Shown in pieces: positions 1 through 64,000 of a stretch of 64,000 nucleotides of DNA (positions within the stretch are counted from its first letter, which is position 1; the number at the start of each line of letters is the position of its first letter). This DNA comes from Candidatus Eisenbacteria bacterium (GTDB taxonomy: Bacteria > Orphanbacterota > Orphanbacteria > Orphanbacterales > Orphanbacteraceae). Made by a program: the position numbers and the translations under genes. The notes beneath the pieces are model-generated. The model made no database searches and was not told the origin of the DNA. It saw only the letters and a program-made list of their open reading frames with translations. The stretch is from assembly GCA_016930695.1 (NCBI GenBank), contig JAFGGD010000012.1, positions 1 through 64,000 on the forward strand, given 5' to 3'.

Positions 1-70
1 GTCGAGCTTATCGGGGCGGGCGGAGGTGGGTCGGCGAGCGAGAAGAGGGAGGATGCGGAAGCATCCGGAC

Positions 71-380
71 CGTGCCCCGAAGGGAGACTGGTGGGGGATG
101 GAAAGGCACCCTGACCCTCACCCGCTATCCTCTCCGCCTCCTCCCCGGACGGACGGCGTGATCCTTCGAGGAGAAGGGGCGGGACGGGGACCCCCACCTC
201 TCGAGGTGCGTGAGAAGCGGCCGCGCGAGGTCGCACCCTTGTGGAAACTCCGTGGCGATCATGAACCCACCCAGGGGGCGGCACGCCCCGGATTCCGAGA
301 GGGATTACCCGTCCGTCCTCCTTCCCACACCGTGCCCCGAAGGGAGAGCCGGCGGGGGAAGGAAAGGCACCCTCACCCCC
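71..380. repeat. Two copies of a ~50-bp GC-rich intergenic direct repeat
   Basis: Positions 71-120 and 331-380 share an almost identical string: CGTGCCCCGAAGGGAGA, then a GC-rich spacer, then GGAAAGGCACCCT and a CACCC-rich tail. A third partial copy of the CCCCGAAGG core starts near 399. The intervening DNA is GC-rich and shows no convincing gene. A small perfect hairpin with a GNRA loop (GGATGC-GGAA-GCATCC) lies at 51-66. The function is unknown; the form resembles dispersed intergenic repeats of high-GC bacteria. No ORF here has plausible composition. Confidence 0.6.
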
Positions 381-471
381 ACCCTCTCCCCACACCATGC
401 CCCGAAGGAAAACCGGGGGCGGCGAAGCCGATGCGGGCCTTCCTCTTTTCCGGCGGTTCTTTCCCTGGGGT

Positions 472-658
472 TCTTTCCCGGCGGTTCGGGGTGGGTCCGT
501 AACGAGGTGTCGCGGCGTGAGGCGAGAAGACGTTTTGGACAAGGCCGCTCCCGGAAGCGTAGCCTGAGCTACGCTGAGGAAGCGGCCGAAGGAAAAGCGG
601 CTTCGCAGCCCGCGCCGCGTCGCCGCAGTAGGCCCCACCCCGAATCGCCGGGAAAAAA
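472..658. repeat. Large concentric imperfect palindrome (187 bp)
   Basis: Several inverted-repeat arms share one centre near 565. The outer arms at 472-498 and 632-658 match over about 23 of 25 positions (TTCCCGGCGgTTCGGGG against its complement with one change). A middle CGCGGCG/CGCCGCG pair lies at 510-516 and 613-619. An inner GGCCGCT/AGCGGCC pair lies at 543-549 and 580-586. A perfect core hairpin AGCGTAGC-CTGA-GCTACGCT lies at 556-575. Further hairpins follow nearby (about 738-764). It could be a mobile palindromic element, a structured RNA or a nucleoid/termination element. The sequence shows only the symmetry. Confidence 0.6.
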
Positions 659-823
659 AGACACCGGCGAATCCAGTGTTGCCCCTTTTCAACACCTTCA
701 TCGCCGGCGCCATTCGCGAACCCGTTTCCCGGGGTCGCAAGCTCTCTGCAGGAGGGCAGAGCTTTCGGGAACTGCAGACTCTCGCGGGGACGATTCTCCG
801 TCCCGTGACCCTACATCATCCGA

Positions 824-1201
824 TCATCCGTCGCATTCGAACGCCGGCCGCCGGGTCCCGCGGCGCGTCCGGAGGTTCCAACTCTCTCTACTCCCCAGAC
901 CCCTCCGGGGTTCCATCTTTTTGTCCGACGGGCGCAAAAAAAGGGAACACGATTCGCGGGGCCGGTCGCTTTCCATTCGGGAAATCGAAGGGGGATTCGA
1001 AGCGGGGCGCCGAGCGCGAACCGCCCCCTCCCCTTCACGCGGGGAACACCCGATCGAGGCGTCCCCGCCGAGGTCCCCGTCCGAGGAACGCACGACTACC
1101 AGATGTTCGGTTTCCAGACCGGCTGGGACCGTCCCATCCGCGCCGAGGGCGCTTGGACCGGCCACCGCCAGAACCAGAAACGCGAAACCCAGACCGCGCA
1201 T
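824..1201 (-). pseudogene. Possible remnant of a small secreted protein gene
   Basis: An ATG at 1201 lies 15 nt downstream of the end of the FN3 lipoprotein gene and has a GGAAAGGG Shine-Dalgarno-like string in front. It opens a good signal peptide (MRGLGFAFLVLAVAGPSALG, cleavage after an ALGA-like site) followed by about 30 plausible residues. After about residue 50 the frame becomes Arg/Ser/Pro-rich and looks like translated non-coding DNA, so the gene is probably truncated or frameshifted near 1050. The alternative is a chance ORF. No family was recognised. The rest of 1-1216 shows no gene I can support. Confidence 0.3.
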
Positions 1202-1216
1202 TCCGAGCCCTTTCCG

Positions 1217-2092
1217 TCAAGATTTGCGGAAGAGCCGGTCGAAGTTCGGCGCGAGTTGTCTTCTTTCAATGTCGTCATTGCTGATTTGGTAAGCCCACTC
1301 GAGAACAACATGGTTCTCTCCGATAGAGACGACCCGCAGCTTGGCGAAATGGTCGTCCCAGGTCCAGATCACATAGGTGTGCCCTTCGATCAGCTCCACG
1401 CCGTAGGGATCGAGGGACCACCCCTCCAGGGGGGCGAAACTGATCTCGTCGAAGTCATAGGTGTACCCGAAATCCTGGATGTCGTTCGGGTACGTCTCCC
1501 CTTCCTCCTCCACGAAGGCCGGCACGAGCCGGAAAAGATCGTCCACGACGATCAGGTAGACATCGCAGAGATCGTCGTCCCAGGCGACGACCATGTCGCC
1601 GGCGTCGCCGCCGCGCTGGATCTCCGAGAAATCGAGTCCCGCGCTCTCCGGGTCGTAGCCGTCCCAGTAGAGTCGCAACCCCACCCCCTGCGGCCGCGGG
1701 GTGTCCGCCACCTCCTCATAGGAGAGATCGCTTTCGCCGTACTGATTGGAGGCGTCCACGGCATAGAAGTAGGTGACGCCGTTTTCCAGCTCCACGTCGT
1801 TGTCGAAGAAATAGGTGTTCTCGGCGCCCACCACCGTTCCGACCAGATAGTAGTCGCCGAGCGGCTCCGTACTCCGATACACGCCGTAGGTTACGTCCCC
1901 CACGCCGCGCGCCGGCTCCCAGTAGACCTGCACCGATCGGTCTCCGGTCACGGTGAACACACCGACCGGTACGGGCGGAACGGTGTGGTAAACGTGTACG
2001 ACCTCGGTCACATTGTCGTCGTCGCACCCCGCGAAGGCGATCAGCGCCAGCAAAGCGGCCGCGATCGCTCCATACCCAGCCGTCTTTCTCAT
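1217..2092 (-). CDS. Lipoprotein with fibronectin type III-like domain
   Basis: This 291-residue exported lipoprotein begins with a short Lys/Arg N-terminus, a hydrophobic stretch and a lipobox (LIAFAGC, lipidated Cys23). The ATG at 2092 has GGGAGGTG six bases upstream, which fixes the start. Residues of about 40-120 look like one FN3 domain (PPVPVGVFTVTGDRSVQVYW... then VTYFYAVDASNQYGES). The remaining ~170 residues are acidic and Tyr/Trp-rich, and I could not assign them. It likely sits in the outer-membrane inner leaflet or on the surface. It stands alone; the next gene upstream (the NtrC-type regulator) ends 198 bp away on the same strand. The function is unknown. Confidence 0.8.
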   Translation of the reverse strand: MRKTAGYGAIAAALLALIAFAGCDDDNVTEVVHVYHTVPPVPVGVFTVTGDRSVQVYWEPARGVGDVTYGVYRSTEPLGDYYLVGTVVGAENTYFFDNDVELENGVTYFYAVDASNQYGESDLSYEEVADTPRPQGVGLRLYWDGYDPESAGLDFSEIQRGGDAGDMVVAWDDDLCDVYLIVVDDLFRLVPAFVEEEGETYPNDIQDFGYTYDFDEISFAPLEGWSLDPYGVELIEGHTYVIWTWDDHFAKLRVVSIGENHVVLEWAYQISNDDIERRQLAPNFDRLFRKS

Positions 2093-2289
2093 CTAGACAC
2101 CTCCCGATGCGGGTTAATCCCGGTAGAACGCAAAGCACGTGCCACTCCATGAGACGGAGAAGAGCCGGGCGTTCCTGGCCGGAGAATCGACCCTAACCTA
2201 CTATTAAACATCAGATTAACGAAAAATGGTCCTTGCGGGGGAGAGAGGAGCGGCGCGATCCTGAGGGTCGCGGGGTGTGTCGAATCACC

Positions 2290-3690
2290 TCACCCGGTGC
2301 GTCGATCGTCCCCACCCGGAGAGGGTCGCCGAAGGCCGTACTTCTCGATCTTCTTGTAGATGTTGGAACGCTGCATCCCCAGATCGCGAGCGGTCCGGCT
2401 GACGCTCCAGTTGTTCGCATCCAGGCGCTCGAGCAGAAAGCTCTTCTCCGCCTGCTCCTTGAAATCCTGGAAGGTGGCTCCCTCCGCCAGGGCGGCGGCG
2501 GGGTCGGCGATCCCCCGCTCCCCGAGGGGCGGGATGTCCTCCACGGAGATCCTCTCCTCCTCGGAAAGGATGATCATTCTCTCGATCGTGTTCCTGAGCT
2601 CCCGCACGTTCCCCGGCCACTCCCGCTCCCGGGCGAGACGATCGAGGACGGCGTCGTCGATCGCCTGCGGGCGGATTCCGTTCTCGGCCGAGTAGCGCTC
2701 CAGGAAATAGCGGACCAGGATGGGGATGTCCTCCCGCCTCTCCGCCAACGAGGGGACCTGGATCGGCACCACGTTCAGGCGATAGTAGAGGTCCTCGCGA
2801 AAGCGTCCCTCCCGCACCTCACGGATGATGTCCTTGTTGGTCGCCGAAAGCACCCGCACGTCCACCGTCTTGGTGCGGCTGCCGCCGACGCGGGTCACCT
2901 CGCCGGTCTCCAAAACACGGAGCACCTTGGACTGCGCCGACAGGGACATATCGCCGATCTCGTCCAGGAAGAGTGTGCCGCCGTTGGCGAGTTCGAACTT
3001 GCCGATCCGCATCGAGGTGGCGCCTGTGAACGAGCCCTTCTCGTGCCCGAAGAGTTCGCTCTCGATCAACTCCTCCGGTATGGCGGCGCAGTTCACCTCC
3101 ACGAAGGGCCTGCGGGCGCGGGGAGAGGCGTTGTGGAGCGCCCGCGCCACCAGTTCCTTCCCGGTTCCGTTGGCGCCGGTGATCAGCACGCGGCCGTTCG
3201 TGGGGCCCACCTTTTCGATGGTGCGGAGGATCGACTGAATCGCGGCGCTCTCGCCGACGATCCGATATTTTTCCTCCATCGCCTCCCGGTAGATCAGGTT
3301 CTCCATGGAGAGGCGTCTCTGTTCGAGGGCGTTCCGCACGGTGAGGAGGAGGCGGTCCCGGTCGAGAGGCTTTTCGAGAAAGTCGTAGGCGCCCAGTTTG
3401 GTCGCCTCCACGGCGGTGCCGACCGTGCCGTGGCCGCTGATCATGATCACCACCAGCTCGCGGCGGATCCGCATCGCCTCGCCGAGCACCTCGATCCCGT
3501 CCATGCCGGGCATCTTGATGTCTAAAAGGACGAGCGAGGGGACGCCGGCCCGGATCGAGTCGAGGGCCTGCTCGCCGTTCGACGCCGTCGACACCTCGTA
3601 ACCCTCGTACTCGAGAATGCGGCGGAGGGAGGTCTGAATCCCTTTCTCGTCGTCCACGACCAGGATGTGATCGCTCGTGCCGTTCGCCAT
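2290..3690 (-). CDS. Sigma54-dependent NtrC-family response regulator
   Basis: This 466-residue protein has the full three-domain layout. A receiver at 1-120 carries phosphoacceptor Asp57 in LVLLDIKMPG and Lys at EKP. An AAA+ domain at about 145-385 has Walker A GANGTGKE (172-179), sigma54-contact loop GSFTGA (219-224) and Walker B GGTLFLDEIGD. A C-terminal Fis-type helix-turn-helix (SRTARDLGMQRSNIYKKI) completes it. The ATG at 3690 opens directly into the receiver; longer upstream reading lies inside arsR. It starts 11 bp after arsR ends, so the two are probably co-transcribed. No partner kinase lies beside it. By family it activates RNA polymerase-sigma54 after phosphorylation; its targets are unknown. 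Confidence 0.93.
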   Translation of the reverse strand: MANGTSDHILVVDDEKGIQTSLRRILEYEGYEVSTASNGEQALDSIRAGVPSLVLLDIKMPGMDGIEVLGEAMRIRRELVVIMISGHGTVGTAVEATKLGAYDFLEKPLDRDRLLLTVRNALEQRRLSMENLIYREAMEEKYRIVGESAAIQSILRTIEKVGPTNGRVLITGANGTGKELVARALHNASPRARRPFVEVNCAAIPEELIESELFGHEKGSFTGATSMRIGKFELANGGTLFLDEIGDMSLSAQSKVLRVLETGEVTRVGGSRTKTVDVRVLSATNKDIIREVREGRFREDLYYRLNVVPIQVPSLAERREDIPILVRYFLERYSAENGIRPQAIDDAVLDRLAREREWPGNVRELRNTIERMIILSEEERISVEDIPPLGERGIADPAAALAEGATFQDFKEQAEKSFLLERLDANNWSVSRTARDLGMQRSNIYKKIEKYGLRRPSPGGDDRRTG

Positions 3691-3701
3691 GACTGATCGC
3701 C

Positions 3702-4052
3702 TCACCGGTTGAAGAAGAGATCCGCGTCCCGGTCGCGGCGGCCCTCGACTCGGAAGCCCCGTTCCCGGCCGCGCGGCCCGGACTCGGGGGGGGCGGGGAA
3801 GGCGGACCAACGGCCGATCGCCCGGAGCGCCTCCGGCTCGAGGGCGTAGCGAATCCACTTCCCTTCGCGGTTCGCCCGGAGGAGTCCGCTTTTGCGGAGC
3901 ACCTGGAGATGCCGCGACACGTTCGGCTGCGCGGCGCCCGTCCGCTCCACCAGCTCGGAGACATAGCACGGCTTCTCACGGAGGATCTCCACGATCCGAT
4001 AGCGGATCGGATCCCCCAGTGCACGGAACAGCTCGCGCATCTCTCCGCTCAT
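3702..4052 (-). CDS. ArsR-family winged-helix repressor
   Basis: This 116-residue winged helix is typical of ArsR/SmtB regulators: ALGDPIRYRIVEIL, then VSELVERTGAAQPNVSRHLQ (recognition helix), then VLRKSGLLRANREGKWIRYAL (wing). The classical ELCVCDL metal box is absent. One Cys (KPCYVSEL) sits at the start of that helix, so classical metal sensing through that box is not supported. The C-terminal ~35 residues are Arg/Asp-rich and unassigned. The ATG at 4052 is chosen because it precedes the domain; a second ATG at 4040 is possible. A strong promoter lies just upstream. It is the first gene of an arsR-ntrC pair, so the sensor may control the sigma54 regulator. Confidence 0.9.
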   Translation of the reverse strand: MSGEMRELFRALGDPIRYRIVEILREKPCYVSELVERTGAAQPNVSRHLQVLRKSGLLRANREGKWIRYALEPEALRAIGRWSAFPAPPESGPRGRERGFRVEGRRDRDADLFFNR

Positions 4053-4082
4053 CGAATGATCGCTCCTGTTCGAGACCGTCCT

Positions 4083-4112
4083 AGTATGGGGACAGGCGGG
4101 GGAGGGTGTCAA
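4083..4112 (-). promoter_or_regulatory. Sigma70-type promoter of the arsR-ntrC pair
   Basis: On the minus strand a perfect TTGACA (4112-4107), an 18-bp spacer and CATACT (4088-4083) are followed by the arsR start at 4052. Placement and spacing fit; transcription start would be near 4076. This is a sequence match only. Confidence 0.6.
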
Positions 4113-4179
4113 CCGTCCCCTATCCGGCGCGGGGCGCGGGGCGCCGGCCGGAAACGAGTTGATCCGCAAGGAATTCCGT

Positions 4180-5499
4180 CTAGGCGGCCGGATCGATCAC
4201 CCGCCCGCAGAAGAGGATCAGGCCGGTCTCCCGATCCCGGATGAGGAAAAGGAAAGGATGGTCGGCGGTGAAGACGTTCTCCGCGCCTCCCCGCTCGACG
4301 AGGACCACCGCCGTCGCGGCCGCCGCCTCGGTCCCCTTCTCGTCCACGGCGATGAACGTCTTGTGATACGCCTCGTCGATCCAAATGTCCCGTCCGGCCA
4401 TCATGCCGCTGAAATCGGCGCCCGGCGCGAAGGGATCGCTCATGCCGAGACCGATCAACGTTTCCTTCAGTTCGAAGGAAGACTCGAAGGAGAAACGGGG
4501 GAGCGTGACGGAGACGAACGCGGAGTCGATTCCGTCCAGGATCTCGCCGAGGCGGTCTCCGTCGAGACTCGAGACAAAGGCGTCCAGAGTCCCCTCCTCG
4601 GGGAGGATCAGCACCATCGAGAGGCCGCCCCCCCGATAGGCGAGTTCCACCGCCCGGCACCGGTCGTCCGCGTACCACCCGAAGGTCTCTTCCCGGCGCA
4701 TCATCGGCGCGACGACATCGCCGCCGCCCCCCTCGAGATGAAAAACGCCGTCGGCGGTGAGATCGTCCTCGAAAGGTTTGGCCCAGGGCGCCTTGAAGTA
4801 GAGCGCGTTGGTGAGAACCGCCACGAGAGGCAGATCCGTTCCGAATCCTTCGGGAATCAGTTCCTCGATGCGGGAAGCGGTGTGGTCCGACACCCAATCG
4901 TTGATCACGTCGCGGGCCGATTCCTTCGCCCCGTTCAGGTCGAGCAGCTCCACGCCGGCTCCGTAATTCACGGCTAAAACATCTAGATAGTCTTCGAGAT
5001 AGTCGTACCCGGTCTGTCCCCAGAACGCGTTGGCGACGTGCAGCTCCACCGGGTCCTCCCCCCCCGAGGCGGGAAGGGCGCGGCCGTCCAGAATCAGCCC
5101 GATCTCGTTGAAGGCGTTGTGGGTCCGCTCCTGGTCCGGGTCATAGAGGAGCGCGGACGTCATCTCCGTCTCCGTCTCCCCGCGGGCGCCCGCCCAGGTC
5201 ATGGCGAAAGCGCTCCGGATGCTGTAGGGGGAGAAGAGCAGGTTTCCGCCCGCGTCGAAAGACTGAAGAAGCGCGAGCGTAAAGCCGTGGTTCCCCTCCA
5301 CCAGCGACCGCAGTTCCTCGGTGGTGGCGTCCGGCGCGAGGTTGCGATCCAGTCCGGAATGGAGGGTGGACCACGAAGCGTCTCCTCCGGAGGGACCGCC
5401 GCCGGAGTCGTCGCATCCCGCGAGAAACGGGGCGAGAAGGAGGATCAGCGCGGCGAGGATCGGGAAACGGAAACTCTTGCGGCGGTCGGGAGTGTTCAT
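4180..5499 (-). CDS. Serpin-family protease inhibitor, lipoprotein
   Basis: This 439-residue serpin has a lipoprotein signal (LLLAPFLAGC). The ATG at 5499 is preceded by GGAGG; the longer frame upstream lacks a ribosome site. Serpin landmarks are present: HVANAFWGQ, ELIPEGFG, LVAVLTNALYFKAPW, the hinge GTEAAAAT of the reactive loop and the C-terminal FTADHPFLFLIRD...GRVIDP. Counting from the hinge (G as P15, T as P14) puts P1 on Arg in VLVERGG, which predicts inhibition of trypsin-like proteases. The small hinge residues indicate an inhibitory rather than a storage serpin. Anchored outside the cytoplasm, it may protect surface proteins from own or foreign proteases. Predicted target and P1 are inference. 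Confidence 0.93.
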   Translation of the reverse strand: MNTPDRRKSFRFPILAALILLLAPFLAGCDDSGGGPSGGDASWSTLHSGLDRNLAPDATTEELRSLVEGNHGFTLALLQSFDAGGNLLFSPYSIRSAFAMTWAGARGETETEMTSALLYDPDQERTHNAFNEIGLILDGRALPASGGEDPVELHVANAFWGQTGYDYLEDYLDVLAVNYGAGVELLDLNGAKESARDVINDWVSDHTASRIEELIPEGFGTDLPLVAVLTNALYFKAPWAKPFEDDLTADGVFHLEGGGGDVVAPMMRREETFGWYADDRCRAVELAYRGGGLSMVLILPEEGTLDAFVSSLDGDRLGEILDGIDSAFVSVTLPRFSFESSFELKETLIGLGMSDPFAPGADFSGMMAGRDIWIDEAYHKTFIAVDEKGTEAAAATAVVLVERGGAENVFTADHPFLFLIRDRETGLILFCGRVIDPAA

Positions 5500-5610
5500 G
5501 TTCGGCCTCCGGGCGGGGAAGGGCGCCTGCATGATTGATGTTTTCACTTTAACACGACTCGAGGAAAACGAACAGGCCGAACAAGCGCCGGGGCAAGAGT
5601 TTTCGCGGGG

Positions 5611-6333
5611 TCAGGGGCGGCGGGACCGGAAGATCCGGTCGGCGCGGCGGCTCCAGAAATTGGTCCCCTCCTCCGGAATGCCGGCCAGCACGCCCCCGCC
5701 GCGGATCGTCTCCGGGTCGGCGCGCCAGATCGGATAGGGGAGGCCGCCGAGAACCCGATTGAAGAGGAAGGCCTGGGCCACGAGCAGGAGCACGGCGGCG
5801 AGGAGCCCGATCGATTTGACCGGTTCGTTCATGAAGCCCATGGCGGCGAGGAGGGCCGTCGCCGCGGCGGGCGGGTGCGCGGCGCGAAGGACGATCATCC
5901 CCGCGGCGGCCGCGCCCATGGCGAGGGCGATCGCCGCCACGCGCGAACCGTTCATAACCAAAGGATTATGGAGCCCCGCCTCCGGTCGGAGCGCGCCGAC
6001 GACGGCGAGCGCCGCGAGACCGGAAAACAGGGAGAGGCCGTGGGCGAGGACCACGCTCCGCGGAGAGGCGCTCGCCGAGAGAGGCGCGTAGAAAAGGATG
6101 AACGCCGACGGACCGAGGGGCGGGAAGAGGAGAGGGAAGCGGGTCCGGTACGCGGCCAGTGTGATGATCGCCAGGGCCGTGGCGGCGGAGAGAAACGTGA
6201 AAAGGAGGATCGCGGTCCCGCGGTTCCCGGCGCTCCGAACGCGGTAGCCGAAACGCATCCGGCTGCCGAGCGCGACGAGCCGGAAGAGGGGAGTTCCCTG
6301 CGGGGCCGGAGGACCGGAAGGGGCGCGAGTCAC
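5611..6333 (-). CDS. HPP-family integral membrane protein
   Basis: This 240-residue membrane protein shows the HPP family signatures: LFPPLGPSAFILFYAPLS (the LGPSA part), PRSVVLAHGLSLFSGL and AHPPAAATALLAAMGF (the HPP motif). About five hydrophobic helices are visible. Some HPP proteins have been linked to nitrite transport, but most are uncharacterised, so no substrate is given. Translation starts at a GTG whose GTGA overlaps the stop of the upstream HDOD gene, so the two are coupled. A cytoplasmic tail of about 40 residues follows the last helix. Confidence 0.87.
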   Translation of the reverse strand: MTRAPSGPPAPQGTPLFRLVALGSRMRFGYRVRSAGNRGTAILLFTFLSAATALAIITLAAYRTRFPLLFPPLGPSAFILFYAPLSASASPRSVVLAHGLSLFSGLAALAVVGALRPEAGLHNPLVMNGSRVAAIALAMGAAAAGMIVLRAAHPPAAATALLAAMGFMNEPVKSIGLLAAVLLLVAQAFLFNRVLGGLPYPIWRADPETIRGGGVLAGIPEEGTNFWSRRADRIFRSRRP

Positions 6334-7295
6334 GCCGTCCCTCCCGCATCAGCGGCACCGGCGGCGGCGATCGCGTCGAGCGTCTCTCCCACTCCCCGGT
6401 CGCCCAAACCGAAAAGAGAGCGGATCTCGTCGAGCCCGGTTCGGGTTTCGTCGATCAAGCCCCGGAACCCATCGTCGTCGATCCCGAAACGCCTCCTGGT
6501 TTCGGCGGCGAAAAGAGACACCCTCTCCTCGTTCCGGCGGAGCACGCTCGGCGCGAGACTCGCCACCGACATGGGGAGCGCGATGGTGTTCTCCAACTCC
6601 GCCTCGGCGAGTTCCTCCGCGGAGAGATTATGGGCGCCCACGAAACAGACGATTTCCTCCGGAAATCCCCAGGAACGGAGGATCCAGGCGCCCGCCTGGG
6701 CGTGATCCCAGCGCAGATTCTCCCGTTCGATCCGGGAGAGACGCTCGTCGCTCTCCGCCCAACGCTCCACGATCGGGGCGTAATACTCCCTCCAGGCGAC
6801 GAGCAGCACCGGGAGCGCCACGTCGGCCAGGAGCATGGCGGTGAACGCTTCCTCCTCGTCGTGCAGGCCCTGCCGGCGGGCGAGGGAACGGGCGATCAAG
6901 GTGCGGATCAGAGAGTCGATCCAAAACGCCTCGTGGTCGAAAAGGCCGTCGTCCTTCGGCCGCGGGACGCCGCTCACCATCGTGTAGGAGAGGGCGATGG
7001 ACCGGATCTGGCGCATCCCCAGAAGGGAGATCGCGTGGGGAAGCGTGGTCACGCGATGACCGAGGGAGAAGTAGGAGGAGTTCACCGTTTGCAACACTCG
7101 GGCGGCGAGTTCGGGCGATCCGGAGAGGATCCGGACCAGTTGCTTGGGATCCGGCTCGGGCTTGTTCATCTCGCCGACGAGGCGGACCGCCGCCGCCGGG
7201 AGAGGCGGGATCTTCACGTCCCGGAACATGCGGCCGAAATCGCCGGTCGCGACGGCGGCATGCCTCCTTATCTTCTCGATCCAACCGATCGTCAT
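6330..7295 (-). CDS. HDOD-domain signalling protein
   Basis: This 321-residue protein carries an HDOD domain at about 15-230. Markers are VKIPPLPAAAVRLVGEMNKPEPDPKQ (split: the IPPLP start and the DPKQL helix), ARVLQTVNSSYFSLGHRV and LPHAISLLGMRQIRSIALS. The ATG at 7295 has GGGGAGAG in front; the longer frame would run into the divergent rlmN region. HDOD proteins are non-catalytic relatives of HD phosphohydrolases that act in bacterial signalling and stress or cell-cycle responses. The remaining C-terminus (about 230-320) is unassigned. It is coupled by overlap to the HPP gene. Confidence 0.9.
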   Translation of the reverse strand: MTIGWIEKIRRHAAVATGDFGRMFRDVKIPPLPAAAVRLVGEMNKPEPDPKQLVRILSGSPELAARVLQTVNSSYFSLGHRVTTLPHAISLLGMRQIRSIALSYTMVSGVPRPKDDGLFDHEAFWIDSLIRTLIARSLARRQGLHDEEEAFTAMLLADVALPVLLVAWREYYAPIVERWAESDERLSRIERENLRWDHAQAGAWILRSWGFPEEIVCFVGAHNLSAEELAEAELENTIALPMSVASLAPSVLRRNEERVSLFAAETRRRFGIDDDGFRGLIDETRTGLDEIRSLFGLGDRGVGETLDAIAAAGAADAGGTA

Positions 7296-7428
7296 ATTGC
7301 TCTCCCCGCCGGACGCGGTGGCCCGGCTATCCGACGGATCGACCGATCGGCCCCGGAACTTCAGCGTTTCCACGCCTGTCCGCTCGCCCGCCCCCCCGCT
7401 TTGTGGTAGCCTCGGACCGGAGGCGCCC

Positions 7429-8475
7429 ATGGAGGAAGCGCGGAAAACCGACCTGGTCGGATCGACGCCGGAAGAGATCGGCGCGCTCCTAAGTGCCCTC
7501 GACGAGCCCCCCTACAGGGGAACGCAGATCTTCCGCTGGATTCACCGGCACCGCGCACGTTCCTTCCGGGAGATGACCGTGCTCCCCCTCCCGCTTCGGG
7601 AAGCGCTGGAGGCGCGATTCCGCATCGACCTTCCCCGCCGGACGGAGCGCGTCGGGCCGGGGCCGGACGGCGCGGTGAAGGACCTCTTCCTCCTCCAGGA
7701 CGGCGCGGCGGTGGAAGCGGTGCGAATCGCCGGAGAAGACGGGGCGACCCTCTGCGTCTCCTCCCAGGCCGGCTGCCGCTACGGCTGCGCCTTCTGCGCC
7801 ACCGCCCGGGGCGGTTTCCGGCGCTCCCTCACGGCGGGGGAGATCGCCGGCCAGCTCCTTGTTCAGGAGGAACCGGTCCGCCGTGTGGTGTACATGGGGA
7901 TGGGAGAGCCTCTGGCGAACTACAGAAACACGGTTCGCAGCGTGAGACTCCTCGTCCACCCCGAGGGGGCGGCGATCCCGCCGCGACGGATCACGCTCTC
8001 CACCGCCGGCCTGGTTCCTCTCATCGACCGCCTCGCCGCGGAGGAGCTGGGGTTGCGACTCGCCGTCTCGTTGAACGCCTCGAACGACGAAATCCGCCGG
8101 CGGCTCATGCCGATCGCGGAACGCTGGCCGATCGAGGCGCTGCTGGCGGCGGCGGACCGTTTCGCCCGGCAAAGCGGCGCGCCGGTCACCTTCGAGTACG
8201 TCCTTCTGGCGGGGGTGAACGACGGAGACGAACACGCCCGGGAGCTGGCGCGCCGCCTCGCCCCGATCCGCTGCAAGGTGAACCTGATCCCCTTCAACCC
8301 GGTCCCCTCCCTTCCCTGGCGCGGCCCGACGGAGTCGAGGATCGAGTCCTTTCTGCGGATCCTGGCGCCTCGTCTGGTCGCCACGGTGCGCCGGAGCGCC
8401 GGCTCGGGGATCGACGCCGCCTGCGGACAGCTCCGCCTCCGCACCGCTCCGCCGGAAGAGAGGAACGCGCGATGA
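7429..8475 (+). CDS. rlmN: Dual-specificity rRNA/tRNA adenine-C2 methyltransferase, radical SAM
   Basis: This 348-residue radical SAM enzyme methylates C2 of an adenosine in 23S rRNA and, in E. coli, certain tRNAs. The RlmN/Cfr signature is complete: TLCVSSQAGCRYGCAFCATA gives the CxxxCxxC iron-sulfur cysteines, YMGMGEPLANY is present, and GIDAACGQL near the C-terminus supplies the methyl-carrying Cys. An N-terminal accessory domain (PYRGTQIFRWIHR) matches RlmN rather than Cfr. The ATG at 7429 starts right at the family's N-terminus. The stop overlaps the ATG of the next kinase gene (ATGA), which suggests co-translation with an unrelated signalling gene. Confidence 0.96.
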   Translation: MEEARKTDLVGSTPEEIGALLSALDEPPYRGTQIFRWIHRHRARSFREMTVLPLPLREALEARFRIDLPRRTERVGPGPDGAVKDLFLLQDGAAVEAVRIAGEDGATLCVSSQAGCRYGCAFCATARGGFRRSLTAGEIAGQLLVQEEPVRRVVYMGMGEPLANYRNTVRSVRLLVHPEGAAIPPRRITLSTAGLVPLIDRLAAEELGLRLAVSLNASNDEIRRRLMPIAERWPIEALLAAADRFARQSGAPVTFEYVLLAGVNDGDEHARELARRLAPIRCKVNLIPFNPVPSLPWRGPTESRIESFLRILAPRLVATVRRSAGSGIDAACGQLRLRTAPPEERNAR

Positions 8476-9689
8476 GGAAACAGAGCTATCGCTCCCGCAG
8501 TCGCTTCACCTTCGAGAGAAAACTCTTCGTCGCCTTTCTCTTTTTCACGCTGGCGCCGACGCTCGTCCTGATCGGTCTTCTGAAAGACCGCATCGACCGC
8601 ACCATCGATCTTTGGCAGAACCCCGGAGTGGAGCGGGCGATGGAGGAGGCGCTCCGCCTCGCCGACGATTCGGAGCGGGACTCGGAAGAGGATCGGGAGG
8701 TCAGCCTGCGCGCCGTGCGCGAGGGATTCCACTACTACACGCAGCTCCGCCTCTACGAGCGATACGCCAAGGCGAAGATCGCGATCCTCACCGCGTCGAT
8801 CCTCCTCGCCGCCGCCGTGTCGGCGCTCTTCGTCGGCCGCTGGCTCGCCCGATCCCTCGGCCGGCCGGTCCGCTCTCTGGTCGACGGGACCCGCCGGGTG
8901 AGCGAGGGGGAACTGGACGTGATCGTCCCGCGCACCACGAGCGACGAGCTGGGGACCCTCGTGGACGCCTTCAACCAAATGACGGCGGATCTGAAGACGG
9001 GGCGGGAGCGGCTGCTCCGCGCGGAGCGGGTCGCCACCTGGGCCGAGGCGGCGCGGCGGATCGCTCACGAGATCAAGAACGCGCTCACGCCGATCACCCT
9101 GTCGCTTCACCGGTTGGAGCGGCGCGCCGCCCGCATGGACGGGGAGGAGCGCCGCGTTTGGGAGGATTGCCTCCGGCCGATCCTGGAGGAGGTGGAGAAC
9201 CTCAAGGCGCTCGCCGAGGAGTTTTCTCAGTTCTCCCGTCTTCCGGAGCCGAGCATGGAACCTTTCGATATATATGAATTGCTCGCCGCCGTGGCCGGTC
9301 TCTATACCGAAGGGACGGGTCTCGACGTGCGTGTGCGGATCGATCCGGGCACTCCTCCCGCGCTGGGGGACGCGGAGTTGCTCCGCAGGGTCTTCTCCAA
9401 TCTGGTGAAGAACGCGGTGGAAGCGACGGGGGGAAAGGGGACCCTTCTCCTCGACGCCCGGGCCGAAGGGGACCGCGTGGCGGTCCGCGTCGCCGATGAC
9501 GGACCCGGCATCCCGCCGGATCGCCTGGGCCGGGTCTTCGCCCCCTACTTCACCACCAAGCGGGAAGGGACCGGCCTCGGCCTCGCCCTGGTGGAGAGGA
9601 TCGTGCTCGACCACGGCGGCGAAATCGACGTGGAGCCGAATCGACCCCGGGGAACGGTTTTCCGGATCCTCCTCCCCGCGGCCCGCTGA
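8472..9689 (+). CDS. NtrY-like membrane sensor histidine kinase
   Basis: This 405-residue kinase has two transmembrane helices (about 19-38 and 102-121) that flank a short ~60-residue extracytoplasmic loop. A HAMP domain (about 122-180), a HisKA dimerisation domain with His199 in RRIAHEIKNALTP, and an HATPase domain with N box (NLVKNAVEA), G1 (DDGPGIP), F box (FAPYFTTK) and GTGLGLAL follow. The HEIKNALTPI form of the H box is that of the NtrY/NtrB group. It overlaps rlmN by four bases and precedes an NtrC-type regulator 106 bp downstream, which is its likely partner. The signal is unknown. Confidence 0.93.
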   Translation: MRKQSYRSRSRFTFERKLFVAFLFFTLAPTLVLIGLLKDRIDRTIDLWQNPGVERAMEEALRLADDSERDSEEDREVSLRAVREGFHYYTQLRLYERYAKAKIAILTASILLAAAVSALFVGRWLARSLGRPVRSLVDGTRRVSEGELDVIVPRTTSDELGTLVDAFNQMTADLKTGRERLLRAERVATWAEAARRIAHEIKNALTPITLSLHRLERRAARMDGEERRVWEDCLRPILEEVENLKALAEEFSQFSRLPEPSMEPFDIYELLAAVAGLYTEGTGLDVRVRIDPGTPPALGDAELLRRVFSNLVKNAVEATGGKGTLLLDARAEGDRVAVRVADDGPGIPPDRLGRVFAPYFTTKREGTGLGLALVERIVLDHGGEIDVEPNRPRGTVFRILLPAAR

Positions 9690-9741
9690 GACAGACCGTC
9701 CCTCCCCGTCGTGACCGGCGCCGCGCCCCCCACCACCCTCC

Positions 9742-9770
9742 TTGCGCTCCTCCCTCTCCCTCCCTACAAT
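9742..9770 (+). promoter_or_regulatory. Candidate promoter of the second NtrC-type gene
   Basis: TTGCGC (9742-9747), a 17-bp pyrimidine-rich spacer and TACAAT (9765-9770) match a sigma70-like promoter. The predicted start near 9777 lies just upstream of the GTG at 9796 and argues against the ATG at 9769 as the gene start. Confidence 0.45.
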
Positions 9771-9795
9771 GGACGCGGACGGAAAGGAGAGCGCC

Positions 9796-11154
9796 GTGCC
9801 CCCGGGAACGATCTACGTCATCGACGACGAAACCAACATCCGCCGCTCCCTGACCGGGCTTCTCGAGGACGAGGGATACCGGGTGGAGGACTTTCCCTCC
9901 GCCGAGGAGGGGAGCGAGAGGATCGACGCCGCTCCGCCGGACCTGCTCCTCCTGGACGTCCGCCTCCCCGGCGTCGACGGGATCGCCTTCCTCCAAACAC
10001 TGCGCGAGGGAGACGCCTCCTTCCCGGTGGTCGTTCTCTCCGGACACGCCACCATCGATTCGGCGGTGCGGGCGACCCGGCTCGGCGCCTTCGACTTCAT
10101 CGAAAAACCGCTCGACCCGGAACGCCTTCTGATTACGGTGCGGAACGCGCTCGAGATCCGCGGCCTGCAGGAGGAAAACAGGGACCTCCGGTCCCGCGCC
10201 CTCGGGCCGGGCGAGATGATCGGCGACCATCCGACCATGGCGGCGCTCCGCGAGGAGATCGGACTGGCCGCCCCCTCCCGAAGCCGCGTCCTGATCTACG
10301 GCGAGAACGGGACCGGCAAGGAATTGGTGGCCCGGGCGATCCACGCGGAGAGTCCCAGGCGCGACCGGCCCTTCATCAAGGTGAACTGCGCCGCCATCCC
10401 CAAGGACCTGATCGAGAGCGAACTCTTCGGGCACGAGAAGGGCTCCTTCACCGGCGCCACGGAGCAGAGGATCGGCAAGATCGAGGCGGCCGACGGCGGC
10501 ACCCTTCTGCTCGACGAAGTGGGCGACATGAGCCTGGAGACGCAGGCCAAGCTGCTCCGCGTTCTCGAGGCGCGCGAGCTGGAACGGGTCGGGGGCCGAC
10601 GCGCCATCCCCTTCGACGTGCGGGTGGTCTCCGCCACCAACAAAAACCTCCGCGGCGAGATCGAGGCGAAACGTTTTCGAGAGGATCTCTTCTTCCGTCT
10701 CGCCGTGATTCCCATCACCGTTCCCCCCCTGCGGGAACGCGCGGAAGACATCCCGGTCCTGGTGGACCGTTTCATCCGGCACTTCGCCGAGGAGAACGGC
10801 CGCCGGCCCCTCCGCTTCTCCACCGGTGCGATGGACTCCCTGCTCGGCTACCGCTGGCCGGGGAACGTGCGGGAGCTGAAGAACCTCGTCGAACGATTAT
10901 TGATCATGGGCGGCGGCCCCGAGATCACCGCCGAAGAGGTGGAGCGCGTCCTTCATCCCGCTTCCGCTCCCGGCGGCGACGACGACAGCTCCACACTCCG
11001 GGAAAGGGTGGAGCTGTTCGAGATGCGGATTCTGACCGAGGCGCTCCGCCGGAACGAAGGGAACGTGGCGGAAACCGCCCGGGAGTTGCGGACCGACCGG
11101 GCCAACCTGCACCGGAAAATGAAACGGTACGGAATCCGCGCGAAGGAGGCGTAG
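9796..11154 (+). CDS. Sigma54-dependent NtrC-family response regulator
   Basis: This 452-residue regulator has a receiver (phosphoacceptor Asp in LLLLDVRLPG, Lys in EKP), an AAA+ domain (Walker A GENGTGKE, GSFTGA loop, Walker B GGTLLLDEVGDM) and a Fis-type C-terminal helix-turn-helix (ETARELRTDRANLHRKMKRY). A GTG start at 9796 with AAAGGAG five bases upstream is preferred; an ATG at 9769 falls in the predicted -10 box. It follows the NtrY-like kinase, so this is a likely kinase/regulator pair. Overall it closely resembles the orphan regulator at 2290-3690, which suggests a duplication. Confidence 0.93.
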   Translation: MPPGTIYVIDDETNIRRSLTGLLEDEGYRVEDFPSAEEGSERIDAAPPDLLLLDVRLPGVDGIAFLQTLREGDASFPVVVLSGHATIDSAVRATRLGAFDFIEKPLDPERLLITVRNALEIRGLQEENRDLRSRALGPGEMIGDHPTMAALREEIGLAAPSRSRVLIYGENGTGKELVARAIHAESPRRDRPFIKVNCAAIPKDLIESELFGHEKGSFTGATEQRIGKIEAADGGTLLLDEVGDMSLETQAKLLRVLEARELERVGGRRAIPFDVRVVSATNKNLRGEIEAKRFREDLFFRLAVIPITVPPLRERAEDIPVLVDRFIRHFAEENGRRPLRFSTGAMDSLLGYRWPGNVRELKNLVERLLIMGGGPEITAEEVERVLHPASAPGGDDDSSTLRERVELFEMRILTEALRRNEGNVAETARELRTDRANLHRKMKRYGIRAKEA

Positions 11155-11331
11155 CCCGGTGTCGCCCCGACGTCCACGACGTGTCCCATATACACACCTC
11201 GCGGCGACCTCGCCGGGCATCCCGAAGACAACCCCTATTTATTCAATGGGTTACCCGATCCGAATTCCGGGCGAGATCCGGCACGCCCCTTGCTTTTTCC
11301 GAGAGAAGACCGGGAAAGCGAGGGATGTCCT

Positions 11332-12978
11332 ATGAAACGTCAACTGATCGGAACGGCTCTCCTCTCCGCTCTTCTCCCCCTTCTCGCTGCCGGAGCGATC
11401 GCGCCGCAGGTGGACGAGCTGCAGATCCGGGAGGACGTGATCCTTCTGCGGATCGGCGAGCACACGTACCGTCTCACCGACGAACAGGCCGCGCTCCTCC
11501 GGGAGGGGAACTGGGAGACGCGCAACGGTGAGATCGTGATCCATTCCGAAAACGGCCTCGAGATGGTGATCCGCGCCGGCGACGAGGAGATCCTTCCGCT
11601 GCCGCGCCCGGGGGAGGAGACGCGCCGCCGGGGAATCGCCGTGGACCGTATCGAGGAGGGAATCCTCTTCCGTTTCTTCCAGGACGGTGCGGAGGAGGTG
11701 GTGATCGAAGGCTCCTTCAACGACTGGAACGCCCGGAGGGGCCGCATGCGCCGCGAGGGGAGCGCCTGGACCTACGAGACCCTTCTCCCCCGCGGCACGT
11801 ACCAGTTCCGCGTCCTCTACAGGCTCGAGGGAGACGATCACTGGTTCCTGGAGCCGGAACGCGAGCAGCGCCTCACCGGGATCCGGCACAATCTCTTTAC
11901 ATTGGAAGTGAGCGACCGGGAGGCGTACTGGTACATCGAGGAGGTGGCGCAAAACGCCGTCACCTTCGGCGGCGGCGCCCGCTACAACCGCGTGGAGGGG
12001 GCGAACCTTTCCTACACCCTCGGCCTCCGCCGCGGCGTGTTTCATCAGGCGGACCTGCAGTGGACCCAGGGATATTCTTTCGCGATCGAGCGATGGACCT
12101 GGGAGACCGGCCTCCGGCTCCCCGTGCCGATCGGCGTGCCCGGCCTCTCCTTCGGCGCCTCCGGCTACGACCGGATCCAGATCCCGGAGCAGTGGACCGT
12201 CTCCTCACGGGAAAACCTCGCCGCCGCTCTCCTGGTGCGGGAAGACTTCTACGATTACGTCTGGGGGCGCGGCTGGACCGTCTTTCTGGAGGAGCGATTC
12301 GGAAACCACGTCCTCTCGGGCGGCTACCGGGAGAACGAAACCGAACCGGTGTCGAAACAGACCGATTGGTCCCTTTTCGGCGGCGCGAAAAAGTTCCGTG
12401 AGAACCTTTTCAGCGACAGCGCCGGCACGGCCGGCCTCGCCTGTCGGATCGAAGGACGCTACGCCTACGACAGCCGAAACTACCAGGACGAACCGACCAA
12501 GGGTTCCCTGCTCCGTCTCTCGGGAGACTACTCCGGCTGGGAGCTGGACGGGGATTTCGACTACTGGCGGGGCGTGCTGGACCTGCGCCATTACCACAAG
12601 CTGTCGCCGATGCTCCGGGTCGACTTCCGGATCATGGGCGGGGCCATCCAGGGGACGGCGCCGCTGCAGGAGCGGTTCTATCTGGGCGGCGTGGGGACGA
12701 TGCGTGCCCACGCCTTCAAGGAGCTGGTGGGGAACCGCTTCTTGCTCGCCAACGTGGAATACCGGGCGCCGATCTTCGCCGATCTGGAGTGCGTGTTCTT
12801 CGCCGATCTGGGAGACGCCTGGCGCACCCCGGAGCGGGAGACCTTCGACCTGGAATCGGACATGGGCGTGGGCGTGCAGAACGACGACGGCGACGTCCGG
12901 GTCGACTTCGCCCGCCGCCTGAACGAGGGGGCGGACGAGGAAATCGTGGTCACTTTCCGGTTCGCGCGCACCTTCTGA
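11332..12978 (+). CDS. Outer-membrane barrel protein with glycogen-binding-like domain
   Basis: This 548-residue exported protein has a signal peptide at 1-22. Residues of about 105-185 form an early-set/AMPK-type carbohydrate-binding domain: EEVVIEGSFNDWN, then RGRMRREGSAWTYETLLPRG (a 20-residue core) and YQFRVLY. From about 215 to the end it is a beta-barrel, and the last third has Omp85/BamA-type features (ERFYLGGVGTMRAHAF, then LANVEYRAPIF, and a C-terminal aromatic FRFARTF). The ATG at 11332 directly precedes the signal sequence. Fusion of a glucan-binding-like domain to such a barrel is unusual. It may bind glycans in the periplasm or help assemble surface proteins; neither is shown. 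Confidence 0.8.
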   Translation: MKRQLIGTALLSALLPLLAAGAIAPQVDELQIREDVILLRIGEHTYRLTDEQAALLREGNWETRNGEIVIHSENGLEMVIRAGDEEILPLPRPGEETRRRGIAVDRIEEGILFRFFQDGAEEVVIEGSFNDWNARRGRMRREGSAWTYETLLPRGTYQFRVLYRLEGDDHWFLEPEREQRLTGIRHNLFTLEVSDREAYWYIEEVAQNAVTFGGGARYNRVEGANLSYTLGLRRGVFHQADLQWTQGYSFAIERWTWETGLRLPVPIGVPGLSFGASGYDRIQIPEQWTVSSRENLAAALLVREDFYDYVWGRGWTVFLEERFGNHVLSGGYRENETEPVSKQTDWSLFGGAKKFRENLFSDSAGTAGLACRIEGRYAYDSRNYQDEPTKGSLLRLSGDYSGWELDGDFDYWRGVLDLRHYHKLSPMLRVDFRIMGGAIQGTAPLQERFYLGGVGTMRAHAFKELVGNRFLLANVEYRAPIFADLECVFFADLGDAWRTPERETFDLESDMGVGVQNDDGDVRVDFARRLNEGADEEIVVTFRFARTF

Positions 12979-13037
12979 CCGGCTCCGGCCGGCGGAGGGG
13001 AGCGGCGACTTCGGCCGAGACGATCGGGAGATCCGTT

Positions 13038-13718
13038 TTGCCCCTTCCCTTTCTCCGTCTTCGACCGGTCCGGCCCCCGCTCATCCTCGCCCTTTTTCTC
13101 CTTCTCCTCGCCCCCACCGCCGCCCGCGCGGAAGGCAACATCGTCTTCTCCCAGATCCGCGTCGCCGAAGGGTGGCTCGAGCTGGACTTCGAACTGACCG
13201 GAGGGTTTTCGCCTAAAGTGATCGAAACCCTCGACGGGGGGCTTCCGGCGACGCTCATCTTCGAGGTGGAGCTTTGGCGAGCACGTGCTTCCTGGTTCGA
13301 CCATCTCGAGGAAACCCGCTATCTCACCTACCGGATCGAATTCGACCTGTGGGAGAAGGTGTACCGCGCCGGCGCGCCCGGGCGCGAGCCGCGCACCTAC
13401 CCCGATCTCGCCAGCCTCACAGCGGACCTGCTCCGGCGCGAACGCCTCCGGATCCTCCCCGTCCGGCGGCTCCGGAGGCGCGAACCCCACTACTTCTCCG
13501 TCCGGGCCGAGGTCCGCCCCGTCGAACTTCGCCAGATCCGGGAGATCGAAGCGTGGCTGGAGGGAAAGATCCCCGTCGAAGGGGAACAGGAGGGGGACGG
13601 CACCTTCCTCGGCGCCGTGCCGGAGAGGCTCTTCGGTTTCGCCGCCAGCCTGGCCGGGTTCGGAGAGGACCGGATCGAAGCCCGGAGCATCACCTTCCGC
13701 CCCGAGGCGCTCGAGTAG
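13038..13718 (+). CDS. DUF4390-family exported protein
   Basis: This 226-residue protein begins with a hydrophobic signal (PPLILALFLLLLAPTAARA). The TTG at 13038 has GGGAG seven bases upstream; no ATG or GTG fits the signal. The body matches the DUF4390 pattern: GWLELDFELTGGFSPKVIET, then LDGGLPATLIFEVELW, then YLTYRIEFDLWEKVYR. In proteobacteria this family usually lies next to ntrY-type kinases. Here it is four genes after rlmN and shares the kinase/regulator neighbourhood, 59 bp after the barrel gene. The role is unknown; it is probably periplasmic. Confidence 0.72.
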   Translation: MPLPFLRLRPVRPPLILALFLLLLAPTAARAEGNIVFSQIRVAEGWLELDFELTGGFSPKVIETLDGGLPATLIFEVELWRARASWFDHLEETRYLTYRIEFDLWEKVYRAGAPGREPRTYPDLASLTADLLRRERLRILPVRRLRRREPHYFSVRAEVRPVELRQIREIEAWLEGKIPVEGEQEGDGTFLGAVPERLFGFAASLAGFGEDRIEARSITFRPEALE

Positions 13719-13768
13719 CCGCCTCCGGGTTCCGGATCGCGGCGGCGTAAAACTTTCTACGTAAACTT

Positions 13769-13798
13769 AAAAAAGGGGAGGCTCTCGCCCCCCCTCGT
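13769..13798 (-). terminator. Rho-independent terminator of the ECF-sigma operon
   Basis: Read on the minus strand, a GC hairpin (arms 13794-13787 and 13782-13775, four-base loop, one G-U pair) is followed by six U (13774-13769). It lies just downstream of the last gene of the minus operon. A T-rich run on the other side (about 13797-13804) may let it also end the plus-strand DUF4390 transcript. Confidence 0.7.
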
Positions 13799-13819
13799 TT
13801 TTATTTTCGTCGAAACCGC

Positions 13820-14956
13820 CTACTCGACCACGCCTTCCGGAAGGACCGGCCGATCCGTCTCGATCGGCGTTCCGTCGATTTCGCCGTTCGCCGAGCCCCG
13901 GCGACCGAAGCGGCTCATCAGAACCGCTCCGAACCCGATCAGGAAGGCGAGGGCCAGGATCACATTCCCGGCGATCAGCACGGACCAGCCGAGATAGTTC
14001 AGCGGCCCGCCGATGCCGACCAGGAGCTTGCCGACCAGGTTGAGCGCCCCGAGAAGGATGAAGCCGATCATGGTGAGCCACCGCGGGTGGGACACGGACG
14101 GGAAGATCTTGACGCCCATGTTCCTTCCCACGACCAGGGAGACGGCCACCATCGACCAGATCGACGCCACCATGAGGACGACGACCAGCACGGGCACGAG
14201 CAAAAGCCCGATGATGCTGATCGCGAGCACCAGGAATGCGACCGGCGTGAGCACGATCCCGAGGACTCCGGCCAGGCCGGACCGGAAATAATCCTGTTGC
14301 ACCCTCTCCGCGATCCTCTCCGTCGCCCGCGAGAACAGGTCGACGAAGATCAGCGTGAACAAGAAGAAGAGAACGAGCCAAGCGAGCCATTTCCCGAACA
14401 CACGGGCCGCCCGTTGGGTCGGACTGAAAGAGTGTTTGTGCAGCCCCCAGGGGAAGAGTCGCTCGAGTCCGTAGCCCACGTTGACCTGCTGGCCTTGGAC
14501 GCGCGCGCCCTCCATCTTATCCAGGCTGCCGGCGGTCACCACCGCGTCGCCGGTGATCCGCGCGGTGGGATGCAGGGTGAGCACGCCGCCCACCACCACC
14601 GCGTCGCCGCGCACCTTGCCGTAGACGTCCAGGTTCCCGCCGATCACCACCGCGTCCCCTTCCACGATCAGGTCCTCGGGGACGACCATGCTTCGGCCGA
14701 TCCGCACCATGTCCGCTGTGGAGTTTTCCATCTCCACCCGGACCCGGTCTCCGCGCGTGCGGAACTGGATCACTGTGTCCATCTCTTCGCCGCGCTCTTC
14801 CTCCCCGGCGAGGAGCGTGTCCGCCCCCGCGTCGCCGTCCGGGACCGTACCGGCGGCCTCCTGGCCGATCGCCGGAACGGCCCAGAAGAGGAGAAGCAGG
14901 CCCAGCGTCGCGAGAATCGACCGGAGAACGTTCCGATCAGACGCAGAGCAGACCAT
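13820..14956 (-). CDS. Bactofilin-like repeat membrane protein
   Basis: This 378-residue protein has a signal or anchor helix (about 14-31). An acidic linker follows, then a short-repeat region at about 85-165 with the spaced hydrophobic pattern of a beta-helical polymer domain (DLIVEGDAVVIGGNLDVYGK, VRGDAVVVGGVLTLHPTA). Four or five hydrophobic helices make up the C-terminal half. It resembles bactofilin/polymer-forming domains fused to a membrane portion. The ATG at 14956 has GGGAGG in front and overlaps the anti-sigma gene by 20 nt, so the two are translationally coupled. It is the last gene of the ECF operon; a role in envelope sensing is inference. Confidence 0.75.
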   Translation of the reverse strand: MVCSASDRNVLRSILATLGLLLLFWAVPAIGQEAAGTVPDGDAGADTLLAGEEERGEEMDTVIQFRTRGDRVRVEMENSTADMVRIGRSMVVPEDLIVEGDAVVIGGNLDVYGKVRGDAVVVGGVLTLHPTARITGDAVVTAGSLDKMEGARVQGQQVNVGYGLERLFPWGLHKHSFSPTQRAARVFGKWLAWLVLFFLFTLIFVDLFSRATERIAERVQQDYFRSGLAGVLGIVLTPVAFLVLAISIIGLLLVPVLVVVLMVASIWSMVAVSLVVGRNMGVKIFPSVSHPRWLTMIGFILLGALNLVGKLLVGIGGPLNYLGWSVLIAGNVILALAFLIGFGAVLMSRFGRRGSANGEIDGTPIETDRPVLPEGVVE

Positions 14957-15569
14957 GATGTCCTCCCTTGTTGTGGGCGAGGAGGAATCGCGTCCCCCAT
15001 CCCAATGCCACGAGCACCAGCAATCCCGCCGAGGCGAGGAGCAAGGTGCGCACCTCCGTCGTTTGCGCCGCCAATGAGACGGTGCGGCTCATCACGCTCG
15101 CGTACCCGGCCGCTTCCTTCAGCAGGTCCACGGCGCGGGAAAGGCCGGGTAGGAGAGCGGTGAAGCCTCTGAGAACGAGGCGGATCACTCCGGGGTCGCC
15201 GGAAAGCGCCCAACGCAGAAGATTGTCGCCCATCAGCTGCGCCACCTGCACGGTCCGGTAGAGGAAAGCCGATCCGGCCATCAAAACGATGGACGCCGCG
15301 GCCCAGGCCCAGGCCGGAATCGGCCGGCGGAAACGGCGGACGACGGAGGAACGGGCCGGGAAGAGACGCGCGCAAACCACCCCCTCCAGATGGGGGGGAG
15401 GCTCGGGGAGCGATGCGTCGTCCAACAGGACGAAGAGGGAGCGGAACGTTTCGAGCCGCTCCCGGCAGGCGGGGCAACCTTCCAGGTGCCGGAGTTCTTC
15501 CGCCTCGGCGCCCGCCTCCTCCAGGATCTCCTGGATTCTCTTCTCGTCGATGTGTCCGTTCCTATTCAC
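14937..15569 (-). CDS. Zinc-finger anti-sigma factor-like membrane protein
   Basis: This 210-residue protein has the HxxxCxxC zinc-binding anti-sigma motif at 28-35 (HLEGCPAC). Predicted membrane helices lie at about 85-105 and 178-203 with an extracytoplasmic segment between. The GTG at 15569 has a GAGGT-type ribosome site. By family it would hold the ECF sigma of this operon at the membrane. It is not directly next to the sigma gene: the DUF4097 gene lies between, and the gap to it is 68 bp. Confidence 0.78.
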   Translation of the reverse strand: MNRNGHIDEKRIQEILEEAGAEAEELRHLEGCPACRERLETFRSLFVLLDDASLPEPPPHLEGVVCARLFPARSSVVRRFRRPIPAWAWAAASIVLMAGSAFLYRTVQVAQLMGDNLLRWALSGDPGVIRLVLRGFTALLPGLSRAVDLLKEAAGYASVMSRTVSLAAQTTEVRTLLLASAGLLVLVALGWGTRFLLAHNKGGHHGLLCV

Positions 15570-15637
15570 CGGTCCACCTCTCTCTCCTGCACCACACTAC
15601 GAAACCACCCCTTCCGGAGTTTCCTGACTCCTCTCCT

Positions 15638-16744
15638 TTAATCGACGCGGGAGATCCGGATCTCCCCTCCCGGAGCGAAAAGTCGGGCGTCCGAGTCGCC
15701 GTTGCCGGCCGTTCCCTGCAACCTGGAACGGCTAACTCTTTTTAATTCAATTGGTAAGAAGCATTGAATCGCCCCGGTCCGCGTCTCCGCGTCGATGCGA
15801 GCGCTCCAGTCGCCGGGGACGGCGAGGTCCAGATTGCCCCCCTCCGATTCGAGGTGGTAACGGAGCGACTTCCCCGGCTCCACCCGCACCCAGACGTCCC
15901 CCAAACCGGTCCGGATCTCCACGTCGCCGGACGGACGGATCGCCTCCACGTCGCCGCTCTCCGCGTCCACACGGAGACGGCCGGCGCACTCCTCCACCAG
16001 AACGTCCCCCGCCCTCCCCTCCACGTCCGCGTCGCCGAGGATGTCGTAAAGGTACAGATCACCGCTCGAGCTGCGGGCGTGGAGCGCCCCACCCACCCGC
16101 CGGGCCTCCACCTCGCCGGTGGTGACCCGCACATCCAGGTCTCCGCGGATCTCCGAAACGGTCACGTTCGCGTGGCGCCCCACCACCCGCACCGGTCCGA
16201 GCACTTCCTCGACCAGCAGGTCCCCACGCTCCGTTTCGATCCTGAGGGGACCCTCCAAGGCGCGGGCGGCCGCGTCGCCGCTCACCGTGCGAATCTCCGT
16301 CTCGCAACGGGCGGGCGCGAGGATCTCCAGGTCCACTCGGGCGCGCACCGGGTCGCGGCGGCTGCGGAGGCGATCCCACCAGGAATCGCCGGCGGAGTAA
16401 ATCGGGTCGGGGACGAAAGCCCCGACGGAAAGCCCGCCGTGATCGTCCGGCTCGATGCGGATCTCCATAAGAGCGAAAACGCGGGCGCTGTCCTCGGGCG
16501 CCCCCCCTTCCATCCATTTTCGGGCGCGCACCTCGACGGCGTCCGCGCCGGGAACGCCGGTGACCAGCACCGAGCCGCGGCGGTTCTCCACGCGGAGAAG
16601 GGCCCCTTCCCGGAAGGGGTGGCTGGCGCTCCATTCACTCCCCCGCTCCGTCCCGTCCCGCGCCCCGGCGGGCGCGGCCGCGACGAGAAGAACCGCGCAG
16701 AGCGGCATCACCGCCGACAAGATCCCGCGGGCCGTTCGGGTCAT
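15638..16744 (-). CDS. DUF4097-family exported beta-helix protein
   Basis: This 368-residue protein has a signal peptide (MPLCAVLLVAAAPAGARA-like). The body consists of repeated short strands in which each turn ends in a G-D-V/L step (LRIETERGDLLVEEVLGPV, VRVTTGEVEARRVGGALHAR, VDAESGDVEAIRPSGDVEIR), the hallmark of the DUF4097 adhesin-like beta-helix. The ATG overlaps the sigma-factor stop (ATGA at 16744-16741), so the two are co-translated. Proteins of this type often lie in ECF-sigma operons in FCB and related bacteria. Binding partner and function are unknown. Confidence 0.85.
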   Translation of the reverse strand: MTRTARGILSAVMPLCAVLLVAAAPAGARDGTERGSEWSASHPFREGALLRVENRRGSVLVTGVPGADAVEVRARKWMEGGAPEDSARVFALMEIRIEPDDHGGLSVGAFVPDPIYSAGDSWWDRLRSRRDPVRARVDLEILAPARCETEIRTVSGDAAARALEGPLRIETERGDLLVEEVLGPVRVVGRHANVTVSEIRGDLDVRVTTGEVEARRVGGALHARSSSGDLYLYDILGDADVEGRAGDVLVEECAGRLRVDAESGDVEAIRPSGDVEIRTGLGDVWVRVEPGKSLRYHLESEGGNLDLAVPGDWSARIDAETRTGAIQCFLPIELKRVSRSRLQGTAGNGDSDARLFAPGGEIRISRVD

Positions 16745-17331
16745 TTTCTCTCCCTCCCCAAGCGCTCGCCCAGCATCTCGGCTAGCGCCGCGCGTGCCCG
16801 GAAGATCCGGACCTTCACGGTGCCGAGAGGCACGTCGAGCGTCTCGGCGATCTCCTCGTAGCGGAGGCCATGCACGTGCCTGAGCGTGATCGCCGATCGG
16901 AGCGTCGGCCCGAGCCGCGCGATCGCCTCCTCCAACATCTCCCTCTCCTGACCGAGTGCGGTCGCGTCCAGCGGGTCCATCGCGTCCGGATCGGGCAGAT
17001 CCCACTCGATCTCGCCGTCCCCCCGCCGGATCGGTTCGTCCAATGACACCGTGGTCATGCGTCGCCGGCGCAGGTGATCGATGCACAGGTTATGGGTGAT
17101 CCGGAGCAGCCAGCTCCGGAACAAGTGACTCGGGTCGTACTGGCCGAGCGAGCGGTGCAACCGGATGAACACGTCCTGGGATGCGTCCTCGGCGTCCTCG
17201 TTGTTCCGCAGGATCCGATAGCAGAGCCGAAAGACGTCCCTCTGATAGCGCCGGATCAGGATGCGGAAGCACTCCTCGTCGCCGGCCCGCGCACGCGCGA
17301 CCAACGATTTGTCGTCCGGCTTGCTCTCCAT
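16741..17331 (-). CDS. ECF-type RNA polymerase sigma factor
   Basis: This 196-residue ECF sigma has region 2 (FRILIRRYQRDVFRLCYRIL, then DAEDASQDVFIRLHRSL, then FRSWLLRITHNLCIDHLRRR) and region 4 (LRSAITLRHVHGLRYEEIAE, then TLDVPLGTVKVRIFRARAAL). The ~50-residue acidic linker between them is normal. It is the first gene of a four-gene minus operon (sigma, DUF4097, anti-sigma, bactofilin-like). A GGAAC/GGTC promoter upstream suggests self-activation. Envelope stress is a plausible trigger because every other product is exported or membrane-bound. Confidence 0.95.
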   Translation of the reverse strand: MESKPDDKSLVARARAGDEECFRILIRRYQRDVFRLCYRILRNNEDAEDASQDVFIRLHRSLGQYDPSHLFRSWLLRITHNLCIDHLRRRRMTTVSLDEPIRRGDGEIEWDLPDPDAMDPLDATALGQEREMLEEAIARLGPTLRSAITLRHVHGLRYEEIAETLDVPLGTVKVRIFRARAALAEMLGERLGRERK

Positions 17332-17368
17332 CTCGCTCCCCGTCCCCGCCGCGCGGGAGGTGGGCGGT

Positions 17369-17398
17369 ATCGACCGAACGCCGGTGGGCGCTCGTTCC
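17369..17398 (-). promoter_or_regulatory. ECF-type (sigmaE-like) autoregulatory promoter
   Basis: On the minus strand GGAACGA (17398-17392), a 16-bp spacer and GGTCGAT (17375-17369) match the GGAACTT-N16-GGTCTAA form of RpoE-type promoters. Transcription would begin about 30 nt before the sigma-factor ATG at 17331. No equally good housekeeping promoter is seen for the operon. Confidence 0.6.
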
Positions 17399-17487
17399 TC
17401 TCCGGCCCATCTCCGGGAGTCGACCGGAGAACTGAATGTAGGGAAAAGGCGGCACGGCCGTCAAGGAAGGCGACGTCCCGAAAGGTC

Positions 17488-18901
<1,414 letters not shown>

Positions 18902-18958
18902 CGGAAGAAACCGCGGGGGGATCCGCCGGTTCGGCGTTCCCCGGGAGGCCGAGACACG

Positions 18959-19408
18959 ATGACGCCCAGGCGCTCTCCGGAGCGGCTCTGCTTCCTCCGC
19001 ATCGATCTGCGGGCGACCTTCGCCCGCCGCCGGTTCCTCCGTCTCGCGGCCGTGTTGATCGGCCTCTGGGTGGCGTACACCTTCCTCCTCTCGGAGCACA
19101 GCCTGATCCGGACGGTGCGGCTCAAGAGAGAGAACGGCCGGCTCCAGGCGGCGATCGAGCGGACCCGCGCCGAGACGGACAGCCTGCGCACCCTCTCGGA
19201 CCGGATCCGCGAAGATCCGGAGGCGATCGAGAGGATCGCCCGGGAGCAATTCCACCTGCAACGGGAAGGGGAGCGGACCTACGTCTTTCTCCCTCTCGAC
19301 GAGGCGGAGCGGGAGGGCATCCTCCGGGAGGCGGAGCGTTCCGAGGCCGATCACGCATCGGATCTCGAAGAGGAGGAAGGGGGAAAAGAAGTTGCCCCGA
19401 CCCCTTGA
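18959..19408 (+). CDS. ftsB: FtsB/DivIC-type septum formation initiator
   Basis: This 149-residue bitopic protein has one membrane helix (about 28-46, LRLAAVLIGLWVAYTFLL). A coiled coil follows (LKRENGRLQAAIERTRAETD) and ends in the family motif DPEAIERIAREQFHLQREGE. It acts with FtsL/FtsQ at the division septum. It follows eno by 57 bp with GGGAGG before the ATG. The C-terminal 35 residues form an acidic tail that is longer than in E. coli FtsB. Confidence 0.88.
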   Translation: MTPRRSPERLCFLRIDLRATFARRRFLRLAAVLIGLWVAYTFLLSEHSLIRTVRLKRENGRLQAAIERTRAETDSLRTLSDRIREDPEAIERIAREQFHLQREGERTYVFLPLDEAEREGILREAERSEADHASDLEEEEGGKEVAPTP

Positions 19409-19433
19409 CAGGATCCGGAGCGGGCGTTAACGT
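19405..19433 (+). promoter_or_regulatory. Candidate promoter of the initiator tRNA
   Basis: A perfect TTGACA (19405-19410) overlaps the ftsB stop. A 17-bp spacer and TAACGT (19428-19433) follow, 17 bp before the tRNA 5' end. Confidence 0.5.
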
Positions 19434-19450
19434 TACCCGGGTGTTCATGA

Positions 19451-19527
<77 letters not shown>

Positions 19528-19536
19528 TATAAGAGA

Positions 19537-19574
19537 AACGGCCGGGAGCGATTTTCCCGGCCGTTCTCTTTTTC
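19537..19574. terminator. Terminator after tRNA-fMet, possibly bidirectional
   Basis: A perfect 11-bp stem (19537-19547 AACGGCCGGGA with 19555-19565) with a seven-base loop is followed by CTCTTTTTCC. A-rich sequence on the other side (AAGAGAAA) lets it also end the symporter transcript, which finishes at 19595 on the minus strand. Confidence 0.85.
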
Positions 19575-19594
19575 CTCGTCCGCGCTCGGGATCG

Positions 19595-21433
19595 TCAGTC
19601 CCTCTCCCGCGCCGCGGGCCTCTCCCGATCCGCCGCCGCGAGCGTGAAATAAACCGCGCAGGAAACGAGAACCCCGACCACCGCCGGATCGATCTGTCCG
19701 AGTACGGCGGAGAGACGATCCGGAAAGAGGGACCACCACGCCCGCCCCTCGCCGGCCGTCAGCGTCCGGTAGCCGAGAGAAGAGAGAGTCGCCGCCGCCA
19801 TGGTGACGGTGATGTGCCGGGTCTGCCTCGCCGAACGCTTCTTGGAAAACACGCCGAGCGTCACCGGAAGGATCACCGCCGGCGCCCAAACGTGATAGGT
19901 GAAGAGCAGCAGGCCGATGATGTCGGACCAGAGCACCGCGATCAAGATCGCCACCGCGCCGAGTCCGAACGTACAAAGCCGGGCGGTACGGAGCATCCTC
20001 CCGTCCCCCCGGTCCTCCCAGCCGAGTTGGTGTTCGAAGAGGTCCTTCACGAAGATCGCCGTCGCCGAGTTGAGCGCCGAATCGGCCGAGGACATCACCG
20101 CCATGAGAAGCGCGCCGATCATGATTCCCGCCACTACCGGATTGTTCAGTTCCCGCACCACCATGGGGAGCGCCTGCTGCGGATCGATGTCGGGAAAGTG
20201 GATCCGCGCGTAGAGGGCGATGAAGAAAAGGACCGCCGGGAAGGTGAGGGCGAGGAAGAAGCCGACACCCGCGATGCCGATCTTCGTCTCCCGGATGGAT
20301 CGGCCCACGCAGTAACGCGTGGCGTAGCCGGGCGCGAAGGTCTCCCCCAGAAAGAAGGCGAGGAAGGTGGTGATCAGAAAGAGCAATCCCTTTCCCCCGT
20401 CGATGCGGAAGAAATCGGCCGGGATCGAGCGGTTCTTCGTCAACTCCGCCGGATAGGCGTCCTGGAGGAGCGAAAGATTCCGCCGGCGGAGGGCCGCCCC
20501 TTCCGTCTCCCCCCGGAGCGTTTCCAGGGACTGTTCGCCGAGCGCCACGCCGGCGAAACGCTTTTCGTCGTAGAGGCCGGGATCGTCCAAAACGCGGTTC
20601 AGACCATCTACGATGGTCCCCTCGATCGAGGGATCCCTTCCCCCCGAGACGTCGGCCGGCGGCTCCGCCACCGCCCTCTCCCGAAGATAGCGGGAAACGG
20701 GATCCGATCCCTCATTAATTTTATATGCTAATTTATCCGCGTCGACCAGGTCGATCGTCCCGAAGCGTGTGGGGACGAACCGCCCCGTCTCCGGATTACG
20801 GGAGCCGATGATGTCGGGAACGCAGAACGCGAGAGTAATCAGGAATCCGGCCATCAAAACCAGGAATTGGTAGAAGTCGGTGTGGATCACGGCGATCAGG
20901 CCGCCGGCCGTGCTGTAGATCACGACCATCGCGCCGCCGATCAGGATCGCCCAGACGGTCAGGTTCGCGGCGTCGATGAAATCGGGGAGGATGGAGGCGA
21001 GCACCGTCCCGAAGGCGGCCATCTGCGCCGCCACGATGAAGACCGAGAAAAGGAGAGAGAGAACCAGCATGAGGAATCGCGGCCCCTCGCCGTAGCGATG
21101 ACCGAAGAAACCGGCCACCGTGTAAAGCTCCGCCTCACGGAAACGGGGCGCCACGAAGAGACCGGAGAAGATGAAGTGGAAGTAGCCGCCGGTGGAGACC
21201 AGCAGCATCAGGATCCCCCACTCGTAGGTCTTGCCGATGGCGCCGATGGAGTACCCGCCGCCGATCACCGTGGCCCCCATGGTGCAGAAGAGGAAAAACC
21301 ACCCCACGTTTCTTCCGGCCACGAGAAAGTCGTCGGTGGAGCCGACCTTTCGCACCTTCGACACGCCTTTGATGAAGACGAAGAGCATGTAGGCGGCGAC
21401 GATGGCCCAGAGAATCAGATTGGATCGAGACAT
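19595..21433 (-). CDS. Sodium:solute symporter (SSS family)
   Basis: This 612-residue membrane transporter of the SSS family contains STDDFLVAGRNVGW, TMGATVIGGGYSIGAIGKTY, VIYSTAGGLIAVIHTDFYQF, ATRYCVGRSIRETK and SSADSALNSATAIFVKDLF, and about 13 helices are visible. Between the sixth and seventh helices lies a charged, mostly soluble insert (about residues 208-348) that is not usual in the family. It is likely to couple Na+ influx to uptake of an organic solute; the substrate is unknown. GGAGG precedes the ATG. It is divergent from the M20/racemase pair, which might process its substrate. Confidence 0.9.
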   Translation of the reverse strand: MSRSNLILWAIVAAYMLFVFIKGVSKVRKVGSTDDFLVAGRNVGWFFLFCTMGATVIGGGYSIGAIGKTYEWGILMLLVSTGGYFHFIFSGLFVAPRFREAELYTVAGFFGHRYGEGPRFLMLVLSLLFSVFIVAAQMAAFGTVLASILPDFIDAANLTVWAILIGGAMVVIYSTAGGLIAVIHTDFYQFLVLMAGFLITLAFCVPDIIGSRNPETGRFVPTRFGTIDLVDADKLAYKINEGSDPVSRYLRERAVAEPPADVSGGRDPSIEGTIVDGLNRVLDDPGLYDEKRFAGVALGEQSLETLRGETEGAALRRRNLSLLQDAYPAELTKNRSIPADFFRIDGGKGLLFLITTFLAFFLGETFAPGYATRYCVGRSIRETKIGIAGVGFFLALTFPAVLFFIALYARIHFPDIDPQQALPMVVRELNNPVVAGIMIGALLMAVMSSADSALNSATAIFVKDLFEHQLGWEDRGDGRMLRTARLCTFGLGAVAILIAVLWSDIIGLLLFTYHVWAPAVILPVTLGVFSKKRSARQTRHITVTMAAATLSSLGYRTLTAGEGRAWWSLFPDRLSAVLGQIDPAVVGVLVSCAVYFTLAAADRERPAARERD

Positions 21434-21624
21434 GATGCGCCTCCGGCGCGACGGGGAACGAAGAGTACGGAGGGAAACCGGCGGAAACGCGGACCCGGGA
21501 GTCGCGCGCGCGATTCAAAGCGAATCGATTGAACCGACTTCCGATCGGTGTTAGGTTAACAAGCGACGGGAGGGATTGCAAGGCGCGATCCCGCGATTCA
21601 TTCATGTAAACGATTTTATTCTAA

Positions 21625-22776
21625 ATGAATTCGGATTCTTCCATCGACGCGACCCCCCTTGTTCGTTTCCGGCGCGAACTGCACCGCTCGCCGGAGCTTT
21701 CGGGTTTCGAAGAGGAGACCGCCGGCCGGGTGGCCCGCTTCCTTCGCGAACACGGCGCCGGGGAAATCATCGAGGGATTGGGCGGCACGGGGCTCGCGGC
21801 GGTTCATCGCGGCGGCTCTCCGGGCCCGACGGTGTTGGCGCGGGCTGAATTGGACGCCCTGCCGATCGCGGAGCGGAGCGGCGCCCCGTACCGTTCCGCC
21901 GCCGAGGGGATCTCGCACGCCTGCGGGCACGACGGTCACGCCGCGATCCTGGCGGGGCTGTCGGAGCGTCTCTCCGCTCGGCCCATCGAACGGGGGAGGG
22001 CGGTCCTGCTCTTCCAGCCGGCTGAGGAGACCGGCGAAGGGGCGGCGCGCGTGCTGGCGGACCCGCGTTTCGCCCCGCTCCGGCCGGACCGGGTCTTCGC
22101 GCTCCACAATCTTCCCGGCTTTCCCCTGGGAAGCGTGATCGTGCGCGAGGGAGTCTTCGCCTCCGCTTCGGTCGGACTCATCGCCGGCTTCCGCGGCGCC
22201 ACGAGCCACGCCGCGGAGCCCGAGCGGGGCCGGAGCCCGGCGGCGGCCGCGGCGGACGCGATCCACGCCGTCGGCGCGCTCCCGCAGAACCGGACCGCCA
22301 TGTTCGAAGCCGCCAAGGCGACGGTGATCCACGCCAGGGTCGGAGAACGCGCGTTCGGCACGACACCGGGGGACGCGGAAGTGATGGCCACCCTCCGCGC
22401 CGGTTCCCCGGAGGCGATGGGGGCGATGACCCGGGCAGCCGAGGAGATCCTCCTCGGAATCGCCCGCGCCCACGGCCTGGACGCCGCGGTGAAATGGATC
22501 GAAGAGTTTCCGGTCACCGTGAATGACGCGGATTCGGCCCGGCTCGTCGCGGACGCGGCCGGCGACCTCGGCTTTCAATTGATTCGCCCGGAACACCCAT
22601 TCCCCTGGTCGGAGGATTTCGGGCGTTTCACCGAGGCGGCTCCCGGCGCGCTCTTCGGGATCGGCGCCGGGGAGAACGCGCCGGCGCTCCACAATCCCGA
22701 CTACGACTTCCCCGATCCGCTCGTCGGGCGGGGGGTTCTCCTATTCGAGGAGGTGATACGGCGTGCCCTCCGGTGA
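21625..22776 (+). CDS. M20D-family metallo-amidohydrolase
   Basis: This 383-residue enzyme of the M20 peptidase/N-acyl amino acid amidohydrolase family has metal and catalytic motifs HACGHDGHAAIL (Cys and His ligands), LFQPAEETGEGA, ALHNLPGFPLGS, SHAAEPERGRSP and the C-terminal LHNPDYDFPD. By family it removes an acyl or peptide group from an amino acid. The ATG at 21625 has no clear ribosome site and is preceded by AT-rich DNA, so a leaderless or weakly initiated message is possible. Its end overlaps the racemase gene by 14 nt, so the two are translationally coupled. Confidence 0.92.
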   Translation: MNSDSSIDATPLVRFRRELHRSPELSGFEEETAGRVARFLREHGAGEIIEGLGGTGLAAVHRGGSPGPTVLARAELDALPIAERSGAPYRSAAEGISHACGHDGHAAILAGLSERLSARPIERGRAVLLFQPAEETGEGAARVLADPRFAPLRPDRVFALHNLPGFPLGSVIVREGVFASASVGLIAGFRGATSHAAEPERGRSPAAAAADAIHAVGALPQNRTAMFEAAKATVIHARVGERAFGTTPGDAEVMATLRAGSPEAMGAMTRAAEEILLGIARAHGLDAAVKWIEEFPVTVNDADSARLVADAAGDLGFQLIRPEHPFPWSEDFGRFTEAAPGALFGIGAGENAPALHNPDYDFPDPLVGRGVLLFEEVIRRALR

Positions 22777-23986
22777 ACCCCCTCGCGACCGCATTCCCGC
22801 CGCGCCGCAGCCGGCGGCGGTCACCGCCCCCTGTCGCATCGAGATCAGCCGCTCCGCCCTCCGGGAGAACCTCGATTTTCTGCGCGGGCTCTACGGAGGG
22901 GATGTTCTCTTCTCGTCGGTGGTGAAGGGGAACGCTTACGGCCACGGCGCGAAGGTGATCGTCCCCTTGGCGGAGGATTGCGGCGTGAGGCACTTCTCCG
23001 TTTTCAGCGCCGACGAAGCGCTCGGCGTGGTCGACAACCGGACCGCCGGGAGCGACGTCCTCATCATGGGATACATCGACGACGCGGAGATCGCCTGGGC
23101 GGTGGAGAAGGAGATCGGCTTTTTCGTCTTCGATCAAGAGCGGCTCCGCGCCGCAGGGCGATTGGCCCGGCGGATCCGCAAACCGGCGCGGATCCACCTG
23201 GAACTGGAAACCGGTCTCCATCGCTCCGGCCTGGAGGGAGAGGAGTTGGATCGGGTTCTGGAGGAGATCACGCTCCATCCCGATCTCTACCGGGTGGAGG
23301 GGATATGCACTCATTTGGCCGGCGCGGAGAGCTCCGCCAACTACCACCGCATCCGGCGCCAGATCCGTCTCTTCGAGGAGGGGAGCGACGCCCTCGCCGC
23401 GAAGGGGCTCCGCCCCCGCTACCGCCACGCCGCCTGCTCCGCCGCATCGATCGTTTATCCCGAAACCGTTCTCGATCTCGTCCGCATCGGCATCGCCCAA
23501 TACGGCTTCTGGCCGAGCGAGGAGACCCGTATCCACTACCAGCTCGACCATGAATCCGCCGACAGCGAGTGGTTCGAGGATCCGCTCCGTCGGGTGATGC
23601 GCTGGTCGAGTCGCATCATGGGTGTGAAGCGGGTCCCGCCGGGCGGCTTCGTCGGCTACGGAACCACCTTCCTCGCCACCCGGTCCCTGCGGATCGCGTC
23701 GGTCCCGGTCGGCTACTACCACGGTTTTCCCCGGAATCTGAGCAACCTGGGCCACGTTCTCGTCCGCGGCAAGCGGGCGCCGGTAACGGGTCTGGTGAAC
23801 ATGAACATGATGATGGTGGACGTAACGGAATGCGGCGCCGTCCGGCGCGGCGACGAGGTGGTGATCGTGGGGCGGCAGAAGAAGGCGGAGATCTCCGTTC
23901 AGTCCTTCAGCGCGCTGACGCGTAACGTCAACTACGAGGTGCTGGTACGGATCCCCGCGGCGATTCCCCGGGTGTTGGTGGACTGA
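22763..23986 (+). CDS. alr: Alanine racemase-family PLP enzyme
   Basis: This 407-residue PLP enzyme has the fold-III racemase layout. The N-terminal barrel carries the PLP lysine in SSVVKGNAYGHG and LELETGLHRSGL. The C-terminal domain has the opposing tyrosine in GYGTTFLAT. The usual GYADG and CMD motifs are altered to GYYHGFPRNLSNLG and GLVNMNMMMVDV, so substrate range may differ from D-/L-alanine. The GTG at 22763 has GAGGAGGTG upstream and lies inside the end of the amidohydrolase gene. Making D-amino acids for peptidoglycan or for the adjacent poly-gamma-glutamate system are both possible. The symbol is assigned by family only. Confidence 0.82.
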   Translation: MPSGEPPRDRIPAAPQPAAVTAPCRIEISRSALRENLDFLRGLYGGDVLFSSVVKGNAYGHGAKVIVPLAEDCGVRHFSVFSADEALGVVDNRTAGSDVLIMGYIDDAEIAWAVEKEIGFFVFDQERLRAAGRLARRIRKPARIHLELETGLHRSGLEGEELDRVLEEITLHPDLYRVEGICTHLAGAESSANYHRIRRQIRLFEEGSDALAAKGLRPRYRHAACSAASIVYPETVLDLVRIGIAQYGFWPSEETRIHYQLDHESADSEWFEDPLRRVMRWSSRIMGVKRVPPGGFVGYGTTFLATRSLRIASVPVGYYHGFPRNLSNLGHVLVRGKRAPVTGLVNMNMMMVDVTECGAVRRGDEVVIVGRQKKAEISVQSFSALTRNVNYEVLVRIPAAIPRVLVD

Positions 23987-24011
23987 CCGTTTCCCCCGCC
24001 GGTCCCGCCCC

Positions 24012-24923
24012 CTATTCCCCGTTCGTCACCGCGCGCCGCGGGATCAGGATCCGGAGGGATGCGGCGTCGCCGGTGGTGCAGTCCAGGGCGATGGTCACCG
24101 AGTGTCTCCCGCCGGGCACGACGAACTCCACGTCCCGGCCGGTTCCGGGAGTGATCTCGGGAAGACCGGGATAGACCGAGGTGTGGCTCGCCCTACCCTT
24201 GAGAGGAAAACTTTTCAGAAGCTCTCCGTCGATGGAAACCTTGATCGCGTAACGCTGGGAATAGCCGCGCTCGACGCCGAAGTCCAAGCGGGTCCGCACC
24301 TTGAGGCGCACCGGCCCGTTCAGAAAGAGGGTGACCGGCACCTCCTTGGAAAAGCGATAGTAGACGGTCTCCGTGTCGCCGGTGTGGAGGCGGATCGCCT
24401 GCTCGTACGTCTCCGGAGCGTAGGAAACCCACGCCATCTTCCGCACCACCCCGTCCCCCTGGAGAAGGCGGATCGCCACGCGCCGGACCGGGTCGACGGG
24501 AGCGACGCGGAGTGTATGCGTCCCCGGCGGGATTCGGACGATCCGTTTCTCGGCGGTTCCCACCGGGCCGCCCCCCTCGAGACGCGCCCCCGAATCCACG
24601 GACCCCTCTTCGTCGAGGATGTGGAGCTCCACGCCGTCGATCTCGAGCCGGATCCCGTAGAGGACTGTTCCTTCCGGATCCTCGCCCCCCTCGAAGAGAC
24701 AGCGCGAGATCACACGGAAAGGCGATCCGCCGTGTATCTTGAATTCCAAAGGGTTATTTCGGGTGGCCATGTGGTAGAGGCTCCATTTCCCCCCGATACG
24801 CACGCGCGCCTGCGGCGGGTCGCCCGCCGGCCGGATCCGGCTCGAGGCGCCTTCCGCCGCGGACGCGGCGAGACAGAACAGCAGGACCGCGATCGCCGGG
24901 GTCCGTGCGAGTCGCGTTCTCAT
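24012..24923 (-). CDS. Unknown exported protein of the poly-gamma-glutamate operon
   Basis: This 303-residue protein has a clear signal peptide (AIAVLLFCLAASAAEG). I do not recognise a family. The mature part is rich in beta-strand patterns in two similar halves: a lectin- or sandwich-like pattern with EKRIVRIPPGTHTLRVAPVD and VPGGRHSVTIALDC, both of the form 'P-G-x-H-x-hydrophobic'. The ATG overlaps the pgsW stop (ATGA), which ties it to that operon as the fourth gene. It may anchor, bind or modify the polymer outside the membrane; that is inference from context only. Confidence 0.75.
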   Translation of the reverse strand: MRTRLARTPAIAVLLFCLAASAAEGASSRIRPAGDPPQARVRIGGKWSLYHMATRNNPLEFKIHGGSPFRVISRCLFEGGEDPEGTVLYGIRLEIDGVELHILDEEGSVDSGARLEGGGPVGTAEKRIVRIPPGTHTLRVAPVDPVRRVAIRLLQGDGVVRKMAWVSYAPETYEQAIRLHTGDTETVYYRFSKEVPVTLFLNGPVRLKVRTRLDFGVERGYSQRYAIKVSIDGELLKSFPLKGRASHTSVYPGLPEITPGTGRDVEFVVPGGRHSVTIALDCTTGDAASLRILIPRRAVTNGE

Positions 24924-26107
24924 CGGGTCTCCTCTCTGCCGGCGCCCCGGTCCGGTGGGGAGACCGGTGGGCGGGGCTCGGCGGTCGGGCTGCTCTCCAG
25001 GGCGAGCTTGGCCGCGCGCTGGCGGGATCGAAGCACGCCGAAGCAGAGCACGGCGAAGGTAAGGAACGCGGGAACGACGATCCGCAGATCGTACATCTCC
25101 TGGTGGTAGATCTCCCCCTCCCCTACCGAAGGAATCACGTCCGGGGCGATGGGGAAACCGTGTCTCTCCGCGATCGTTTCGATCCGAAGAATATGAACCA
25201 CGGGGATGCCTCGCCTCGCGAGAAGGTGAAGCGCCCCCCGTTGAGTCCAGTTATAGGCGGGGAGCGTCTTGTTCACCCCCGCCCGGATCAGCCGTCCGTT
25301 CATGCTGGTGCCGATGCTCGCCGAACTACCACCGATGTTCACGTAGGCGCGAATCCCCCGAGGCTCGGCGTTGTCGTCGAAGATCTCCACACGGCGCCGG
25401 ATCGCGTCGTCCAGCGTCGCTTCATCGATAGCGGGAACGCCGGCCCGTTCGATCGCCTCCCGCAGGAGATTCCTCCCTTTCGGCGAGAGACCGCGCCCCC
25501 GGTCGTTGCTCCCCCCCATCGACGCGGCCACGCTTCGTGTATGAAGCAGGCCCTGATCGTTGAGCAGGGCTTCCATGTCCAGCCAGGTGAACTCCGGATC
25601 GTTCGCCCCCCACATGCTGGCGCCGATGCTGGTGATGGGGATCGCCTTGATGGACATCTCCTCCGCCGCGGCGAGAACGGCGATATTGAGCGCCGGGAAG
25701 GAACCGGTCATTGCGATCGCCACCGGGTCGCCCGGCTCCAGTCCGCACTCGTGAAAGTACTCCACGAAAAGCGCGGCGTAGTTCGGATTCACCGACGTGA
25801 GCTTCGCCGACAGGATCCCCCGGTCCGTGGTGGTGAGACTGAACTCCTGGCCGATGAGCCCGCTCCCCTCCGGGTCGTTTTCGCGGTCGATCGCCCCGGG
25901 ACGCCCCATCCGATGCTGCCGGATCGCCTCGTAGCAGCGGATCGTCCGGGTCGCCGCGGCCATCTTCTCCAGAAGGTGCGGCTGGGGATGGAGTTTACGG
26001 GTCCTCTCGGCGGTCCCGTGCAGCACGAGGCCGAGAACGGCGAGGCCGACCAGAAAGAGGTCCGCCCTCTGCGACCAGGGCCGGGCGCTAGAAAACAGGC
26101 GTTTCAA
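24920..26107 (-). CDS. pgsW: Poly-gamma-glutamate system protein PgsW-like
   Basis: This ~395-residue protein has one membrane helix near each end (DLFLVGLAVLGLVL; VVPAFLTFAVLCFGVL). The central extracytoplasmic part carries the conserved TGSFPALNIAVLAAAEEM, TSIGASMWGANDPEFTWLDM and NIGGSSASIG blocks of the poly-gamma-glutamate system family. A TTG at 26107 is preferred because GGAGGTG lies six bases before it; the in-frame GTG at 26116 would abut that site. It overlaps pgsC and the following exported protein. The exact role is unknown, but its position implies polymer export or anchoring. Confidence 0.85.
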   Translation of the reverse strand: MKRLFSSARPWSQRADLFLVGLAVLGLVLHGTAERTRKLHPQPHLLEKMAAATRTIRCYEAIRQHRMGRPGAIDRENDPEGSGLIGQEFSLTTTDRGILSAKLTSVNPNYAALFVEYFHECGLEPGDPVAIAMTGSFPALNIAVLAAAEEMSIKAIPITSIGASMWGANDPEFTWLDMEALLNDQGLLHTRSVAASMGGSNDRGRGLSPKGRNLLREAIERAGVPAIDEATLDDAIRRRVEIFDDNAEPRGIRAYVNIGGSSASIGTSMNGRLIRAGVNKTLPAYNWTQRGALHLLARRGIPVVHILRIETIAERHGFPIAPDVIPSVGEGEIYHQEMYDLRIVVPAFLTFAVLCFGVLRSRQRAAKLALESSPTAEPRPPVSPPDRGAGREETR

Positions 26108-26552
26108 GGAGCGCACCTCCGTGGAAGATGATGAGGGCGAAACGGACCAGAACCGCCGCGACGATCATCGCCGCCAGCGTCCTCAGAATCCCCTGCCGGG
26201 TCATCCAGTAAGCGAGCAATCCGGGGATGATATAGCCGATCGAGGCGAGCGCGCCGCCGCTTTCGAGAAAGCCGATCTGCGGGATCCGGGTGGTCAGGGC
26301 GCCGAAGAGGAAGCCGAGGAGCACCGCGAAAACCAGGGTGCGCCGCCCATAAATCAGCAGAAACCGGCCGCCCAAACGGACGCACCCGTAGGTGGCGGTG
26401 GCGGCGATCACCGTGCCGAACAGGCGGAGCGGCGAGTCGAGAAAGAGGGCGATGTAGCCGGGAACCACGAAACCGCCGGCCGCGAATCCCACCGCTTCGA
26501 TGAAGAGCAGGCTCACCACGAGCCCGAGCCCGATCGCCTCAGCGATCAGCAT
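26088..26552 (-). CDS. pgsC: Poly-gamma-glutamate synthase membrane subunit PgsC/CapC
   Basis: This 154-residue, almost entirely hydrophobic protein with about five helices has family blocks FIEAVGFAAGGFVVPGYIAL, RLGGRFLLIYGRRTLVFAVL and GYIIPGLLAYWMTRQGI. Length and sequence match CapC/PgsC, the membrane partner of the PgsB ligase. The ATG at 26552 has AAAGGAG in front. It overlaps pgsB by 14 nt upstream and pgsW downstream, a compact operon. Confidence 0.93.
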   Translation of the reverse strand: MLIAEAIGLGLVVSLLFIEAVGFAAGGFVVPGYIALFLDSPLRLFGTVIAATATYGCVRLGGRFLLIYGRRTLVFAVLLGFLFGALTTRIPQIGFLESGGALASIGYIIPGLLAYWMTRQGILRTLAAMIVAAVLVRFALIIFHGGALLETPVF

Positions 26553-27720
26553 CCGCCTTCTCCTTTCCGGCGGCGTAGGCGAGGATCTCGTGCCCCACGC
26601 CGCCGATGTTGCCCACCCCGGCCACGCGCGCGCGCCGCCACCCGAGAGCCGCGATCCTGTCGAAAACCGCCTCAGGGCCGGCGCCCGTCAGGAGGATCAG
26701 CCGCTCCGCGGGAACCCGCCTCACGAACCGGCGCTCCACCCGATCCGAAAGTCCGCCGACAATCACGTACCGGTCGGCGATCAGATCGATCTCCACCGCT
26801 TCGGCGAACTGAAGGGAACGGTCCATACGGTCCGCGCGCAGGTTGAGGATCGCCACGACCCCCTCCCCCTCCTCCCCTCTCCGGTCGAGACCGAGCCGCT
26901 TCCAGATCGCCGTGGTCGACTCCAGGTCGTTCGCGGCGAAGATATTCAGGAATTCCATGTTAACGCCCCGGTGAACCAGATTCCAGCGCGTGCACGCCCC
27001 CGGGTCGGGCGTTACCCGGTGCATCCCCCGGATCGCCGTCTCGTCGTCCACGCCGAGCCGCCGGGTCACGGCGAGCACGGCGGCCACGTTCTCCGCGTGC
27101 TCCAGATACCGGAATCCGTCCATGGTCGCGGCGGACACCTCCTCGGGCCGAGCGACGGCGAACTCCGTACCCCGCCTCCGGGCGGTTCGCCGGAGGATGT
27201 CGGCGTGGCGTGGATCGCCGGCCACGGCGAAACCGCGCCGGGGGATCGTGGAGGAGATGGCCACCGCCGCGTCCGCCACCGTCGGTCCCATAACGTCCAG
27301 GTGATCCGCCCGAACGTTGGTGATGACGCCCACGGTGGAGCGGAGAATCTTCTTTTCGGTGATCCTCTGCAGGTCCGGCCGGATCGCCATGCACTCCATC
27401 ACGATCGCCCGCGCGCCGCCCCGGCGCGCCCGGTCGAGCACCCTCACCTGCTCGCAGATGTTCGGCGTGCCGAGCCGGATCACCGGTTCCTCGGTTCCAT
27501 CGGGGTGGATATAACGCGCCTTGCTTCCGGTCGTCTTCGCCGCCGTCCGGATCCCCGCCTCCCGGAGCGCCGCCGCGATCAAGCGGGTCACCGACGACTT
27601 TCCCCGGCTCCCGTTCACGTGGATCCGGATCGGGATCGCCCGGAGCGCCCTGTGCAGGCGGATCGCCTCGACGGTCCAATAGCCCACCACGAAGGCGAGC
27701 AGAATCACGAAAAGCGACAA
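26539..27720 (-). CDS. pgsB: Poly-gamma-glutamate synthase ligase PgsB/CapB
   Basis: This 393-residue Mur-ligase-like ATP-dependent amide ligase adds glutamate to poly-gamma-glutamate. An N-terminal membrane helix (LFVILLAFVVGYW) precedes the ATP loop HVNGSRGKSSVTR (Lys41). The characteristic blocks TTGSKARYIHPDGTEEPV, RLGTPNICEQ, VMECMAIRPDLQ, TNVRADHLDVMG and NIFAANDLEST follow. The TTG at 27720 is chosen: GGAGG lies nine bases upstream and the helix starts there, whereas the longer frame is Arg-rich junk. It is first in the operon pgsB-pgsC-pgsW-unknown. No capA/pgsA homologue is in the window. Confidence 0.94.
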   Translation of the reverse strand: MSLFVILLAFVVGYWTVEAIRLHRALRAIPIRIHVNGSRGKSSVTRLIAAALREAGIRTAAKTTGSKARYIHPDGTEEPVIRLGTPNICEQVRVLDRARRGGARAIVMECMAIRPDLQRITEKKILRSTVGVITNVRADHLDVMGPTVADAAVAISSTIPRRGFAVAGDPRHADILRRTARRRGTEFAVARPEEVSAATMDGFRYLEHAENVAAVLAVTRRLGVDDETAIRGMHRVTPDPGACTRWNLVHRGVNMEFLNIFAANDLESTTAIWKRLGLDRRGEEGEGVVAILNLRADRMDRSLQFAEAVEIDLIADRYVIVGGLSDRVERRFVRRVPAERLILLTGAGPEAVFDRIAALGWRRARVAGVGNIGGVGHEILAYAAGKEKADADR

Positions 27721-27868
27721 GTCACGATCCCTCCCCGCCGCTCGCGGCGCCGGCGGCCGGGTTCCGATCCACCGCTGGCCTTTTCCGCGGCGGCTCGGGT
27801 ATACTGGCGATGATCTCCTCCGGAGCTCCCCCGGTGCAAGGATTGTACTCGAAAGGAGCGGCACTTTG

Positions 27869-28474
27869 ATGTACGCACTGCGTAGACCTCTTCTCCCGCT
27901 TCTCCTCGCCCTTCCCCTTCTGGGCGCTCCGGGCTGCTCCGACCGCGTCGAGATCGCTTCCGGCGGACCCGACTCGACAACGGTCCATCCCGCCAAGGAC
28001 CCCGGCGGCGTCGAGGCGTCCATCGTCTTCTATAGGGCGGAGAGCAAAAAGTCGGACCGCCTCCTCGGCGAAGGACGCTTCTTCACGATCAAAGAGGACT
28101 CGAAGGTCCGCGCCCGTGTGAACCTGTTTCACGCGAACGCCCTCGGCGACCGGGAGGGGATGTTCCACCTCGTCTGGGTCGATCCGGAGGGGAAAGCGTT
28201 CTATACCAAGCGGATCGATTACAACCCGGACGCGGAAGAGGGCGCCCTTTCAAGCTCCGTCTCCGCGACTCCCGGCCGGCGCGATCCGGGCGAATACATG
28301 CTCCGGGTCTATCTCTACCGCGAGCTGATCGCGGAAAAAAGCTTCGTCCTCCTGACCGAGGAGGAGGCCGCCGCGCGCGCGAAGGCGGAGAAGGCGGCCG
28401 AATCCGGATCCTCGAAGAAGAAATCCTCCGGGAAAAAGAGGAGCGCGAAGAAGTCCGGCTCCTCGAAGAAATAG
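27869..28474 (+). CDS. Small lipoprotein with Lys/Ser-rich tail
   Basis: This ~201-residue exported protein has a signal ending LPLLGAPGCSD, a probable lipobox Cys. A central domain (about 45-150) of beta-strand character (MFHLVWVDPEGKAFYTKRID, then YMLRVYLYRELIAEKSFVLL) is followed by an extremely Lys/Ser-rich C-terminus (SSKKKSSGKKRSAKK). An AAAGGAG site fits either the ATG at 27869 or the TTG just before it. It is divergent from pgsB and convergent, with a 4-bp gap, with the next operon. The basic tail could bind polyanions such as poly-gamma-glutamate; this is speculation. Confidence 0.75.
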   Translation: MYALRRPLLPLLLALPLLGAPGCSDRVEIASGGPDSTTVHPAKDPGGVEASIVFYRAESKKSDRLLGEGRFFTIKEDSKVRARVNLFHANALGDREGMFHLVWVDPEGKAFYTKRIDYNPDAEEGALSSSVSATPGRRDPGEYMLRVYLYRELIAEKSFVLLTEEEAAARAKAEKAAESGSSKKKSSGKKRSAKKSGSSKK

Positions 28475-28478
28475 AAAT

Positions 28479-29591
28479 CTAAATCATCCGGATGACGTAG
28501 TTCTTGCTCCTCCGTTTCAGGCCGCCGAACCAGGAGGTGAGGGGGAGCATGACCGCCATCATGATCACCCAGCCGATCAGCGAGGCCCAAACGCCTCCTT
28601 CGTGGTAGTAGACCCCCATCCGTTTGGAGACAATCCCCAAAATCGCGATGTGCACCGCGTAGTAGAAGAGCGGAACCCGTCCGACGAGGCCGAGGGGGGC
28701 GGTGAGCCGCGGCCACGCGTGGCCCAGCGCCTGGATCGCCGCCATCCCCGCCGACACGGCGCCGAAGAACCAGAGGTTGTGATAGAGGCTGGGCGGATAC
28801 TTCTGGTCCAGCAGGAAGGAGTAGCTCCCGAAATCGGAGAAGGGGAAGATGTTTCCATAACCGCGGCCCATCCGCACGACCGTCGCGAGGGCGAAGGCGG
28901 TGAGTGCGATGACCAGGCTCGCCGTCACGCGCTCGCGCGTGGTCTTCCAGACCCGGAGCCAACCGTAGGCCATCACCGATCCCATCGTGCCGAGCGCCAG
29001 CCAGGGAATGACCGGGTATTTATTGAAATCCCCGGCGTCGACGAAGGTCTGCATCAGCACCCTCTGCCAGGCGACGCCCGCGTCGTAGGGGATCGCGAGC
29101 AGCAGGGGATGAACCGCGAAGAGCGCCAGCGCGACGGCGAGGCGCGCCCACCAACGCGCGTGCACGAAGAAGGTCAGGAAGACCATCGAAAGACCGATGC
29201 ACGCGATGATCCCGATGTGGTCGGGACGGAAGCGGGCGAAACCGCTCCAGGAGGAGTTCACCCAGGTGATCTGCACCAAAACCAGGAAGAGGCCGCGCTG
29301 GATCAGGTGCCAGCGGGCCGTCCGGGGGGAGACCCCTTTCTCGACACGGCGCGTGTAGGCCCACCAGACCATGGCGCCGTTCATCATCAGAAAGCCGGGG
29401 GCGCAGAGGTAGCCCACGTAGCGGAGAAGAAACTGCCCGAAACCGCCGAAGAGCGGATCGAGCGGATCGAGCTGGTTCCAGACCGAGTTGAAGTAGTAGG
29501 AGCTGTGCCCCAAAAGCATCAACACCCCCACCAGACCCCGAAACTCATCGATGAAAAGGAAACGGATCTTCCCGTCCGGTCGTGCGCTCAC
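28479..29591 (-). CDS. Multi-pass acyltransferase-like protein (DUF1624/HGSNAT type)
   Basis: This ~370-residue membrane protein has about ten helices. The N-terminal RFLFIDEFRGLVGVLMLLGH and the GHSSYYFNS that follows resemble the HGSNAT/DUF1624 acyltransferase family, which moves acetyl groups across membranes. The GTG at 29591 is chosen because AAAGGAGG precedes it; the longer frame begins inside the ribosome site. It lies 13 bp after the LVIVD/SUMF1 lipoprotein gene, so it is the last gene of that operon. It may modify a surface glycan. The family call is moderate. Confidence 0.68.
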   Translation of the reverse strand: MSARPDGKIRFLFIDEFRGLVGVLMLLGHSSYYFNSVWNQLDPLDPLFGGFGQFLLRYVGYLCAPGFLMMNGAMVWWAYTRRVEKGVSPRTARWHLIQRGLFLVLVQITWVNSSWSGFARFRPDHIGIIACIGLSMVFLTFFVHARWWARLAVALALFAVHPLLLAIPYDAGVAWQRVLMQTFVDAGDFNKYPVIPWLALGTMGSVMAYGWLRVWKTTRERVTASLVIALTAFALATVVRMGRGYGNIFPFSDFGSYSFLLDQKYPPSLYHNLWFFGAVSAGMAAIQALGHAWPRLTAPLGLVGRVPLFYYAVHIAILGIVSKRMGVYYHEGGVWASLIGWVIMMAVMLPLTSWFGGLKRRSKNYVIRMI

Positions 29592-29604
29592 CTCTCCGCC
29601 TCCT

Positions 29605-32037
29605 TTAATCAAAAAGCGTTCGGACCACGCGGAATCCGATCGTGTCGTCCTTCGAGTTGGGCCAGTAGGGCGCGCGGGAAGCGCTCCGGCTCTCCCGGGC
29701 GAAATCGTACCAGGAGCCGCCGCGAATCACCTTCTGCGAGCCCGAATCGGGCCCGCGGGGATCGACGGCGAAGCCCGAGCCGAGGTCCTCGACGTACCAA
29801 TCCCAACACCACTCCCACACGTTGCCGTGCATGTCGTAGAGGTCCCAGTCGTTCGGGTCCTTCCCCTTCAACGCGTGGGTGGTCGCCTCGGCGTTCCCGC
29901 AGTACCAGCCGGCGCCGTCCAGGACCGGCTCGAAGCCGCACCCCTCCTCGACGATCCCGCCCGCCGCGAAGGCGGTGGCCGTTCCGGCGCGGCAAGCCCG
30001 CTCCCACTCCGCTTCCGTCGGCAATCGCCATCCGTCGGCGTTCCTGTCCCAGGTCACCGTTTCGCCGGCGACGGTGTAGGCGGGAGTGAGCCCCTCCAGA
30101 AGGGAGAGGGCGTTGCAGTAGAGAACCGCGTCGAACCAGGAGACGTTCTCCACGGGGAGATCATCGCCGACGAAAACGGAGGGATTGGTGTCCATCACCG
30201 CGGCGTACTCCGCCTGGCTGACCTCGTGGTCGGCGTACTCCACCGAGGCGCTCAGCGCCACCGAGTGGAGCGCCTCGTCCCCGTCCCGGCCGGATTCACC
30301 CGCCGGGCTCCCCATGGTGAACACGTAGCCGACGCCGGGCCCGGCGAGGGTGTCCGTTCTCACCGACCCTCCGCCGCCGTAGGAGAAGACGAAGAGATGT
30401 TCATGCTCCCCCCACTCCTCGATCGAGGTCTCGTAACGGAAAAGCGCCCCGTTCCGGTAGTCCGTCGAAACCGCCGTCAGGTCGTGGATCTCTTCGTCGA
30501 TGACCACGCGGGCCGCCGTGGGCGCTTCGTTGTCCCAATCCTCGTAGGTGATTTCAAAGCGGAAGGTCGAGTCCGGCGGAGCCACCTCCGGCCGGACGGA
30601 GGCGTTCCGGATCGTCGGCGGCGTGTTCTCCGTCGAAGTGACGACGACGATGGAGTTGGAGAGCCCGGACCAGTTCCCTTTCTCGTCCGCCGTCTTCATC
30701 GCGAAAGCGTACTCGGTCCCCGCGGCGAGGCCGTCCATCCAGTACTGCTCCGCGAGGCCGCGCGCGCCGGGCGCCGGAGGCGCGGGGCAGGCGTGTGCGG
30801 AGTCCCAATCCGCCTCGGTTTCGATCGGATCGAGCGAGTAGCGTAGGTCGTAGGAGGAGGCGTTCCCCTCCAGGCCGTCGTCGCCCGGCGCGGTCCACTC
30901 GAGCCGGACGGCGTTCCTCGGCGCGGCGGTGGACCGCAGGTCCCAGACCCGCGACGGGGCGGTTCGGTCCGTGAAGGGATTCTCTCCCTGTAGGACCAAT
31001 ATCCCGTCGTAACGATCGCTCACCACGACCACGCCGTCCTCGCCGACGGCGACGCCGGTCGCCTTGCTGGTGACGATCGTGCCGAGCCAGTTCGGAGACG
31101 CGGGCGTCGTCACGTCCACCACGTGCACGCCGCCGTCGTCCGCCGCCAGAAAAGCGGTCCCGTCCCGGACCACGATGTCGAAGCAGAGTCCGTCCAGGGC
31201 GAGGTGCGCCACCTGGTGCGGCGTGGGGATCTCGTCCTCTCCCTCGCGGACGATCTCCAGCACCACGAGTCCGTTTTCCTCGTCGGCGACGAAGGCGTAA
31301 TCCCCCTCGAGGGCGATGCACTCCGCCTCGCCGTCGGTGTCGCAGGAAGAGACCAGACGGACGGCGCCGAGCATCCGGGTGCGCACGTCCAGCACGGCGA
31401 CCCCCATCTCGTCGTCCGCCACGTAGGCGTAGCCGTCCTTCACCGCCACCGAGCGCGCGTAGCCGCGCGTGCCGGCGAAGACGCCGTTGTACTGCAACAG
31501 GCCGGGGATGGAGGGATCGGACTCGAAGATCCGCAGTCCCTTCCAGCTCTCGGCCAGATAGACCACGTAGGGATCGCCGGGATGATCCGGCATCTCGATG
31601 AAAAGCCCGTCGCCGTCCACCGCCGTCGTCCCCTGGTTGAAGGAAAAGGCGTTCGGCGGGTCGGTGACGTCGTAGGTGGTGATCCCCTCGGTCCCCTCCA
31701 CGACGAAAGCGATGTCGAGCACCGAGCCGCCGTGGAGTGTGCTCGCCACGCGAACCGACTCGGAGTATTTCACCGTGTTCAACATGAGCGTCAGTTCGGG
31801 ATCCTTTGGATCGGAAATGTCGACCACCACGAGCCCGGCCTGTCCGCCCGCCACGAAGGCGTAGCTCCCGAGGACGTCCACTCCCTCCACCTGGCTGGGC
31901 AGGGAGAGGCGTCCCACCACCCGGTACGGGGCGGTGGGCGGTTCGTACAGATCCTGCATGCCGCAGCCGGCCAGCGCGGCCGCCGCGAGAAAGAGGGTGA
32001 AGGTCGCCTTCCCCCAGCCCATCCGGTTGCCGATCAT
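29605..32037 (-). CDS. LVIVD propeller, FN3 and SUMF1-domain lipoprotein
   Basis: This 810-residue lipoprotein (LAAAALAGC, Cys25) starts with LVIVD-type repeats at about 35-340 (SYAFVAGGQAGLVVVDISDP, YAYVADDEMGVAVLDV, YAFVADEENGLVVLEI), which should form a beta-propeller. An FN3 domain lies at about 345-450 (AVRLEWTAPGDDG...YAFAMKTADEKGNWSGLS). An unassigned sandwich follows. An FGE-sulfatase/SUMF1 domain at about 565-808 has NVSWFDAVLYCNAL, WRLPTEAEWERACRAG, YDMHGNVWEWCWDW and VIRGGSWYDF. The catalytic cysteines of true formylglycine-generating enzymes are absent at the end, where SRSASRAPYWP is found. It probably acts as a surface scaffold or binding protein. Confidence 0.88.
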   Translation of the reverse strand: MIGNRMGWGKATFTLFLAAAALAGCGMQDLYEPPTAPYRVVGRLSLPSQVEGVDVLGSYAFVAGGQAGLVVVDISDPKDPELTLMLNTVKYSESVRVASTLHGGSVLDIAFVVEGTEGITTYDVTDPPNAFSFNQGTTAVDGDGLFIEMPDHPGDPYVVYLAESWKGLRIFESDPSIPGLLQYNGVFAGTRGYARSVAVKDGYAYVADDEMGVAVLDVRTRMLGAVRLVSSCDTDGEAECIALEGDYAFVADEENGLVVLEIVREGEDEIPTPHQVAHLALDGLCFDIVVRDGTAFLAADDGGVHVVDVTTPASPNWLGTIVTSKATGVAVGEDGVVVVSDRYDGILVLQGENPFTDRTAPSRVWDLRSTAAPRNAVRLEWTAPGDDGLEGNASSYDLRYSLDPIETEADWDSAHACPAPPAPGARGLAEQYWMDGLAAGTEYAFAMKTADEKGNWSGLSNSIVVVTSTENTPPTIRNASVRPEVAPPDSTFRFEITYEDWDNEAPTAARVVIDEEIHDLTAVSTDYRNGALFRYETSIEEWGEHEHLFVFSYGGGGSVRTDTLAGPGVGYVFTMGSPAGESGRDGDEALHSVALSASVEYADHEVSQAEYAAVMDTNPSVFVGDDLPVENVSWFDAVLYCNALSLLEGLTPAYTVAGETVTWDRNADGWRLPTEAEWERACRAGTATAFAAGGIVEEGCGFEPVLDGAGWYCGNAEATTHALKGKDPNDWDLYDMHGNVWEWCWDWYVEDLGSGFAVDPRGPDSGSQKVIRGGSWYDFARESRSASRAPYWPNSKDDTIGFRVVRTLFD

Positions 32038-32125
32038 GGAAGCTCTCCTCTTTCCGGGCGCCCCCCTGGAGCGCCGGGCTTTCCGTACGGGCCCGCGGGC
32101 GGGTCCGGTCGATTCCTCACGGGAG

Positions 32126-33373
32126 CTAGAAGGGGTATTCGAGCCCCAACCAGGTTCGGTTTTCCACGTAGTCCTTTTCCTCGCCGATGCCGGCGTCGTC
32201 CGTTCCGCCCGTCCAGGCGGCGTCGGACGTCCGCATGGTATAGCGATAGCCGGCTTCCAGGCTGAGAGGGCCGAAGATCCGGCCCGTCTCGCCGGTCACT
32301 TCGACCCTGCGGATCAAGTCCTTCCGCCCCGTGTGGAGCGGGTCTTCATAATACGGTTTTTCGCCCGTGAAATAGTAAGTCTGGTACTCCCACCCGACGC
32401 TGAGGGCGTTGATCTTCGGCAGGATCCCGGAGGTGTAGAAGCGGAGGGTGAGATCGAAGGCGTCCCTCACGTACGTGGGATCGCTGTCGTTCGAGTTCTC
32501 CCGGGTTTCCCCCGCTTCGTCCGCGCCCCGGCCGAGCACGTCGCTGTAGTAGTACGCGAAGGTCAACTTCAGGGGGCGGATGAAACGCCAGGCGAGATAG
32601 CCGCCGAAGCGCCACTCCCAGTTGTCGTTCTCCATGAACTCCCGGTTGAAATAACGCCAGGAGCGTTTCACCTCCAGCTTGCCGTCGAAGGCGGAGGAGA
32701 GCCGCCGCCAGTATCCGAGCGTGAGCGAGTTGGAGGTGTAGGAAAAATTGTAGTACTCGAGAGGCGCCGAACGGGACGTGTAGGGCGCGCGGTCCCGGAA
32801 GTTCCGGATGTAGGAAAGAGGGGCGTAATAATAAGAAAGCTGAAAGTTGTCCCGCCCGAAGCCGGCGTGTTTCAAACCGATCTGGTACGACTGGTTGTCC
32901 TTCACGCCGTTGTTCACATAGCGCCAGGTGCTGGCCCGGAACGAGATCTCCAGATCCCTGCCTGTGATCTCCGGCGTCTCCAAGGTCATCTCAAACCGGG
33001 GTCGGACGATCCAGTCGTGGGCGGTTTCGATGGAGAACTTGCCGGTGTTCACCGTGTGGGCGAACTCATCCAGGTCCTCGTCGGAATAATGGATGAAGTT
33101 GTCGTCGAACACGAACCGGAGGGCGAAGAGTCCCGAAAGACGGACCTTCGGCTCCTCCTTCTTCTTCTTTTTCTTCTTCGCGCTCGACTTTTTCTTCGCC
33201 GGTTTCTTTGCGGCGCGCGCCGTGTCCTTCTCCGCCGGCGCGGGGAGGCCGTCGGGAAGCGCGGCGCGAACCGCCGGCGACGCCTCCGATCGTTCCGGCG
33301 CGGCGGCGCCGAGAAGGAACAGGAAGAGGGGCGGGGCCCACCACCATCGCATTTTTCGAAAGAGGCGATTCAT
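32126..33373 (-). CDS. Outer-membrane beta-barrel protein with Lys-rich linker
   Basis: This 415-residue protein has a signal peptide (about 1-31) and then a Pro/Ala/Lys linker with a run of lysines at about 52-75. After that come alternating amphipathic strands rich in Tyr/Trp that end in Phe (TWLGLEYPF), as expected for a barrel. The (CTT)n-like tract at about 33155-33200 encodes the lysine run. It starts 24 bp after the C25-like gene and precedes the LVIVD lipoprotein by 88 bp. A role in placing the neighbouring surface proteins is possible but unproven; I see no match to a named T9SS component. Confidence 0.75.
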   Translation of the reverse strand: MNRLFRKMRWWWAPPLFLFLLGAAAPERSEASPAVRAALPDGLPAPAEKDTARAAKKPAKKKSSAKKKKKKKEEPKVRLSGLFALRFVFDDNFIHYSDEDLDEFAHTVNTGKFSIETAHDWIVRPRFEMTLETPEITGRDLEISFRASTWRYVNNGVKDNQSYQIGLKHAGFGRDNFQLSYYYAPLSYIRNFRDRAPYTSRSAPLEYYNFSYTSNSLTLGYWRRLSSAFDGKLEVKRSWRYFNREFMENDNWEWRFGGYLAWRFIRPLKLTFAYYYSDVLGRGADEAGETRENSNDSDPTYVRDAFDLTLRFYTSGILPKINALSVGWEYQTYYFTGEKPYYEDPLHTGRKDLIRRVEVTGETGRIFGPLSLEAGYRYTMRTSDAAWTGGTDDAGIGEEKDYVENRTWLGLEYPF

Positions 33374-33397
33374 CCTTCAATCACTCCCCGCCCGCCG

Positions 33398-36300
33398 TCA
33401 TCGGAGTAGGGTCAGCTTGATGCGACGCTCGCCGGCGCCCGCCTGGAGACGGGCGAAGTAGACGCCGCTCGGGACCGAACGGCCCCGGTCGTCCCGGCCG
33501 TCCCACTCGACGGTCCGGACTCCCGGATCAACGGTCTCCCGGACGAGCGTGCGGATCATCCGCCCGGTGACGGAGTAGATCCGGAGCCGCGCGTCGCCTC
33601 GCTCGGGGAGCGCGTAGGAGAGCAGGACCCCGCCGCGGGCCGGGTTCGGCCCGGCGTGCCCGAGCGCGAACCGGATCGCGCGGGCGCCCCGCCCTTCGTA
33701 TACGCAGGGACCGAGGAGCTTTTCCGCGCCGGTCGGGTCGATCGAGCCGATTTCGTAGGCCGCCTCCGCCGCCGGGTCGACGTCCCGATCCACGTGGGAG
33801 CGCGCCTCCGGGCCGAGGGCGCCGCCCGGGAGCAGGAGCCTATCCCCGCCCGCGCCGACACGGTAGATCCGGTAGCCGGCCAGGGGGCGATCGTCGCCGG
33901 GAATCCAGTCGAGGCGGACCCCCTCCTCGCATGCCTTCGCGGTGAATGCGGCGAGGGTGAAGGGATCGTAGCGCGGGGAACGGGTGGTGAACTCCACCGC
34001 CAGGCCGGCCGAGAGAGGCGCCGCCGCCGCCGGGTAGAGGTCGGAGTAACTGTACTCGAGGCCGTCGTCCTCCGCCATGTTCTCGATTCCCACGGTAGCG
34101 TACATCCGTTCGTCGTCGTTGTTGACGATTCGTTTATACTGGAAGCGAATCACGCCGTCGCCGGTCGGCGTATCGCGATACGCCGGATCGTAGAAGATCA
34201 TTTCGAAGGTCTGCAGGTCGTCCCAGTCCTCGTGGTTGTCGTGCTGGGACCGGAGATTCCCCAGGCGGCTCCACTCGATCACATAGCGGTGCTCCCCATC
34301 GTCGTAGAAGGCGTAGATCCCGTCCCCCACGGGTACGTCGTTCTCCTCCTTCTCCGGGTTCAGGTTGTCCCAGAACGGAGCGATCATGGCGGCGTTGCCG
34401 TAGGAGTTGGGGAGACTCCAGTTGTAGAAATCGAAGCGGTTCGCCAGGTCGAAGGCAGCCCACCCGTTGTCGCTGATCAGGATGCTGTCGTAAGAGACCC
34501 CGTAATAGACGAAGGGAAACGGGAGCGCCCGGACCGCGCCGTCGCCGTCGCCGAGGCCGAGGGAGATCCCGGAACCGCCGTAGGTCGGGGAGATCTCCAC
34601 CCACTCGAAGAGAGGCGCCGCGTCGGGATAATCGGTGTCCGAGTTGTCGTAGGCCCAGTAGCCGTAGCGATCCGGGCCCAAGGGGGCGCGATGGTCCACG
34701 GCGCCGATGACGACCGAGAAGTCGGTCCTCGTCGTACGGCCGTCGTCGGCGGTGAGGAGGAGCGTGAAGACCGCCGCGCGGCCGACGGCGGCGGTGTCCG
34801 TCGCCTGGATGCCGAAGGTGCCGGCCGGAGAGGTGCCGCCGGAATCGACGGCGGCGTAGTCCGCCGTGGAATCGATCGCGAACGCGAGGCCGGGCGTGAC
34901 GGCCCGGAGAACGCCGTGGGTCGCCGGGGCGTTTGCCCCGTCGTTCCGCCACACGACATCGATGCCCGCGAACTCGCCCGGATCGAGGACGCCGTCCCCT
35001 TCGAGGGAATGCGAAACATAAACCGGGTCGGGCGCGCGAACCACCAAATCGAACCCGTGGGTCGTCGTGTCGCCGTCGACGATCGCGTCCACCCGCAGCC
35101 GCGCCCGGAATCCCTCCTCCAGGCCGGCGCCCAGAAGGACCGTCCACGTGGAGTCGGACCAGGCCGATCCGCCGGCGAGGATGTCCGGGAACGTGGAAAC
35201 GCCGGTGACCACCGTGGCGCCGGCGCCGTCCGCGCCCAGAGACGCCGTCACGCCGGAAAGCGATTGCGCGCCGTCGCCGGCGAGGCGGATACGGAGCGCC
35301 AGAATCTCACCCGGCTCCGGAAGGCCGTCGCCGTCCCCGTCGCTCCCGTAGGAACCGTCGTCGGTGAACCACACCTCGGCGAGGGAGAGTTCGGGACGGC
35401 CGGCGTCCACCGCCGCGCTGTCGAGGACCGGGAAGATCCCCGGGCCGGTGACGGTCAGCCGCACCGGCTCCGCGCCGGCGGAGACGTTCGCCAGAACGGT
35501 CGCGCGTCCGTACTCGTCGGTCCAGGCGCGGCCGAGCGTCACGCCGCCGCGGGAGAGGCCGACGCGGGCCCCCTCGACGAAAGTGGCGCCATCCGCCTCG
35601 AAGACCGCCACCTCGATCCGCCCCGTCCCTGGCGGAATCGTGTCCGGCCAGGCCGCATGGATCGTTCGGGGAACCGCGGTCCGGATCTCCAGGGAGGGAT
35701 CTCCGAGAAGACCGTAGATGTAGTAATAAAACTCCACCGATTCGTCGGTGTAGGGATCGTAGGGGATTTGGTCCGGGAAGGAGCGCCAGATCTCCGCCTT
35801 CGCGGAGTTCAGGATCGCGCCGAGACGCCTCTCGCCCCGCTCGCGGATCGCCCGGAAGGCGCCGATCGCCGCGGCGTCGTTGTGCCGCGTGTGGGACCAG
35901 TGCTCGCTGTTCCCGATGAAGGCGATCCCTCCCTTGGGGGAAGAGGCGGTGCCCGCGCGGATCCAGGCCTCGCCGAAACACTCGGTGTTGGTGAAGTTGC
36001 CGTTCTCGCAGACGAAGCTGAACACCGCCGGAAGCATCCAGCCGTTGCTCAGGCTCGGGATTTCGTCCACCGTGAAGTGGGGCGGTTCCCAGCCGCGCCA
36101 CCCGTAGGCCCAGCCCCGGTAGCTGACGAGGGAGACCCCCTTGTTGACGGAGGAGCGGATGAAGGGGGCGCCGGTCCCCCAGTGGGGCGGGTAAAAGACG
36201 GTGTCCACCGCCGTGAAGCCGGCGTCGTAGAGCTGATCGCGGCACCAACGGGAGACGGGCACGGGCGTGTTGGAACTATAGTCCCCCGCCACGAGGAGAG

Positions 36301-37201
36301 CCCGGCCGTACCAGGTGGTGTCCGCTATATAGGGATCCCCTTCGTAGCGAAGGATTTTTGCGACGATCGTCTCCAGGTCATCGGCGTTCTGCGCCGAGAG
36401 ACGCCCCACTTCCAGATCGGGAAGAAAATCGTCGTCGTCCATCAGGCTATAGGGAAGATCGGTGACGCTCTGGTGATAGTCGAACCCGGCAACCTGCTCC
36501 ACATCCCCGAGGAGAAGGACGTACTGGGGCGGCGTTCCGGATCCGTCGTAGAGCCCCTTTATATAGGAGCGGATCTCGTCGTTGCGGGTGCCCGTCTCGT
36601 TGGTGGTGACCAGCGTCACGTCATAGCCCAGAGACCGTTTCCACTCCGCGAGAGGCTCCGCCGCCGCTTCGAGAGAGGGATGCGTCACGATCAGCATTCC
36701 CCCTTCCTCTCCGGCGCCGGCGAGGGCGGACCTCTGGTCCTCCGGGAAGAGGTCGAGGAAGGGATCGTAGAAGCCGCGGCTCATCGCCGCCGCCGCGCCC
36801 GCCCCCCCCTTGCCCGGGGCGGTTTCGTAACGAATCTCCAGATCGAAGGCGCGGCGGAGTTCCGCGCCCGCGCTCGCCTTGTCCGCCGCCGGCGCAAAAC
36901 GGATCGGAAGAACGGAGACGCCGCGTAGTTTCATGACCGGTCCGGCGAAGGCGCGGACCGGCGGGTTTTCCTTCCCGGCGGACGGGAGGAGACGAGGCTC
37001 GGCGGCGTCCGGCGGGAGGGCGATCCAACGGACCGTCTCCGCCGCGAAGGGGACCGGCCCGTCGTCCCGCACGGTCAGACGGATCGCGCCGGGCGAGGGA
37101 ACGGTTCGCAAGGTCAGGGCATCCGCCCCCTCCGTCACCGCGCCGGCGGGGAGTGCGCCGGCGAGACAGCAGAGTGCGGCGACAAGCAAGGTGCTCCGCA
37201 T
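33398..37201 (-). CDS. C25 (gingipain-like) family surface protein, active-site variant
   Basis: This 1267-residue secreted protein has a signal peptide at 1-22; the ATG at 37201 has GGAGG in front. A C25-type domain spans about 150-510. It aligns to gingipain R around the active site (GVSLVSYRGWAYG ... FVCENGNFTNTECFGEAWIR). The Cys nucleophile is kept (Cys398) but the catalytic His position is Trp364 (YRGW for YTGH). Ig/CARDB-like domains follow. A ~250-residue module (ALPFPFVYYGVSYDSILISD, then IAPFWDNLNPE) is shared with the protein at 39460. A FlgD-like sorting tail (GPNPARGG...SGVYFARLQAG) ends it. It is probably cell-surface. Catalysis is doubtful. Confidence 0.87.
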   Translation of the reverse strand: MRSTLLVAALCCLAGALPAGAVTEGADALTLRTVPSPGAIRLTVRDDGPVPFAAETVRWIALPPDAAEPRLLPSAGKENPPVRAFAGPVMKLRGVSVLPIRFAPAADKASAGAELRRAFDLEIRYETAPGKGGAGAAAAMSRGFYDPFLDLFPEDQRSALAGAGEEGGMLIVTHPSLEAAAEPLAEWKRSLGYDVTLVTTNETGTRNDEIRSYIKGLYDGSGTPPQYVLLLGDVEQVAGFDYHQSVTDLPYSLMDDDDFLPDLEVGRLSAQNADDLETIVAKILRYEGDPYIADTTWYGRALLVAGDYSSNTPVPVSRWCRDQLYDAGFTAVDTVFYPPHWGTGAPFIRSSVNKGVSLVSYRGWAYGWRGWEPPHFTVDEIPSLSNGWMLPAVFSFVCENGNFTNTECFGEAWIRAGTASSPKGGIAFIGNSEHWSHTRHNDAAAIGAFRAIRERGERRLGAILNSAKAEIWRSFPDQIPYDPYTDESVEFYYYIYGLLGDPSLEIRTAVPRTIHAAWPDTIPPGTGRIEVAVFEADGATFVEGARVGLSRGGVTLGRAWTDEYGRATVLANVSAGAEPVRLTVTGPGIFPVLDSAAVDAGRPELSLAEVWFTDDGSYGSDGDGDGLPEPGEILALRIRLAGDGAQSLSGVTASLGADGAGATVVTGVSTFPDILAGGSAWSDSTWTVLLGAGLEEGFRARLRVDAIVDGDTTTHGFDLVVRAPDPVYVSHSLEGDGVLDPGEFAGIDVVWRNDGANAPATHGVLRAVTPGLAFAIDSTADYAAVDSGGTSPAGTFGIQATDTAAVGRAAVFTLLLTADDGRTTRTDFSVVIGAVDHRAPLGPDRYGYWAYDNSDTDYPDAAPLFEWVEISPTYGGSGISLGLGDGDGAVRALPFPFVYYGVSYDSILISDNGWAAFDLANRFDFYNWSLPNSYGNAAMIAPFWDNLNPEKEENDVPVGDGIYAFYDDGEHRYVIEWSRLGNLRSQHDNHEDWDDLQTFEMIFYDPAYRDTPTGDGVIRFQYKRIVNNDDERMYATVGIENMAEDDGLEYSYSDLYPAAAAPLSAGLAVEFTTRSPRYDPFTLAAFTAKACEEGVRLDWIPGDDRPLAGYRIYRVGAGGDRLLLPGGALGPEARSHVDRDVDPAAEAAYEIGSIDPTGAEKLLGPCVYEGRGARAIRFALGHAGPNPARGGVLLSYALPERGDARLRIYSVTGRMIRTLVRETVDPGVRTVEWDGRDDRGRSVPSGVYFARLQAGAGERRIKLTLLR

Positions 37202-37287
37202 CGTAATCCTCCTGATCGGCGCGCGGTCGCGCACCGTAGATCCCGCAACCGTAACGGATTCGGCTTGCGCTTTCTACCGTGTTCCCG

Positions 37288-38922
37288 TCATCGGGTGATC
37301 ACGAGGCGACCGCTCCGTGGGGACGGATCGCCCGTGATTCGGTAGAAGTAGATGCCGCTCGACACCGGTCGTCCCGCGTCGTCCCGGGAGTCCCATTCCA
37401 CCTGTTGCGCGCCGGCGCCGAGATCACGGTCTTCCAGCATGCGCACGCGCCGGCCGGCGACATCGTAAATCGCGACGGAGACGCGGCCCGCCCGGAGGAC
37501 GCCGAAGTGGATCGTCGTGCCGTTCCGGTTGGGGTTGGGCGAAGCGTAGTGCCGCAAGGGGGGAGCGATTCCCTCCGGAGCGCTTCCCTGGTCGACGCCG
37601 ACACCGTCGCAGGTGCCGATCGTCTCGGCGCCGATCAGACCGCAAGAGGATCCGTCGGGGTGCCGTCCGGGGAAGCAGGGAGAATCGCAATGGAGGGTGA
37701 AGAGATCGTTCGCATCGTCACAGAACCGCGGGTCCTGCGAGAAATTGCCGCCGTCGTCCATGCCGCAGATCGCGTCGCCGCCGGTGTTGCCGTAAAGATC
37801 ACAGCAGGAGAAGACCGGCGTCCCGTCCGTGCAGGTGATGCCGGCGCCCGGGCCGTTGAAGGCGAGGATGGTTTGCTCGATGACGGGGGAGCAGTACTGC
37901 GAGGTAATGCCCCCGCCCAGTTCGTCGTCCACCGTTCCGTTTCCGGCGATGGTGCATTGAAGCAGCGAGCAGGCGTTGGCGAAAAAGAGGAAGAGACCGC
38001 CGCCGTCGGAGTCGTCGCCGGGCGCGCTGTTGCCGGTGACGACGGAGGCGCGCATGACCAGAGTCGCCATCTCCAGATAGATGCCGCCCCCGGGGCCGTA
38101 GTCTCCGGTGGTTTCGTTGTTCTGCACGTATGTGGACTCGATGGTCACCGTCGCGTTGTCGGTCACCGCGAAGCCGCCTCCCCGGCCGGAGGAGACGTTC
38201 GCGTTCACGCGGGAGTTTTTCATGGTCGCCGTGGAGTTGTTGATGCTGACACCCCCGGCCGCGCCGTTCACCGTGGGCAGGAGGTTGGAGTCGATGACGC
38301 AGTTTTCGAACGCGACGGTGCAGCCGGCGCGCACGAAGACGCCGCCGCCGGCGGGCGCCTCGTTCCGGAGAACGCGGCAACCGTAGAAACCGACGTCGCA
38401 GGTGTTCTCGACCGCCACGCCCCCGCCCTGTTTGGAATGGTTGTCGTTGATTTCACAGTCGAAGAAGTCCACATCCGAGCCGTCCATGACGATCACGCCG
38501 CCGTCGTGATTGTCGGTGATCACGCAATCCTCGACGATCACTTCCGCTCCATCGTCGGCGAAAATCCCCGAGCCGTACATCTCGGCGAAGGCCTTGCGGA
38601 CGGTCAAGCCCTCGATCCGGACCCCGGTGACGCCGTCGCAGAAGATTCCCCGTCCCAGGCTGTCGCCGTCGATGATCGCGCCCGGTTCGCCCAGAAGCGA
38701 GACGCCCGACTTCATGTAGACGACGCACTGCGTGGTGTCCACCACGGGCGGGTAGAAGAGACTGTCGTAGACGCCCGCCGAAAGGAGCACCGTGTCTCCC
38801 GAAACGGCGGCTTCCACCGCCTCTTGGAGCAACGTGTAGTCGCCCGGCACGGTGATCGTGCCGGCGTGGGCCGCGAGTGCCGCGGCGAGAAGGATCATGG
38901 GAACGAGGTGCGTCGCTTTCAT
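37288..38922 (-). CDS. Secreted parallel beta-helix protein with FlgD-like tail
   Basis: This 544-residue protein has a signal peptide (LVPMILLAAALAAHAG). A right-handed beta-helix at about 25-420 has the opening TITVPGDYTLLQEAVEAAVS and repeated turns such as DCVITDNHDGGVIVMDG, NTCDVGFYGCRVLRNEAP and NSRVNANVSSGRGGGFAV. It ends in a sorting tail (ASPNPNRNGTTIHFGV ... SSGIYFYRI). The ATG at 38922 has GGGGAG upstream and a strong promoter close by. It is first in the putative operon that runs to 28479, 86 bp ahead of the C25-like gene. Such repeats often act in polysaccharide binding or cleavage; no catalytic residues can be named. Confidence 0.87.
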   Translation of the reverse strand: MKATHLVPMILLAAALAAHAGTITVPGDYTLLQEAVEAAVSGDTVLLSAGVYDSLFYPPVVDTTQCVVYMKSGVSLLGEPGAIIDGDSLGRGIFCDGVTGVRIEGLTVRKAFAEMYGSGIFADDGAEVIVEDCVITDNHDGGVIVMDGSDVDFFDCEINDNHSKQGGGVAVENTCDVGFYGCRVLRNEAPAGGGVFVRAGCTVAFENCVIDSNLLPTVNGAAGGVSINNSTATMKNSRVNANVSSGRGGGFAVTDNATVTIESTYVQNNETTGDYGPGGGIYLEMATLVMRASVVTGNSAPGDDSDGGGLFLFFANACSLLQCTIAGNGTVDDELGGGITSQYCSPVIEQTILAFNGPGAGITCTDGTPVFSCCDLYGNTGGDAICGMDDGGNFSQDPRFCDDANDLFTLHCDSPCFPGRHPDGSSCGLIGAETIGTCDGVGVDQGSAPEGIAPPLRHYASPNPNRNGTTIHFGVLRAGRVSVAIYDVAGRRVRMLEDRDLGAGAQQVEWDSRDDAGRPVSSGIYFYRITGDPSPRSGRLVITR

Positions 38923-38943
38923 CTGTGGATCTCCCCTTCCGCT

Positions 38944-38973
38944 TTTATACGGTCGGTGATAAGCCGGTTTCAA
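38944..38973 (-). promoter_or_regulatory. Promoter of the beta-helix/C25 surface operon
   Basis: On the minus strand TTGAAA (38973-38968), 18 bp and TATAAA (38949-38944) are followed by a leader of only about 15 nt to the ATG at 38922. The rest of the 538-bp gap 38923-39460 holds one plus-strand promoter and otherwise shows nothing coding. Confidence 0.65.
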
Positions 38974-39287
38974 CAAGGGGGAGCAGTGAGCGCGCCGATC
39001 CAAGGGCCGGTGAACGGTCCGAGACGAGGGCGCGGCGAACGCTGAGGGGCGTGGTCGAACCACAGGAGACGCCCTTCCTGCGCCGGGCCGGCGATTCCGC
39101 GCAGGGAGGGCGGGAAATCCACCGACTAAGCGAAATTATACCATACCGTTGTCCGTTCTTTCCACCCCGTTTTTCCGGTCACGGCCTCTCACCCACTCCG
39201 CCCCGAGTTCGAGGGAGTGCTTCGTAAGCGTGGCGCCCGGCGGCTCTTGCTTTCGAAAACCGCCCCCTCCGTGAAGGAAGCTAGATC

Positions 39288-39317
39288 TTGTTTGGGCAAA
39301 GGGCATTATGATATACT
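39288..39317 (+). promoter_or_regulatory. Promoter of the giant C25-like gene
   Basis: TTGTTT (39288-39293), 18 bp and TATACT (39312-39317) sit in a locally AT-rich patch. The predicted leader is about 135 nt before the ATG at 39460. Confidence 0.55.
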
Positions 39318-39459
39318 ATAAGCCTGACGAAGGTTCTTCTTCGCTCCCCGATACCGGAAAGAACCGGACAAGATTAGAGCCCGTACTCTGTTCTCCCCCT
39401 GGAGCCGCTCCCGCGCGGCCATTTCCGATCGAGATCGTTTACCCGATAGGGAGGAAACC

Positions 39460-42400
39460 ATGCGTCGATCCGCACATCTTGCGTTTTTCTGTCTTCTCTT
39501 GACCGTGTTCCCCGCTTTGCGGACCGAGTCGATGCAACCGGAACCGGCCCGGGACGCCGTCCCGACCGTGGAGGTGACGGAAGAGAGTGAGGGCGTGCTC
39601 CGCCTCCTTTTCGAAATGCCCCTTCTTTCCGAAATCGAGTTGGAGATCGACGGCGAACGTTTTCGGTCCTTCTCCGTGCCGGGCGGCGGGTTCGAGGGAG
39701 AGATCGGCGGACCGGCGACCCCCATCTTCACGCGCCTGATCGCCGTCCCCGAAGGGGCGAGGATCGAGGCGAGGGCGATCGTCCTTTCCGAGGAAACCCG
39801 CGAGGGGATTCTATTGGCTCCCCTGCAGAGAGGCGACGAGAGCCGTGAATCCGCGTTCGACTACGACGAGGAAGCCTACGCGGTCCGGGGCGCCGATTCC
39901 CCCTCGGCGAGCGTCGGCGAAACCGCCCGGATCCGCGGCCTGCGCGTCGCGCCGGTCACCTTCCGTCCCGTCCGCTACGACCCGGCGACGCGCACCCTGC
40001 GCGTGGCGGACCGGATCGAAGTGGAGATCGTTTTCGATGGAGGCGCCTCGAAAGCGTCCGCTGCGGATATCCGGCCCATGCCCCCCAGCTTCGATCTCCT
40101 CCTCAGCGAGGCGGTGGCGAATTACTCCTCACCGGACAAGAGCCGCGCGCTCCCCGGCGGCCATCTGATGATCTGCCCGAACAACGCCGCGCTGGTCGAT
40201 TCGCTGCAAAGACTTCTGGACTGGAAGGAGCGGAAGGGAGAGCCGGTCACGCTGGTCACCACCGCCGTCACGGGGACCACCACGGGGGCGATCAAGAGTT
40301 ACATCCAAAGCGTCTACAACGACGATTCCTTCAACCTCGAATACGTCACACTCGTCGGCGACGTGAGCGGCACCTACGCGATCCCCTGCTGGTATGAAAC
40401 CTCCAGCGGCTACGGCGGCGAAGGGGATCACGGCTACACCCTTCTCGACGGCACGGACATCCTGGCGGACGTTCACATCGGCCGCCTTTCGGTCAGCAGC
40501 GCCGACGAGGTTTCCCGGGTGATCAGCAAAATCGTCAACTATGAGAGCGCGCCGGAAATGGGGAGCACGAGCTGGTTCACCCGCGCCTGCGTGGTCGGCG
40601 ACCCCAGTTCCTCCGGCGAGAGCTGCGTCGAAACCGGCCGCTGGCTCGCCGACCGGCTCCTCGATCTCGGTTACGACGACATAGACACCATCTACACCGA
40701 GAATTTCGTCAGCCAGATGAGCGCTTCCATCACCCAGGGCTGCTCGGTGCACGGCTACCGCGGATGGTACTATACGAGCGGCTGGGGGACGTCGAACATC
40801 TACACCCTTAATAACGGCTACAAGCTCCCCTACGTGGTGATGCTCACCTGCGACACGGGGAGCTTCGCCGGCGGCACCTCCCGCTCCGAGGCGTGGCTGC
40901 GGGCCGGAAGCGGAACGACCACCATGAAGGGGGGAATCGGCGCGGTCGGCACCGCCACGATCCACACCCACACGCGCTACAACAACTGCATGTACTACGG
41001 CATCTGGCGCGGGATTCTCTGGGACGGACCGGCCACCATGGGCGCCTCCCTCACCCGCGGCAAGCTGGAGATCTATAATAATTATTACGACAATGAAGCG
41101 GACGTGGCGGAGACCTGGGCCTACTGGAACAACCTAATGGGCGACCCTTCGCTGGACGTATGGACCGCCGTTCCGCAAACCCTCACGGTGACCCACGACG
41201 CTTCCGTGGCGCTCGGCGCCAACTCGATCGTGGTCGAAGTGGCCGCCGGCGGCACGCCCGTCCGGGACGCGCTCGTCTGCGTCCGCAAGGGGAGCGAGAC
41301 CTACGAGAGGGGACGCACCGACGCCTCCGGTCGGATCGAACTGCCGCTGAACAACTCCTCGGGCGGCGCGATGCAGATCACCGTCACCAAGCACAACCAC
41401 CACCCCTACCTGGCCGACGTGACCGTCGACGCCGGCGGCGACCATCTGGGTTATCTGGCCCACACCGTGGACGACGACGCCTCCGGCGACAGCCAGGGGA
41501 ACGGCGACGGCAACGTGAACGCCGGCGAGGCGATCGAGCTTCCTGTGCAGCTCCGCAACTACTCCGGCGCCACGAAAACCTCCGTCACCGCCGAGCTCAC
41601 CAGCGACGACCCCTTCGTCACGATCCTGGACGGGAACGAGACCTGGGGGGACATCGGCGGCGGAGGCGATGACTGGTCCGACGAGGACTTCGACTTCCAG
41701 ATCGCGCCCGGCTGCCCGCAGGGGCATCTGGTTCAGCTCGGCCTGGACGTCTCCTCCGGCGCGTCCTCCTGGCACTCGCTGATCGAAATCCCGGTGGTCT
41801 CCAGCGCATTGGAAACCTACGCCGTCATCGTGGTCGACGGCGGGAACAGCCGCCTCGACCCGGGCGAAACGGCGAACTTGGTGGTCCGGATCGAAAACAC
41901 GGGGGAGAGCTACGCCTCGAACGTCACCGGCACGCTCTCCTCACTCTCGTCGATGGTCACCGTGGGCGACGCCTCCGGCTCCTTCGGCGGAATCGACGTG
42001 GGGGCGGTGGGCATCTGCGACACCGACTATTTCACCGTCACCGCCGACGCCTCCACCTATCAGGGCTATCTCGCCAACTTCGAAATCGTCTGCGCCTTCT
42101 CGGGCGGGCGGATCGACACGGTCCCCTTCTCCATCACCGTCGGCGCCGTCGCCACCTCCGATCCGACCGGTCCGGACGGCTACGGCTACTACGCCTTCGA
42201 CGACACCGACGCCGGCTATCCGGAGGCGCCGGTCTATTCCTGGGTGGAGTTGGATCCGTCCTACGGGGGCGACGGCACGGAGATCGTCCTCGGCGACAAC
42301 GGGACCTACCAGGACAAGTCCGTCGTGATCGCGCTCCCCTTCCCCTTCCAATACTACGGCGAGAGCTACGACACCATCACGGTCTGCTCCAACGGGTGGA

Positions 42401-44286
42401 TCTCCATGGGCCGCTCCCCGTCGGTCGCCTATCGAAACTGGATCATTCCCGGCTCGGGCGGCCCGAACGGGATGATCGCCCCCTTCTGGGACGACCTGGA
42501 CCAGTCCGGCGGCGGCGCGGTCTACCGGAAGTACGACGCGGCGAACAACCGGTACATCATCGAGTGGAGCCGCATGGAGCAGTGCGACTGGGGGACCGAC
42601 GAGACCTTCGAGCTCATCCTCTACGACCCGGCCCATCACACGACGGACACGAACGACGGGATCATCGTCTTCCAGTACTACGACGTGAACCAGTACGACG
42701 CCTATCCCTACAACGGCTACGCCACCGTCGGGATCGAGAACTTGGACCAGAGCGACGGCCTGCTTTACAGCTATTACAACAAGTACTCCTCCGGCTCTTC
42801 GATTCTCGCCGACGGCCGGGCGATCCGCTTCGTGCCGGTCGCCGCGGGCCCGACGGGAACCCTCACGGGCGACGTCTTCAACGCCTCCAACGGGAACACG
42901 CCGATTCAGGGCGTGCAGGTCCGCCTCGTCGAAAGCGGCCGTTCCTTCTCCTCCGGCTCGGACGGCAAATACGGCGGCATGGTCACCCCCGGCGTCTACA
43001 CGGCGGTGGCGACCCACGCCAGCTTCGATCCGGACACGGTGGAGAACGTGACGATCACCGAAGCGCAGAACACGGACATCGACTTCTATCTGATCGACGT
43101 CGTCGCGCCGGTGCTCGGCGTCACCGCCCACGCCTCCACCGACGACGAAACCGGCCCCTACACCATCCCGGTCACCATCGCCGAGTACTCGGACCTGGCG
43201 CAGAAAACCCTTTACTATCGAACCAACTGGAACGGGAACGCGACGCCGCTGGAGCTGCAGTACCTGACCGGCGACTCCTACGAGGCGGACATCCCGGGGC
43301 AGCCCTACTCGACCATCGTCGAGTACTGGGCCTACGCGCGCGACGCGGTGGGGCTCGAGTCCGTCGATCCCGCCGGCGCTCCGGCGGAGGTCTACCGCTT
43401 CGTCGTGGCGCCCGAGATCACGCTGCTCGACGAAGAATTCGAATCCGCCGGCGATTGGACCGTCGGCGACGTCGATGACGACGCCGCGTCGGGAATCTGG
43501 GTGCGCGAGGCGCCGGTGGGAACGGAGTACAACGGGGAAACGGTGCAACCGTACACGGACCACACCATCGACCCGGGCGAGATCTGCTTCGTCACCGGTA
43601 ACGCCGACTCCGGGCAGAGCGCCGGCACGGCGGACGTGGACGGCGGCAAGACCACCCTCTTCTCCCCCGTCTTCGACCTCTCCGATTACATGACCGCCTC
43701 GGTCGCCTACTGGGTCTGGTACACCAACGACCGGGGGCTCAACCCGGGCGGGGACATCTGGAAGGTGTCGGTGAACGACGGCTCGGGCTGGACCGACTTG
43801 GAGTACACGTCGGCGAGCACCAACGCCTGGGTGCAGCGGAACTTCGTCCTCGAGGAGCACATCGACCTGACCTCCACGGTTCAGTTCCGCTTCGTCGCCT
43901 CCGACGACGGGAGCGGTTCTCTGGTCGAGGCGGCGGTGGACGATTTCCGCCTCTTCGGTTACGTGGACGTGATGACCGGCGTGTCGGAGGGACCCGCGCC
44001 GGAGGCGCGCCGATTCGGCCTCGAGCCGTGCCGCCCCAACCCCTTCAACCCGACCACCACCATCGGCTACTCCCTCGCCGCGCCCGGATCCGTGAAGATC
44101 ACGATCCACGACGTGTCGGGGCGTCTCGTGCGTACGCTGGTGAACGGCCCCGAAACGGCCGGAACGCACCACGCGGTTTGGAACGGCCGGAACGATGAGG
44201 GTATGGGCGTTGCGAGCGGCGTCTACTTCAGCCGCCTCGTCGCCGGCGGTGACCGGGAGACGCGCAAGATGGTGCTGATCCGTTAG
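39460..44286 (+). CDS. Giant C25 (gingipain-like) family surface protein
   Basis: This 1608-residue secreted protein has a signal at 1-24 (GGAGG before the ATG). A propeptide-like N-terminus precedes the C25 domain at about 200-560. Around the active site it reads CSVHGYRGWYYTSGWG and VVMLTCDTGSFAGG: the Cys is kept (Cys464) but Trp436 replaces the dyad His. CARDB/Ig-like domains follow. The ~250-residue module shared with the neighbour (ALPFPFQYYGESYDTITVCS) comes next, then a carboxypeptidase-regulatory-like domain (GTLTGDVFNASNGNTPIQGV). A jelly-roll domain (about 1310-1500) and a FlgD-like sorting tail (RPNPFNPTTTIGYSLA ... SGVYFSRLVAGG) complete it. It is probably an adhesin or protease-derived surface protein. 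Confidence 0.88.
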   Translation: MRRSAHLAFFCLLLTVFPALRTESMQPEPARDAVPTVEVTEESEGVLRLLFEMPLLSEIELEIDGERFRSFSVPGGGFEGEIGGPATPIFTRLIAVPEGARIEARAIVLSEETREGILLAPLQRGDESRESAFDYDEEAYAVRGADSPSASVGETARIRGLRVAPVTFRPVRYDPATRTLRVADRIEVEIVFDGGASKASAADIRPMPPSFDLLLSEAVANYSSPDKSRALPGGHLMICPNNAALVDSLQRLLDWKERKGEPVTLVTTAVTGTTTGAIKSYIQSVYNDDSFNLEYVTLVGDVSGTYAIPCWYETSSGYGGEGDHGYTLLDGTDILADVHIGRLSVSSADEVSRVISKIVNYESAPEMGSTSWFTRACVVGDPSSSGESCVETGRWLADRLLDLGYDDIDTIYTENFVSQMSASITQGCSVHGYRGWYYTSGWGTSNIYTLNNGYKLPYVVMLTCDTGSFAGGTSRSEAWLRAGSGTTTMKGGIGAVGTATIHTHTRYNNCMYYGIWRGILWDGPATMGASLTRGKLEIYNNYYDNEADVAETWAYWNNLMGDPSLDVWTAVPQTLTVTHDASVALGANSIVVEVAAGGTPVRDALVCVRKGSETYERGRTDASGRIELPLNNSSGGAMQITVTKHNHHPYLADVTVDAGGDHLGYLAHTVDDDASGDSQGNGDGNVNAGEAIELPVQLRNYSGATKTSVTAELTSDDPFVTILDGNETWGDIGGGGDDWSDEDFDFQIAPGCPQGHLVQLGLDVSSGASSWHSLIEIPVVSSALETYAVIVVDGGNSRLDPGETANLVVRIENTGESYASNVTGTLSSLSSMVTVGDASGSFGGIDVGAVGICDTDYFTVTADASTYQGYLANFEIVCAFSGGRIDTVPFSITVGAVATSDPTGPDGYGYYAFDDTDAGYPEAPVYSWVELDPSYGGDGTEIVLGDNGTYQDKSVVIALPFPFQYYGESYDTITVCSNGWISMGRSPSVAYRNWIIPGSGGPNGMIAPFWDDLDQSGGGAVYRKYDAANNRYIIEWSRMEQCDWGTDETFELILYDPAHHTTDTNDGIIVFQYYDVNQYDAYPYNGYATVGIENLDQSDGLLYSYYNKYSSGSSILADGRAIRFVPVAAGPTGTLTGDVFNASNGNTPIQGVQVRLVESGRSFSSGSDGKYGGMVTPGVYTAVATHASFDPDTVENVTITEAQNTDIDFYLIDVVAPVLGVTAHASTDDETGPYTIPVTIAEYSDLAQKTLYYRTNWNGNATPLELQYLTGDSYEADIPGQPYSTIVEYWAYARDAVGLESVDPAGAPAEVYRFVVAPEITLLDEEFESAGDWTVGDVDDDAASGIWVREAPVGTEYNGETVQPYTDHTIDPGEICFVTGNADSGQSAGTADVDGGKTTLFSPVFDLSDYMTASVAYWVWYTNDRGLNPGGDIWKVSVNDGSGWTDLEYTSASTNAWVQRNFVLEEHIDLTSTVQFRFVASDDGSGSLVEAAVDDFRLFGYVDVMTGVSEGPAPEARRFGLEPCRPNPFNPTTTIGYSLAAPGSVKITIHDVSGRLVRTLVNGPETAGTHHAVWNGRNDEGMGVASGVYFSRLVAGGDRETRKMVLIR

Positions 44287-44328
44287 AGTTTTTCGTCATA
44301 AGAAAAGGGGGGGACGTCCCCCCACGCG

Positions 44329-44363
44329 AAAGGCCCGGGGTTCACCGCCCCGGGCCTTTTCCT
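44329..44363. terminator. Strong terminator between converging genes
   Basis: A perfect 12-bp stem (AAAGGCCCGGGG at 44329-44340 with 44348-44359) with a seven-base loop ends in TTTT. A C7/G7 hairpin lies just before (about 44307-44323). It serves the plus-strand C25 gene and, through the A-run, probably the minus operon ending at 44384. Confidence 0.88.
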
Positions 44364-44383
44364 CGCGCCGTTACCCGTCCGGA

Positions 44384-45748
44384 TCACCCGCCACCGTTTC
44401 CCTCCAGGATCCGCCGCAGGCTTTCCTCGTCGATCCCGAGGGCGGCCGCCGCGCGCGCCCGGTTCCCCTGGAAGTGGCGAAGCGTCTTCTCCCCGTGTTC
44501 CCGCTCCACCTCCGCGAGAGAACGGGCGTGGAAGGGCTCCTCCTCCGCGCCGCCGGCGAGGATCCGATCCCGGAGATAGGGGGAGAGCGTGTCGACGCCG
44601 ATCCGGTCCCCTTCGGTGTTGATAACCGAAGTGGCGATGATGTCGTGCAGCTCCTGCAGGTTTCCCGGAAAGGCGTAGCCGACGAGCAGGTCGAGCATCC
44701 GCGGCTCGAAGCCCACGATGTTCTTCCTCTGCCGCGCCGCCTCCTGGGCGAGGAAATGCTCCGCAAGAACCGGAATGTCCTCGGCCCTCTCCCGGAGGGG
44801 AATCAGGCGGATGGAGTGCACCATCAGGTGATGGAACAGGTCCGGCGAAAAGGCGTCCCGAAACTGCTCCTCCCCCAGTTCGTGGCAGGAGGCGGCGATG
44901 ATCCGGACGTCGATGGCGTGTGTGCGGGTGCTCGACTCGCGGTAGAACTCCTTCTTCTGCATCACCCGAAGGAGACGGATCTGCACCGGCCGGGGAAGTT
45001 CCTCCACGTTGTTGATGAAGAGGGTCCCCTCGGACGCGCCCTCCAAGAAGCCGGGCCTCACCTCCCTCTCCCCCTTCCAGTCCTCCGCCTGGCCGAAGAA
45101 ATCGGCGGCGAAGCGCTCCGGATCGTGGGCGGCCACGTCCACCGAGACGAGGGGGCCCTTCGCGCGGGGGCTGGCGGCGTGAATCGCGCGCGCCATCGAC
45201 TCCTTCCCCACCCCCCGTTCGCCGAAGATGAACACGTTCAGGTCTCCGGCGGCCATCTTCTCGGCCTGGTGGAAAAGCTGGATCATCGACTCGCTCCGCG
45301 TGGGGAGGTGCGCGAAGGCTTCCTCATGGGCCAGGTCCTCCCGGCGCGGCCGGTCGGGGATCTGGCGGATCGTGGTGCGAAGGGCCCTCTGGGTGATCGC
45401 CTTGTCGAGCACCTCCAGCAGATAGTCGTCCTCCACCGGCTTGGTCAGGTAATCGAAGGCGCCCAGCTTGAGCGCCTTCACCGCCAGGTCCACGTCGTTC
45501 ACGCCGGTGAGCACGATGACCGGCGTCTCCAGCCCTTTGTCGTGCACCAGCTTCAGCACGTCCATGCCGGAGAGCTGGGGCATGTCCATGTCGAGCAGGA
45601 TCGCGTCGAAAACCTCGCGCTCCAACAGGTCGGGAATATCCTTGGAGTTGTTGATGACCGTCGGCTCGTACCGCTCGGTCTGCATCAGGAAGACCATCAG
45701 ATAATTCGTGACGGCCACGTCGTCGTCAGCGATCAGCAGCTTCCTCAT
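44384..45748 (-). CDS. Degenerate NtrC-like response regulator
   Basis: This 454-residue protein has an intact receiver (Asp53 in ILLDMDMPQL, Lys in LTKP), an AAA+ region and a Fis-type helix-turn-helix (RARAAAALGIDEESLRRILE). In the AAA+ part Walker A is GERGVGKE (176-183). The GAFTGA loop that contacts sigma54 is gone (FFGQAEDWKGEREVRPG, 217-233) and Walker B is LFINNVEE in place of LDE. It is therefore unlikely to open sigma54 promoters in the usual way and may act as a DNA-binding switch. It overlaps the preceding kinase gene by 23 nt, which marks the partner. Confidence 0.9.
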   Translation of the reverse strand: MRKLLIADDDVAVTNYLMVFLMQTERYEPTVINNSKDIPDLLEREVFDAILLDMDMPQLSGMDVLKLVHDKGLETPVIVLTGVNDVDLAVKALKLGAFDYLTKPVEDDYLLEVLDKAITQRALRTTIRQIPDRPRREDLAHEEAFAHLPTRSESMIQLFHQAEKMAAGDLNVFIFGERGVGKESMARAIHAASPRAKGPLVSVDVAAHDPERFAADFFGQAEDWKGEREVRPGFLEGASEGTLFINNVEELPRPVQIRLLRVMQKKEFYRESSTRTHAIDVRIIAASCHELGEEQFRDAFSPDLFHHLMVHSIRLIPLRERAEDIPVLAEHFLAQEAARQRKNIVGFEPRMLDLLVGYAFPGNLQELHDIIATSVINTEGDRIGVDTLSPYLRDRILAGGAEEEPFHARSLAEVEREHGEKTLRHFQGNRARAAAALGIDEESLRRILEGNGGG

Positions 45749-47678
45749 CCGTCTTCCCCGCGGCGTCCGCCTTCTTCTTTTTGTACGGAATGCGAATGGT
45801 GAACGTGGTTCCCACGTCCGGCTTGCTGGAGACGGAGATGGATCCCCGGTGCTCCTCGATGATCCGGTAGGCGATGGAGAGGCCGAGGCCGGTCCCTCCC
45901 TTGGCGCGCTTGGTCGTGTAGAAAGGGTCGAAGATCTGGTTCAGCGTGCGCTCGCCCATTCCCTTCCCGTTGTCCTGCACCTCGATCGTGATGAAGTCCT
46001 CGTCCGAACGGGTGATCAGGCGAATCAGGCCGCGCCGGTCCTCGGGCATCGCCTGGCTGGCGTTGATGATCAGGTTGATCAGCACCTGTTCGATCTTCTG
46101 GGCGTTGCCGGTGAAGGTGGGTATCTCCCTCTGCGGCTCCAGTTCGATGTCGGCCGCCTTGTGCACCTGGTTGTGAACGAGCCGGGCGCTCTCGTTGATC
46201 ACCGTGTTCACGTCCACGTTGTCGATCAGGAGCCCTTCGTCCCGCCTGGCGAAACGCTTCAGCCCCTCCACGATCCTCTTGATCCGTTCCGAACCGTTCG
46301 CCATGTCCTGGATGAGGGTCATGATGTGGCTGCGGAAGAAGTCGTACTTCAGGCGGGCCACCTTCAGGTCCGGGTGGCTTTTCTGATATTCGTCCACGAT
46401 GGGAAGGATGTCCTCCATCGCCTGCTGAAAGATCTTGATGTTCCCACGGATGAACTGATTGGGGTTGTTGATCTCGTGACCGATGCCGGAGACGAGCTGT
46501 CCCAACGACGCGAGCTTGTCCGCCTGCTGAAGCTGCTGCTCGTACGTCTTCTTGTAGGTGACGTCCCTGTAGAACTCGATGATGCCGTTCACGTCGTGGT
46601 CCTTCCCGAAGATGGGAAGGGCGTGGACTTCGTAGTAGTTGTCGTCGTGACGGATCTCGAGAGTGATCGGCGCCTTCTCCCGAACGATGCGCGCGAGCCG
46701 GCAGTCCAAGCAGGGGCGATCGCTGTCGAAGAAGGTCTTGTGGCACTTGCTCCCCGGCGGCACCTCCTCCCGATTGGTCATGATCACGTTCCTCTCGCGG
46801 TCGATGATCGCCACCTTGTCGGGGATCGCCTGGAACATCGTTTCCAGGCGGATCTTGGACTCCTCGAAGCCGGTCACCACGCCGTCGAGGTAGGAATTGA
46901 TCTTGTCGAGGTGCCGGCGCTGATTCTCCATCTCCTCCCGCTTGGCGGCGAGGGTGTCGGCCAGTTCCTTCCGGTCCAGCGCGACGCCGAGTATCCGGGT
47001 GATCCCGTTCAGCAGCTTCTGCTCCTCCGGAAGCATCTCCAGGTCCGGCGTGTCGTAGCCCACCACGATCTCGCCCCGGACTTCATTCCCCACCACCAGG
47101 TTGCTCTTGATGGTGAGCCCCTCGGGACGGTCGCCGTACTCCCTGCCGAGGAAGGAAGAGAAGACCGCCACCCGGTCCGGATACTTCATCCCCTCCCGCA
47201 TGAACTCGGGAAACTTCTCGAAGAACTCCGCGACCGAACCGGAGACCTCGATCCACTCCGCCACCGCGTAGAGGCAGGAGAGTTCCTTGATCCGCTCGAC
47301 TTTGTCCCAGTCCGTCATCCCCTCCAAGCCGTCCAACTCGGCGAGGCGATTTCCCCAGAAGAGGTAGAGCACGCCGTCCTCGGTTTCCGCCGAGACCCCC
47401 TTCAGGGGGATCGAGGGGATCCGGTCGCACACCTTCCAGAACGCCACCTCCCGGCTCTCGCTCTCCCGCACCCGGGAGAGAACGCGGCGGAACTCCTCGA
47501 GCGGAGTGGGCGGGAGGATGTCGGCGAGCGTCCGGCCGATCAGGCCGTCCCGGTCGAGCCGGCACTGCCGGGCGAGCATGTTGCTCACGTGGACCACGCG
47601 TTCGCCGTCGTCCAGAACAAGCAGGTAGTCGAAGCTGACGTCGAAGAGGCGGAAGACGTTCTCGGTGGTAATCGCCAT
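45726..47678 (-). CDS. Cytoplasmic PAS histidine kinase with Cys-rich PAS domain
   Basis: This 650-residue kinase has no membrane segments. A PAS domain (about 5-110), a GAF-like region (about 130-232) and a coiled coil (about 235-280) precede a second PAS (about 283-380). That PAS carries Cys312, Cys323 and Cys326 (KCHKTFFDSDRPCLDCRLAR), a pattern seen in redox- or metal-type PAS sensors. The HisKA has His401 in GIGHEINNPNQFI and the HATPase has DNGKGMG and GGTGLGLS. It lies 168 bp after the large flavoprotein gene and overlaps its partner regulator. Redox sensing linked to the neighbouring NAD(P)H complex is inference. Confidence 0.92.
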   Translation of the reverse strand: MAITTENVFRLFDVSFDYLLVLDDGERVVHVSNMLARQCRLDRDGLIGRTLADILPPTPLEEFRRVLSRVRESESREVAFWKVCDRIPSIPLKGVSAETEDGVLYLFWGNRLAELDGLEGMTDWDKVERIKELSCLYAVAEWIEVSGSVAEFFEKFPEFMREGMKYPDRVAVFSSFLGREYGDRPEGLTIKSNLVVGNEVRGEIVVGYDTPDLEMLPEEQKLLNGITRILGVALDRKELADTLAAKREEMENQRRHLDKINSYLDGVVTGFEESKIRLETMFQAIPDKVAIIDRERNVIMTNREEVPPGSKCHKTFFDSDRPCLDCRLARIVREKAPITLEIRHDDNYYEVHALPIFGKDHDVNGIIEFYRDVTYKKTYEQQLQQADKLASLGQLVSGIGHEINNPNQFIRGNIKIFQQAMEDILPIVDEYQKSHPDLKVARLKYDFFRSHIMTLIQDMANGSERIKRIVEGLKRFARRDEGLLIDNVDVNTVINESARLVHNQVHKAADIELEPQREIPTFTGNAQKIEQVLINLIINASQAMPEDRRGLIRLITRSDEDFITIEVQDNGKGMGERTLNQIFDPFYTTKRAKGGTGLGLSIAYRIIEEHRGSISVSSKPDVGTTFTIRIPYKKKKADAAGKTDEEAADR

Positions 47679-47846
47679 GGCGGACTCCAGGGGCGGGCGG
47701 CCGGAGCGGGTTCCGGCGGCCGGTCCGAGGGAGTGGACGGCTGGGAACGCCGGGCGGGGGCGTCCCTTCCCATGCGCCGCCCGGCGGGGCGACGGATCGT
47801 CGACGGGCCGGAGCGGCGGCGCACGGTCCGCCCCGGCCCGATCCCG

Positions 47847-50800
47847 CTAGGCCCGGCGGGCGCCCACGCGGAAGTGCTCCAGCCCCACTTCGTGGACGTC
47901 CCGTTTGTACTGGGCGATCTCGGTGAGCGCCGGCGTCCTCGGGTAGGGCGTGGCGTCCACGTCGGCGATGACCAGCGTCCCTTTCCCGTCCCAGGCGGAG
48001 CGATCACCGTCGCCGAGATAGAAGGGGAGCCTGTCGCCGAGACCCTCGCGCGCCGCCTTCCATAAGGCTCCCTCGATCCTCGGGAACACGGCGGGCACGG
48101 AGACGCCGAGATGATCCGCCAGATTGCGGAGCACGCGCCAACCCTTCATGCCCGAAAGAGGCGCCGCGGCCGGCTGGAACCGGATCGCCCGCCCCTCGAA
48201 GTTCACCCGCGTTCCCTCGCTCTCCAGGTAGGTGCTCCCCGGAATCGCCACGTCCGCGAAGAGGGTCGTCTCGGTCCGCGCCCAATCGACCGCGGCGAGA
48301 AACTCCACGTTCCCCAGATAGGACGCGGTCTTGTTGTATCCCATCGGATCCTCGCCGACGACGAGGGCCGCTCGGATCCGCCCCTCCCGGAGCGCGCGGA
48401 GGAGGTCTTCACGGTTCTTCGCGCCCGGCAGGGCGGGCGCGGGGGCGCGCCCCGCCGCGAAGGCGGGATCGGCGCCGGAAAGCTCCACGCCGGCGCCGTT
48501 CGCCGCCATGGAGGGGAGAATCAGGTCCGCCGGGATTCCCTTCCCGCGGAGGAGGAGGACCAGGTTCGCCAGCGTTTCCACGTCCCCCGGCGCGAGATCC
48601 CGGGAGCGATCCGGGCTGTGGATGACGACGACCCTTCGCGCGTGTAGGACGAGCCGGGCCGCCTCGCGAATCTTCTCCGCCTCCACGCCGCTCCGCTCCG
48701 CCGCCGCGGCGAGGGAGTAATCGTGCGGATCGTCGAGAAAATCGCTTCCGCCCGGCATGGCGCGGATCGCTTCCCGGTCGAGCCATCCTTCATCGATGCC
48801 GAGCTGGATCACGCCGTTCCAGAACGCCGCGGACCTCCCGCGCATCGGGTCGAGGGAGAGCGCCGCCAGGCTGTCCAGCGGGCTCGGCGAGGAGTTGGAG
48901 ACCACGAGCCGGGCGCCCCCCTCCTTCACGGCGCAAACGATCTCGCTGGAGAGGACGGCGTGCTCCGCCTGGGTGTCCGTGTTGTTGCAAAGGATCAGGT
49001 CCGCCTCCCGGAGAACGCTCCGATCCGCGGTGGATCCCGTGAAACCGAAGGAGCGGTCGAGCGTCGCGGCGCGCACCCCGGTTTCCATCAGGGCGATGGA
49101 TCCCACGTTGTTCGTGCCGAGCCCGTCCCGGGCGACGAGGCCGGCCAAGTACAGCTCCTCGTTGGTCAGCTCCGGCGAAACGAAAACGGCGACCGACTCG
49201 GGACCGAAATGTTCCGCCGCGCCGCGCAGACCCTCCACGGCGAGCGCGTAGGCGTCCCGGAAACCCACCGCGCGATGGCGGCTCCCTTCGCGCACCGTCG
49301 GAACGATCAGGCGCCGCCCCTTGATGAAGAGTTCATGACCGAAACGCCCGTACTGGCAGAGATAGTCGCCGGGCTTACCGGAGGATTCGATCCAATACCG
49401 ATCCTCGCTGATCCGCCGGACCGTGATGGGGCAGCCGATGGAGCAGAAGCCGCAGTGGGTCTCCTCCCGCTCCGCCTTGAAGGGAGAACGTCCCGGGAAG
49501 GGGAGCCTCGCCTCGAGCGCGCCGGTGGGGCAGGCGTCGATGCAGTTTCCGCAACTGATGCAGCTGGTCTGCACCAGAGGATCGTTCATCGCCGGCCGCA
49601 TCTCCGTCCGGAACCCCCGGTTCGTCAGGCCGAGCGCGGAGATCGGCAACACACGGTCGCAGGTCCGGATGCAGCGGGCGCAGAGGATACATTTGTTCGG
49701 GTCATAAATAATGTAGGGATGGCGGTCGTCCGTCTTGTGCTTCCGCACCTGGCCGGCGAAGCGCTCCATGTCGACGCCGTACTCCTCGGCGTATTCCCGG
49801 AGCTTGCAGTCGTCGAAGGCGACGCACCCACAGGAGAGGCAACGTTCCTGCTCGTGGATCACGTCCTCCCACTCGAATCCGACCGCGACCTCGCGGAAGT
49901 TCCCCCGGCGCTCCTCCACGTCCAACTCCTGGAGATGGTGGCGCGGGCTCTCGGGGACGTCGCCCAGCTCCACCCGGCCCGGCTTGGACCAGAATTCCTT
50001 GCGGACCGCGAAAGGCTCCGCCGGAAGTTCCTCGCCGGAGAGGAAGGCGTGGATCGCGCGGGCCGCCCGGCCGCCGTCACGGATCGCGTCGATCACCACC
50101 GTGGGGCCGTCGTCCGCGGCGTCGCCGCCGGCGAAGAGACCTTCCACGTTGGTTCGCATGGTTCGGGTATCCACCTCGAAGGTTTTCCACCGCGAGACGC
50201 CCGGAGCCTCCGCCCCCGCCTTCTCCAACAGATCCTCCAGGATCGGTTCCTGGCCGATGGCGGATACGGCGAGACGGCAGGGGAGGTCGAACTCGGAGCC
50301 CTCCAGGGGGACCGGGCGCCGCCGCCCGGAGGCGTCCGGCTCGCCGAGCGTCATCCGGATGCAGCGAAGCGCCTTCAGGCGATTCCCCTCCCGAACGATG
50401 CCGACCGGCGCGGCCAGCTCCAGGATTTCGATCCCCTCCCGGATGCAATCCTCGATCTCCAAAGGATCGGCGGGCATTTCCGCCTTGGTGCGGCGGTAGA
50501 GGAGGATCACCTTCTCCGCGCCGAGGCGCCAGGATGTGCGGGCCACGTCCATCGCCGTGTTTCCGCCGCCGACCACCACCACCGTACCCTCCACCGGCTC
50601 GGGACGGTCCGCTTTCTCGACGAGGAAGTCCGCGCCGGTGACCACGCCCTCGGTGTCGAATTCATGTTCCACCCGCATTCCCTTGCCGCGGAAAGCGCCG
50701 GGCGCGAGAAAAACGGCGTCGTGCTTTTTCCGAAGTTCTTCCAGCGCGACTTCCCCGCCGACGCGAACGCCGGTGCGGATCTCCACGCCGGCGCGGGTGA

Positions 50801-51548
50801 TGAACTCCACCTCCCGGTCGAGAACATCCTTGGGAAGACGGTACTCGGGGATGCCGTATCGGAGCATGCCGCCGGTCTTCTCCATCGCCTCGTAGATGAC
50901 CGCGTCGTACCCCTTTCGCCCGAGAAACCAGGCGGCGGTAAGCCCCGCCGGTCCGCTGCCGACGATACCCACGGTTTTTCCCTTCGAGGGCTCCCTCTCC
51001 GGATTGCCGTTGTAGACGCCGGGCTGATCGGTGACGTGACGCTTCACGAAATTGATGCCCACCGGGGAATCCACGTCCTGCCGGCGGCAGACCACCTCGC
51101 ACTTGCGCACGCAGATCCGCCCGCAGATCGCCGGAAGGGGGTTGGTCTCGCGGATCAGGTCCACCGCCTTGCGGGTTTGCCCCATGGCGGCCAGGGCGAT
51201 ATACCCCTGCGCGTCCACGCCGGCGGGGCAGCCGAGCTTGCAGGGAGAGAGGCAGTCGGCGTAGTGGTTCGAGAGGAGCAGCTCCAGCGCCGTGCGCCGG
51301 GAGCGGATCACGCGTTCGTTTCGCGTGTGAATTTTCATCCCTTCCGCGACGCGGGTGGAGCAGGCGGGAAGCAGGTTCGGCCTCCCCTCCACCTCGACGA
51401 CGCAGACGAAGCAGGAGCCGTAGGGTTTCAGCTCGGGCGAGTGGCAGAGGGTGGGAATCCGGTCCAGCCCGTGCTCCTCCACCACATCGAGAATCGTCCG
51501 ACCCGGTTGGGTCTCGACGGTCCGTCCGTTGATTTCGACCTTCACCAT
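47847..51548 (-). CDS. Multi-domain Fe-S flavoprotein: NuoG-N / GltD-NfnB / NuoG-FdhA-like fusion
   Basis: This 1233-residue soluble oxidoreductase has these parts in order. A [2Fe-2S] domain carries Cys35, 46, 49 and 63. NuoG/GltD-type cysteines lie at 99-107 (HYADCLSPCKLGC). A GltD-type [4Fe-4S] region (141-154, ICGRICVRKCEVVC) leads to FAD loop GSGPAG (197-202), NADPH loop GGGNTA (327-332) and GLFAGGDAADDGP. A Cys-rich linker is at 570-581. Two [4Fe-4S] clusters follow (620-630 and 663-673). A molybdopterin-oxidoreductase-like domain runs from about 697 (Cys699, 702, 706, 731) to the end and contains NFEGRAIRFQ. The site for Cys/Sec is GTNNVGSIALMETG, with neither. With NuoE/NuoF it resembles Stn/HydABC-type NAD(P)H-ferredoxin complexes. 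Activity is inferred. Confidence 0.9.
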   Translation of the reverse strand: MVKVEINGRTVETQPGRTILDVVEEHGLDRIPTLCHSPELKPYGSCFVCVVEVEGRPNLLPACSTRVAEGMKIHTRNERVIRSRRTALELLLSNHYADCLSPCKLGCPAGVDAQGYIALAAMGQTRKAVDLIRETNPLPAICGRICVRKCEVVCRRQDVDSPVGINFVKRHVTDQPGVYNGNPEREPSKGKTVGIVGSGPAGLTAAWFLGRKGYDAVIYEAMEKTGGMLRYGIPEYRLPKDVLDREVEFITRAGVEIRTGVRVGGEVALEELRKKHDAVFLAPGAFRGKGMRVEHEFDTEGVVTGADFLVEKADRPEPVEGTVVVVGGGNTAMDVARTSWRLGAEKVILLYRRTKAEMPADPLEIEDCIREGIEILELAAPVGIVREGNRLKALRCIRMTLGEPDASGRRRPVPLEGSEFDLPCRLAVSAIGQEPILEDLLEKAGAEAPGVSRWKTFEVDTRTMRTNVEGLFAGGDAADDGPTVVIDAIRDGGRAARAIHAFLSGEELPAEPFAVRKEFWSKPGRVELGDVPESPRHHLQELDVEERRGNFREVAVGFEWEDVIHEQERCLSCGCVAFDDCKLREYAEEYGVDMERFAGQVRKHKTDDRHPYIIYDPNKCILCARCIRTCDRVLPISALGLTNRGFRTEMRPAMNDPLVQTSCISCGNCIDACPTGALEARLPFPGRSPFKAEREETHCGFCSIGCPITVRRISEDRYWIESSGKPGDYLCQYGRFGHELFIKGRRLIVPTVREGSRHRAVGFRDAYALAVEGLRGAAEHFGPESVAVFVSPELTNEELYLAGLVARDGLGTNNVGSIALMETGVRAATLDRSFGFTGSTADRSVLREADLILCNNTDTQAEHAVLSSEIVCAVKEGGARLVVSNSSPSPLDSLAALSLDPMRGRSAAFWNGVIQLGIDEGWLDREAIRAMPGGSDFLDDPHDYSLAAAAERSGVEAEKIREAARLVLHARRVVVIHSPDRSRDLAPGDVETLANLVLLLRGKGIPADLILPSMAANGAGVELSGADPAFAAGRAPAPALPGAKNREDLLRALREGRIRAALVVGEDPMGYNKTASYLGNVEFLAAVDWARTETTLFADVAIPGSTYLESEGTRVNFEGRAIRFQPAAAPLSGMKGWRVLRNLADHLGVSVPAVFPRIEGALWKAAREGLGDRLPFYLGDGDRSAWDGKGTLVIADVDATPYPRTPALTEIAQYKRDVHEVGLEHFRVGARRA

Positions 51549-51614
51549 CGTTCTCGTCTCTCCATGCGCGGCCGCCGCCGCGGTACCGGTATGGGCGTCC
51601 GGGACACCGCGGGC

Positions 51615-53393
51615 CTAGTCTTTATAAACCGCGCCGAAAGTACAGGAGGTGATGCACTTCCCGCACTTGACGCAGATCTCGTGATCGATCACGTAGGTCT
51701 TCTTCGGTTCGCCGGCGATGGCGTCGACCGGGCAGTTCTTGGCGCAGAGCCCGCAGCCGACGCACTTCTCCGGATCGATGTTGTAGGTGACGAGCAGCGC
51801 GCAGCTCTTGGCGGGACAACGGTGGTCCCGGATGTGCGCCTCGTACTCGTCCCGGTAATAGCGGATCGTGCTGAGCACCGGGTTCGGGGCGGTCTGGCCG
51901 AGACCGCAGAGGCTCGCCTCCTTGATCCGGCCGCCCAGCTCGCCGAGCTTCTCGATGTCCTCCTCGGTCCCTTCGCCGTTCACGATTCTTTCCAGGATCT
52001 CCAGCATCCGCAGCGTTCCGATCCGACAGAAGGTGCACTTGCCGCAGGACTCCTCCTGCGTGAAATCGAGAAAGAAGCGGGCCATGTCCACCATGCAGGT
52101 GGTGTCGTCCATCACCACCATGCCGCCGGAACCCATGATGGCGCCGGTGGCGGGGATGTGTTCGAAATCGACGGGCGTTTCCTTCAAGTGCGAAGGGATG
52201 CAGCCGCCCGAAGGGCCGCCCATCTGCACCGCCTTGAACTCCCGATCCCCCCGGATGCCGCCGCCGATGTCGAAGAGGATCTCCTCGATGGTCATCCCCA
52301 TGGGCACCTCCACCAACCCGCCGTGGCGGATCTTCCCCGCCAGGGCGAAGACCTTGGTGCCGGGGCTCTTCTCGGTGCCGAAACGGCGGTACGCCGCGGC
52401 GCCGCGGGTGATGATCCAGGGGACGTTGGCGTAGGTTTCCACGTTGTTGTTGTTCGTCGGCTTCCCCCACACGCCCGCTTCGGCCGGGAAGGGGGGTCGG
52501 ATGCGGGGCATCCCCCTCTCCCCCTCGATGGAGGCGAAGAGGGCCGTTTCCTCGCCGCAGACGAAAGCCCCCGCCCCCTGTTTGATGACGATGTCGAAGG
52601 AAAAGCCCGAGCCGAGGATGTTCCCGCCCAGGTATCCCTTCGCCCGGGCGGCGGCGATGGCGATCTCGAGCCGCTTGATGGCGAGAGGGTATTCGGCGCG
52701 GCAGTAGATGAAACCCTTCGACGCGCCGATGGCGCGGGCGCAGACGATCATCCCCTCCAGCACCGCGTGGGGATCCCCCTCCAGGACGGAGCGGTCCATG
52801 AAGGCGCCGGGGTCCCCCTCGTCGGCGTTGCAGATCACGTATTTCACGTCCGAATCGTAACCGGCGGCGAAAGACCACTTCAGGCCGGTGGGAAAACCGG
52901 CGCCGCCGCGCCCGCGGAGGCCGGATTCTTTCATCTCCGAAAGGATCTCCTCGGGCTTCATCTCCAAGAGCGCCTTCCGGGTCGCCTCGTATCCGCCCGC
53001 CGCCTCGTAGTCCTCGATCCTCTCCGGGTTGATCACGCCACAGTTGCGGAGAACGATCCTCTCCTGCCGGGCGAGGAAATTGCTCTCCGCGCCGGAGGGC
53101 TCCTTCCCCTCCTCGACACGGTACACGAGGTACTCCTCGAGGACCTCGCCCCCCTTCACGTGGCGCTCGACGATCTCCTCCGCCCGCGTGGGGTCCACGT
53201 CGCCGTAGATGGTGCGGGAGCCGTTCTCCCGGATCTCCACCAGCGGCTCCCGATAACACATGCCGATACAGCCGGTGTAGGTGAGTTCCGTCCCGGCGCC
53301 GCTCGCGCCGAGGATCTCCTCCAACCGCCGGTACACGTCCCGAGCCCCCGCGGACATGCCGCAGGTGCTCATGCCGACCAGGATCTTACACAT
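51615..53393 (-). CDS. NuoF/HydB-like NADH-binding flavoprotein subunit
   Basis: This 592-residue subunit starts with a thioredoxin-like [2Fe-2S] domain (CGMSAGARDVY, YTGCIGMC). The NuoF core has the NADH/FMN loop GLRGRGGAGFPTGLKW, NADEGDPGAFMDRSVLEGDP, FVCGEETALFASIEG and the [4Fe-4S] site EESCGKCTFCRIGT. Two C-terminal ferredoxin clusters follow (CVGCGLCAKNCPVDA; CVKCGKCITSCTFG). This is the HydB/HndC layout of soluble multi-subunit NADH-linked complexes, not the shorter respiratory NuoF. The ATG at 53393 is preceded by GGAG eight bases upstream; a GTG nine bases earlier is possible. The 66-bp gap to the fusion protein indicates one transcript. Confidence 0.95.
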   Translation of the reverse strand: MCKILVGMSTCGMSAGARDVYRRLEEILGASGAGTELTYTGCIGMCYREPLVEIRENGSRTIYGDVDPTRAEEIVERHVKGGEVLEEYLVYRVEEGKEPSGAESNFLARQERIVLRNCGVINPERIEDYEAAGGYEATRKALLEMKPEEILSEMKESGLRGRGGAGFPTGLKWSFAAGYDSDVKYVICNADEGDPGAFMDRSVLEGDPHAVLEGMIVCARAIGASKGFIYCRAEYPLAIKRLEIAIAAARAKGYLGGNILGSGFSFDIVIKQGAGAFVCGEETALFASIEGERGMPRIRPPFPAEAGVWGKPTNNNNVETYANVPWIITRGAAAYRRFGTEKSPGTKVFALAGKIRHGGLVEVPMGMTIEEILFDIGGGIRGDREFKAVQMGGPSGGCIPSHLKETPVDFEHIPATGAIMGSGGMVVMDDTTCMVDMARFFLDFTQEESCGKCTFCRIGTLRMLEILERIVNGEGTEEDIEKLGELGGRIKEASLCGLGQTAPNPVLSTIRYYRDEYEAHIRDHRCPAKSCALLVTYNIDPEKCVGCGLCAKNCPVDAIAGEPKKTYVIDHEICVKCGKCITSCTFGAVYKD

Positions 53394-53508
53394 CGGGTCC
53401 ACTCCGTGCCGTTCACCGATGCTCGATGAAGAGAGAAGCCGTGATTTCGGGGAAGGGCGGTTTCCCGAGCCCTCCCAGCGAACAGCCGGGGTACGGGGTC
53501 GCCGCGGC

Positions 53509-54015
53509 TCAGGCGCCGGCCGCCGCGGTTTCCCCGGCGGTCTTCTTCCGCTCCTCGCGGCGGATCGTTTTCAGGATCTTGCGAGCCGAGGCCGGGGTCA
53601 GCTTGCCGTAGGTTTCGTCGTTGACCATCATCACGGGGGCGAGGGAACAGCAGCCGATACAGGCGACGGTGGAAAGCGTGAAGGCGCCGTCCTCGGTGGT
53701 CCCGTTCACCTCGACGCCCAGCTCGTCCTGGATCGTCTGCAGCAAGGTCTGCGCCCCCGCCACGTGGCAGGCGGTTCCGCAGCAGAGACGGACCACGTGC
53801 CGGCCCATCGGTTGGAGGCGGAACTGGCTGTAGAAGGTGATCACCCCGTAGATCTTCGACTCGGGGATTTTGGTGACCCCGGAGATGTACTGAATGGCGC
53901 GCCGGGGGATGTAACCGAAATGGTCCTGCGCCGATTGCAGAAGCGGGATCAGCTCGCCGGGGGCGCCGTCGTACCGCCAAAGGTGATAGCTGAAATCCGA
54001 TTCCGGATGAGACAT
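53509..54015 (-). CDS. NuoE/HydC-like [2Fe-2S] subunit
   Basis: This 168-residue thioredoxin-fold subunit has the family blocks ELIPLLQSAQDHFGYIPRRA, KIYGVITFYSQFRLQP and the four cluster ligands in CCGTACHVAGA and VACIGCCSLAP. By family it passes electrons in NADH-linked complexes together with NuoF. It is the first redox subunit in the cluster, 115 bp ahead of the NuoF-like gene and 126 bp after the regulator. The Ala/Lys tail is not conserved. Confidence 0.95.
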   Translation of the reverse strand: MSHPESDFSYHLWRYDGAPGELIPLLQSAQDHFGYIPRRAIQYISGVTKIPESKIYGVITFYSQFRLQPMGRHVVRLCCGTACHVAGAQTLLQTIQDELGVEVNGTTEDGAFTLSTVACIGCCSLAPVMMVNDETYGKLTPASARKILKTIRREERKKTAGETAAAGA

Positions 54016-54141
54016 GGTTCGTTCTCGTCCTTTCGCCGCCGGCCGGGCGGACCGCGCGCCGCGCGTTCTCTCCCGTTTCCGGCGGCCGTTTCGGTCGGTC
54101 CCGGCGCGCGGGCGGCGCGCCGTCCGGGGGGGACGGCCGCT

Positions 54142-55131
54142 TTAGAAATCGAGCAATTTAATGATCTTCGCTTCCTTCACCCGAAGCACGCCGTCGATCT
54201 GGCTCAGGCGCTCCACGATGCGGGGCGTCTTCCCGAAGGCGCCCTTCTCGGAGATGATGCCGATCAGCTTAGAGCCGCCGTCGATGATGTCGCAGAGAAA
54301 AACTTCATCGAGAAAGAAAAAGGTCGTGAAGACTTGCTGGATCGACTCCCGATCGATGTCCACGATCACGTAGGAGCGGGTGCCGGAGAGGCTGGGCATT
54401 TTCTCGAGATCCGCCTCTTTCACCGCTTTGCGGTAGACCTCGATGAAATCGCCCACGTCTCGATCGAGCTTGGGACGCTCCACTCGGGAGAGAGAGACCG
54501 CCTCCACGCCCTTCACGGACGCCACCCGATCGTAGAGGGTCTTCATCTCTTCTTCCGATCCCGCCTGGAGCAGCAGAATGATATCCACGTCGCCGCGGAC
54601 CGCGTCGCAGGAGGCGATTCCCTCCATCCGGTAGAGTTCGCCGTAGATCTCCATGTCTCGGTCCGGCTCGGTGATCCGGAGCGTCACGTAGCCGCTCATG
54701 GTCTCCCGGATCTCTCCCTCCGCCGCGTCCTCCTTGGCCGGCAGGGCGGTGGTGCTTCCCGGAGTCAGCTCGCCGAGCGCCTTCACCAGATCGGAGATTT
54801 CAAAGGGTTTGTCGAGGAAACCCGTGTTGAGTTCCGCAAGCGCGGTCTGCTCGAGCATCTCGTTGCCGAAGCCGGTGATGACCAGCACGGGCAGATCCGG
54901 GAACTCGGCCTTGATCACCTTCAGGATCTTGAGACCGTCGATGTCGGGCATGAAGATGTCCGTGATCAGGTAGCCGTACCCGATCCCCTTCTCCCGCGAC
55001 GCGTGCAACTCGTGGATCGCGGAAATTCCGTCCGGGCAGGCGGTGCAAGTGAACCCCTCCTGGGTCAGACCCACCGTCAGGTTCCGGCGGATTTCCGCCT
55101 CATCGTCGATGATCAGTACTCTTCGACTCAC
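54142..55131 (-). CDS. Response regulator with tandem Lrp/ACT-like domains
   Basis: This 329-residue protein has a receiver at 1-120 (DDE acidic pair, LITDIFMPDIDG phosphoacceptor, Lys in FLDKP). Two Lrp/AsnC RAM-like (ACT) modules follow. One at about 145-220 reads VTLRITEPDRDMEIYGELYR, then MEGIASCDAVRGDVDIILLL. The other at about 247-325 reads SYVIVDIDRESIQQVFTTFF, then QIDGVLRVKEAKIIKLL. No helix-turn-helix is visible, so it may work by protein contact or ligand binding. The GTG at 55131 has GGAGG seven bases upstream. It is the first gene after a strong promoter and leads the NuoE/NuoF/flavoprotein cluster. Confidence 0.85.
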   Translation of the reverse strand: MSRRVLIIDDEAEIRRNLTVGLTQEGFTCTACPDGISAIHELHASREKGIGYGYLITDIFMPDIDGLKILKVIKAEFPDLPVLVITGFGNEMLEQTALAELNTGFLDKPFEISDLVKALGELTPGSTTALPAKEDAAEGEIRETMSGYVTLRITEPDRDMEIYGELYRMEGIASCDAVRGDVDIILLLQAGSEEEMKTLYDRVASVKGVEAVSLSRVERPKLDRDVGDFIEVYRKAVKEADLEKMPSLSGTRSYVIVDIDRESIQQVFTTFFFLDEVFLCDIIDGGSKLIGIISEKGAFGKTPRIVERLSQIDGVLRVKEAKIIKLLDF

Positions 55132-55315
55132 CGGTTTCCTCCTCGTGACGGCGGCATGGCGCCGGCGTTACGGAGACGACTCGTTTCGATCGCACCCCGC
55201 GCTCGGGCGGGTGCGCTCCTTGAGCGGCCCGGGAATTCCGGGGTTGACGGGGCGCCAAGGGGAAAGGCGCGGCGGGACGTGCCGCACCGGACAACGGACG
55301 TGTATCGAGTTCTTA

Positions 55316-55347
55316 ATTCTAGAGGGGGTGGTCGGTTGAGGTCAACC
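55316..55347 (-). promoter_or_regulatory. Promoter with overlapping palindromic operator for the redox cluster
   Basis: On the minus strand TTGACC (55345-55340), 18 bp and TAGAAT (55321-55316, five of six consensus bases) form a good promoter. The -35 box lies inside the palindrome GGTTGA-GG-TCAACC (55334-55347), a candidate operator. The leader to the GTG at 55131 is about 175 nt. The rest of the 387-bp gap 55132-55518 shows only a weak plus-strand promoter candidate, TTTACA-N17-TACCTT (55410-55438). Confidence 0.6.
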
Positions 55348-55518
55348 CGAACCGTGCCTCGATCCGCCGGCGGGCGGGCGGATTAAGCGCGGCGGGGCCG
55401 TCACCCGTCTTTACATTTCGGGGTCACCGCGCTACCTTTGGCGCGGTTCCCGGGGGGCCGGACGGCGGGAGTCCGACCCGGGCGTTTCGGCAAGCGCCTA
55501 CCGAGGGGAGGTCGGTCG

Positions 55519-56256
55519 ATGCGAGAGCAAAAGGGAATGAGGGGCGGACGGCGCGCCGGAGCGGGCGGCCGCCTTCAAGGACGTTTGGGGCTCTCCGGCG
55601 TCTTCCTTCTCGTCGGCCTGGCGATCTTCATCGGGTGCGCCGAGGCGGCCCTCGCGGTGGAACAGGCCGGACCACCGGTCCGGATGGAGCAAACGGAACC
55701 GACCCCGGAAACGGCGGAGATCCCCGCGCGAACGAACAGGGCGTTTTATGGCCTCGCCGGCGTTCTCACTCTCTTTCTCATCTTTCAAGCCTATTTGGGC
55801 CTCTCGGGTCGGAAATGTAGGATCGAGAGGATCGCGGGGCTCCTGGACGCCGCGGCGGACGAACTCGATTTCTATCGAACACGGCTCGGGCGGATCGAAG
55901 GGGAAATCGGCGCCGCGCTGGAGGGTCCACCCGGCGCGCTGGGCGATCTGAACCCGGCCTGCCCCTTCCGGCCCGAATTCCTGGAACGCCTCCGGATCGA
56001 AGCCGCCCTGGACGGAGGAGACCGGAAGGCGGTTCGGGAGTTGGGGGAATGCCACTTCGAACTGAGCCTGATCGGCCGGGACATGGAACGCCTCGGCGGG
56101 GATGGAAATCACTCCCAAGAGGAGTGGCGCCGTCTGCGGGAACGTTTAGAGACGACGCGGCGCCGCCTCCAAAGAACCGGAGGGCGCATCGAGGAACTCG
56201 CCGGGCGGCACCGCTCCCGCCTCCACAGAATCCACTACCGAATCGCCCGAAGCTGA
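55519..56256 (+). CDS. Unknown membrane protein with C-terminal helical domain
   Basis: This 245-residue protein has two hydrophobic helices (about 25-47, GVFLLVGLAIFIGCAEAALA, and about 77-97, FYGLAGVLTLFLIFQAYLGL). A charged helical C-terminus (about 100-245) rich in Glu/Arg is probably coiled coil (EEWRRLRERLETTRRRLQR). The ATG at 55519 has GGGAGGT seven bases upstream. No family was recognised. It stands alone between the redox cluster and the EEP-family gene. The helical part resembles a cytoplasmic docking domain; that is inference. Confidence 0.68.
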   Translation: MREQKGMRGGRRAGAGGRLQGRLGLSGVFLLVGLAIFIGCAEAALAVEQAGPPVRMEQTEPTPETAEIPARTNRAFYGLAGVLTLFLIFQAYLGLSGRKCRIERIAGLLDAAADELDFYRTRLGRIEGEIGAALEGPPGALGDLNPACPFRPEFLERLRIEAALDGGDRKAVRELGECHFELSLIGRDMERLGGDGNHSQEEWRRLRERLETTRRRLQRTGGRIEELAGRHRSRLHRIHYRIARS

Positions 56257-56494
56257 CCTTTCCCCGCGACCGCCTTATCGACCGACCCGGACTAGGCAAT
56301 CCGCCCGAGTCCGGATACAGTTGGGGCGGCCCTCCCACCCGACGAGACCCCTGAGAGGATTCCGACCCGACCGACCGATCCGCCCGCGGGAGCACGGGCT
56401 CCTCCGCCCTCCCGCGGGAAACGCCGCTTCGGCGACGGCGATCGCCCTTTTGGTTCCCGTTCGTCGACGGGCTCCCCCCCCGGCGGCGGGGACA

Positions 56495-56526
56495 GGCCCG
56501 GGATCACCGATCCCGGGCCGTTTTTT
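56495..56526 (+). terminator. Rho-independent terminator
   Basis: A perfect 9-bp stem (GGCCCGGGA at 56495-56503 with 56511-56519) with a seven-base loop is followed by six T. It lies 240 bp past the unknown membrane protein gene; the DNA between (56257-56494) shows no gene. From 56527 to 56642 there is an AT-rich patch (TTATTATTTAAC near 56595) that may be the next promoter. Confidence 0.8.
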
Positions 56527-56642
56527 CACTCCACCGGACCCCTTCCGTGCGGTTTTCGCGAGTAGAAAATCGTACCTTTTAGCGCCGGAAAGTGTTATTA
56601 TTTAACAAGAAGCACGGCTTTCCCCCGATGAGGTATCCGTCG

Positions 56643-57887
56643 ATGAAGCGCATTCTGCCCGTTTTGCTTCTCGCCTTCGTCGTCACGATCGCGAGCGCGG
56701 AAGAGATCACCTTCGTTTCCTGGAACATCCTCAATTTCCCCGGCAGCACGGGGGCGATCCGGGAACCGGAGTTCCGCACCGTTCTCTCTACGATCGGCCC
56801 GGACGTCGTCGTCGCCGAGGAGGTGCTCGGGACGAACGGGCGGGACGACTTTCTGGACCACGTGCTGAACACCCTCGAGCCGGGCGCATGGGCGGCCGGT
56901 TTCTTTCACGACGGCTACGACACGGACCGCGCCCTCTTCTACCGGATCGGCGCGGTGGAGGTGCTGGACGGCGGCTGGTTGGACACGGCGCTCCGGGACA
57001 TCGACTGGTGGCTCCTCCGGCTTCCCCAATCGGGGGAAACATTCCGGGTCTACGTGATGCACCTCAAGGCGAGCACGGGATCGGACAACGAACAGAAGCG
57101 ACTCGCCGAGGTGACGATCCTGCGCAACAACCTGGACACTTTGGACGCCAGTCTTCCGGTCCTGGTAGCGGGCGATCTGAACATCTACGGCGCTTCCGAA
57201 CCGGCCTATCAGAAACTACTCGAGTCCGGCGTGGGGCAATTGCACGACCCGATCGAGCAGCCCGGCGAGTGGCACGACAACGCGTCTTTCGCGGCGATCC
57301 ACACCCAGAGCCCACGCACCTCCTCCTTCGGCGGCGGGGCCACCGGCGGGATGGACGACCGCTTCGACCAGATCCTGGTCACCGACGACCTGCTGAACGA
57401 TTCGGGAATCGAGCTGCTCCCCGCCAGCTACACCGCCTACGGGAACGACGGCGCCCATTTCAACACCTCTCTCATCAATGGACCGAACGGGGTCGTCCCC
57501 GATTCGGTCGCCGAGGCGATCCATGCGGCGAGCGATCACCTGCCGATGATCGTGACGATCTCCGCCCCGGTGGGGACCGCGGTCGCCGGACCGGTCCCGG
57601 TTCGGGAAACACGCCTCGCGGCGGCCCCCAATCCCTTCAATCCCAGCACCCGAATCACCTTCCTCCTTCCGGAGAGTGCCGACGGCGGCCCCCTCTCGCT
57701 GCTCGTCTACGAACCGTCGGGACGGCGGGTCCGCACCCTTCTGGAAGGTCCGGCCCGGGCGGGCGAGGGGGACACGGCCTGGGACGGCACCGACGACCGG
57801 GGACGCCCCGTGTCGAGCGGCGTCTACATCCTCCGCCTGCTCTGGAACGGCGGGAGCCAGAGCGGAAGGTTGGTCCTCGTCCGGTAA
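56643..57887 (+). CDS. Secreted endonuclease/exonuclease/phosphatase-family protein with FlgD-like tail
   Basis: This 414-residue protein has a signal peptide (ILPVLLLAFVVTIASAEE). An EEP-family domain (about 20-310) has the metal and catalytic motifs FVSWNILNF, DVVVAEEVLG, VMHLKAS, VLVAGDLNIYG, DRFDQILV and ASDHLPMIV. A sorting tail follows (APNPFNPSTRITF ... SSGVYILRLLWNG). The ATG at 56643 is preferred because GAGGT lies nine bases before it; an in-frame ATG at 56628 and a GTG at 56592 lack a site. It is likely a surface or extracellular nuclease or phosphodiesterase, perhaps for scavenging phosphate or DNA. Confidence 0.9.
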   Translation: MKRILPVLLLAFVVTIASAEEITFVSWNILNFPGSTGAIREPEFRTVLSTIGPDVVVAEEVLGTNGRDDFLDHVLNTLEPGAWAAGFFHDGYDTDRALFYRIGAVEVLDGGWLDTALRDIDWWLLRLPQSGETFRVYVMHLKASTGSDNEQKRLAEVTILRNNLDTLDASLPVLVAGDLNIYGASEPAYQKLLESGVGQLHDPIEQPGEWHDNASFAAIHTQSPRTSSFGGGATGGMDDRFDQILVTDDLLNDSGIELLPASYTAYGNDGAHFNTSLINGPNGVVPDSVAEAIHAASDHLPMIVTISAPVGTAVAGPVPVRETRLAAAPNPFNPSTRITFLLPESADGGPLSLLVYEPSGRRVRTLLEGPARAGEGDTAWDGTDDRGRPVSSGVYILRLLWNGGSQSGRLVLVR

Positions 57888-57944
57888 AACGCCGGCGGGA
57901 GCGGGCGCACGCCGCCGGCACTATCCCCCCGGCGGCTTTCCGTG

Positions 57945-57950
57945 TATAAT
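57945..57950 (+). promoter_or_regulatory. Consensus -10 box before the beta-helix gene
   Basis: A perfect TATAAT lies 68 bp upstream of the ATG at 58018. The -35 region (near 57922) is poor, so an activator may be needed. Confidence 0.4.
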
Positions 57951-58017
57951 AGAGGCGATTCGTAGATATCTCCCGGCACTCCCTCGCCATCGTTCACACA
58001 ACACGAAGAGGTGCGAT

Positions 58018-59607
58018 ATGCGTTTGCGCGCGTCCCTGTCACTCGCGGCCTGTCTGCTTCTCGCGACTTCCGCCGCCGCTTCCAACCACACCGTGCTGCC
58101 CGACGGCATGGGAGACTTCCCGACGATCCAGGCGGCGATCGACGCCGCTCAACCGGGCGACACCGTTTCCCTGGGGAACGGCGTGTTCACCGGGGCGGGG
58201 AACCACCGCCTCCACGTGAACGGCAAGGCGATCACGATCCGGTCCGCCGCGGGCGATCCCGACCTCTGCGAGATCGATTGCGCCGGCGACGGCCGCTCCT
58301 TCTTCTTCGCCTTCGGCGAGGGCCCGGGCACGTTGATCGAGGGAATCACCATGCGGAACGGCGTGGTGCGCTACCCGGATTACGGCGGAGGCGCGATTTA
58401 CATCTATCAAGCGACGCCGACGATCCGGAACTGCGCCTTCGAGAACAACTACGCCTCCGCGCAAACCAGGGATCAGGGCTTCGGAACCGGCGGGGCGATC
58501 TATATCGACAGTGCGGAACCGCTGATCGAGGAGTGCGTCTTCACCGGAAACATCGCCGACTACGACGGCGGCGCCGTGCGGTGCGCGTACTTCGCCTCCC
58601 CCGTCATCAACGGCTGCGTCTTCTCCGACAACGAAGCCTCCGGCGGCGGCGGCGGCGTCTCCATCGACGAGAACTCCTCGCCGATCCTCTCGGACTGCTT
58701 CTTCAACGGCAACAGCGCGCAATACGCCGGCGCGATCGAGGTGGATCGCCTCTCCTCCCCCGAGATCTACAACTGCGAGTTCCACGAGAACACGGCCGCC
58801 GGGGCGGGCGGCGCGCTTTCCATCTACTACACCTCCAATCCCGTTCTGCAGGGATGCCTCTTCGCCGGGAACCGGGCAACCGGAGGCGGCGCGATCTACA
58901 GCGGATACTTCTCCGAACCGACGATTCGATTCTGCACCTTCTACGGCAACGAGGGAACGAACCTCGCCTCCTCGATCTACTGCTACTACTACAGCACGGT
59001 GACGGTGGAGAACTCGATCCTGGCGGGCGGCGCGAGCGGCGGCTCGGTTCATTGCCTCGACGGCGGCTCGATCGTTCTCTCCTGCGCCGACGTCTGGGGG
59101 AACACGGGCGGCGACTGGATCGGCTGCATCGCCGGCCAGCTCGGCTCGGACGGCAACTTCAGCGAAGACCCGCTGTTCTGCGATATCGCCGGAGGGAACT
59201 TCCGGGTGGCTGAAACCTCCCCCTGCGCCGCGTCGAACTCGCCGGCGGGATGCGGAACCATCGGCCTCGGCGAAGGCTGCGTCAACGTCGGCGTGGACCA
59301 GGCGGAGGGGAACGCGCCTCGAAGCCTGCGCCTGGTAGGCAATGCGCCCAACCCCTTCAATCCGACGACGACGATCCGCTACATCGTCCCCGAGGACGGC
59401 TCGGAGGCGTCGGTTCGCCTGACGATCCACGACCTCTCCGGGCGCCTGGTTCGCACTCTCGTGGACGAGCCCCGCGGCGCCGGCGAGCACCGGGAGGTGT
59501 GGAACGGCGCGAACGACCGGGGAGAGCCGGTCGCGAGCGGAATCTACTTCAGCCGTCTTCTGCGCGGCGGGGAAAGCCGGACCGGCCGCATGGTTCTGGT
59601 GCGGTAA
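58018..59607 (+). CDS. Secreted parallel beta-helix protein with FlgD-like tail
   Basis: This 529-residue protein has a signal peptide (LAACLLLATSAAAS). A right-handed beta-helix opens with VLPDGMGDFPTIQAAIDAAQ and has turns such as GGGAIYIYQATPTIRNCAFE, GGAVRCAYFASPVINGCVFS and GGALSIYYTSNPVLQGCLFA. A sorting tail follows (GNAPNPFNPTTTIRYIV ... SGIYFSRLLRGG). The domain opening and tail match the beta-helix protein at 37288, so the two are paralogues. AGAGG precedes the ATG. No catalytic residues stand out; it is a likely surface polysaccharide-interacting protein. Confidence 0.88.
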   Translation: MRLRASLSLAACLLLATSAAASNHTVLPDGMGDFPTIQAAIDAAQPGDTVSLGNGVFTGAGNHRLHVNGKAITIRSAAGDPDLCEIDCAGDGRSFFFAFGEGPGTLIEGITMRNGVVRYPDYGGGAIYIYQATPTIRNCAFENNYASAQTRDQGFGTGGAIYIDSAEPLIEECVFTGNIADYDGGAVRCAYFASPVINGCVFSDNEASGGGGGVSIDENSSPILSDCFFNGNSAQYAGAIEVDRLSSPEIYNCEFHENTAAGAGGALSIYYTSNPVLQGCLFAGNRATGGGAIYSGYFSEPTIRFCTFYGNEGTNLASSIYCYYYSTVTVENSILAGGASGGSVHCLDGGSIVLSCADVWGNTGGDWIGCIAGQLGSDGNFSEDPLFCDIAGGNFRVAETSPCAASNSPAGCGTIGLGEGCVNVGVDQAEGNAPRSLRLVGNAPNPFNPTTTIRYIVPEDGSEASVRLTIHDLSGRLVRTLVDEPRGAGEHREVWNGANDRGEPVASGIYFSRLLRGGESRTGRMVLVR

Positions 59608-59632
59608 TTTTACTTTTCGTGTAAACATCATG

Positions 59633-59661
59633 GGCCCGGGGTTCACGCCCCGGGCCTTTTT
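59633..59661 (+). terminator. Rho-independent terminator
   Basis: A perfect 9-bp stem (GGCCCGGGG at 59633-59641 with 59648-59656) with loop TTCACG is followed by five T, 26 bp after the beta-helix stop. It is nearly the same sequence as the terminator at 44329-44363. Confidence 0.9.
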
Positions 59662-59774
59662 CATGCGTGCACGCCGCGGAAAAGCACGCGGCGCGGCCCC
59701 GCCCCTGTTACAATCCTCCGAAAGCGGGGTCCGTTCCCCCGGCGCGGCGGATCGGGAGAGGAGAAGAGAGAGAG

Positions 59775-60587
59775 ATGTCTTCGCCGGCTTCGATGGAAGA
59801 GATCGATTGGAACGCGATCTACCGGCGCGAGCTCGCGGCTTCGGGTTTCGCCCGGAAAAGCGCCGAGGAATGGAGCCGCCGCGCCGGGATCATGGCGGAC
59901 CGATGGTCGTCCGATAGCGATTACGTGCGGGACTTCGCCGGCCGGATGAATCTCGATGGATGCGCGTCGATGTTGGACGTGGGTTGCGGAACGGGCGACC
60001 TGCTCCTCTTCCTCGCCCCTCGCCTGGAGAAACTGTACGGGATCGACTTCTCTCCCGGCATGCTGGAACGAGCGGAAAAGAAGATCCGCGAGAAGGGCGC
60101 GACGAACATTTCTCTGGAACGCCTCTCCTGGACGGACGACTGGAGTTCCCTCCCCCCCGTGGACATCGTCACGGCGTCCCGTTCCTTCTCCGTCGCCGAC
60201 GCCCGGGACGCCCTATCCCGGATGCACCGGCAGGCCTCGCGCCGGGTCTACATGACCTATCTTGCCGGCGGCTCCTTTCTCGACGAATCCATCCTCTCCG
60301 CCCTCGGACGGCGGGCGGCGCCCCGCCCCGACTACATCATCCTCGTAAACATCCTCCATCAGATGGGGATACGCGCGTCCGTCGATTTCATCCCCGGTCC
60401 ATCCGACTCGATCGTCTCTCCCTCCCTCGACGACCTCGTGCGCCGCGTCACATGGAGCCTGGGGTCGATCGACGAGCGAGAAGAATGCGCCCTCGCGCTC
60501 TATTACGACACCCTTCCCCGGGTCGAAGCGGGAGCGCTCCTTCCCCGGGCGCGTCGCGAATGGGCTTGGATCGCATGGGAAAAATGA
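59775..60587 (+). CDS. Class I SAM-dependent methyltransferase
   Basis: This 270-residue protein has a Rossmann methyltransferase core: MLDVGCGTGDLLLFLAPRLE (motif I), YGIDFSPGMLERAEKK (motif II), VDIVTASRSFSV and VYMTYLAGGSF. The C-terminal block PDYIILVNILHQMGI is, as I recall, typical of an uncharacterised group of deltaproteobacterial-type methyltransferases. The substrate is unknown. Its ATG has purine-rich GAGAGGAGAAG upstream. Its stop overlaps the next gene by four bases (ATGA). Confidence 0.85.
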   Translation: MSSPASMEEIDWNAIYRRELAASGFARKSAEEWSRRAGIMADRWSSDSDYVRDFAGRMNLDGCASMLDVGCGTGDLLLFLAPRLEKLYGIDFSPGMLERAEKKIREKGATNISLERLSWTDDWSSLPPVDIVTASRSFSVADARDALSRMHRQASRRVYMTYLAGGSFLDESILSALGRRAAPRPDYIILVNILHQMGIRASVDFIPGPSDSIVSPSLDDLVRRVTWSLGSIDEREECALALYYDTLPRVEAGALLPRARREWAWIAWEK

Positions 60588-61618
60588 CGGAGAAGCCGAT
60601 TCCGCTCGTTCCCGACCGCGGGGCGGCCGTTCAGCGGCTGACCGCGCTCTGGGCGCTCAACGAATCCGGACTGGGCGGCGTCGTGCACGCACTGAAGATC
60701 CCCTTCACGGGCATTCTGGTCGGAGGAACGGCGATTCTGATCATCACGTTGATCGCGTTCTTCGCGGAGCACAAGGCGCGGGCCGTGCTGCGGGCCCTGG
60801 TGTTCGTGATCGTGATCAAAGCCGCCGCCGCGCCCCACACGCCCCTGCCCGCGTATTTCGCCGTCGCCTTCCAGGGGCTCGCCGGGGCGCTCCTCTTCTC
60901 CCTGCTGCCGGGAACGAGGCTCCCCGCCATGCTCCTCGCCGTCACCGGACTGCTCGAAGGAGCGGCGCAAAAGCTGATCGTCATGACGATCGTCTTCGGC
61001 GGATCCCTCTGGCGTTCCCTGGACCTGGTCGGCCGCCACGTCGCCTCCACCCTCCATCTCTCCGTCCCCGAGGAGTACCGTTTCAGCGGCCTCGTCATCG
61101 GCGCCCTTCTGGCCTATCACCTGGCCGGCGGCGTTTTGATCGGAGCGATCGCGGGAGGCCTGCCGGATCGCCTCCTTCGCGAACTGGAAAAGCCCATGCC
61201 GGCGGCGGCCGGAGACGCCGAAGAGAGAACGGGAGCCGCGCGCCCCTCGCAGGGAAAGCGGTGGAGGAAACGAATCCTTCATTGGTCCTTCCTCCTCCTC
61301 TTCATCCTTCTCGTTCTCGCGTTCCTCGGCTCCGAAGGCGGCCTTCTTCACCGCCTCCTCCGGCCGATCCTGCGCACGGCGGTCGCCCTCGGGGTCTGGT
61401 TTCTCTTCGTCGCCCCGCTTTTCCGTCTCGCCCTCTCCCGCCTCCGGAACAGACAGATGAGCCGTCACGCCCGGGAAATCGACGACATGCAACGCCTCCT
61501 CCCCCGCCTTCGCGTTCTCGCGGGCGTCGCCTGGCGGGAGACGAGGGGAAGCCGCGCGTCGCGCCGCTGGCCGGACTTCCTGATCCGCCTCGCGGCGCGG
61601 GCGCTCACGGAAACATGA
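60584..61618 (+). CDS. Multi-pass membrane protein of unknown family
   Basis: This 344-residue membrane protein has about five helices in the first 220 residues, a soluble loop (about 200-228) and two or three further helices. The N-terminal motif ALWALNESGLGGVVHALKIP, followed by FTGILVGGTAI, and VIKAAAAPHTPLPAYFAVAF with EGAAQKLIVMTIVFG, look conserved and specific. I cannot name the family; an ECF-type substrate-binding subunit is one alternative. The ATG overlaps the methyltransferase stop and the stop overlaps the NTPase ATG, so the three proteins are made together. Confidence 0.78.
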   Translation: MTEKPIPLVPDRGAAVQRLTALWALNESGLGGVVHALKIPFTGILVGGTAILIITLIAFFAEHKARAVLRALVFVIVIKAAAAPHTPLPAYFAVAFQGLAGALLFSLLPGTRLPAMLLAVTGLLEGAAQKLIVMTIVFGGSLWRSLDLVGRHVASTLHLSVPEEYRFSGLVIGALLAYHLAGGVLIGAIAGGLPDRLLRELEKPMPAAAGDAEERTGAARPSQGKRWRKRILHWSFLLLFILLVLAFLGSEGGLLHRLLRPILRTAVALGVWFLFVAPLFRLALSRLRNRQMSRHAREIDDMQRLLPRLRVLAGVAWRETRGSRASRRWPDFLIRLAARALTET

Positions 61619-62166
61619 GGATCCTTCTCACAGGCGAAATCGGCTCCGGCAAGAGCACCGTGGTGCGGGAGGTGCTGCGTCTCGCGGCATTCGAGCGCGT
61701 CACCGGCCTCTTCTCCCGCCGGGTGGACGAGCGGGACGGTTCGCGCGGCTACCGGCTCGTCTCCTCGCTCGACGGCCGGGAGATGCGGTTCGCCTTCCCG
61801 AAAAGCGGCCCGGACGACGGTCCGGGAAAATTCCGCATCGACCGGGAGGTCTTCGATCGCTTCGGCGCGGAAGTCCTACGGGCGGCGGCTCGCGACGCCG
61901 ATTCTCCGCTGGTGATCGACGAGTTGGGGATCTTCGAACGGGGCGCCTCCGCGTACGTGGAGGCGGTGGGGGAGTGCGTCGCCCGCAAGCGGGACGCTCT
62001 CGTCGTCGTGCAGGAGAGGGCTCGGGATTTCTGGACGCCGATCCTTAGGACCGAAGAGTTCGACCGATGCGCGGAGGTGACGCTCCGGAACCGGGACGGG
62101 TTGCCCATCACGCTGGCGGAGCTTTTTTCTCGCCCGGGCGGCGGGGAGCGTCCGGGAAACCGGTGA
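61615..62166 (+). CDS. THEP1-like P-loop NTPase
   Basis: This 183-residue NTPase has Walker A GEIGSGKST (residues 7-15), the family's TGLFSRRVDERDGSRGYRLV stretch and Walker B LVIDELGIFERG. Length and order match the nucleoside-triphosphatase/THEP1 family, with the usual ENE replaced by DELG. The substrate nucleotide is unknown. It is the third gene of the ATGA-linked operon and probably powers or regulates the membrane partner. Confidence 0.85.
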   Translation: MRILLTGEIGSGKSTVVREVLRLAAFERVTGLFSRRVDERDGSRGYRLVSSLDGREMRFAFPKSGPDDGPGKFRIDREVFDRFGAEVLRAAARDADSPLVIDELGIFERGASAYVEAVGECVARKRDALVVVQERARDFWTPILRTEEFDRCAEVTLRNRDGLPITLAELFSRPGGGERPGNR

Positions 62167-62257
62167 GGGCGGGAGAGCGCCCCCCCGCGGAGAGAGGAGA
62201 CCGCCCGCTCCGATCGTTTCACGCGCCGTGGGACCCGCGCGCCGCGCGCGAGGGATC

Positions 62258-62719
62258 CTACAGCACCATCCAGCGACGCTCCATTTTACCGAGCACCTTA
62301 TCCACGGCGCGGAGTGGGATCGCCACGCGGACTTTTTCCCCCGTGTCGCGGACGTTGATGATGAGCCTGTCCCCCTCCTTGGAGATGCGCACCGTCTCCC
62401 GGCCGTCCCGCACGTCGACCAGCACGCAATCCGGAATATCACGCAGTTCGCCGCAGGCCCGGCGCGCGATGGTGAGATAGGGGATCGTCTCGCTGTCGAT
62501 CTCCTCGTAAACCTCGCTCGGGAGAAAATTGAGGCCGAGGATGAGAAACGCCGCGGGGACCTCGATCTCCAGGTTCGCGCCGCCCGACCCGCTCTCGTCG
62601 ACCATCACCTCGATCATCCCCACGCCGCCCAGATTGACGACCAGCGCCGCGCCGGTCAGCGAAAAGAGCGCGATCACCGCCGCGGATATCCAAAGCGCCT
62701 TCCGGTCTCTCGATTTCAT
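62258..62719 (-). CDS. Small membrane-anchored protein, paralogue of the upstream gene
   Basis: This 153-residue protein has an N-terminal anchor (ALWISAAVIALFSLTGAALV). The C-terminal half carries VDVRDGRETVRISKEG, then DRLIINVRDTGEKVRVAIPL and RAVDKVL. The same DGRETVRI-type strand followed by VPLxxVxxVL occurs in the neighbour at 62729, so the two are diverged paralogues. AGGAGAGG overlaps the neighbour's stop; the gap is 9 bp, so they are one operon. The function is unknown. Confidence 0.72.
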   Translation of the reverse strand: MKSRDRKALWISAAVIALFSLTGAALVVNLGGVGMIEVMVDESGSGGANLEIEVPAAFLILGLNFLPSEVYEEIDSETIPYLTIARRACGELRDIPDCVLVDVRDGRETVRISKEGDRLIINVRDTGEKVRVAIPLRAVDKVLGKMERRWMVL

Positions 62720-62728
62720 GATCCTCTC

Positions 62729-63277
62729 CTAGTCCGACGAACAGCTGTCGTCGATCCAGATCCGGACACGGCTCTCCTCGTCGTTCACCATCACCAGCGT
62801 CTCCCCCTTCTGCTCCGACAGGGTGCGGAAGGCGGCGAGAAGGTCCAGCTCGTTCTCCTCGCCGGCGAGAAGGGCCCGGAAGAAGGAGAGGTGGACCTTC
62901 ACGTCCACGTTCTCGCCGTCCCCCTCGCTGCGGATGAGGATGAAGCTCCCCTTCTTGGCGACGCGCACGTCCTCGTCCACCTCGTCGACGTGGATGTATT
63001 CCCCCTCCTCGGCCTTCTCGAGCGCGTCCAGGATCTTCTCGATCTGCTCGCGGTCGAAGTCCTCGTCGTCGATCACCACGCGACCGTGATGAAAATCGTC
63101 CTCGTCGATCAGCGGCAAAACCGCCTCGACCAGGTCGAAGGGAAGGTTGATCCTCACGGTTTCCCGTCCGCCGTCATCCTCCACGAACACGTGGAGCCAA
63201 TCCGCGGCGTGCGCCGGGCGCGCCGCGAGCCCGAGCAACGTAAAGGCCAGACCCGCGGCGATAGCGATGCGTCTCAT
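62729..63277 (-). CDS. Small acidic exported protein
   Basis: This 182-residue protein has a signal peptide (AIAAGLAFTLLGLAARPAHA). The acidic mature part contains VFVEDDGGRETVRINLPFDL and YIHVDEVDEDVRVAKKGSFI, then SEGDGENVDVKVHLSFFRAL. Short beta-rich units of this sort repeat twice or more. The ATG at 63277 has AAAGGGGG in front. It is the first gene of a two-gene operon with the paralogue at 62258. I do not recognise a named family; similar domains occur in FCB envelope operons as far as I recall. Confidence 0.72.
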   Translation of the reverse strand: MRRIAIAAGLAFTLLGLAARPAHAADWLHVFVEDDGGRETVRINLPFDLVEAVLPLIDEDDFHHGRVVIDDEDFDREQIEKILDALEKAEEGEYIHVDEVDEDVRVAKKGSFILIRSEGDGENVDVKVHLSFFRALLAGEENELDLLAAFRTLSEQKGETLVMVNDEESRVRIWIDDSCSSD

Positions 63278-63490
63278 CTTACGCCCCCTTTCCTCTCCGG
63301 ATGGCCCGGTGGGACTTTCGTTTCCTCCCTCCCCTACGTTCCCTCCCCTCCAATGGTTTCCGGTCCGGACCCCTCCCCCACCGCGCCGCCCCCTTTTTCT
63401 GCTATCCTGGGCTCCGTCGCCGGTCCCGAAGGCCATGCCGGGCCTCGGAACCCCTCCGCACGGGCCGCCGCGCCCGGGGGAGCGAACGCC

Positions 63491-64000
63491 ATGGAACGAC
63501 TCTCCTCGATACTCGCCGACGCCCGCTCCGTCGCGGCCGCGCTCGCCCGCTCCGGATACCCCCCTTTCGTCCTCTCCGGCGCGCCTCCGGAGGAAACGCC
63601 GGTCTTCGTCTTCCACCGCGCGGGCGGGAAACGCCTCGGCGCGAGCCTCCGGCGGCTGGTCCGGAACGGTTACCGCACACTGAGCATGGACGAGTACCTG
63701 AAGACGCGCCGCGGCGCCCGCCCCCCCGGAGAGCGGGAAGCGCTCCTCACCTTCGACGACGGCCTCGCCGACCTCCACCGCACCGTCTTCCCGCTTCTCC
63801 GGGAACACCGCTTCACCGCCGTCTCCTTCATCGCCCCGGCGCGGATCGGCTCGCCCGGCCTCGTGGATTGGGAAGAGGCGCGGCGCATGCATGAATCGGG
63901 GGTGATCGATTTCCAGTCCCACACCCTCTCCCACCGCGCCGTCCCCGCGTCGCCTCGGATCGCCGGCTTCCACCGTCCCACCCGCCGCCCCCCGCTCCCC
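63491..64000 (+). CDS. Polysaccharide deacetylase (NodB-like), truncated by window end
   Basis: The ATG at 63491 opens 170 codons with no stop before the window ends, so only the N-terminal part is seen. The NodB fold shows in VFVFHRAGG, EALLTFDDGLADLHRTVFP (metal-binding FDDG) and the histidine motif FQSHTLSHRAV. By family it removes acetyl groups from surface or wall polysaccharides using a divalent metal. There is no visible signal peptide in this part. The 63278-63490 gap shows no gene. Confidence 0.85.
   Translation, partial: MERLSSILADARSVAAALARSGYPPFVLSGAPPEETPVFVFHRAGGKRLGASLRRLVRNGYRTLSMDEYLKTRRGARPPGEREALLTFDDGLADLHRTVFPLLREHRFTAVSFIAPARIGSPGLVDWEEARRMHESGVIDFQSHTLSHRAVPASPRIAGFHRPTRRPPLP

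What the first reader, a model, noticed from the sequence alone, without database searches (positions are those of the whole stretch)
28479..38973. Five-gene surface operon behind one strong promoter
Beta-helix protein, C25-like protein, outer-membrane barrel, LVIVD/SUMF1 lipoprotein and acyltransferase-like protein follow one another with gaps of 86, 24, 88 and 13 bp. The mix of secreted, barrel, lipoprotein and inner-membrane acyltransferase parts suggests one surface-assembly or glycan-modification unit that I cannot match to a described system.
Basis: partly seen in the sequence, partly recalled or inferred. Interest (0 to 1): 0.6.

Follow-up and report, generated by a model that had tools for sequence, protein, structure and literature searches.

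The report
Outer-envelope half of polyglutamate secretion locus
The five genes are real and co-directional, but they are only the outer half of a widespread gene set that appears to make poly-gamma-glutamate and carry it through the outer membrane, a step for which I found no described machinery in Gram-negative bacteria.

Summary
In detail: five minus-strand genes (38922-28479) with gaps of 86, 24, 88 and 13 bp. The single sigma-70-like promoter match upstream is no more than chance gives, so it is unproven. The unit does not end there. Directly downstream on the same strand lie PgsB, PgsC and PgsW (all over their NCBIfam cut-offs) and a 303-aa periplasmic protein (27720-24012). In same-family genomes all of these form one co-directional run of ten genes. 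Across Bacteroidota, Ignavibacteria, Eisenbacteria and Krumholzibacteria the order C25 - PgsB - PgsC - PgsW - P303 - barrel - LVIVD lipoprotein - acyltransferase recurs. In 386 genomes sampled across Bacteria, the barrel occurs in 28 of 42 genomes that have PgsW and in 1 of 344 without it (p = 5e-31). The barrel is predicted to have 14 strands, like the CymA and OmpG channels. P303 is a tandem CBM-like beta-sandwich; a P303-like lobe is fused to the barrel in four loci. Best reading: a diderm-adapted poly-gamma-glutamate synthesis and secretion system in which these genes supply the outer-membrane channel and accessory parts. Locus membership is well supported; the channel role is inferred; the roles of the acyltransferase and the C25 protein (catalytic His replaced) remain open.

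The parts
39135..39164 (-). promoter-like site (TGGAAA-18-TATAAT with TG extension)
   Evidence: 1 found, 1.2 expected, so weak
37288..38922 (-). secreted right-handed beta-helix protein with a C-terminal FlgD_ig / T9SS type A sorting-like tail
   Evidence: Beta_helix 86.9 bits; TIGR04183 32 bits (cut-off 23); conserved only in near relatives L004, L005, L132
33398..37201 (-). C25 (gingipain-like) protein with a FlgD_ig tail; catalytic His replaced by Trp, Cys kept
32126..33373 (-). BAR: predicted 14-strand outer-membrane channel with a Lys-rich tract before the barrel
29605..32037 (-). LVI: lipoprotein with LVIVD beta-propeller, fn3 and SUMF1-like domain; only the LVIVD part is present in Bacteroidota relatives
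28479..29591 (-). AT: integral-membrane HGSNAT-type acyltransferase
   Evidence: 55-70% identical orthologues in other phyla
27869..28474 (+). SML: small predicted lipoprotein with a Lys-rich C-terminus; on the opposite strand here, co-directional between AT and PgsB in L004 and L134
26539..27720 (-). PgsB, poly-gamma-glutamate synthase ligase (TTG start)
   Evidence: TIGR04012 382 bits (cut-off 222.7); start
26088..26552 (-). PgsC / CapC membrane protein
   Evidence: TIGR04011 110.6 bits (cut-off 96.45); PF14102
24920..26116 (-). PgsW, poly-gamma-glutamate system protein
   Evidence: TIGR04332 311 bits (cut-off 100)
24012..24923 (-). P303: exported tandem beta-sandwich protein (CBM-like lobes), proposed periplasmic polymer guide
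   Evidence: P303-like lobe fused to BAR in four loci
39460..44286 (+). second C25 protein (1608 aa, FlgD_ig tail), divergent neighbour; its homologues lie directly upstream of PgsB in Bacteroidota loci; catalytic His also lost

Best explanation
The five genes are the envelope half of a diderm poly-gamma-glutamate (PGA) synthesis and secretion locus that runs from 38922 to 24012. PgsB and PgsC polymerise glutamate at the inner membrane, with PgsW in the position that CapA/PgsA holds in Bacillus operons. P303, a periplasmic protein with two CBM-like beta-sandwich lobes, receives or guides the polyanion. BAR, a 14-strand outer-membrane channel with inward-facing Lys/Arg positions and (here) a poly-Lys tract at its periplasmic entrance, lets it out. 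The LVIVD propeller lipoprotein sits at the outer membrane as a surface or periplasmic partner. The HGSNAT-type acyltransferase and SML are optional modifiers. The C25 and beta-helix proteins carry T9SS-type tails and probably sit on the surface, where they bind or anchor the polymer. Shown here: locus membership, gene order, co-occurrence and predicted folds. Inferred: the product, the channel function, all the order-of-action steps, and the accessory roles.
For: PgsB, PgsC and PgsW exceed curated cut-offs. In same-family genomes (L004/G006, G003/L134) beta-helix, C25, BAR, LVI, AT, SML, PgsB, PgsC, PgsW and P303 are one co-directional run, or the stretch of it that the contig holds. In that family AT and PgsW occur in exactly the same three of seven genomes. 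Contiguous PgsB-PgsC-PgsW-P303-BAR(-LVI) recurs in loci picked only by the PgsW model, in Bacteroidota and across Bacteria. Phylogenetic profile over the same 386 genomes: BAR in 28 of 42 PgsW-positive and 1 of 344 PgsW-negative (that one a 62-aa fragment with a stop), Fisher p = 4.6e-31; P303 26 of 42 against 3 of 344, p = 2.9e-26. BAR-positive genomes span 19 families. A P303-like lobe is fused to BAR in four loci. BAR fold: CymA Z 25.7, OmpG Z 22.6. Inward-facing barrel positions that are mostly K/R: about 13, against about 5 mostly D/E. AT orthologues in 296 Bacteroidota occur in only two genomes, both PgsW-positive; all other matches are at most 34% identical.
Against: No product, export or localisation data exist. 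14 of 42 PgsW-positive genomes have no detectable BAR (some may be monodermal or use other genes; not tested). The structural match is to uptake or diffusion channels (CymA, OmpG), not to 16-18-strand polymer exporters. The inward K/R bias was inferred from strand alternation, not from coordinates, and the poly-Lys tract is not universal. AT, SML, beta-helix and C25 are present in only some loci.
Confidence: 0.7

Rival explanations
1. The barrel and lipoproteins belong to the pgs locus but do not export the polymer. They anchor or organise the capsule at the surface (Wzi-like), or serve as a general diffusion channel, and PGA leaves by another route.
For: The best structural matches are diffusion channels. 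E. coli Wzi, an 18-strand barrel, anchors capsule without exporting it (described in PMC9601211). BAR is missing in a third of PgsW-positive genomes.
Against: BAR and P303 are the most constant partners after PgsBCW, and a P303-like lobe is fused to the barrel. No other outer-membrane channel recurs among the gene families tested in these loci.
Confidence: 0.2
2. The five genes are a type IX secretion accessory or sorting unit: PorU-like C25, PorK/GldK-like SUMF1 lipoprotein and a barrel.
For: FlgD_ig and Por_Secre_tail-like tails; SUMF1 domain hits GldK at 78 bits and PorU model hits at 67 bits; a SprA homologue exists in the genome.
Against: Scores are far below the equivalog cut-offs (GldK 350, PorU 420). 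SUMF1 is absent from the lipoprotein in Bacteroidota loci. SprA is on another contig. 124 places in this genome carry the same tail domain, so the tail marks cargo, not machinery. BAR tracks PgsW.
Confidence: 0.05
3. A glycan-modification unit: acyltransferase plus SUMF1-like and lectin-like proteins act on a surface polysaccharide.
For: HGSNAT_cat domain, SUMF1 fold, beta-helix and CBM-like lobes all occur in carbohydrate biology.
Against: The synthesis genes fixed in the locus are PgsB/PgsC, and no glycosyltransferase was found among the genes scanned there.
Confidence: 0.05

Closest known systems
Bacillus pgsBCAE / capBCADE poly-gamma-glutamate operons
   Same: PgsB ligase and PgsC over curated cut-offs
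   Different: No CapA/PgsA in the locus: the only PF09587 hit in the genome is on another contig; TIGR04332 (PgsW) takes its place. Adds P303, an outer-membrane barrel, LVIVD lipoprotein, acyltransferase and C25. The published capsule model has only CapB/C mandatory and CapA/E accessory, CapD as a loner (PMC5542703).
Gram-negative PGA loci: Fusobacterium nucleatum (Candela 2009, cited in PMC3815933), Cloacimonadota CapBCA (PMC13082233), Francisella capBCA (PMC5362203)
   Same: PgsB/C-type synthesis in a diderm; Francisella capA is listed as a 'poly-gamma-glutamate system protein', the name of TIGR04332
   Different: No outer-membrane export part is described in the passages read
Synthase-dependent polysaccharide secretion (Bcs, Alg, Pga)
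   Same: Working analogy: inner-membrane synthase, periplasmic scaffold, outer-membrane beta-barrel. P303 has weak Foldseek matches to BcsB, and BAR to BcsC and to the polysaccharide outer-membrane secretin 4y25
   Different: Amino-acid polymer, 14-strand barrel instead of the 16-18 strands of polysaccharide exporters (PMC9601211), no TPR scaffold detected; not homologous by sequence
CymA / OmpG monomeric 14-strand channels
   Same: Fold (Z 25.7 and 22.6)
   Different: About 8-10% identity; linked to PgsW rather than to sugar uptake

Membership tests
PgsB/PgsC poly-gamma-glutamate synthesis system | PgsB amide ligase over equivalog cut-off | tested here: met
   TIGR04012 382.1 bits, cut-off 222.7
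PgsB/PgsC poly-gamma-glutamate synthesis system | PgsC over equivalog cut-off, adjacent to PgsB | tested here: met
   TIGR04011 110.6 bits, cut-off 96.45; ORFs overlap
PgsB/PgsC poly-gamma-glutamate synthesis system | CapA/PgsA in the locus (accessory in PMC5542703) | tested here: not met
   Only PF09587 hit is on contig C8 in a 1032-aa frame; accessory, so not disqualifying
PgsB/PgsC poly-gamma-glutamate synthesis system | Product is poly-gamma-glutamate | not testable with these tools
   needs chemistry
Outer-membrane polymer export channel | Outer-membrane beta-barrel with a pore | tested here: met
   14-strand barrel, pTM 0.71, strands mostly over 90 pLDDT; CymA Z 25.7; prediction only
Outer-membrane polymer export channel | Required for export of the polymer | not testable with these tools
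   needs a deletion or bilayer experiment
T9SS machinery (PorU, GldK/PorK) | Equivalog cut-off reached | tested here: not met
   PorU 67.3 of 420; GldK 78.5 of 350
Active C25 (gingipain) peptidase | Catalytic His-Cys pair | tested here: not met
   Cys409 kept, RgpB catalytic His aligned to Trp375; nearly all locus-linked homologues lack the His (Trp, or Glu in the GEG motif of Bacteroidota), while several other C25 proteins of this genome keep it
HGSNAT-type acyltransferase | PF07786 domain over cut-off | tested here: met
   34.2 bits, cut-off 22; relatives 54-58 bits
Formylglycine-generating enzyme (active SUMF1) | Catalytic cysteine pair near the RGGS[WY] motif | tested here: not met
   Sequence reads RGGSWYDFARESRSASR, no Cys; the need for Cys is from general knowledge

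The most novel reading that the evidence does not exclude
A dedicated and widespread outer-membrane secretion machine for poly-gamma-glutamate exists in diderm bacteria: PgsB-PgsC-PgsW-P303-BAR, often with an LVIVD propeller lipoprotein, a membrane acyltransferase and His-less C25 surface proteins. It would be the amino-acid-polymer counterpart of synthase-dependent polysaccharide secretion.
Probability: 0.55. Interest if true: 0.75.

Novelty: new variant of a known kind. Interest (0 to 1): 0.62.

Why it matters
PGA synthesis is well known from Bacillus, but how a diderm cell gets a long polyanion through its outer membrane was not described in any paper I could find. A channel candidate tied to PgsW by phylogenetic profile, gene order and domain fusion makes the question directly testable, and would let surveys tell diderm PGA secretion apart from CapB/C-like genes with other roles.

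Tried and rejected
Solved-structure search with the acyltransferase gave nothing. The T9SS-machinery reading was rejected on cut-offs and linkage. The promoter scan is uninformative (1 found, 1.2 expected). Rfam found only a tRNA. A poly-Lys tract at the barrel entrance looked general in the near set but does not hold across the wider set. An active formylglycine enzyme and an active C25 peptidase were considered and dropped on catalytic residues. The acyltransferase as an obligate part was dropped: it is absent from most loci picked by PgsW. P303 matches to carbohydrate-binding modules (Z 9.7 at best, one lobe) show a common fold only and are not taken as sugar binding. Barrel subunits of solved T9SS translocons (6h3i_F, 8gl6_F) score Z about 16 against BAR, well below CymA. 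The literature library excludes most subscription papers, so 'not described' is limited to that library.

Full report
Check of the observation. The five genes are present on the minus strand. With starts set at clear ribosome-binding sites the gaps are exactly 86, 24, 88 and 13 bp. The promoter-like site at 39164-39135 is well placed, but one such match is expected by chance.

The unit is larger than the finding. After the acyltransferase come, on the same strand, PgsB (27720-26539), PgsC (26552-26088), PgsW (26116-24920) and a 303-aa exported protein, P303 (24923-24012). PgsB, PgsC and PgsW pass NCBIfam cut-offs by 382 against 222.7, 110.6 against 96.45 and 311 against 100 bits. A small lipoprotein gene, SML (27869-28474), lies between the two halves on the opposite strand here.

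Conserved neighbourhood. The nearest genomes held are six others of the same family; the next nearest are listed only as 'same domain'. AT and PgsW occur in the same three of these seven genomes. In L004 (same family) beta-helix, C25, BAR, LVI, AT, SML, PgsB, PgsC, PgsW and P303 are ten genes in one direction. Relatives of AT at 55-70% identity turned up in records labelled Bacteroidetes, Ignavibacteriaceae, Eisenbacteria, Krumholzibacteriia and Gemmatimonadetes. Wherever the contig was long enough, most had BAR, LVI, P303 and PgsBCW beside AT. To avoid bias from starting with AT, I then anchored on the PgsW model alone: 12 of 296 sampled Bacteroidota and 42 of 386 genomes across Bacteria carry it. 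I pulled most of their loci and searched them with profiles of each gene. In the Bacteroidota set BAR and P303 directly follow PgsW in 6 of 11 loci. In the Bacteria-wide set 16 of 43 loci have BAR and 18 have P303 (window-family loci not counted).

Phylogenetic profile. Searching the same 386 genomes with the BAR and P303 alignments: BAR in 28 of 42 PgsW-positive and 1 of 344 PgsW-negative genomes, the one exception being a 62-aa fragment with a stop codon; Fisher p = 4.6e-31. P303 26 of 42 against 3 of 344, p = 2.9e-26. Genomes are related, so the p-values overstate independence, but BAR-positive genomes span 19 families. In four loci the barrel carries an extra P303-like lobe at its N-terminus, in one reading frame, which suggests physical contact.

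Folds. BAR is predicted as a 14-strand barrel (mean pLDDT 73, strands mostly over 90, pTM 0.71). The best matches are CymA (Z 25.7, rmsd 3.3, 291 aligned) and OmpG (Z 22.6), both wide monomeric channels. By strand alternation, inward positions that are mostly Lys/Arg outnumber mostly Asp/Glu ones by about 13 to 5. P303 is two beta-sandwich lobes (pLDDT 83, lobe arrangement uncertain at pTM 0.48), matching CBM6/35/36-type modules (Z up to 9.7) and weakly BcsB. LVI keeps only the LVIVD propeller in Bacteroidota, so the SUMF1 domain is a lineage addition; it has no cysteines at the formylglycine motif.

C25 proteins. In gingipain alignments the window protein keeps the catalytic Cys (Cys409) but has Trp375 at the catalytic His. 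Nearly all locus-linked C25 homologues lack this His (Trp, or Glu in a GEG motif), while several other C25 proteins of this genome keep it. This may mean a polymer-binding or altered-chemistry role. The tails (TIGR04183 25-32 bits, cut-off 23) and a SprA homologue in the genome suggest export by a T9SS-like route; 124 places in the genome carry such tails.

Mechanism, with what is shown and what is inferred. Shown: gene set, order, co-occurrence, folds by prediction. Inferred from family knowledge: PgsB/C make poly-gamma-glutamate. Inferred: P303 guides the chain across the periplasm, BAR releases it, LVI assists at the outer membrane, AT modifies the chain or a partner (perhaps acetylating its free amino end; low confidence), C25 and beta-helix hold it at the surface.

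Known or new. Published PGA models need only CapB and CapC with CapA, CapD and CapE accessory (PMC5542703). Reports on Gram-negative or candidate-phylum PGA (PMC13082233, PMC3815933, PMC5362203) describe no outer-membrane part in the passages read, and searches for PgsW/TIGR04332 found no study of it. The closest working analogy is synthase-dependent polysaccharide secretion, whose barrels have 16-18 strands (PMC9601211). I therefore rate this a new variant of a known kind.

Noticed in passing
window 27869-28474 (+) against L004 and L134: The small lipoprotein gene SML is inverted relative to same-family genomes, where it is co-directional between AT and PgsB; L005 also has it inverted.
   Followed up: partly
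L108:6984-8450, L112:11601-13145, L117:6997-8535, L118:11339-13105: P303-like lobe fused in frame to the barrel, with a separate P303 gene beside it.
   Followed up: yes
window 39460-44286 and G000:C26:111045-112040: Two further C25 proteins of this genome also lack the catalytic His (YRGW, YRGF); others keep it.
   Followed up: partly
L075:6863-8077, L076:12470-13675, L101:10651-11772: Divergent HGSNAT-type acyltransferases sit next to PgsB or PgsW, suggesting repeated recruitment of this enzyme type to PGA loci.
   Followed up: no
window 44384-47678 (-): Sigma-54 response regulator and PAS histidine kinase next to the second C25 gene; possible regulator of the locus.
   Followed up: no
window 4180-5547 (-): Strong serpin (317 bits) in a bacterium that carries 13 C25 domains.
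   Followed up: no
whole genome G000: 124 places match the FlgD_ig tail domain in 3.8 Mb.
   Followed up: no
loci L107, L114, L122, L123, L126-L130: PgsW-family genes with no detectable PgsB or PgsC within about 10 kb; they may serve other systems.
   Followed up: no

Follow-up and report, generated by a model that had tools for sequence, protein, structure and literature searches.

Organization of the gene block

Within the window (the whole stretch of 64,000 nucleotides that was analysed), six open reading frames on the minus strand are found at the positions, and with the domains, that an earlier note on this DNA had given them. In order of reading, they encode a REC-RAM-RAM response regulator (RR-RAM), the subunits StnA, StnB and StnC of what is, by family, an electron-bifurcating enzyme, a histidine kinase and an NtrC-like regulator. 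The genes are separated by gaps of 126, 106, 66 and 168 bp, followed by a 23-nt overlap of the last two; the second gap had been given as 115 bp, which applies when the ATG at 53393 is taken as the start of StnB, and the other spacings stand. The promoter-like site TTGACC-18-TAGAAT (55316..55345, minus strand), located 185 bp before the first gene, is the sole sigma-70-like match in 44200-55600. The earlier description of a strong promoter is thus retained as to the presence of a site, whereas "strong" denotes a consensus match, because 0.7 such sites are expected by chance. The terminator-like hairpin ∼60 bp beyond the last gene (44308..44323, minus strand; consensus match) counts as weak evidence, because the scan of both strands returned 18 such hairpins against 7.6 expected, several of them inside genes. 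No Rfam RNA element reaches its gathering score in 44000-56000.

The Stn-type transhydrogenase

By family, stnA, stnB and the giant stnC encode an Stn-type (Nfn-Bfu) electron-bifurcating NADPH/NAD+/ferredoxin transhydrogenase, which supports the earlier proposal of an NADPH/NAD(H)/ferredoxin complex; the enzyme itself is of an already known kind. The stnA gene (53509..54015, minus strand) specifies the NuoE-like [2Fe-2S] subunit (PF01257, 173.6 bits) and stnB (51615..53402, minus strand) the NuoF/HydB-like FMN, NAD and ferredoxin subunit, that is, the bifurcating module. The best PDB match of StnB is S. ovata StnB (8oh5_B, 867 bits) and its motif CNADEGDPG is present in 47/47 relatives scored. 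StnC (47847..51548, minus strand), the probable site of NADPH entry, has the domain string NuoG-N/GltD/NuoG-FdhF that together with the gene trio identifies the Stn/Nfn-Bfu type. The giant NuoG-N/GltD/NuoG-FdhA fusion reported previously does contain these domains but is not new, being collinear with 9bov_A over residues 1-1149 (776 bits) and with S. ovata StnC (8oh5_C, 692 bits) over 2-868 and 1051-1152.

Each of the 27 cysteine positions tested in StnC is kept in 21/21 relatives; together with Lys169 they would provide the ligands for one [2Fe-2S] and six [4Fe-4S] clusters, the cluster numbers and diagnostic residues being those given in the available text of PMC10482914 and the Cys-to-cluster assignment our own. 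Lys169 (K170 of S. ovata, as counted on the alignment to 8oh5_C), the ligand of the FAD-proximal cluster that in Stn is lysine and not glutamate, is likewise present in 21/21 relatives, and the genome's own NfnB has by eye a glutamate in the corresponding motif. The alternative S. ovata ligand Cys114, not treated here as defining Stn because it is reported for one species, is alanine in the window StnC and cysteine in only 3 of the 21 relatives. At the position that we take to be the active site of the FdhF-like domain, neither a catalytic Cys nor Sec is found across the 21 relatives.

The present proteins have in common with S. ovata StnABC (PDB 8oh5, 8oh9; available text of PMC7483475 and PMC10482914) the three subunits, the domain string, the cluster cysteines, the Lys ligand and the inactive FdhF domain; comparison by eye of the aligned parts of StnC and StnB with S. 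ovata gives no clear clade-specific insertion marking a docking site. BfuABC ("Nfn-Bfu"; available text of PMC9304861) shares the BfuBC-type bifurcating module and an NADPH-feeding, BfuA-like subunit. As a separate observation, tblastn located Nfn-like stretches upstream in further loci (e.g., L041, L050) that our gene calling had missed, hence the Nfn count over loci is a lower bound.

The receiver protein RR-RAM

The first gene of the block (54142..55131, minus strand) encodes a receiver domain (Pfam Response_reg, 75.6 bits) and a RAM domain (AsnC_trans_reg, PF01037; 26.2 bits at a cut-off of 25), and these are the only Pfam domains above cut-off; no DNA-binding domain is recognised among them. 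The REC domain is 78% identical over 42 sequences, with D58, T86 and K108 invariant in 42/42. The C-terminal half was modelled alone because structural matches of the full-length model were dominated by REC, and in the AF2 models both C-terminal domains are predicted to adopt a beta-alpha-beta-beta-alpha-beta order. The predicted fold resembles the RAM domain of Lrp/AsnC proteins and the siroheme decarboxylase NirDL, with Z 12.8 to PH1519 (77 residues; domain 1) and Z 13.3 to NirDL (158 residues, rmsd 3.1), and a profile match to stand-alone RAM proteins is obtained (E 7.6e-7). For domain 2 the fold is a prediction on which the structural matches, NirDL excepted, barely bear; Pfam gives no match to it in 5/5 fragments and a weak profile match points to the PH0140 RAM (E 0.0042). 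The former label of an Lrp/ACT response regulator is accurate in joining REC to an Lrp-type RAM, and is to be amended to two RAM-like domains, the second by prediction and weak profile match. A distant relative (32% identity, L074) adjoins a PAS kinase on a 7.3-kb contig in which no stn gene was detected; the architecture as such is thus not inherently tied to Stn.

The histidine kinase and the NtrC-like regulator

The kinase (45726..47678, minus strand; HATPase_c 94.4 bits, PAS_4 49.2 bits) lacks a strongly hydrophobic 19-residue stretch (maximum mean 1.04) and appears to be soluble. It comprises PAS, GAF-like (by eye) and three-Cys PAS regions and has the HATPase boxes and phospho-acceptor His401 of histidine kinases; H401, C135, C312, C323 and C326 are invariant in 28/28 sequences. 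Scanning the DNA of the fetched loci for the three-Cys motif, which is not a fair background, gave 34 matches, 32 of them in these kinases and two in frames with stops. The sensor region has a single weak PAS match in the PDB (E 7.7e-4). The idea of a kinase that monitors the activity of its complex is a conjecture; no electron-transfer domain was recognised in the protein, the domains identified in its sensor part being of PAS type and one of them having three invariant Cys. Apparent StnC-kinase fusions in L034, L056 and L061 were rejected, the long open reading frames being other-frame or upstream read-through in GC-rich DNA.

The last gene (44384..45748, minus strand; Sigma54_activat 133.2 bits) encodes an NtrC-family regulator that has lost the sigma-54 contact loop. 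Neither the exact GAFTGA nor the relaxed G[AS][FY]TG occurs in any of 23 NtrC-like sequences, whereas five other NtrC-type genes in the loci, themselves without the exact GAFTGA, read GAYTG or GSFTG in 5/5. The Walker B Asp-Glu is retained in 3/23 relatives (Asn-Asn in the window protein) compared to 5/5 control genes, and AAA+ output is for this reason doubtful. The receiver Asp53 is conserved in 23/23. HTH_8 is matched at 28.6 bits in the window protein, and conservation within the protein is lowest in the Fis region (40% mean identity), whose last helix is often acidic by eye. A missing sigma-54 as the cause of the lost loop is ruled out, since the genome has rpoN. HupR-type relatives of NtrC, which operate without sigma-54, have the NtrC domain string and no usable GAFTGA loop; in the window protein, Walker B and HTH are eroded as well.

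Recurrence and co-occurrence across genomes

StnC was the only query used to select loci. The contig scan gave 57 loci, of which 56 enter the synteny counts (L063, not of the clade, was left out); distant Stn loci are under-sampled because the scan was pattern based, and it was supplemented by searching whole genomes of three phylum groups. The gene order recurs, the test named in the earlier note: RR-RAM precedes stnA in 42/42 loci where the available sequence extends far enough (at least 1.2 kb). A kinase gene follows stn in 28/37 loci with at least 2.5 kb of sequence and in 18/23 with at least 9 kb; among the 32 loci with kinase, 20 have it on the same strand within 200 bp of stnC, 11 have it farther away and one (L012) has it on the opposite strand. 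The kinase and NtrC-like genes occur together in 27 of these 32 loci and usually lie downstream of stnC.

Recurrence across phyla is real as to at least three phylum-level groups (its own and the phyla of genomes G018 and G016) but patchy and clade-bound, the set being present in 1/7 genomes available for its own phylum. RR-RAM has exactly one match at E≤1e-30 in 16/20 genomes, and in the other four the contig with stn breaks off inside stnA/stnB or immediately ahead of them. In 80 genomes of the G018 phylum, clade StnC was found in 34, RR-RAM in 35 and both in 32 (8 of up to 33 first-look candidates scored per genome); the two share one contig in 27/32, the remaining 5 being genomes whose StnC contig stops inside the stn genes. 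In 198 genomes sampled from the G016 phylum, clade StnC and RR-RAM occur in the identical 2 genomes (11 of up to 36 first-look candidates scored per genome; 3 in a second search). Absences in these searches have moderate weight, because only part of the first-look candidates was scored. Kinase orthologues are present, unlinked cases included, in 10/13 clade genomes and NtrC-like ones in 9/13, each against 0/14 others; the 3 and 4 clade genomes in which they were not found are drafts. The cassette tracks a single Stn clade; searches of genomes with diverged Stn complexes did not find it.

Over 16 shared loci, the mean pairwise identity is 75% for StnA, 74% for StnB, 69% for RR-RAM, 63% for StnC, 59% for the kinase and 56% for the NtrC-like protein. 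Distances correlate with those of StnC at 0.77 (RR-RAM), 0.73 (kinase) and 0.74 (NtrC-like), above the best of 500 permutations (0.61, 0.59 and 0.46, respectively); StnA-StnB (0.56, permutation best 0.61) does not exceed its permutations.

Proposed mechanism and alternatives

The block is tentatively understood, with confidence a little short of even, as an Stn transhydrogenase accompanied by a dedicated two-component cassette in which the kinase signals, RR-RAM gates Stn and the NtrC-like protein is a second output. The two signalling systems previously proposed have their proteins present, but are better read as one kinase with two receivers of unusual output. NADPH would be oxidised at StnC, and the StnB FMN would split the electrons to NAD+ and ferredoxin, reversibly. 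With its PAS, GAF-like and three-Cys PAS regions, the kinase may monitor the redox state of the cytoplasm or its metabolite status, and it would phosphorylate both RR-RAM and the NtrC-like protein encoded just after it, the latter a second output presumably unable to open sigma-54 promoters. The main action of RR-RAM would be to bind and gate the Stn complex, and its RAM pair may bind a small metabolite as second input. Direct action of RR-RAM is favoured because its gene stays beside stnA while the kinase and NtrC-like genes move, and because its identity is above that of StnC, kinase and NtrC-like protein, though below that of StnA and StnB. Just as well, RR-RAM might sense a metabolite and act on something other than Stn, or its effect might be directed back at the kinase.

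A possible analogue, likened to RR-RAM by gene position and domain content, is Rv3143/MSMEG_2064. According to the available text of PMC9274095, Rv3143 is an orphan REC protein encoded near nuo that binds NuoD and is a proposed modulator of Nuo, comparable to the gating of Stn suggested here; the two have in common a REC without DNA-binding domain, location near an NADH-oxidising complex and co-occurrence with one clade. Unlike RR-RAM, Rv3143 is a single REC without the RAM pair and belongs to a different complex, and it was not phosphorylated by the kinases tested there. The HydABC genes of the host genome (L066) likewise have signalling genes around a bifurcating enzyme, here a hydrogenase, since a kinase gene precedes them and a gene for a REC-only protein follows; they differ in having the [FeFe] hydrogenase HydA instead of StnC, and no RAM domains or NtrC-like partner were seen beside them.

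A rather less probable alternative is transcriptional feedback, whereby the phosphorylated NtrC-like protein would bind DNA through its Fis-type HTH and control stn from a sigma-70 promoter in the manner of HupR-like relatives of NtrC, leaving RR-RAM as phosphate sink or effector sensor. The pairing of kinase and NtrC-like genes, the HTH_8 match and the sigma-70-like site are consistent with it, as is the word AAGTCAA (TTGACTT on the other strand), found in 19/42 upstream regions against 1.1 expected, many of these loci being close relatives. The poorly conserved, often acidic Fis region and the eroded Walker B argue against it, and 7-mer counting upstream of the loci revealed no clear shared operator, mainly ribosome-binding-site-like and -35-like words being prominent. 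That RR-RAM is primarily a small-molecule sensor (its RAM pair binding ligands in the manner of Lrp/AsnC, or a tetrapyrrole like NirDL) which informs the kinase, with Stn only one target, we consider improbable: the fold and profile matches agree with such a role, but no conserved ligand site was identified in RR-RAM, and its adjacency to stnA and single copy per genome where found favour an Stn-specific one. Mere hitchhiking of the cassette with stn on horizontally moved DNA would fit the patchy distribution and is very unlikely in view of a gene order kept among proteins ∼50-75% identical, of kinase and NtrC-like genes that persist in clade genomes even unlinked and were not found in the 14 non-clade genomes, and of the distance correlations with StnC, even if StnA-StnB stayed below its best permutation. 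A formate dehydrogenase or complex-I fragment, as the NuoE/F/G and FdhA profile matches might suggest, is scarcely credible for a StnC with the Stn-type lysine in its GltD domain and no Cys or Sec at the placed active site, whose S. ovata homologue shows no formate oxidation (available text of PMC7483475).

Significance

In agreement with the earlier note, no described system with this exact gene set, and no paper describing a partner cassette of Stn, was found in the literature searched. The term "histidine kinase" is absent from the main texts of PMC7483475 and PMC10482914 (term counts), so that these describe no such cassette for S. ovata Stn; both it and "two-component" are absent from the main text of PMC9304861, a figure legend of which mentions regulatory genes in plain text.

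The arrangement suggests that Stn activity is switched by a dedicated signal. In a more specific and more doubtful version of the gating mechanism, RR-RAM would dock on StnABC under the joint control of phosphorylation and metabolite, so that a two-component signal would immediately, and with no transcriptional step, determine how electrons are exchanged among NADPH, NADH and ferredoxin; the NtrC-like protein, formerly a sigma-54 activator, would similarly have become a different kind of switch. To our knowledge, it is poorly understood how anaerobes control which way, and how fast, flavin-based electron bifurcation runs. A signalling cassette that is conserved and specific to one clade, and in which one receiver gene keeps its place next to stnA, offers a direct and testable entry to this control and, if the proposal is true, the reach of two-component signalling in several uncultured groups would extend beyond transcription to the regulation of a redox enzyme complex.

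Results

The block running from 55131 to 44384 on the minus strand resolves, by ORF and domain search of the window, into six genes in the order response regulator, NuoE-like, NuoF/HydB-like, 1233-aa fusion, histidine kinase and NtrC-family regulator. The combined redox and signalling set that the earlier note described is upheld, all six genes being present with domains assigned. A promoter scan of 11.4 kb gave a single sigma-70-like site, 185 bp 5' of the first gene (0.7 expected), and a terminator-like hairpin lies immediately 3' of the last gene, in a scan that over-reports such hairpins here (18 rows compared to 7.6 expected); both elements fit a single operon, short of proof. A 1608-aa ORF on the plus strand (39460-44286), by eye peptidase-like and secreted, converges on the block.

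The fusion protein (StnC) aligns along most of its length with solved complexes of the Stn type, the Sporomusa-type bifurcating NADPH/NAD+/ferredoxin transhydrogenase (9bov_A, 776 bits; 8oh5_C, 692 bits; 9n5u_A, 568 bits), and the top match of the NuoF/HydB-like protein (StnB) is S. ovata StnB (867 bits). Features of S. ovata Stn described in PMC10482914 served as yardstick, with residue equivalence taken from our reading of the StnC alignment. On this basis, 21/21 relatives tested have every one of 27 StnC cysteines, Lys169 (K170 of S. ovata) and Arg237 (R239), the StnB loop CNADEGDPG is present in 47/47 relatives scored, and the StnC relatives' alignment places no Cys or Sec at the FdhF-domain active site as we positioned it. 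Structure matches, conserved residues and FdhF site together identify the redox core, at the level of sequence, as a bifurcating transhydrogenase of Stn, or Nfn-Bfu, type, whose activity would follow from family membership. Identity in every detail is argued against by the alternative ligand Cys114 of S. ovata, a position at which only 3/21 StnC relatives have Cys. The enzyme itself is already known.

Two other gene clusters of the same genome belong to this context. One on contig C30 (157001-172000; locus positions 2-6823) parallels the stn cassette: its HydABC [FeFe]-hydrogenase genes are preceded by a GAF-type kinase gene and followed by one for a REC-only protein. The other, on contig C5 (L067, 4015-13973), has NuoF-like, NuoG/FdhA-like, NfnA-like, NfnB-like, Fe-hydrogenase-like and DRTGG genes and is likely a further bifurcating cluster; its NfnB has Glu in the motif corresponding to StnC Lys169.

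With StnC as the sole query, 57 loci were collected and 56 counted. The response regulator, a REC-RAM-RAM protein (RR-RAM), lies 5' of stnA in 42/42 loci having at least 1.2 kb there, one of them (L022) carrying a diverged copy of 35% identity. Where at least 2.5 kb is available 3' of the stn genes, the kinase is found there in 28/37 loci; where at least 9 kb is available, in 18/23. Among all 32 loci having a kinase, the gene lies no more than 200 bp from stnC, in the same orientation, in 20, is more distant in 11 and on the opposite strand in 1; the NtrC-like gene is also present in 27. For four of the five longest loci without linked kinase (L048, L054, L057 and L059), the genome carries an orthologue at another site, as two partial matches in the case of L057; a search of the genome of L062 found none. 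Of 34 loci with enough sequence 5' of RR-RAM, at least 14 (L014, L016-L019, L021, L023, L024, L027, L031, L032, L047, L051 and L054) have both NfnA and NfnB directly before RR-RAM-StnABC on the same strand; one of the two is seen there in L048 and L057, and L034 has the pair on the opposite strand.

In the own phylum group, StnC of the window's branch (clade StnC) and RR-RAM occur in one of seven genomes, the remaining six having neither at the thresholds used. Among 80 genomes of the phylum of G018, clade StnC (matches of at least 498 bits by our reading of the table, eight genomes with diverged StnC excluded) is found in 34, RR-RAM in 35 and both in 32. The two share one contig in 27 of these 32, and in the other five (G015, G038, G053, G057, G060) the StnC contig stops inside the stn genes. 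Both StnC-only genomes (G048 and G074, loci L053 and L009) have contigs stopping short of the RR-RAM position; of the three with RR-RAM only, the contig of G037 runs through stnA and stops early in stnB, that of G071 stops within RR-RAM, and the sole copy in G100 is a distant relative. RR-RAM was found in 0/8 diverged-StnC genomes of this phylum, and the diverged StnABC loci L068 (14 kb) and L069 (9 kb) contain no cassette-like gene. Among 198 genomes sampled from the phylum of G016, whose locus L034 carries the label Elusimicrobia, clade StnC and RR-RAM occur in the same two, and three further genomes have diverged StnC with no RR-RAM found. Orthologues were detected in 10/13 clade genomes versus 0/14 others for the kinase (E≤1e-90) and in 9/13 versus 0/14 for the NtrC-like protein (E≤1e-100). 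Because the whole-genome searches scored part of the first-look candidates, absences carry only moderate weight. Some of the loci come from MAGs that their depositors labelled Spirochaetales, Acidobacteria/Aminicenantes, Spartobacteria or Deltaproteobacteria.

The RR-RAM receiver is intact (Asp58, Thr86 and Lys108 invariant, 42/42). Its C-terminal part is predicted as two beta-alpha-beta-beta-alpha-beta domains (mean pLDDT 83.7), a pair that superposes on the siroheme decarboxylase NirDL (Z 13.3, 158 residues). Profile and predicted fold assign the first as a RAM domain; the second gives a weak profile match (E 0.0042) and no Pfam match. A distant REC-RAM-RAM relative of 32% identity (L074:3069-4124) adjoins a divergently transcribed PAS kinase on a 7.3-kb contig in which no stn gene was found. 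The sensor region of the stn-linked kinase consists of a PAS domain, a GAF-like stretch (by eye only) with one invariant Cys, and a PAS domain with three more. Cys motifs of similar type are common in the PAS domains of kinases, and we know of no agreed ligand for them. Since a hydrophobicity check revealed no strongly hydrophobic stretch, the kinase is probably soluble.

Discussion

In the open-licence literature on Stn, bifurcating complexes and two-component systems, no description of Stn together with this signalling cassette was found among the matches listed, nor any paper on RAM-type response regulators; the term 'histidine kinase' is absent from the main text of three overviews of bifurcating enzymes and hydrogenases. 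Where Nfn and Stn genes are neighbours, two different bifurcating transhydrogenases appear, as judged from their genes, to be united in one gene block.

RR-RAM adjoins stnA wherever the contig extends far enough, while the kinase and NtrC-like genes do relocate. It is single-copy where found (16/20 genomes, the other 4 having cut contigs), has no recognised DNA-binding domain and, with a mean identity of 69% over the same 16 loci, is better conserved than StnC (63%), kinase (59%) and NtrC-like protein (56%), StnA and StnB being at 75% and 74%. These features suggest that RR-RAM may be a partner of the Stn complex rather than a transcription factor.

The main rival reading, which we consider somewhat less likely, is that the NtrC-like protein controls transcription without sigma-54. 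This protein retains an intact receiver and, in 19/23 sequences, Walker A; the Walker B Asp-Glu is kept in just 3/23 and the GAFTGA-type loop, relaxed form included, in 0/23; among five further NtrC-type genes of these loci, the relaxed form is present in 5/5 and the exact string in 0/5. Conservation within the NtrC-like protein is lowest in the C-terminal HTH, and the own genome encodes sigma-54. The NtrC-like profile also matches another gene of this genome (338 bits), at C30:72220-73524 and distant from stn. The proposal of the earlier note, in which the Stn complex would signal its activity to the kinase, is a possible, unsupported reading.

Direct gating of Stn by RR-RAM is tentatively favoured, at slightly less than an even chance, because the conservation and position of RR-RAM meet a precedent in Rv3143, a REC protein encoded close to an NADH-oxidising complex and, according to PMC9274095, binding that complex. 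Binding is a feature of Rv3143; by analogy, RR-RAM would act on the transhydrogenase itself.
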